A DNA stretch of 21,685 nt. It comes from a bacterium (GTDB lineage Bacteria > JALSQH01). Of this stretch, positions 1 to 21,685 are shown in pieces. The position numbers and the translations under genes were made by a program. Under the pieces are notes generated by a model. It was not told where the DNA came from. It worked only from the letters and a program-made list of their open reading frames with translations, and did not search any database. Where the stretch lies: positions 1 through 21,685 of the forward strand of contig JALSQH010000001.1 of NCBI GenBank assembly GCA_026985515.1. The letters run 5' to 3'. Numbering within the stretch: the first letter of the stretch is position 1; every line of letters starts with the position of its first letter.

Positions 1-3000
1 AGTGATGGAGATAATATACCCGATTATTTGGACCTTGACAGTGATGGAGACACGATTTCTGATCATGATGAGGGTTATTCAGATCCAGACAGTGATGAAG
101 TAGCCAGTTTCCGTGATATTGACAGTGACAATGATTCAATTCCAGATAGTGTAGAGGCGGGGGATTCAGATATCAATACACCACCTGTGGATAGTGATGG
201 TGATGGCACTCCTGATTTCATTGATAGTGATGATGATGGTGACAATATTTCCACCTATCTGGAGAATAACACGGATATAAATAATGATTCTGTGGCAGAC
301 AGAGATGTGGATAATGACGGGATACCCAACTATCTTGATTCAGATAGTGATGGAGATGGAAAGAGTGATCTTATTGAGGGGACTGGAGATGTTGATGGGG
401 ATGGAGTACCCAACTACCTTGATGCCAATGATCAGGATGGACCACTTGCAGATCCAGATGGTGACGGTTTGACAAATTCACAGGAAGATTATTATGGCAC
501 AGATAGGTACAATCCCGACACAGATGGGGATGGGCTGAGTGACTATGTGGAGGCCATCACAACCGGAACATCCCCACTTCTCAGGGACACAGATGGTGAC
601 ACAATTGATGATAAGACAGAGGTGGGAGATGATTACAATCATCCACTGAACAGTGACGCAGTTTCCGGGGATTGTGGTGAGGAAAATGATAATGTGATAG
701 ATGCCCTTGATACCGATTCAGATGGAGATGGAATAGAGGACATTGTGGAAGTTAAGTATGGGAAAGCAGCCACTCCACCAGTGGACAGTGACGGAGATGG
801 GATACCTGATTACAGAGATAGAGACAGCGACAATGATGGAATATGCGACTATGTGGAGGCAAGAGATGAAGATGGAAAATTGATTAAAGACAGCAATGGC
901 CTGACTGTTCCCTATGATTATGATCAGGATGGTATTCCAGATTACCTTGACAATGATACAGATAATGGTGGTGTCCCTGATTATATGGAAGTGATAAATG
1001 GAACAAACTGGAGAGATCCCACTGATGATAAAAGTGGTGTGGTTGATTCTGATGGGGACAATCTGCCAGATTCTTATGAGGTGGAAAATGGGCTCAATCC
1101 CCACAATCCAGATACTGATGGAGATGGCATAAGGGATGACCTTGATGACCTTGATGGTGATGGATTCAACAACTATGGTGAATATTACTTCGGAACTTCA
1201 ATAACTTCACCCGATAGCGATGGTGACAATATAAGCGATGGTTATGAAGTTGATTATGCTTATGTAACTGTTACCAATGCCACATCAATCAGGTTGACTG
1301 ATACAGATGGTGATGGGGTACCGGATGTATTTGATAACGATTCTGATGGTGATGGAATAAGCGATGCTGTGGAATCAGGTGTGAATTCATGGCATCTTTC
1401 CCCAGTGGATAGTGATGGTGATTCTATCCCTGATTTCAGGGACAATGACAGTGACAATGATTTTATTCCAGATAAAGTTGAAGGAGTATCAGATTTTGAT
1501 AATGATGGAAAACCCAATTACATAGACATTGATTCAGATGGTGATTCAGTTACAGATGCGGTGGAGGCGGGAGATAGAGATCTCTCAACACCCCCGGTGG
1601 ATCATGACAATGACGGAAAACCTGATTATCTTGACCCCGATGATGACGATGACGGTATTCCCACCTATATTGAGATAAATACGGTGGTTTACGGCAACCC
1701 CGTTTCTGATCAGGATATTGACGGAGATGGTGTTAAGAACTATCTTGACCTTGATTCAGATGGTGATGGTAAAAGTGATCAGGTAGAAGGTACAGGTGAT
1801 ATTGATGGAGACAGCATTCCAAATTTCCTTGATAAGAATGACAATGACGGACCTCTTGGTGATCTGGATGGAGATCTCCTGAAAAACGGAGAGGAGGAGA
1901 ATATATACCACACTGATCCAGAGAATCCCGATACCGATGGCGATGGTCTCAGTGATTATACTGAGGTTGTAACGACTGAAACAGACCCGCTCAAAAGAGA
2001 CAGTGACGCTGATTACATTGATGACAGAACTGAGGTGGGCAGTGACATTGAGCATCCTCTCAACACAGATTCCTCCTACTCCGGTCCGTGCACCCATGAT
2101 AGCGACAATAAAATAGATGCCCTTGATAGTGACTCAGATGGAGATAGTATCCTGGATAAAATAGAGGTGAAATATGGAAGGGCAGCCACACCTCCTGTGG
2201 ATTCAGATGGAGATGGAATACCAGATTACCGCGATGCTGACAGCGATAATGATGGTTACTGCGATTATGTGGAGGCGCGCCCCTTTGATGGTGTTAAACC
2301 TGCGGACACAGATGGAGATGGTATCCCCGATTATCTTGACAACGACACAGATAATGGTGGATTGCCTGATTCAGTTGAAAAAATACTGGGTAAGAACTGG
2401 CGTGACCCTTCAGATGATTCTCTATCTCCTTCAGAGGACAGTGACGGAGATAACCTGCCGGATGTCTATGAAGAGGAAGTTGGACTTGATCCTCACAATC
2501 CCGACACAGATGGTAATGGAATAAGGGATGACCTTGACGATATGGATGGAGATGGATTTAACAATTATGGAGAGTATTATTTCGGCACTGATATAAACAA
2601 TCCAGATACTGATGGTGATCATATCAAGGATGGAGAGGAGGTTGATTACTACACAGTTACAGTTACCAATGCCACATCAGTAAAACTTCCAGATACAGAT
2701 AAAGATGGGATCCCGGATGTTTTTGATAATGACAGTGATGGAGACACAATCCCTGACTCAATTGAGGAGGGAGACCACAACTACTTTACCACTCCATACG
2801 ACACTGACGGCGATGGGACGCCTGATTACAGGGATCTGGATTCTGACAATGATGGAAAACCCGATGAAATAGAGGGAACCGGGGATGTAGATGGTGATGG
2901 AATTCCCAATTTCCGTGACCCGGATGATTCTGATGGACCACTGGGTGATCCCGACCATGATGGGTTGTTAAATTATCAGGAAGCAGAGATTGGAACCAAT

Positions 3001-6000
3001 CCATACAATCCCGACACAGATGGTGATTATATTGATGATTACACCGAAGTTTCAAATATAGATTCTCCTCTTGATACGGATCATGATGGAGTAATAGATG
3101 CCCTTGACGCTGATAGTGATGGAGACGGAATACCTGATTCTGTGGAGGCCGGAGACAGAGATCTCTCAACTCCTCCTGTGGATACAGATGGAGATGGCAT
3201 TCCAGATTTCAGGGATCTTGACAGCGACGCAGATTTTATTCCGGATAAGGTTGAAGGATATGCAGATCCAGATTCAGACGGCATACCCAATTACATGGAC
3301 AGTGATTCAGATGGAGACTCCATCCCTGACATTGTGGAAGCAGGTGATAATGATCCCTCAACACCGCCGATCGATCATGATTTTGATGATATACCTGATT
3401 ACATTGACCCCGATGATGATAATGATGGTATTCTCACCTATACTGAGATGAATACGGATATAGATGGAAATGGAGTGGCGGACACTGATGTTGATGGAGA
3501 TGGGATTCCAAATTACATTGACCTTGATTCAGATGGGGATCACAAAGCTGATTATGAGGAAGGTACAGGGGATATTGATGGAGATGGTATTCCCAACTAC
3601 CTTGACTCAAACGACAGAGATGGACCCCTTGGAGATCTTGATGGAGATGGCCTGACCAATGCCTGTGAAGATTCTCTGGGACTTGATAAGACCAATCCCG
3701 ACACAGATGGGGATCACATTTCTGATGGGTATGAGGTGAGGGCGACTGATTGCACCGCCATTGATACTGATAATGATGGAAAGATAGACGCCCTTGACAG
3801 TGATTCAGATAATGATGGCATAAGTGATCTTGATGAATCTGGATCCAGAGTTGTAACAGATTCACCAGTTGATACTGATGGTGATGGAATTCCAGATTTC
3901 AGAGATCTTGATAGTGATAATGATTGTATTTACGATTCCCTTGAAGCGGGAGATGGTGACCTCTCAACACCGCCTGTGGATCACGATGGAGATGGAAAGC
4001 CTGATTACATAGACGGTGATTCTGACAACGATCTCTATTCAGATTTTACCGAGGCTTTTCCCTCCGGAACGAGCATCTGTACCAGCCCGATTTCAAATGC
4101 TTCTCAACTGCAGGATACTGATGGAGATGGAATACCAGATATGCTTGACAGTGACACTGACAATGGTGGAGACACGGATCTCTACGAACATCTCCATGGT
4201 ACCGACTGGCGAGACCCATCAGATGATTCCGGTCAGGATCCCGATCATGATGGACTCTCAAATTCCCAGGAGGCTATACTGGGAACTGATCCCAATAACC
4301 CTGATACCGATGGGGATGGTTTGCTGGACGGAGTTGAGGTTTATATCGTATGTTACAGAGGAAATGATGGTCAGAAACACTGCACTGACCCAACCAACCC
4401 GGATACAGATGGGGACACCATCCCCGACGGAATAGAAGCAGGAGCTGACTATACACATCCTCTTAATTCTGATGCCACTTCCTACTGTGGAGAAACGACA
4501 GACTCAATAATTGATGCTCTTGATACGGACAGTGATAATGATGGTATACCTGATGTGACGGAGGTTTCCGTTGTATCTGGCAACGAAGTTATAAATTATG
4601 GTGATAATCCACCTGATCACGACAGTGATGGAATTCCCGATTACAGGGATAAGGACAGCGATAATGATGGTTACTGTGATTATACAGAGGCACGTCCATT
4701 CTACTATGGAAGACCACATGATGAGGATGGTGATGGAATACCCGATTATCTTGACCATGACACTGATAATGGAGGTGTTCCCGATTATCTGGAACTCAAA
4801 CTTGGTACGGACTGGCGTAACCCCTACGATGATAATCCCATTGATTCGGATCATGATGGCTTACCAGATATTTTTGAAGAGCAGTATCCTGGCCTTCTTG
4901 ATCCTTATAATCCTGACACAGATGGAGATGGTATAAAGGATGGAGAGGAAGATTTTGATAATGATGGATTGACTAACTATCAGGAGTACAGGGTGGGAAG
5001 TGATATATTAAATCCAGATAGCGACGGTGATACAATCATGGATGGTGAGGAAGTTGGAAACAACTACCTGAAACCCCTTGATGATGATGGAGATCATATA
5101 CCCAATGTTTTTGATAATGACAGTGACAATGATGGAATACCCGACAGGGTTGAGGCAGGGGATTCTGATCTTGCAACTCCTCCAGTTGATCATGATGGGG
5201 ATGGAAAGGCAGATTACAGAGATCCGGATAGCGATGATCCCTCCAATTCCTCAATACCCGATTCAATTGAGGGAACATCTGACAGTGATTCTGATGGAGC
5301 AGGAAACTGGATAGACCCGGATGACGACGGAGACATGATACCTGATAAGGTGGAGATGGGAGCTGACAGAAATAATCCTGTTGACACCGATGGAGATGGT
5401 ACCCCCGATTACCTTGATCACGATTCTGACAATGATGGAAAGAGTGACCTGATTGAGGGTACAGGTGACATTGATCAGGATGGAATTCCCAATTATATAG
5501 ATGCAAATGACAATGATGGTCCAATGGGAGATCTTGATCACGATTATATTTCCAACCATGATGAGGGGTATGAGGTCAAATATGACAATGATGGAGATGG
5601 TATCCCTGATTATCTTGACAGTGACTCTGACAATGATGGTCTCAGCGACGCAGTGGAGGCTGGAGATAAAAATCTTGCAACACCGCCCATTGACAGTGAC
5701 GGAGATGGGGTTCCAGATTTCAGGGATCCGGACAGCAATAACAATGGAATACCTGATGGCGAGGAAGGCACGAAGGACAGCGACAACGATGGAATTCCCG
5801 ATTACCGGGATCTGACTCCCCAGCCTTCTCAGCCTTCTGGAGCAAATGTTACGAAGGGGAAAAATATCCAGGGTTACAAGTACTTTGGCGGAGGCGGAGC
5901 ATGCAGTTTTATGCCTGGAGATGCCGGAGAAGGTTTTGATCCCGTGCTTGTAATTTTGCTATTCGGGGGAATCTTTGTTATAATAATTAAAAGATTAAAC

Positions 6001-6003
6001 TAA
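1..6003 (+). CDS. Giant thrombospondin type 3-like calcium-binding repeat surface protein (5' partial)
   Basis: The frame is open from base 1 and the first codons already encode repeat sequence, so the true start and any signal peptide lie upstream. About 2000 residues are visible. Nearly all are short acidic units of the form D-x-D-x-D-G-x-x-D-x-x-(D/E), such as [12 protein letters not shown], which are typical of thrombospondin type 3 and related bacterial calcium-binding loops. In that family the Asp side chains bind many Ca2+ ions and stiffen a long rod; here this is inferred. Only about 13 cysteines occur, mostly in the less regular inserts. The last ~110 bp encode a Gly-rich stretch, one Cys, a hydrophobic segment and a short basic tail, which suggests attachment to the cell surface. 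Likely role: stalk, adhesin or surface-layer component; the ligand is unknown. No enzymatic domain is seen in the visible part. Confidence 0.9.
154..1563 (+). repeat. Long-period repeat inside the giant gene, copy 1 (470 codons)
   Basis: This is a higher-order repeat above the short Asp-rich units. It runs from an EAGD...TPPVD segment through EGTGD, a [11 protein letters not shown] segment, a GICDYVEAR segment, an NGTNWRDP segment and a VTVTNATS segment, then to the next EAGD...TPPVD. The same landmarks recur in the same order from 1564. This indicates duplication of a multi-repeat block followed by divergence. The boundaries are my choice of a recognisable landmark. Confidence 0.65.
1564..3336 (+). 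repeat. Long-period repeat inside the giant gene, copy 2 (591 codons)
   Basis: The landmarks of copy 1 recur in order: EAGD...[36 protein letters not shown] and VTVTNATS. The block is longer than copy 1 because an extra EGTGD-containing segment is inserted towards its end (around 2870-3150). A third, partly reshuffled and shorter version starts at 3337. WRDP or WRNP segments recur again near 4205 and 4810. Confidence 0.6.
5881..6000 (+). other. C-terminal Gly-Cys plus transmembrane sorting signal of the giant protein
   Basis: The last 40 residues contain four glycines, Ala, then a single Cys (codon 5902-5904). A GFDPVL segment follows, then about 15 hydrophobic residues and a short basic end (KRLN). 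This tripartite layout is that of bacterial C-terminal protein-sorting signals. From memory, GGGG-C plus FDP-x-L resembles the JDVT-CTERM class, which is processed by a dedicated membrane protease. The layout is seen; the class and processing are inference. No candidate protease gene is in the window. Confidence 0.6.
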
Positions 6004-6025
6004 TTTTAAAAAGGAGGAATGAGTA

Positions 6026-6727
6026 ATGAACAAGAGGGTTTTTCACAAGGTCAGTTATGGGATGTACATAGTGAGTTCTGTTAAGGATGGGAAGTTCAAT
6101 GGGCAGGTGGCAAACACCGTTTTTCAGATAACCTCAGATCCACCCCGAATAGCAATAAGTATAAACAAAGAAAATCTGACACATGAGTTTATTGAGAGCA
6201 GTAAAAGGTTTTCAGTCTCCATTCTTTCAAAGGAAGCTCCGCTCAAACTCATCGGAAAGTTTGGATTCAAGTCTGGCAGAGATATTGATAAATTTAAAGA
6301 TACGAAGTATGAGGTGGTTGATGGTCTCCCTGTTATAACTGAAGGTGTAATTGGTTATCTAATTGCTGAGGTTGAAGAAAAGATGGATGCGGGCACCCAT
6401 ACCGTCTTCCTTGGGAGGGTAATTGATGCTGATATTACCGGTGATGGTGAACCGATGACATACTCCTACTACCATGAAATTAAGGGAGGAAAATCTCCTG
6501 CCAGGGCTCCAACATATGTTGACGAGAAGGAATTGAAAGCCGCGGAGGAGAAAAAGAAACCTGCTATAAAATATGTATGTACGATTTGTGGTTATGTGTA
6601 CGATCCTGAAAAGGGTGACCCTGATGGTGGAATTCCTCCTGGAACTCCCTTTGAAGAGATCCCGGATGACTGGACCTGTCCAGTCTGTGGGGCCAGTAAG
6701 GAGGATTTTGAAGTAGTGGAAGAGTAG
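6026..6727 (+). CDS. hrb: Flavin reductase-rubredoxin fusion (high-molecular-weight rubredoxin, Hrb type)
   Basis: A 233-residue two-domain redox protein. Residues 1 to about 150 resemble the FMN-binding flavin reductase-like fold, beginning with the [18 protein letters not shown] type of start. A charged Lys/Glu linker follows, then a complete C-terminal rubredoxin with iron ligands Cys185, Cys188, Cys218 and Cys221 and the usual [15 protein letters not shown] and DDW-CPVCG signatures. In Moorella, Hrb passes electrons from NAD(P)H to the flavodiiron protein FprA, which reduces O2 or NO; the same role is inferred here. The ATG at 6026 has a strong GGAGG (6013-6017) 8 nt upstream. It lies 22 bp after the giant gene with no terminator between, so co-transcription is possible although a functional link is not obvious. 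A hairpin terminator follows. Confidence 0.9.
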
Positions 6728-6733
6728 ATAAAT

Positions 6734-6766
6734 GGCTGCGCCACTTCAGGTGCAGCCACCTTTTTC
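6734..6766 (+). terminator. Intrinsic terminator after the rubredoxin gene
   Basis: GGCTGCGCC (6734-6742) pairs with GGTGCAGCC (6749-6757) over 9 bp including one G-T pair, with a 6-nt loop. A run of five T follows at 6761-6765. It begins 7 bp after the stop codon. Confidence 0.85.
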
Positions 6767-6783
6767 TCACCATCGTGGTGAAA

Positions 6784-6867
6784 TTTACCAGTGTCTAAAA
6801 AACCTTATCAATGTCTTGCATCTGGTAAACTTCTGTTATATACTTTTTCAAACCTGACAGCTGGTAA
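6784..6867. repeat. Three copies of CTGGTAA around the promoter of the TPR gene
   Basis: The motif CTGGTAA occurs inverted at 6785-6791 (TTACCAG), direct at 6822-6828 just behind the -35 box, and direct at 6861-6867 against the start codon. The first two copies extend to a perfect 8-bp inverted pair (6784-6791 with 6822-6829). The placement suggests binding sites for a regulator, but this is inference. Confidence 0.4.
6816..6844 (+). promoter_or_regulatory. Sigma70-type promoter for the TPR gene
   Basis: TTGCAT (6816-6821), a 17-bp spacer, then TATACT (6839-6844). Transcription would begin near 6851, leaving a leader of about 15 nt. That fits the lack of a good Shine-Dalgarno sequence before the ATG at 6867. 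Confidence 0.6.
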
Positions 6868-7712
6868 TGAAGAAACTTTGTATCATTCTTTTCCTTCTTA
6901 TTTTACCTGCTCTTTTAACAGGTGAGGATGTTATACTTTTCCTCAACAGTATTGATCCAGAAGCGTCTATATTTTCAAAGGAATCTATTTTAACTTTTGA
7001 TCACTTTGGAAATGATCAGTGGATCTGCTCTATTATTGGTAAACTCAACCAGATAATTTCAAATCATCCCTACCTGAGACAGGCGTATAGAATAAGAAAC
7101 TATTTCGTTCAGGCAATGGTCCAGAACGCCATTTCCCAGGGTGAAAAAGTTTACTGGAGTAAGATAGGATTGAAATATGTTAATCAGGCAAGGAAAAGAT
7201 TCCCTGAGGACAATGTCTTCAAGTTCTGGAGTCTCCTGTTTTATTCAGAAGCAAATTTTTACCTGAATTCTCGAATATTTACCACTCTTGCTCCCAGAAT
7301 CATTGCGTTTACGGAAAGAATTGTGAAAAAAGATCCACTCTGTTGTAAAGGTATACCCCTTCTTTTTCTCGGTTCTCTTTACCTCAAGTTACCTTCTTTT
7401 CCCATCTCGGTAGGTGATAAAAAGAAGTCTGAGGCTTATCTGAAAAAGTGTATTCATTTTTTTCCTCAATTGAATCTTGCTCATTTAAGATTGGCGGAAC
7501 TCTACTATTCAGAGGGAAAGATTGATAAGGCTCTGAAAGAGATCGAGCGAGCAAGGAAAGTGGAGCCCGGAAATTTTATTGAATATTACGATTATCTTCT
7601 CTACAGGGATGGCATTGATAAATTTGAATATGCCATCCGCACTGGTATGTGGAAGGATTCCATGGATCTCATGTTGATGCTCCGGAAATGGTCTCTGGAG
7701 AGAAATAGGTAA
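6867..7712 (+). CDS. Exported TPR protein, TatT-like (TRAP-associated T component)
   Basis: 281 residues beginning with a signal peptide: KK, then a hydrophobic run to about residue 18. There is no lipobox Cys at the expected site, so the protein is probably periplasmic. The body is helical. Around residues 165-235 it has a GSLYLKLPSFPISVGDKKKSEAYLKKCI segment followed by a typical TPR (LAELYYSEGKIDKALKEIERA...EP). The Leu-Pro...GD-x-x-K-(S/A) pattern before the last repeats resembles TatT, the periplasmic trimeric partner of TRAP transporters in Treponema. No TRAP P, Q or M gene is nearby, so the transport link is only inferred. It is transcribed alone from its own promoter, and three copies of a 7-bp motif surround that promoter. 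Confidence 0.6.
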   Translation: MKKLCIILFLLILPALLTGEDVILFLNSIDPEASIFSKESILTFDHFGNDQWICSIIGKLNQIISNHPYLRQAYRIRNYFVQAMVQNAISQGEKVYWSKIGLKYVNQARKRFPEDNVFKFWSLLFYSEANFYLNSRIFTTLAPRIIAFTERIVKKDPLCCKGIPLLFLGSLYLKLPSFPISVGDKKKSEAYLKKCIHFFPQLNLAHLRLAELYYSEGKIDKALKEIERARKVEPGNFIEYYDYLLYRDGIDKFEYAIRTGMWKDSMDLMLMLRKWSLERNR

Positions 7713-7714
7713 AT

Positions 7715-7735
7715 CTGGAGAGCTTCAGTTTTTTT
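7715..7735 (+). terminator. Weak intrinsic terminator between the TPR gene and tetR
   Basis: CTGGA (7715-7719) pairs with TTCAG (7724-7728) with one G-T pair and a 4-nt loop. Seven T follow (7729-7735). The stem is short, but the T run and its position 2 bp after the stop codon fit a terminator. It abuts the -35 box of the next promoter. Confidence 0.4.
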
Positions 7736-7736
7736 C

Positions 7737-7764
7737 TTGACATCTGTTCAATTTCTGATATACT
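7737..7764 (+). promoter_or_regulatory. Promoter of the tetR-efflux operon
   Basis: TTGACA (7737-7742), a 16-bp spacer and TATACT (7759-7764). The predicted start site near 7771 falls inside the palindromic operator, so repressor binding would block initiation. Confidence 0.65.
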
Positions 7765-7782
7765 GACTGACTGGTCAGTCAG
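7763..7782. promoter_or_regulatory. Palindromic TetR-type operator
   Basis: CTGACTGAC (7763-7771), a 2-nt centre TG, then GTCAGTCAG (7774-7782): perfect 9-bp inverted arms. It overlaps the -10 box and the start site, and touches the Shine-Dalgarno AGGAG (7781-7785) of the TetR gene. Short palindromes of this kind are usual TetR/AcrR targets, so autorepression of the efflux operon is the simplest reading. Confidence 0.75.
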
Positions 7783-7790
7783 GAGAAGCC

Positions 7791-8378
7791 ATGGATAAGA
7801 GAGAACTTATTGCAGAGGCGGTAAGGGAATTGATAATTGAGAAAAAGAATTCAGCATTCTCTGTTGAGGAGATTGCAAAAAAGGCAGGTATAGGGAAAGG
7901 AACGGTTTATCTATACTTTGAGAACAAGCAGCAGATCATAACATTTACAATTTTCTACTATCTTGAGAAATTTGTTGACTCTATTGAAGAGAGTGTTAAA
8001 AGGGGAGAAAACCCGGTTGAAAAGCTTGAGCTTCTCATAAGGTCCTACATGGAGAATGTAAGGGGTGTATCCACTTTCTGGGAGATCCTTTTTGAGTCCG
8101 TTTCAACGAGGGATCTGAAGGAGGAAAAGGATAGATTTCAAAAGATCAGAAAGAGAATTCTTGGAATAATACATTCAATTATCCAGGAAGGAGTGGATAC
8201 GGGGTTTTTCAGAAAGTTTACAGATATGGAAAAAATCTCATGGATCATCTTTATGCTGCTCAGGGGAATGGGATTTTATGTTTCTCTTACAAAATCGGAT
8301 GAAGAAGAGATTGAGGAAATGTTAAGAGAGGTTAAGGAGGTGCTCCTTTATGGAATATATAATGACTCTGTTGCTTAA
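7791..8378 (+). CDS. TetR/AcrR-family repressor of the efflux operon
   Basis: 195 residues. The N-terminal helix-turn-helix is plain at residues 23-46 (FSVEEIAKKAGIGKGTVYLYF then EN-K), matching the TetR signature. The rest is a helical ligand-binding and dimerisation domain whose ligand cannot be predicted. The gene heads an operon with the three parts of an RND efflux pump and has its own operator over the promoter. It therefore most likely represses itself and the pump until an effector binds. The ATG at 7791 has AGGAG 5 nt upstream. Its 3' end overlaps the TolC-like gene by 29 bp, and its last codons carry that gene's Shine-Dalgarno sequence. Confidence 0.9.
   Translation: MDKRELIAEAVRELIIEKKNSAFSVEEIAKKAGIGKGTVYLYFENKQQIITFTIFYYLEKFVDSIEESVKRGENPVEKLELLIRSYMENVRGVSTFWEILFESVSTRDLKEEKDRFQKIRKRILGIIHSIIQEGVDTGFFRKFTDMEKISWIIFMLLRGMGFYVSLTKSDEEEIEEMLREVKEVLLYGIYNDSVA
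8334..8350 (+). promoter_or_regulatory. Shine-Dalgarno sequence of the TolC-like gene held in a hairpin
   Basis: AAGGAG (8334-8339) and CTCCTT (8343-8348) form a perfect 6-bp stem with loop GTG just before the ATG at 8350. The stem covers the ribosome-binding site, and it lies inside the end of the tetR reading frame. Ribosomes finishing tetR would open it, giving translational coupling (inference). Confidence 0.5.
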
Positions 8379-9666
8379 CTTTATGATTGCAGTAACATCA
8401 ACGGTAAATTCATCTTCTACATTGTGGCAAACCATAAATCTTGCATGGGAACACAGTGAAGAGGTGAAAAGTGCGGTTCTGAACTATGAAAAGAGTAAAC
8501 TGGAGGTAGATGAGTACTGGGGTACATTTGCGCCCAAAATAACAGGGTACTGGAATTACCAGAGGAATCCCGAAGTTAAAGTAACATTTTCTCCCCACAT
8601 ACCTCAAGAACTGCAGGCATTGCTTGGGAATTCTTACAAACCTGAATCAGTTGTGGTGCGTCCTTCAGAAAATTATGAAATGGGTTTGAAATTGATGCAG
8701 AAGATCTTTGATCCATCAATGATTCCTGGATTGAAAATAACAAACCTTTACAGGGAAATGGCTGAACTGGGGCTTCAAAAGACAAAGGAAATGGTTGCAT
8801 ACCTGACGACAAACCTCTATTTGCAGCTTCTCTTTCTCACGAAGCAAAAGGATGTTCTATTAAAGGAAGACAGTGAACTGGAAATTGAGAAGAAAAAGAC
8901 TGAGGATGAAATTTCCCTTGGTCTGCAACCTGAATGGAGCAAGCTGAGAATAGATATCGAGATTCAGCGTCACAAAAAGTCTCTCATGGAAGTTGAAACC
9001 ATGATCAGGTATGTATCATCCGAACTGGAAAGATTAACTGGAAGGAAAATTTTTCCTGCTGAACCTCCTGTACCTTCTTCCCTCAATAAAAGTGCTTTTT
9101 CTACCGATGAATCTGTGGATCTGAAAATCACATCTCTTCAGAAAGAGTTATCTCATCAGATGTGGAAGGTTCAGGTGGGTAGATTGTTTCCTAGGATAAA
9201 TTTTATGTGGAATTATTCCTATCAGAAGAACCCGGGAAATTTTGGAAAAAAGGAGAACTGGATGGTTATGCTTCAGCTGACATGGACCATCTTCAGCGGC
9301 TTATCTCGATACTACGAAATAAGGGAAAGTTCAATTGATGAAGAAATTGCCGGTCTTGATCTGACGAAGAGAAAAAAAGAGGCAGAGATTAAGCTAAAGA
9401 GGGCAATTGATGAATTTTTTCAGCAGAAGAAACTCCTTGAGGTTTCCCGGAGGACTTTTGATCTTGCCAGAAAGAACTTCTCCCTTGTAGAGGAAAATTA
9501 CAAAAATGGAAAGGCAGATGTAATCACATATATTGATGCAAGAAATAATCTGCTGAAAGCAAAACTCTCTCTTATCTGGAACAGGTATCAGCTTTTATTA
9601 AAACGAATGAATGTTTACATACTTTCAGGAAAACTTGAACAATTCATGGAGGAAATAAGGCAATGA
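8350..9666 (+). CDS. TolC-like outer-membrane efflux channel
   Basis: 438 residues with an N-terminal signal-like hydrophobic stretch (residues 5-18). Two halves follow, each rich in amphipathic coiled-coil helices and alternating strands, as in the outer membrane efflux protein family. Examples are WQTINLAWEHSEEVKSA near residue 26 and the coiled coil around residues 165-230, with a second one around 320-420 (KNFSLVEENYKNGKADVITY then IDAR). The NG-x-x-x-x-x-x-Y-I-D-A-R pattern is typical of the second half. There is no lipobox, so it differs from OprM lipoproteins. The product should form the trimeric exit duct for the RND pump. The start at 8350 is preferred over the ATG at 8362 because AAGGAGG stands about 9 nt upstream. 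It overlaps tetR by 29 bp and hlyD by 4 bp. Confidence 0.85.
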   Translation: MEYIMTLLLNFMIAVTSTVNSSSTLWQTINLAWEHSEEVKSAVLNYEKSKLEVDEYWGTFAPKITGYWNYQRNPEVKVTFSPHIPQELQALLGNSYKPESVVVRPSENYEMGLKLMQKIFDPSMIPGLKITNLYREMAELGLQKTKEMVAYLTTNLYLQLLFLTKQKDVLLKEDSELEIEKKKTEDEISLGLQPEWSKLRIDIEIQRHKKSLMEVETMIRYVSSELERLTGRKIFPAEPPVPSSLNKSAFSTDESVDLKITSLQKELSHQMWKVQVGRLFPRINFMWNYSYQKNPGNFGKKENWMVMLQLTWTIFSGLSRYYEIRESSIDEEIAGLDLTKRKKEAEIKLKRAIDEFFQQKKLLEVSRRTFDLARKNFSLVEENYKNGKADVITYIDARNNLLKAKLSLIWNRYQLLLKRMNVYILSGKLEQFMEEIRQ

Positions 9667-10658
9667 AGAGAACAGGAATCCTTTTGTTAGTGTTTACAAT
9701 AGCATTTGCAGGGTGCGGGAAGAGGGAGTTCAGAACTGCTGTAAAACCTGTTCCCGTAGAGGTTGAAAGGGTAAGAGTTGAGGGGTACACCATTACAAGG
9801 CCTGTTCCCGGATATGCAAAGGCTAAAGAGATCATTTTAAAATCCAGAGGTGGGGGAAAGGTTGAAAAGATTTTCAGGAAGGAAGGTGATTTTGTAAAGA
9901 AGGGAGATAAAATTGCAGAAATTGGTACTTCTATTTTTGCGTCTCAGCTAAAAATAGCAGAAGTTCAGTTAAAGAATGCAAGGGATGAGTTTGAGAGAGC
10001 GGACAGGCTTTACAAAAAGTCTCTTATTTCAAAGAGTCAGTGGGAAAAGGTGCAGGCTGCATTCATCTCGGCACAGGAGAGGTACTCTATCGCAAAGGTC
10101 AATTACCAGCTCTCCATTCTCACGGCACCTTTGGATGGATATCTGGAGGATTTTGAACTTAAAACTGGTGATATTGTAACTCCCGGTTATCCACTGGGGA
10201 AAGTTGTTGGCAGGTATGTAACTGAGGTGGATGCATTCCTTCCGGGAGAAAAATTTGAAGTGTCAGAGGGAGATGAGCTTGAGTTTACCGATGGGAAAGG
10301 AAAGTATATGGGAAAAGTAGCCTATATTTCAAGGGGTTATGTGGTAAGCGGTAATTTCAGAAAACTGATTCTCAGAACACCCCCACTTGATATTGTTGAT
10401 GGTTCACCTGTTACGGTGATGGTTCCAATAGTTAAGAACAAAAGAGGAATTCTTGTCCCCCTTGATGCTGTTAAATTTACCAGAGAGGGGAAATCCGTGT
10501 TCGTTGTTAAAGATGGAAAGGCTTATGAAGTACCGGTAAAAACTGGATCCATAGTTGATGAAAAAATAGAAATTCTTTCAGGTTTGAGAGAGGGGGATAA
10601 TCTTGTTGTTTCAGGTCAGCAGTATCTTAAAACAGGTATGAGGGTGGTTGTGAAATGA
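9663..10658 (+). CDS. HlyD/AcrA-type periplasmic adaptor lipoprotein
   Basis: 331 residues. The signal peptide ends in a lipobox (AFAGC, Cys18), so the protein is lipid-anchored in the periplasm like AcrA. Downstream are a lipoyl/barrel-sandwich half (VEKIFRKEGDFVKKGDKIAEI), an alpha hairpin (about residues 95-150) and the second lipoyl half (LTAPLDGYLEDFELKTGDIV). A beta-barrel and a membrane-proximal domain follow, containing GILVPLDAV and SGLREGDNLVVSG. It bridges the RND pump and the TolC-like channel. It overlaps the channel gene by ATGA and has GGAGG at 9648-9652. Confidence 0.93.
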   Translation: MKRTGILLLVFTIAFAGCGKREFRTAVKPVPVEVERVRVEGYTITRPVPGYAKAKEIILKSRGGGKVEKIFRKEGDFVKKGDKIAEIGTSIFASQLKIAEVQLKNARDEFERADRLYKKSLISKSQWEKVQAAFISAQERYSIAKVNYQLSILTAPLDGYLEDFELKTGDIVTPGYPLGKVVGRYVTEVDAFLPGEKFEVSEGDELEFTDGKGKYMGKVAYISRGYVVSGNFRKLILRTPPLDIVDGSPVTVMVPIVKNKRGILVPLDAVKFTREGKSVFVVKDGKAYEVPVKTGSIVDEKIEILSGLREGDNLVVSGQQYLKTGMRVVVK

Positions 10659-13600
10659 ACAGGAAAAGCGTGCTGACATATCTGTCGTTGAAATATTCCA
10701 CCACAACATGGGTGACTCTCATTTTTGTGGCAATTTTTGGTTATATTGCCTATGTGACAATCCCCAGAGAGCTTGCACCAGACATGACAATACCGTATAT
10801 AATTGTCACTGTCCCGTACATGGGTGCTCCCCCTGAAGATATTGAAAATTTGATTACGCGGCCACTTGAGAGAAAGCTATCAGAAATAAAGGAAATTGAC
10901 GAGATGAAATCCACTTCCGCTGAAGGTGCATCAATGATAATGTTAAAGTTCAAGGCGGGAATAAATATTGACGATGCACTCCGTAAGGTAAAGGAAAAGG
11001 TGGATCTGGCGAGAGGAGATCTTCCGGAGGGAATTGAAGAGCCTTCAATAAGTGAGATAAGTTTTTCAGAGTTTCCGGTTCTCTATATAAACCTGGTGGG
11101 GAATTACAGTGAGACCATATTGAGGGGATTTGGTGAGGATCTGAAGGAGGAGATTGAGGATATACCGGGGGTTCTGAATGTGGATATCTCCGGCGGAAGG
11201 GAGAGAGAGATCCAGATTTTTCCACGGGTGGAGGATCTTATCAGGTATAGAGTTGCTCTCACAGATATAATAAGGGCGATTAAGGCTAACAACATAAATA
11301 TTCCAGGCGGAAGAACAAAGGGCAGGAAGATAAGATTTCTTGTCAGATTGAATTCTCAATACAGATCAATAGATGAGATAAAGAATACCCCGGTTAAGGT
11401 GACCCGAAGGGGAATGGTGTATCTCAGAGATGTTGCAGATGTGGTGGATGCCCCTGCCGAGAGGACAAGTATTGCGAGAATTGATGGAAAACCCGCAGTG
11501 ACCCTTACAGTTCAGAAAAAGGCAGGAGCAAACATACTTGAAGTTGTTGCCAGAATAAAAGAAAAAGTCAGAGAATTCTCAAAGACACTCCCTCCCGATG
11601 TTAAGATCATTTACTCTTCAGATGCTTCAAAGCATATAAAAAGAATGCTCTCCACACTTCAGAATAATCTGCTTACAGGTCTTCTTCTTGTACTTATTGT
11701 TCTTTTCCTCTTCATGGGATGGAGGAGTGCAGTTCTTGTTGCCCTTGCAATCCCTCTCTCCCTTCTCTTCACCTTTCTGGTTATAGATCTGATGGGAATA
11801 ACCCTCAATATGGTGGTTCTCTTTTCTCTTATTATTGCCCTTGGTATGCTTGTTGATAATGCCATCGTTGTAATAGAGAACATATACAGGCACTATCACA
11901 CCAGGAATATTACTCTTTTGAAAGCAGCATATGATGGTGCATCTGAGGTGGCAATGCCTGTTCTTTCCTCCACTCTCACAACCATTTCCGCATTTTTCCC
12001 CCTTCTTTTCTGGCCCGGTGTTACGGGTAATTTCATGAGCTTCCTGCCAAAAACGGTTATAGTTGCCCTCACTGCCTCATATCTTGTGGCAATGCTTTTT
12101 GATCCTCTTCTTGCAGCCACATTTTTAAGAAAGGAGGAAAAAGAAGAGAAAATTCTCAGAGAGGGTTCAAAGCTATATAACAACTTTGAAAAACTTGTGA
12201 GATGGGCGTTGAATCACAGGTGGCTAACTATTTCCATTGCTGTGGCATTTGTTCTCGTAAACTTAATTCTCTTTCCCATTCTGGGGAAAGGGGTAAATTT
12301 TTTCCCTGAAACTGATCCTGACAGAGCATTTATTTCAATAGAGGCACCCGATGGAACCACTCTTGAAGAGACAGATAAAATCGCAAGGGAAGTTGAGAAT
12401 AGACTTAAGAATATCCCGGATATTAAGCATATTGCAACGAGAGTGGGAGTAAGTCAGGGTGCCGTTAAATGGCAGTCAAAAGCATCTGCTGCCAATTCGA
12501 ATAAGGCGAGAATATCCATTGAATTTGTGGACAGGCACGAGAGGCATCAGCATACCTTGAAAACCATTCTTGATATAAGAAAAGCTATTGCTGGAATTCC
12601 CTGTGCAGAGTTTCTGGTCCAGAGAGAGAAGATGGGACCTCCGAGGAAGATGCCCATTCAGGTGAGGGTAACAGGTGATGATATAAACAGGTTGCTGGCA
12701 ATAGGCGAGGAAATAAAGGAGAAGATAAGGGATATTCCCGGTCTGTATGATTTGAAAATAGATCTGAAGAAGGCCAAGCCAGAGATCAACTTCAGAATAG
12801 ACAGGACGAAGCTTTCACAGATGGGTTTTAATCCCATGATGGTTGCATCAACCCTCAGAACCATCTACAGTGGGACAAAGGTTGCGAAGTACTATGAAGG
12901 AGAGAATGAGTTTGACATTACACTGAAATTTCCAGAAAAGTACAGGACTCTTTCCTATCTGGATTCACTCATTATACCCGATATGAGGGGTGTCTATCAT
13001 CCAGTAACAGAAATTGGAACATGGAAAATAGAGAATGGTTTTGGAACAATCAGAAGGATTAACAGAAAAAGAGAAGTTACCGTTATGGGAAACAATGAGG
13101 GAAGGCTTGCTTCAGAGATTCTGAAGGATATAAAGAAGCGGTTGAAGAATATATCTCTTCCGCCCGGGTACACAATTTCCTTTCAGGGTGAGCGAAAAAA
13201 GGAGGCTGAAGCGAAGAGATTTCTGGGAAAGGCTTTCCTCTACGCACTTGCCCTCATATTTCTCATCCTGATAACTCAGTTTAACTCCATTGTACTGCCC
13301 TTCATCATAATGGTTTCAGTGGTCCTCTCTCTTGGTGGTGTTTTCTTTGGTTTGATTGTTTCCCTGACTCCCTTCAGTGTCATTATGACCGGTCTGGGTA
13401 TCATCAGTCTGGCAGGAGTTGTTGTTAACAATGCCATTGTGCTTATTGACTTCATTCAGGAATTGAGGGAACAGGGTTACGACAAATTTACAGCTGCCAT
13501 TGAAGCTTCCAAGATAAGATTGAGACCGGTTCTTTTAACTGCTCTGACCACCGTGATCGCTCTTCTCCCAACGGTCTTCAGGGTGAATGTTGACTTTATA

Positions 13601-13768
13601 CATCTGAGGCTTGATGTTGGTGACCCGGGAGCACAGTGGTGGGGACCTATGGCAACTGCCATTGTGTTTGGTCTCACCTTTGCGACCCTTTTAACACTTG
13701 TGGTGGTACCAGTCCTCTACACTTTACTGACCCGTGATGAGTACAGAAAGAGGGAGGAAATCGGTTAA
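10655..13768 (+). CDS. RND-family multidrug efflux permease (AcrB/MdtB superfamily)
   Basis: 1037 residues, full length for hydrophobe/amphiphile RND pumps. It has TM1 near residues 17-37, a large periplasmic porter loop, TM2-6 (about 333-490), a second porter loop, and TM8-12 (about 860-1020). The TM4 motif is GMLVDNAIVVIEN with Asp401 and Asn402, where AcrB has Asp407 and Asp408. The TM10 motif is VVVNNAIVLIDF with Asn925 and Asn926, where AcrB has Lys940 and Asn941. This D-N/N-N set is, from memory, common in RND pumps outside the AcrB group and does not imply loss of function. The likely role is proton-driven export with the adaptor and channel encoded just upstream; the substrate is unknown. 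The start overlaps the adaptor gene by ATGA. Its stop codon overlaps the stop of the convergent receptor gene. Confidence 0.95.
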   Translation: MNRKSVLTYLSLKYSTTTWVTLIFVAIFGYIAYVTIPRELAPDMTIPYIIVTVPYMGAPPEDIENLITRPLERKLSEIKEIDEMKSTSAEGASMIMLKFKAGINIDDALRKVKEKVDLARGDLPEGIEEPSISEISFSEFPVLYINLVGNYSETILRGFGEDLKEEIEDIPGVLNVDISGGREREIQIFPRVEDLIRYRVALTDIIRAIKANNINIPGGRTKGRKIRFLVRLNSQYRSIDEIKNTPVKVTRRGMVYLRDVADVVDAPAERTSIARIDGKPAVTLTVQKKAGANILEVVARIKEKVREFSKTLPPDVKIIYSSDASKHIKRMLSTLQNNLLTGLLLVLIVLFLFMGWRSAVLVALAIPLSLLFTFLVIDLMGITLNMVVLFSLIIALGMLVDNAIVVIENIYRHYHTRNITLLKAAYDGASEVAMPVLSSTLTTISAFFPLLFWPGVTGNFMSFLPKTVIVALTASYLVAMLFDPLLAATFLRKEEKEEKILREGSKLYNNFEKLVRWALNHRWLTISIAVAFVLVNLILFPILGKGVNFFPETDPDRAFISIEAPDGTTLEETDKIAREVENRLKNIPDIKHIATRVGVSQGAVKWQSKASAANSNKARISIEFVDRHERHQHTLKTILDIRKAIAGIPCAEFLVQREKMGPPRKMPIQVRVTGDDINRLLAIGEEIKEKIRDIPGLYDLKIDLKKAKPEINFRIDRTKLSQMGFNPMMVASTLRTIYSGTKVAKYYEGENEFDITLKFPEKYRTLSYLDSLIIPDMRGVYHPVTEIGTWKIENGFGTIRRINRKREVTVMGNNEGRLASEILKDIKKRLKNISLPPGYTISFQGERKKEAEAKRFLGKAFLYALALIFLILITQFNSIVLPFIIMVSVVLSLGGVFFGLIVSLTPFSVIMTGLGIISLAGVVVNNAIVLIDFIQELREQGYDKFTAAIEASKIRLRPVLLTALTTVIALLPTVFRVNVDFIHLRLDVGDPGAQWWGPMATAIVFGLTFATLLTLVVVPVLYTLLTRDEYRKREEIG

Positions 13769-15579
13769 AAACGGCAGTAGAGGTCAATTTCCCATTCCTT
13801 CAGCGGGGTTGGAAAACCCCTTATTGACCAGAAGGATGTTGAAAAGAGATTGTAACGGTAAAATCTGATGGAGAAGTTTGTGAAAAATCTGTAATAGATT
13901 TCTCCATCCATCCTCCACTGGTGATCGATATATTTTGTGTTGGAGAGATTAAGGAAAACCATCTTTTGAAAAAATAGTGAAAGTTTAAAGTATGGGTTTG
14001 TTCCCACTCTCACGGAACCGGTACTGTTAATCTCAGGTATGTAAGGTATATCGCCGCTCAGGTTACCCCTGTGGTACTCTGTTTTGTTTAGTGTGGCTGA
14101 AAGATCGAAAGCAAGAAAATCAATTTTCTTATTGATCATAATGGTCAGACCCTGCTGGGATGAGCTGGAGAGGGAAAGTGGTTTATATCTGAAGCCTGAA
14201 ATTAGAAAGTAATCAATCAGATTCTCATCCTGCCTCCGAAAGGTCATAAGGGTTGCATTGAGAAACCCACTGTATTTGAGAATAAAATCTGCATACCATC
14301 CTCTCCCCTCCTCAAGGTGCGGGTTGTTCTGTATCAGACCGTGTGAAAAATAGAGTTCATACATTGTGGGATAATTTGTATGGGTTGAGAAGTTGCCGGA
14401 AAAGTCAAAACTTCCTTCTTTTAGGCTGAAACCTGCAGAGGGATCAAATGTAAAGGAGTGTCCAACAGAGTTGAGTGCCGTCATGAAAAAGAGGGTGAGT
14501 TTATCACTGCTGAAAATGATTGCAGGATATTGAAAAAACTCTCCCCTTCGGTGCCCACCAGTGTACCTGTTTTTCAGGGTAACTTCCCTTGCCTTCATTC
14601 TGTATCTCCAGAAAATACCTCTGGTAATTTGTCCCGAATCTTTTAAACCTGCCTCTCTCTGATTGAAAAATGTTTCAATGTGTTCGGGGAATCCGCTGAA
14701 TTCACCAGAAGGATCAGAGTATTTTTCCCTGATTCTCCCTTCAGATGCGTAGAGGAGAAGGTTACCATTTTTCATACTCAGAGTAAAGATTTCTGAAAGA
14801 GAGTATGAATGAGTGTACTTTCCGGGAAAGGTTATCAATCCAGGTTCCCCCCTCAGGAGAGATGTGGTTCCGTAACGAAAGCTCAGGTTGCTGAAAGCAA
14901 GAAAAATATCGAAAAATTTTCTATTGAACTGATTGTTTTTTCTTCTGTCGGGGAAGTCGTCACGAGTATACAGAAATGTCCCCCTGTTGTTTATGAATGG
15001 GAAGTCGCCATCGCTGCTAAGTGCCCCGGTGGATAGATTTAGTTTTGCCTTTCCAGTTTTAAGGCAGAGATTTGCCTCTCCACCTGCAAGATTTTCACTT
15101 CCATAGGTGAGAAGGAACTTTTTCCTGCAACTCTTTTCCGTTTCCACTCTTATGAGAGCTCCCCCTTCCCCCATTCCCTGTGGGATCAGAGAGAGATGCG
15201 AAATTTTACCTGGAAGAGCGAATAGATCAATACTTCCGTCAGGAGTTTCCCAGCTCATGTCGTCAACTTCAATCTCCATATTTTTTCCCCGTACTCCCTC
15301 TATTGAGATTTCTGTCTGATCAGTTCGGCCTCCCATTCTTTTCACGGAAACAAAGGTTGAACTTTCTATTTTTTCTGTGAGTTCAGTTTCACTCTCTACG
15401 CTTTTTCTGATTGTGAATGATGTGGGTAATTCTGGCGGAACAGGTGCAGTAACTTCAATGGCAAGAATGGGTATTTCCTCACTCTGGAGGCACTTCATGC
15501 CCGGAGTGGATAATTGAAACAGCATCAAGATCAAAACCACACTTATCAGGTCCACATGGAAAGTGATTTCCCGCATCAT
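13765..15579 (-). CDS. TonB-dependent outer-membrane receptor, probable B12/corrinoid transporter (BtuB-like)
   Basis: 604 residues, close to the size of the E. coli BtuB precursor. A signal peptide covers about residues 1-28. Next comes a TonB-box-like IEVTAPV segment and a plug domain to about residue 165, with a TEISIEGVRG strand and IPQGMGEGGALIRVET where receptors usually have a YG..A.GG.INI motif. The rest is amphipathic beta-strands ending in aromatic Phe (LYCRF), the usual outer-membrane barrel end. The plug is divergent from BtuB, so the B12 role rests mainly on position as the last gene of a cobalamin-riboswitch operon. The start at 15579 gives a full signal peptide and has GGAG about 9 nt upstream, at the price of a 101-bp overlap with the preceding gene. 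Other Met codons at 15525 and 15498 would cut into the hydrophobic core. Confidence 0.8.
   Translation of the reverse strand: MMREITFHVDLISVVLILMLFQLSTPGMKCLQSEEIPILAIEVTAPVPPELPTSFTIRKSVESETELTEKIESSTFVSVKRMGGRTDQTEISIEGVRGKNMEIEVDDMSWETPDGSIDLFALPGKISHLSLIPQGMGEGGALIRVETEKSCRKKFLLTYGSENLAGGEANLCLKTGKAKLNLSTGALSSDGDFPFINNRGTFLYTRDDFPDRRKNNQFNRKFFDIFLAFSNLSFRYGTTSLLRGEPGLITFPGKYTHSYSLSEIFTLSMKNGNLLLYASEGRIREKYSDPSGEFSGFPEHIETFFNQREAGLKDSGQITRGIFWRYRMKAREVTLKNRYTGGHRRGEFFQYPAIIFSSDKLTLFFMTALNSVGHSFTFDPSAGFSLKEGSFDFSGNFSTHTNYPTMYELYFSHGLIQNNPHLEEGRGWYADFILKYSGFLNATLMTFRRQDENLIDYFLISGFRYKPLSLSSSSQQGLTIMINKKIDFLAFDLSATLNKTEYHRGNLSGDIPYIPEINSTGSVRVGTNPYFKLSLFFQKMVFLNLSNTKYIDHQWRMDGEIYYRFFTNFSIRFYRYNLFSTSFWSIRGFPTPLKEWEIDLYCRF
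13805..13825 (+). terminator. Possible terminator of the efflux operon, antisense within the receptor gene
   Basis: GGGGTT (13805-13810) and AACCCC (13815-13820) pair perfectly around a GGAA tetraloop, and TTATT follows. It sits 37 bp beyond the RND stop codon. The T tract is short, and the hairpin lies in the coding end of the convergent receptor gene, so it may be partly coincidental. Confidence 0.4.
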
Positions 15580-16699
15580 CTATCACATCTCCATTGATAT
15601 CCTTTGATCCGTAACCAGTGTCAATAATTTTAACATATCTTATCCATTTTAAACCTGTTTCTTTAAGGTCAAACTGGTCTCCACCGGCATAACGCGGATC
15701 AGTTGCTGGGACGGTGGGAGGATTTGCATAAACGGGGTGAACTCCCGCAAGATTTGTGTAGTTTGCGGGATTTCCAACTCCTCCCTTTCCATCAGGATTG
15801 TAATCGGGGGGGAACCTGATAAATTTCTTCCCATCCTGACTCACTTCCACAAAGGCTGTTTCTGTAAAAACTGAATCTCCATACTCCATCGGATTTTCAA
15901 ATACAATAAAATCTGCTCCCGGTCCATCAGTGACGAAATTTGCAAATTCAATAGTGATCTCACCGCCATTTCCGAGAGAAAGCAGCTCTTCAGGGGAGGA
16001 TTGCGCAGGATCTCCACCCCTTGGTGGTCCAAGAACATTTCCCGGGAAATAATCCAGGCCGAAACCTCCGGAGACGCCAAGACTGTAGTCAATTACCTTA
16101 AAGCCATAGGGTTCCTTAGACGGCAGGTCCACCTTTATAATGCTATTTGCCAGATTGCCACAACAGTAGAATCTGAGAAGTGTTGTTCCATTTTCCGCAC
16201 CGATTTCCACTTCCCCTGAAGGTTTTGCAGTTGCAACCGCCGGGTTTTCGGAAGAGAAAGTTCCCACAAGCCCGTAGAAGATGTTTCCCTCATCATCAAT
16301 TCCTGATACAGAGATGGAATAATTCTTCCACTCAGTTATTTCCAGCTTCTCCGGCACAAGGAAGATTTTATCCAGTTTCAGATTCCTTTTAACCACAGCG
16401 TGAATAAATCCTGTGAATGAATCATGGGTAAGCTGAACAGTGGTGGTCCCCTCATTCACTGCAATCAGGAAATGTCCATCCACGCTTACAATATTGGGAT
16501 CACGGGATTTGAGTGTGAAGTCTCTTACCTGCTTTTCATCATGGAAAAGTTCCACTTTTACTCTGCTGCCGGGAGAAGGAAAGGTTACTCTGGAGGGAAT
16601 AATTTTATAGTTTTCCACTTTTGATCTTCTGGGTGTACAGGATAAAAGTAAAAGGAGAGTGAGTATAGAACTCACTCTCCGTAGTCGGCTTTCTTTCAT
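15479..16699 (-). CDS. Cell-surface lipoprotein with Big_2-like domains, B12-regulated
   Basis: 406 residues. The lipobox is LLLSC (Cys21). Two bacterial Ig-like (Big_2 type) domains lie near residues 31-104 and 110-191, each with the usual (R/E)(D/N)P-x-(I/V)(V/A) and GTT pattern. The C-terminal half (about 200-400) has VLGPPRG, LGNGGEITIEF, GPGADFIVFENP, FVEVSQDGKKF, AGGDQFDL and a late CGPDKC-GFDLDAV. I know these as marks of a 'cell surface protein' family often found beside TonB-dependent receptors. A DINGDVIDD loop near the end could bind calcium. Position between two other lipoproteins and a receptor, all after a cobalamin riboswitch, suggests a surface subunit for B12 capture; direct binding is not shown. 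It starts by ATGA overlap with the preceding gene, and its 3' end overlaps the receptor gene by 101 bp. A strong hairpin lies in its signal-peptide codons. Confidence 0.75.
   Translation of the reverse strand: MKESRLRRVSSILTLLLLLSCTPRRSKVENYKIIPSRVTFPSPGSRVKVELFHDEKQVRDFTLKSRDPNIVSVDGHFLIAVNEGTTTVQLTHDSFTGFIHAVVKRNLKLDKIFLVPEKLEITEWKNYSISVSGIDDEGNIFYGLVGTFSSENPAVATAKPSGEVEIGAENGTTLLRFYCCGNLANSIIKVDLPSKEPYGFKVIDYSLGVSGGFGLDYFPGNVLGPPRGGDPAQSSPEELLSLGNGGEITIEFANFVTDGPGADFIVFENPMEYGDSVFTETAFVEVSQDGKKFIRFPPDYNPDGKGGVGNPANYTNLAGVHPVYANPPTVPATDPRYAGGDQFDLKETGLKWIRYVKIIDTGYGSKDINGDVIDDAGNHFPCGPDKCGFDLDAVSIIHSGHEVPPE
16644..16680 (-). terminator. Terminator-like hairpin inside the start of the third B12-operon gene
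   Basis: On the coding strand GGAGAGTGAG and CTCACTCTCC form a perfect 10-bp stem with a 7-nt loop (16680-16654). TTTTACTTTT follows (16653-16644). The stem begins about 20 nt after the start codon. The T-rich side is only on the minus strand, which is the direction of transcription. It could be an intra-operon attenuator relieved by translation, or a stabilising or translation-slowing hairpin; the structure is seen, the role is inferred. Confidence 0.5.
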
Positions 16700-18765
16700 C
16701 TTCCTAAATCCAATGTTGTTATCCAGCTTGATGCGCCTGCATTTCCTAAATCAAAAAGATGCTCCCATGGAGTATCAGGATTCTCGATGTCAGATTTCAG
16801 GAAAAGAGTTGAATTCATTCCCCATGAGGAAACGACTGCCCCTGCTTCACCTACCTTGTAATCTCCAATTACGGGTGTCACCATTGCCCATCCACCATAT
16901 CCGTAATCTGAGAATGAATACACCGCAACTGAATTCAACTGTTCATTATCAGCCCTTACAACGAAGAGTTTACCTGAGGAACTCCCTACAAGCAAAAATA
17001 TTCCCTCTTCTGTTTCAACTACTTCAATTCCACCGGGATGTGAACCCGTACCAAGAGAAATGCGAGTAACTTCCTGAGGATAACCATTATCAATGGAGAA
17101 AAGAATCAGATAACCTGTGTCAGTCGTGGGGGTTGAACTGTAATCACCCGTACATACCCCTGCAAGATAATGTCCATAATCATCTTCAAAAGCTTTAACA
17201 TCCTGCAGGTTGACACATCCTGTAACATGGAAGTTGTAGGTGGTGTAGAGCGTGTTTGTTGGATCAAGGGATGAAATGGTGACCATTGTAAGGTATGAGT
17301 CACCGAAAATTGACCTGTAATTCTGGTAGTCAAATCCCTGAAATCCACTTGCAGCAAGGAATAGAGTTAGACCGGAACTGGTCCATGCCTCAGTGATTCC
17401 TTCGTATGACATATCCTGATCGATTCCTGTTGTGTAAATCGGGTAGGAGTGGCATGTATCCTCCAGTGGGTAGTAAATGGAGAATCTCTCACCTGTCACT
17501 GGTTGATGAAATTTTTCGAAGTTTGTGAAAACTATGGCATCTTCTGAATTGTAATAGATCTCTTCTGACTCGTAGGGAGAGGATGCACAGAAGGAAATAT
17601 CTTCTTCATCAACTAACTGCAGGGAGAGGGGATTATACTTCAGAAGGTGGTAGGCACCCCATGTTGTGAAACCATAAATGTATGTGGTTTTCTCTCCATT
17701 CTGAAGAATTGAATCACCGGGGGCTATTGTTGAAATAACATATGGAGATTGTGAGCCTGGCACCGGTGAGAGTACATAGAATTGATTGTAACCCACGAGG
17801 GAAAGGGAGTACTGATATTCATTTTTGAAAATAAGATAGGAATCGTAAATTAGATAAAGGGTAGCGGAATTTTCCTTTTCACCATCTGAAACCTTAATCC
17901 TGATGCTTTCTGTGGGGTAGTGTACCCAGTTGATTCTCAGTGCCATGTATTTCCCATTCTGATAGGCTACAATTCCACTGTCTGATGTTTCAAAGGTAAT
18001 TTGAAGTGAGTAAAAATCGTTATCCTTATCCACAATGTATCTGGAAAGGTCTATAACTTCAGGAAAACTTTTTTTGAAAAACCTGAGGGATAGAATTAAT
18101 TTGTTGAAGGGAATGTTTATTTCTGGTGGAAAATCATAGTGTTCAACATTAATATGCCAGGTTACCGAAGCAGATTTGTTGCCACCAGAGACAGTCCCGG
18201 TGATTGTTATGGTTTGACCTTCCATTTCCCCCGTTGCCGTAAATGTAAGGGTGTTTGAGTATCCCGCCTCATTTCCATTTACATACCAGATGTATTTTAT
18301 TTCAGAGTCTGGATCCTTACCAGAAATGTAAAACTGAATGGTTTCCCCCTTTTTCAGGGTAATGGTGGTTGATTCTGGAGAGTACTGTGTTATTTCTGGG
18401 GGATCGTCCACCTCTTTTATTACCACCTGATAAGTGATTTCCTGTGTTTCGTATCCCTTCCCGGTGGCCACAAAAGTGAGGGGTATTGTTTTGCCTCCGT
18501 CTTCCTCATCAGGGGTTATTGTTACTGATGTACCATATCCAGCTATTTCATTCTTCCATATCCAGTAAGATTCAAGAGATGGAGAGGGATTCAGGATCTT
18601 TACCTTTACTGTAAAAGGCTTGTGTTCCTCTGCCTGAATTGTTCCTCCTTCAGGTGAAATTTTCTGAACCACAACAGCTGGAGCTTTAAAAACCACTTCC
18701 TTTTTACCCTGCTGACAACTTGCAACAATAAGCAATAGTGGGAGAAGAAGTAGCATCTTTTTCAT
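16696..18765 (-). CDS. Large Ig/PKD-domain lipoprotein with C-terminal propeller-like region, B12-regulated
   Basis: 689 residues. The lipobox is VASC (Cys17). Three Ig/PKD-like beta domains follow at about residues 34-114, 118-208 and 213-310. Evidence includes the 'DPDSEIKYIWYVNG' style segment and paired DPPEIT and FPPEIN linkers. From about residue 315 to the end, aromatic-rich strands alternate with turns. Segments such as GGIEVVETEEGIFLLVGSS then SGKLFVVRADNEQL look like propeller blades. I do not recognise the family as a whole. The plausible role is a long stalk that presents a binding head at the cell surface. A strong AGGAGG sits in the last codons of the preceding gene, and the start overlaps it by ATGA. 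The end overlaps the next gene by ATGA, so translation is tightly coupled. Confidence 0.65.
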   Translation of the reverse strand: MKKMLLLLPLLLIVASCQQGKKEVVFKAPAVVVQKISPEGGTIQAEEHKPFTVKVKILNPSPSLESYWIWKNEIAGYGTSVTITPDEEDGGKTIPLTFVATGKGYETQEITYQVVIKEVDDPPEITQYSPESTTITLKKGETIQFYISGKDPDSEIKYIWYVNGNEAGYSNTLTFTATGEMEGQTITITGTVSGGNKSASVTWHINVEHYDFPPEINIPFNKLILSLRFFKKSFPEVIDLSRYIVDKDNDFYSLQITFETSDSGIVAYQNGKYMALRINWVHYPTESIRIKVSDGEKENSATLYLIYDSYLIFKNEYQYSLSLVGYNQFYVLSPVPGSQSPYVISTIAPGDSILQNGEKTTYIYGFTTWGAYHLLKYNPLSLQLVDEEDISFCASSPYESEEIYYNSEDAIVFTNFEKFHQPVTGERFSIYYPLEDTCHSYPIYTTGIDQDMSYEGITEAWTSSGLTLFLAASGFQGFDYQNYRSIFGDSYLTMVTISSLDPTNTLYTTYNFHVTGCVNLQDVKAFEDDYGHYLAGVCTGDYSSTPTTDTGYLILFSIDNGYPQEVTRISLGTGSHPGGIEVVETEEGIFLLVGSSSGKLFVVRADNEQLNSVAVYSFSDYGYGGWAMVTPVIGDYKVGEAGAVVSSWGMNSTLFLKSDIENPDTPWEHLFDLGNAGASSWITTLDLGR

Positions 18766-19817
18766 TCTACACCTCCTTTTACTTTTTGAAGATCGACTGG
18801 GCCTTCCCCTGTTTTGTATCTGCCGATTATTTTTAACTTAACTGGATCAATTACGAAAAGCTGAGATGTGTTGAATTCTGCCGCAAAGAGAAGATTTCCA
18901 AAGGATTCAAGATCACTTACCATGCTCAGGGAGTTGTTAGAAAGAATGATTTTATCCACTAATTTCCACTCAGAATCATACACAAGCACCTTACCCATTG
19001 ATGCATCAGAGACGAAGTAGCGAGAATTGATTGGTCCTGTGACGGTGTATGGAGCTCCCGGGACATCCACTTCGGTAATGAAAATTGACTTCTCAGGATG
19101 GTAGATCTCTATTTTTCCATTTCCCGCAAATCCCTCCCCATTCCTGTAATCACCGGCACTTATGACAGCTATTCTTCCACCGATATTCACCACATTTACT
19201 GTATCTCTTCCATTTACCTGTATCAGACTCCATTCATTCTCTTTACCCATGTAAATGCCGCCGGGCCCCCCTGCTGTGGAGCTGGAGTTCAGGTTAGCAA
19301 GAGCAACAAAAACCCTTCCACAGCATCTGCATACACCCATAGGAGAAAATCTCCTTTTCTCACCGGGTGTATCAGCGGGGAGTTCTCCAGTAATTTCCAC
19401 AGAATACTTGAATTTCCACGAATCCCCACTTCTTGAAAAAAGGGCTATCTGATCTTTAAGATAGAGGGAAACATAGAGGATTCCACCAAGTTCAGCTCCG
19501 CTGAAGGGATTTGTCCCTGACCCTGTTGAGGTTTCTGATAGGAGGTGAAGTTGAAAGTCGTATGTTGTCAGGGAGTTGGAGAGAGAGTTTATAACGGTTA
19601 TTCCTTTCTCATCAATTATGATTTTATTTGCACCCTGATCCGCAGGTGAAAGGTGATTTAAAATCCTGCCCCCACGGTAGAGGGATATATCTTCAGACAG
19701 CGTGTTCAAAATGAGGATGGAATTCCCTGCAGTGACAGTGAGATGCTCTGAATTTTCCTTTCCCTTACAGGATACAAGGAGTGTTAGAGCGAAAAGAGAA
19801 AGCAGAAATTTTCTCAC
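18762..19817 (-). CDS. Beta-propeller surface lipoprotein, first gene after the B12 riboswitch (BtuG-like in kind)
   Basis: 351 residues. The lipobox is LVSC (Cys17). The mature part is a series of about six or seven similar strand blocks of the type G-x-(L/I)-(Y/F)-V-(S/A) ... I-x-(V/I)-(Y/F)-(D/H/S), for example GILYVSLYLKDQIALF, NSRYFVSDASMGKVLVYD and GNLLFAAEFNTSQLFVID. It ends in TGEGPVDL, as YncE/YVTN-type propellers do. In Bacteroides, BtuG is a propeller lipoprotein that binds B12 very tightly on top of BtuB. Lipid anchor, fold and riboswitch control make this a candidate analogue; homology is not proven. A CRCC cluster at residues 163-166 is unusual. The start is GTG at 19817 with GGGGTG (19825-19830) 7 nt upstream, close behind the riboswitch. 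Confidence 0.75.
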   Translation of the reverse strand: MRKFLLSLFALTLLVSCKGKENSEHLTVTAGNSILILNTLSEDISLYRGGRILNHLSPADQGANKIIIDEKGITVINSLSNSLTTYDFQLHLLSETSTGSGTNPFSGAELGGILYVSLYLKDQIALFSRSGDSWKFKYSVEITGELPADTPGEKRRFSPMGVCRCCGRVFVALANLNSSSTAGGPGGIYMGKENEWSLIQVNGRDTVNVVNIGGRIAVISAGDYRNGEGFAGNGKIEIYHPEKSIFITEVDVPGAPYTVTGPINSRYFVSDASMGKVLVYDSEWKLVDKIILSNNSLSMVSDLESFGNLLFAAEFNTSQLFVIDPVKLKIIGRYKTGEGPVDLQKVKGGVE

Positions 19818-19840
19818 TTCCCGACACCCCGCGGATTTTT

Positions 19841-20002
19841 CGTTGCAGGCCGGTCTCCTGGCTCCCGGATCATCCTACTCGGGCACCTTCCCGGACAGGC
19901 AACCCCTCCGGATCCACCTGTCCAGTGGCATTGCCCTTTCGTCCCCGGTTACAGTGGCGGGGGCCGCTCCGGATTCTCACCGGATTCCCGTCACCTGCAA
20001 CG
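19841..20002 (-). promoter_or_regulatory. Cobalamin (adenosylcobalamin-type) riboswitch
   Basis: Read on the minus strand, all the hallmark boxes are present in order. These are GGGAA, GGTGAGAATCCGG (19981-19969), CCCCGCCACTGTAA (19962-19949), the B12-box-like GCCACTGG (19929-19922), GGGAAGG, and AGCCAGGAGACCGGCC (19863-19848). A perfect 9-bp closing stem P1 joins CGTTGCAGG (20002-19994) and CCTGCAACG (19849-19841), and GGACAGG/CCTGTCC forms an inner hairpin. The aptamer ends 23 nt before the GTG start of the propeller lipoprotein. No hairpin plus T run follows, so control is probably at translation initiation. High B12 should switch the operon off. Confidence 0.96.
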
Positions 20003-20008
20003 GAAATA

Positions 20009-20036
20009 ATTTTACAGGGATAGGGAGTAATGTCAA
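20009..20036 (-). promoter_or_regulatory. Promoter of the riboswitch operon
   Basis: On the minus strand, TTGACA (20036-20031), a 16-bp spacer, and TAAAAT (20014-20009). The expected start site falls at about 20002, where the riboswitch P1 stem begins. That agreement supports both calls. Confidence 0.75.
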
Positions 20037-20091
20037 GGCTTCAAATAGGGAATTTGTGCCCTGCTGTAAAGAAATTTTACAATTTAAAACT

Positions 20092-20931
20092 TTAAAACTT
20101 CCCCTTCAGCTCCTGATTTATGCTTCCGTCAGAGTTGCGGAAGATTATGTGATACTCACCATGCCCCATATTCCACTTCAAATAGCCATCCAGGAGGAGT
20201 GAACCTTCATATATGCTCCTTTGAACACATTCGCCCCACGTCGGGTTGCTCTGGTCGTCTTCAGACAGGGTGACCTCTCCCCCCATCTTTCCATTCTGGT
20301 AAAGTTCGACTTTTCCAGTATCGCTGGTGCTGTCGGATGAATAGGTTAAAATTGCAGCCAGCTCTTCAAAGTAACCACCATATCTCATTACTTCACCTTT
20401 CTCTCCATTATTCTGAAAATTTGCCCTTGCTGTTATGTAGGGAGAGCCATTCTGATATGCCACCACCTCTGCATAGCTTCTGTCATTTTTTATTTTCAGG
20501 AGTGTTCTCTCTGAACCAACTCCGCTGACAATATCGAAGGAAAAATTAAGATAAGTGTAATCGGTAGCTTTTGAAACAACCACACTGAAATCATCACCTC
20601 TCCATGTATTATTTCCTGTGGAGGTCAGATCATCAAAATCCTCATCAGCAACAAATAGTTTTTCAATAAACTCAGATTCATTTTTAACAACACCTATACA
20701 ATCTGCAAGAAAATTTGAAATTGTGTCTGAATCATCTGTGGAACTCAGGTCCAGAACAGGTGCATTAAAATCAACTTCAGGTTTTGGGTATGAGAGGGGA
20801 GTTACGGGATTGTTTTGATGCTGATTGCTGTTACCTGTTCCTCCTCCATTGGTGGAAGTGGATGGGGAACTGCTCCGGCAGGATGCATATAAAAAAATAA
20901 TCATGAAAACAGCAACTAAATATTTCTTCAT
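20092..20931 (-). CDS. Lipoprotein of unknown function
   Basis: 279 residues from the ATG at 20931, which has AGGAGG 6 nt upstream. An in-frame start 24 bp further upstream (20955) would add a non-signal MNSRRRFV extension and is less likely. The signal peptide ends at a lipobox (LYASC, Cys18). A low-complexity Ser/Thr/Gly/Asn/Gln tether follows to about residue 40, then a mostly beta-strand domain with no motif I recognise. Two cysteines further on (ADC and GEC) could pair. It has its own promoter and lies upstream of, not within, the riboswitch transcript. A link to B12 uptake is possible by location only. Confidence 0.75.
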   Translation of the reverse strand: MKKYLVAVFMIIFLYASCRSSSPSTSTNGGGTGNSNQHQNNPVTPLSYPKPEVDFNAPVLDLSSTDDSDTISNFLADCIGVVKNESEFIEKLFVADEDFDDLTSTGNNTWRGDDFSVVVSKATDYTYLNFSFDIVSGVGSERTLLKIKNDRSYAEVVAYQNGSPYITARANFQNNGEKGEVMRYGGYFEELAAILTYSSDSTSDTGKVELYQNGKMGGEVTLSEDDQSNPTWGECVQRSIYEGSLLLDGYLKWNMGHGEYHIIFRNSDGSINQELKGKF

Positions 20932-20945
20932 GACAAACCTCCTCC

Positions 20946-21006
20946 TTGAATTCATGATGCCTTAATTATACATCAGAAGTGCAGCTTATAGCAAATTGAA
21001 TTCATG
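20946..21006. repeat. Pair of 11-bp direct repeats flanking the lipoprotein promoter
   Basis: TTGAATTCATG occurs at 20946-20956 and again at 20996-21006, exactly 50 bp apart start to start. One copy is downstream of the -10 box and the other is upstream of the -35 box of the promoter at 20965-20994. About five helical turns separate them, which would suit a looping or paired regulator site. This may be chance. Confidence 0.35.
20965..20994 (-). promoter_or_regulatory. Promoter of the unknown lipoprotein gene
   Basis: On the minus strand, TTGCTA (20994-20989), an 18-bp spacer, and a perfect TATAAT (20970-20965). The start site would be near 20958, about 27 nt before the ATG at 20931. Confidence 0.6.
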
Positions 21007-21020
21007 CTCTTATAAAAAAG

Positions 21021-21536
21021 CTATTTCCCACCTTCTTCCAGGCCAGTGACAATTGACTTTATCTTTTCTGCAATCTCCTCTACGGTCATTTCAGCTGTGT
21101 TTATAACTCTGCCTGTTTCTCTGTACATCTTTTCCCGTTTTTCATAAAGAGATTTTACGGCTTCCTTCCCTCTTCCAACCAGGGGCCTGTTTGAATCTTT
21201 GCTGATCCTTTTCCAGATTTCATCCCACGGTGCTTGGAGATGGAAGGTAACATGTTTCCTGAGAATCTCACAATTTTCGGGATCCTCAACCACTCCTCCG
21301 CCTGTGGCCACTACGGCATCTCTTGAATCCTCTGTTATCTCTCTGAGTGCCTCTTTTTCAAGTTTCCTGAAAAATTTTTCCCCATATCTGTCAAATATTT
21401 CCGGAATGCTCATACCCGCTTTTTCAACAATGTATTCGTCAAGATCAATAAATTCTTTTCCGAGTTTTTCAGCAAGAAGTTTCCCAACACTGCTTTTCCC
21501 ACTTCCCATGAATCCAATAAGAAAAATCTTTTTCAT
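21021..21536 (-). CDS. aroK: Shikimate kinase
   Basis: 171 residues, normal length. It phosphorylates shikimate to shikimate-3-phosphate with ATP in the chorismate (aromatic amino acid) pathway in the cytoplasm. The Walker A loop GFMGSGKSS is at residues 8-16, and the DLD of the Mg/shikimate site is at 31-33. FRKLE follows, then a glycine-rich ATGGGVV strand that holds shikimate, and a RPLVG lid segment. All key features are intact. The start overlaps the preceding MBL-fold gene by ATGA, so the two are co-translated. Other aro genes are not in the window. Confidence 0.96.
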   Translation of the reverse strand: MKKIFLIGFMGSGKSSVGKLLAEKLGKEFIDLDEYIVEKAGMSIPEIFDRYGEKFFRKLEKEALREITEDSRDAVVATGGGVVEDPENCEILRKHVTFHLQAPWDEIWKRISKDSNRPLVGRGKEAVKSLYEKREKMYRETGRVINTAEMTVEEIAEKIKSIVTGLEEGGK

Positions 21537-21685
21537 AGCTTGATTACACTTCCCACATGAAGAGGGAGGTAAATTTCAGGGTAATTTTTCTTCAGAAAAC
21601 TCCTCGTATATTCACCACTGCAGTGGATGGGGGAAATCTTTTTCGCACCCAGCCCGATGAGGCTGAGCATTTCTCTCTCCACCCT
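21533..21685 (-). CDS. C-terminal end of an MBL-fold metallo-hydrolase (partial)
   Basis: Fifty codons and a stop are visible; the rest of the gene lies beyond the window edge. The fragment contains GAKKISPIHCSGEYTRSF and ends VGSVIKL. This fits the end of small MBL-fold hydrolases of the group annotated as dihydropterin ribofuranosylaminobenzene phosphate synthase-like, which carry a conserved (S/P)-x-HC-(S/T)-G-E near the C-terminus. In that fold the His would be a metal ligand. The stop codon shares ATGA with aroK, implying one transcript. The assignment rests on a short fragment. Confidence 0.6.
   Translation of the reverse strand, partial: RVEREMLSLIGLGAKKISPIHCSGEYTRSFLKKNYPEIYLPLHVGSVIKL

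Follow-up and report, generated by a model that had tools for sequence, protein, structure and literature searches.

The window (the whole 21,685-nucleotide stretch that was analysed) contains a cobalamin riboswitch followed by four overlapping open reading frames on the same strand, encoding proteins of 351, 689, 406 and 604 amino acids. All features of the operon lie on the reverse strand. The aptamer (RF00174, 19831-20013) was matched over the full length of the covariance model with a score of 125.6 bits (E = 1.3e-31) against a gathering score of 31.5, and apart from this element, which reads from 20013 to 19831, no cobalamin riboswitch was found in the 2.36 Mb assembly (97.6% complete). 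A near-consensus promoter stands 5' of the riboswitch, the sigma-70-like TTGACA-16-TAAAAT (20009-20036), identified by consensus match only at 11 of 12 positions. Genes 1 and 2 share 4 bp, as do genes 2 and 3, and genes 3 and 4 share about 101 bp; this last overlap is probably real, since the signal peptide of gene 4 begins inside the terminal part of gene 3. Lipoprotein signal peptides were recognised at the starts of genes 1, 2 and 3, with the lipoboxes LVSC, VASC and LLSC respectively. These features substantiate the original prediction of a B12-riboswitch operon encoding three lipoproteins and a TonB-dependent receptor. Since Bacteroidete lipoprotein export signals were not visible in the operon lipoproteins, their surface exposure is assumed.

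No terminator was found between the aptamer and the start codon. The sequence GCGGGG (19827-19832), directly 5' of the GTG start of gene 1, is the exact six-nucleotide complement of the aptamer-core loop CCCCGC (19957-19962), and the pair is a candidate L5-L13 kissing loop masking the ribosome-binding region. Class-I cobalamin riboswitches control translation via a kissing loop; the exact complementarity would thus fit translational control of this operon.

The operon is flanked by genes of other kinds. Positions 1-6003 encode a protein with at least 2000 residues of thrombospondin-type-3-like repeats rich in Asp. Its reading frame runs off the window edge, and its end combines a Gly-rich motif containing Cys with a hydrophobic stretch and basic residues, in the manner of a C-terminal sorting tag. 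A fusion of a flavin reductase domain with a rubredoxin domain occupies 6026-6727. The row of genes at 7791-13768, for a TetR regulator and TolC-like, membrane-fusion and RND efflux proteins, is convergent with gene 4 and overlaps it by 4 bp. Directly upstream of the riboswitch, on the same strand and outside its control, lies a gene for a 287-residue lipoprotein (20092-20955) to which no family was assigned.

Receptor, lipoproteins and H domain

Simple Pfam and NCBIfam scans yielded almost nothing for the four proteins, as did PDB searches with single sequences, and their identities emerged only once family alignments were built. Gene 4 (13765-15579, 604 residues), aligned with relatives from other genomes, showed a BtuB-sized barrel and a plug in which the expected positions are conserved. 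A profile built from the window protein and five relatives gave BtuB1 (8blw_A, 2.4e-55) and E. coli BtuB (1nqf, 1.9e-52) as the best solved structures, with the colicin I receptor a close third (9.6e-52). The window protein alone passed no Pfam or NCBIfam receptor model and matched no NCBIfam family at E up to 1; the cut-off of TIGR01779 (NCBIfam TonB-B12) was not reached, the gene 4 relative in locus L014 attaining 209.7 of 599.7 bits. Because gene 4 alone passes no curated model, it is regarded as BtuB-like and strongly diverged. By alignment and family profile the protein is assigned to the BtuB family of TonB-dependent receptors, with transport of cobalamin as its predicted function.

Gene 1 (18762-19817, 351 residues) encodes the first lipoprotein. 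A ten-member profile (A9) matched BtuG1 (8blw_B) at 5.8e-13, 8p97_B at 1e-7 and 3dsm at 1.2e-6, the BtuG structures ranging from 5.8e-13 to 2.5e-6, while the best match, ahead of BtuG, was the generic surface-layer propeller 1l0q at 1.4e-18. Gene 1 shares the riboswitch operon with the BtuB-family gene 4, two genes standing between them. Since the profile matches YncE-type propellers including BtuG1, with 1l0q the better match, gene 1 is considered BtuG-like by fold family, position and signal peptide. The profile results assign it to the YncE/BtuG propeller superfamily and back the earlier inference of a propeller with BtuG-like architecture, though 1l0q scores better.

Gene 2 (16696-18765, 689 residues) combines two Ig/PKD-like domains with a 480-residue C-terminal region. 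The Ig/PKD-like part, residues 31-207, finds matches in many large surface proteins of other genomes. No full-length relative was found in 386 genomes, the Ig region alone being matched; gene 2 was its own sole match in a phmmer search of all named loci, and simple searches of these loci and the 386 genomes detected no homolog of the C-terminal region. The AlphaFold model of this region, computed without an alignment, had a pLDDT of 34 and was not usable. Profile-profile comparison (hhalign) with diverse BtuG-like propellers from riboswitch loci gave a probability of 83 and a score of 47.7, whereas none of 30 shuffles exceeded 20.4; the part resembling these propellers comprises residues 443-605 (16951-17439) and contains the motif CTGDYSST. 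Another gene-1 profile gave a probability of 50, the seven closest gene-1-type propellers scored 20.2, within the shuffles, and the BtuB and H profiles gave nothing. Since it was matched by the diverse propeller set only and not by the seven closest, the propeller reading is not firm. With moderate confidence, the likeliest reading is that the C-terminal region forms a second, very divergent propeller. Thus the Ig/PKD part of the predicted Ig/PKD-propeller architecture stands on residues 31-207, the propeller part depends on the profile-profile score, and the earlier view that gene 2 is unlike known lipoproteins gives way to a most likely BtuG-like propeller behind two Ig domains. In the related operons L080 and L055 the first gene encodes an Ig-plus-propeller lipoprotein.

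Gene 3 (15479-16699, 406 residues) had been described as a Big_2 protein unlike any known lipoprotein. The Big_2-like match of its N-terminal part is weak and below the Pfam cut-off (E = 0.012), and the informative part proved to be the C-terminal domain (residues 197-400, 15500-16111), a discoidin/CBM32-like jelly roll of BtuH type, here called the H domain. AlphaFold modelled the H domain with pLDDT mostly above 90 and the N-terminal part poorly. The top PDB matches of the H-domain model were BtuH2 (7biz, Z 14.2) and the H domain of BtuG1 (8blw_B, Z 14.1), with the next, unrelated structure at Z 9.5; the superposition on 7biz had an rmsd of 3.3 over 160 residues, spanning 7biz 314-592. A search profile built from two sequences, those of the window and of genome G036, detected the H domain in 31 of 386 genomes, the window's own not counted. 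In G036, which belongs to another family, a riboswitch is followed by homologs of genes 3, 1 and 4 in a row. A 24-member H-domain alignment matched 8blw_B exactly in the H domain (whole-sequence E = 3.3e-4, best segment 0.005) and BtuH2 7biz with E = 0.03 in the PDB profile search.

The VFENxF motif of the H family aligns with GNAF of BtuH2. Numbering GNAF from a construct of 2 + 491 + 8 residues, by our arithmetic, gives Asn399 and Phe401, residues which contact the phosphate and the lower ligand of B12 (PMC8941943). Of 112 relatives bearing the motif, 108 retain the asparagine of VFEN, as does the window, where Asn269 (codon 15893-15895) aligns with BtuH2 Asn399. The phenylalanine two residues further on is kept in 90 of the 112 and is methionine in the window, and the other B12 contacts of BtuH2 are on loops that cannot be aligned with gene 3. 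The profile matches and the two leading fold matches identify the C-terminal domain of gene 3, as modelled, as a BtuH-type B12-binding domain by fold, for which corrinoid binding is predicted.

The H domain of gene 3 also matched NF033170 (LIC_13355 family lipoprotein) with E = 7e-12 and 43.5-45 bits against a curated cut-off of 120, and this model was matched by 23 of the 24 H-family members. None of the 24 had a Pfam match of any kind. Identity of gene 3 with DUF4465/BtuJ was considered and dropped, there being no Pfam DUF4465 match; BtuJ was absent among the fold matches listed for the H domain, which is no evidence by itself.

Recurrence with cobalamin riboswitches and B12 use by the host

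In 27 of the 31 genomes by Rfam, and in 28 with a model built in this analysis, a cobalamin riboswitch is found no more than about 9 kb from the H domain. These genomes contain 45 riboswitches in about 119 Mb, from which about 0.2 such pairings would be expected by chance. A riboswitch was likewise found in 61 of 80 named H-domain loci; in 60 cases it shares the strand of the H-domain gene and precedes it, the median distance being 1.6 kb. The loci derive from Myxococcota, other 'Deltaproteobacteria', KSB1, Caldithrix, BRC1/Sumerlaeota, CSSED10-310, Fermentibacteria, Gemmatimonadota, Omnitrophota, Nitrospirota, Verrucomicrobiales and other groups. Among these loci, many on short contigs, a BtuB-like receptor was recognised in 37 and a propeller in 50; 32 combine riboswitch, receptor and propeller. 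The two surveys are not independent since some loci are common to both. The closest relatives of the whole operon are L014 (G036), L080, L081/L082 and L063; the one same-family genome (G001, 80% complete) had no match to genes 1-4. The results indicate that the gene set recurs behind cobalamin riboswitches elsewhere and, together with the riboswitch in the window, support the predicted link of the operon to B12.

Several loci depart from this arrangement. Propeller and H domain are fused in a protein of ~640 residues in KSB1/Caldithrix loci (L065, L099, L100, L105, L107, L125, L150 and similar). In L095 (7616-7999) and L110 (8392-8741), a pair of cobalamin riboswitches is arranged back to back, one on each strand, apparently for operons that diverge. 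H-domain genes with no riboswitch, receptor or propeller recognised nearby occur in L122, L138 and L143 (Nannocystis) and in L101, L108, L121, L145 and L157; these are possibly functional departures or cases of missed elements.

The host genome encodes cobalamin-dependent methionine synthase MetH, methylmalonyl-CoA mutase and the adenosyltransferase BtuR/CobA, as well as BtuF-, BtuC- and BtuD-like proteins, the FecCD permease being split over two contig ends and adjoining an ATPase and a BtuF-like protein. This BtuF/BtuD/BtuC-like importer lies on contigs C97 and C183 of G000 (L189, L190), and no cobalamin riboswitch was detected at it on these contigs. CobS, which is required to complete a cobamide from cobinamide, was not found in the 97.6% complete genome. 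Its gene content suggests a host that uses B12 and depends on importing complete cobamides. The capture of B12 precursors, which the original prediction had allowed for, is less likely as no CobS was found.

Proposed function of the operon

The four genes very probably constitute a B12-repressed operon for scavenging corrinoids at the outer membrane, working like BtuB-BtuG-BtuH of Bacteroides. When adenosylcobalamin or another cobamide is scarce, the riboswitch would leave the start region free and the operon would be translated. The gene 3 lipoprotein, through its H domain, together with the propellers of gene 1 and probably gene 2, would bind corrinoid at the cell surface and hand it, perhaps within a complex, to the BtuB-like receptor of gene 4. 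The receptor would move the corrinoid to the periplasm on TonB energy, and the separate BtuFCD-like ABC importer would bring it to MetH and methylmalonyl-CoA mutase.

It may instead be that the operon serves corrinoid uptake while gene 3, and perhaps gene 2, encodes a non-binding accessory, an adhesin, scaffold or vesicle factor like BtuL of B. thetaiotaomicron. Such a role is suggested by LIC_13355, the named relative of gene 3, which is studied as a leptospiral adhesin and was reported to bind laminin and plasminogen (PMC11891782), by the finding that BtuK2 and BtuL do not bind cobalamin (PMC12751083), and by the many ligands served by the discoidin/CBM32 fold. However, both standout structures for gene 3 are B12-binding H domains, the phosphate-contacting asparagine is nearly invariant and the H domain tracks cobalamin riboswitches across phyla, results which render an accessory role unlikely. 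The H domain also argues against import of something else, such as cobalt, a sugar or a metal chelate linked to a corrinoid, with B12 as a mere repressor. Although TonB receptors and propeller/Ig lipoproteins serve many ligands and the gene 4 window protein passes no Pfam or NCBIfam receptor model, the receptor family best matches BtuB structures, ahead of siderophore and heme receptors, and the host is apparently dependent on B12; this reading is extremely improbable. Specialisation for incomplete corrinoids (cobinamide and precursors) in place of complete cobamides is judged very unlikely with CobS not found in the genome, even if the genome retains BtuR/CobA and BtuG2 binds cobinamide as well as cobalamin, as is stated with reference to earlier work in PMC11287211.

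In most microbial communities B12 is a shared cofactor in limiting supply. With the H domain occurring next to B12 riboswitches in ten or more bacterial groups, many more bacteria than described so far probably scavenge B12 at their surface. It appears somewhat probable that the H domain, a known B12 binder only in gut Bacteroidetes, represents a pan-bacterial family of surface corrinoid-binding domains, extending over at least ten groups and including leptospiral LIC_13355, and that BtuG/BtuH-like capture is general and no speciality of gut Bacteroidetes. If so, lipoprotein-assisted capture of B12 would be common to many soil and sediment bacteria (Myxococcota, KSB1, Sumerlaeota, CSSED10-310, Fermentibacteria, Gemmatimonadota and others), and a testable function would be offered for the Pfam-less H-domain family and for a leptospiral lipoprotein known only as an adhesin.

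Comparison with known systems

BlastP searches led to the report that BtuG is confined to Bacteroidetes (PMC6143338), and BtuH, described from gut Bacteroidetes, was said to have no known structural homologs (PMC8941943); no relevant paper on BtuH outside gut Bacteroidetes was among the matches listed from the open-access literature, of which coverage was incomplete. The original prediction took the operon for a candidate undescribed system. Since genes 1, 3 and 4 have known relatives, it is a divergent Btu surface-capture operon and not a system without known relatives, and the novelty lies in how widely the H-domain family is spread and in its connection with LIC_13355. The operon is a divergent variant of the BtuB-BtuG-BtuH surface system of Bacteroides (PMC6143338, PMC8941943, PMC10404256, PMC12751083), with which it shares the receptor family and the H-domain fold.

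The BtuB1-BtuG1 (BtuGH) system of B. thetaiotaomicron (8blw, PMC10404256) has in common with the operon a cobalamin riboswitch, a BtuB-family receptor beside a propeller lipoprotein, and an H domain, whereas here the H domain is a separate lipoprotein, sequence identity is very low and the lineage is different. The propeller-H fusions of KSB1/Caldithrix are of the same kind as BtuGH, and BtuH of B. thetaiotaomicron does not associate stably with BtuBG (PMC10404256). Gene 3 resembles BtuH2 (7biz, PMC8941943) in the fold of the C-terminal B12-binding domain and in the equivalent of Asn399, and perhaps in an N-terminal Ig-like part, weakly matched in gene 3. It differs from BtuH2 in having about 16% identity over the fold, methionine in place of Phe401 and contact loops that cannot be aligned. 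Its H domain matches NF033170 well below the cut-off, and the namesake LIC_13355 is described only as a leptospiral surface adhesin. BtuJ/DUF4465 proteins, which have been extended to eight clades (PMC13398666), are likewise jelly-roll B12-binding lipoproteins of riboswitch loci in several phyla (PMC13398666, PMC12751083), but they constitute a different family from the 24 Pfam-less H-domain members.
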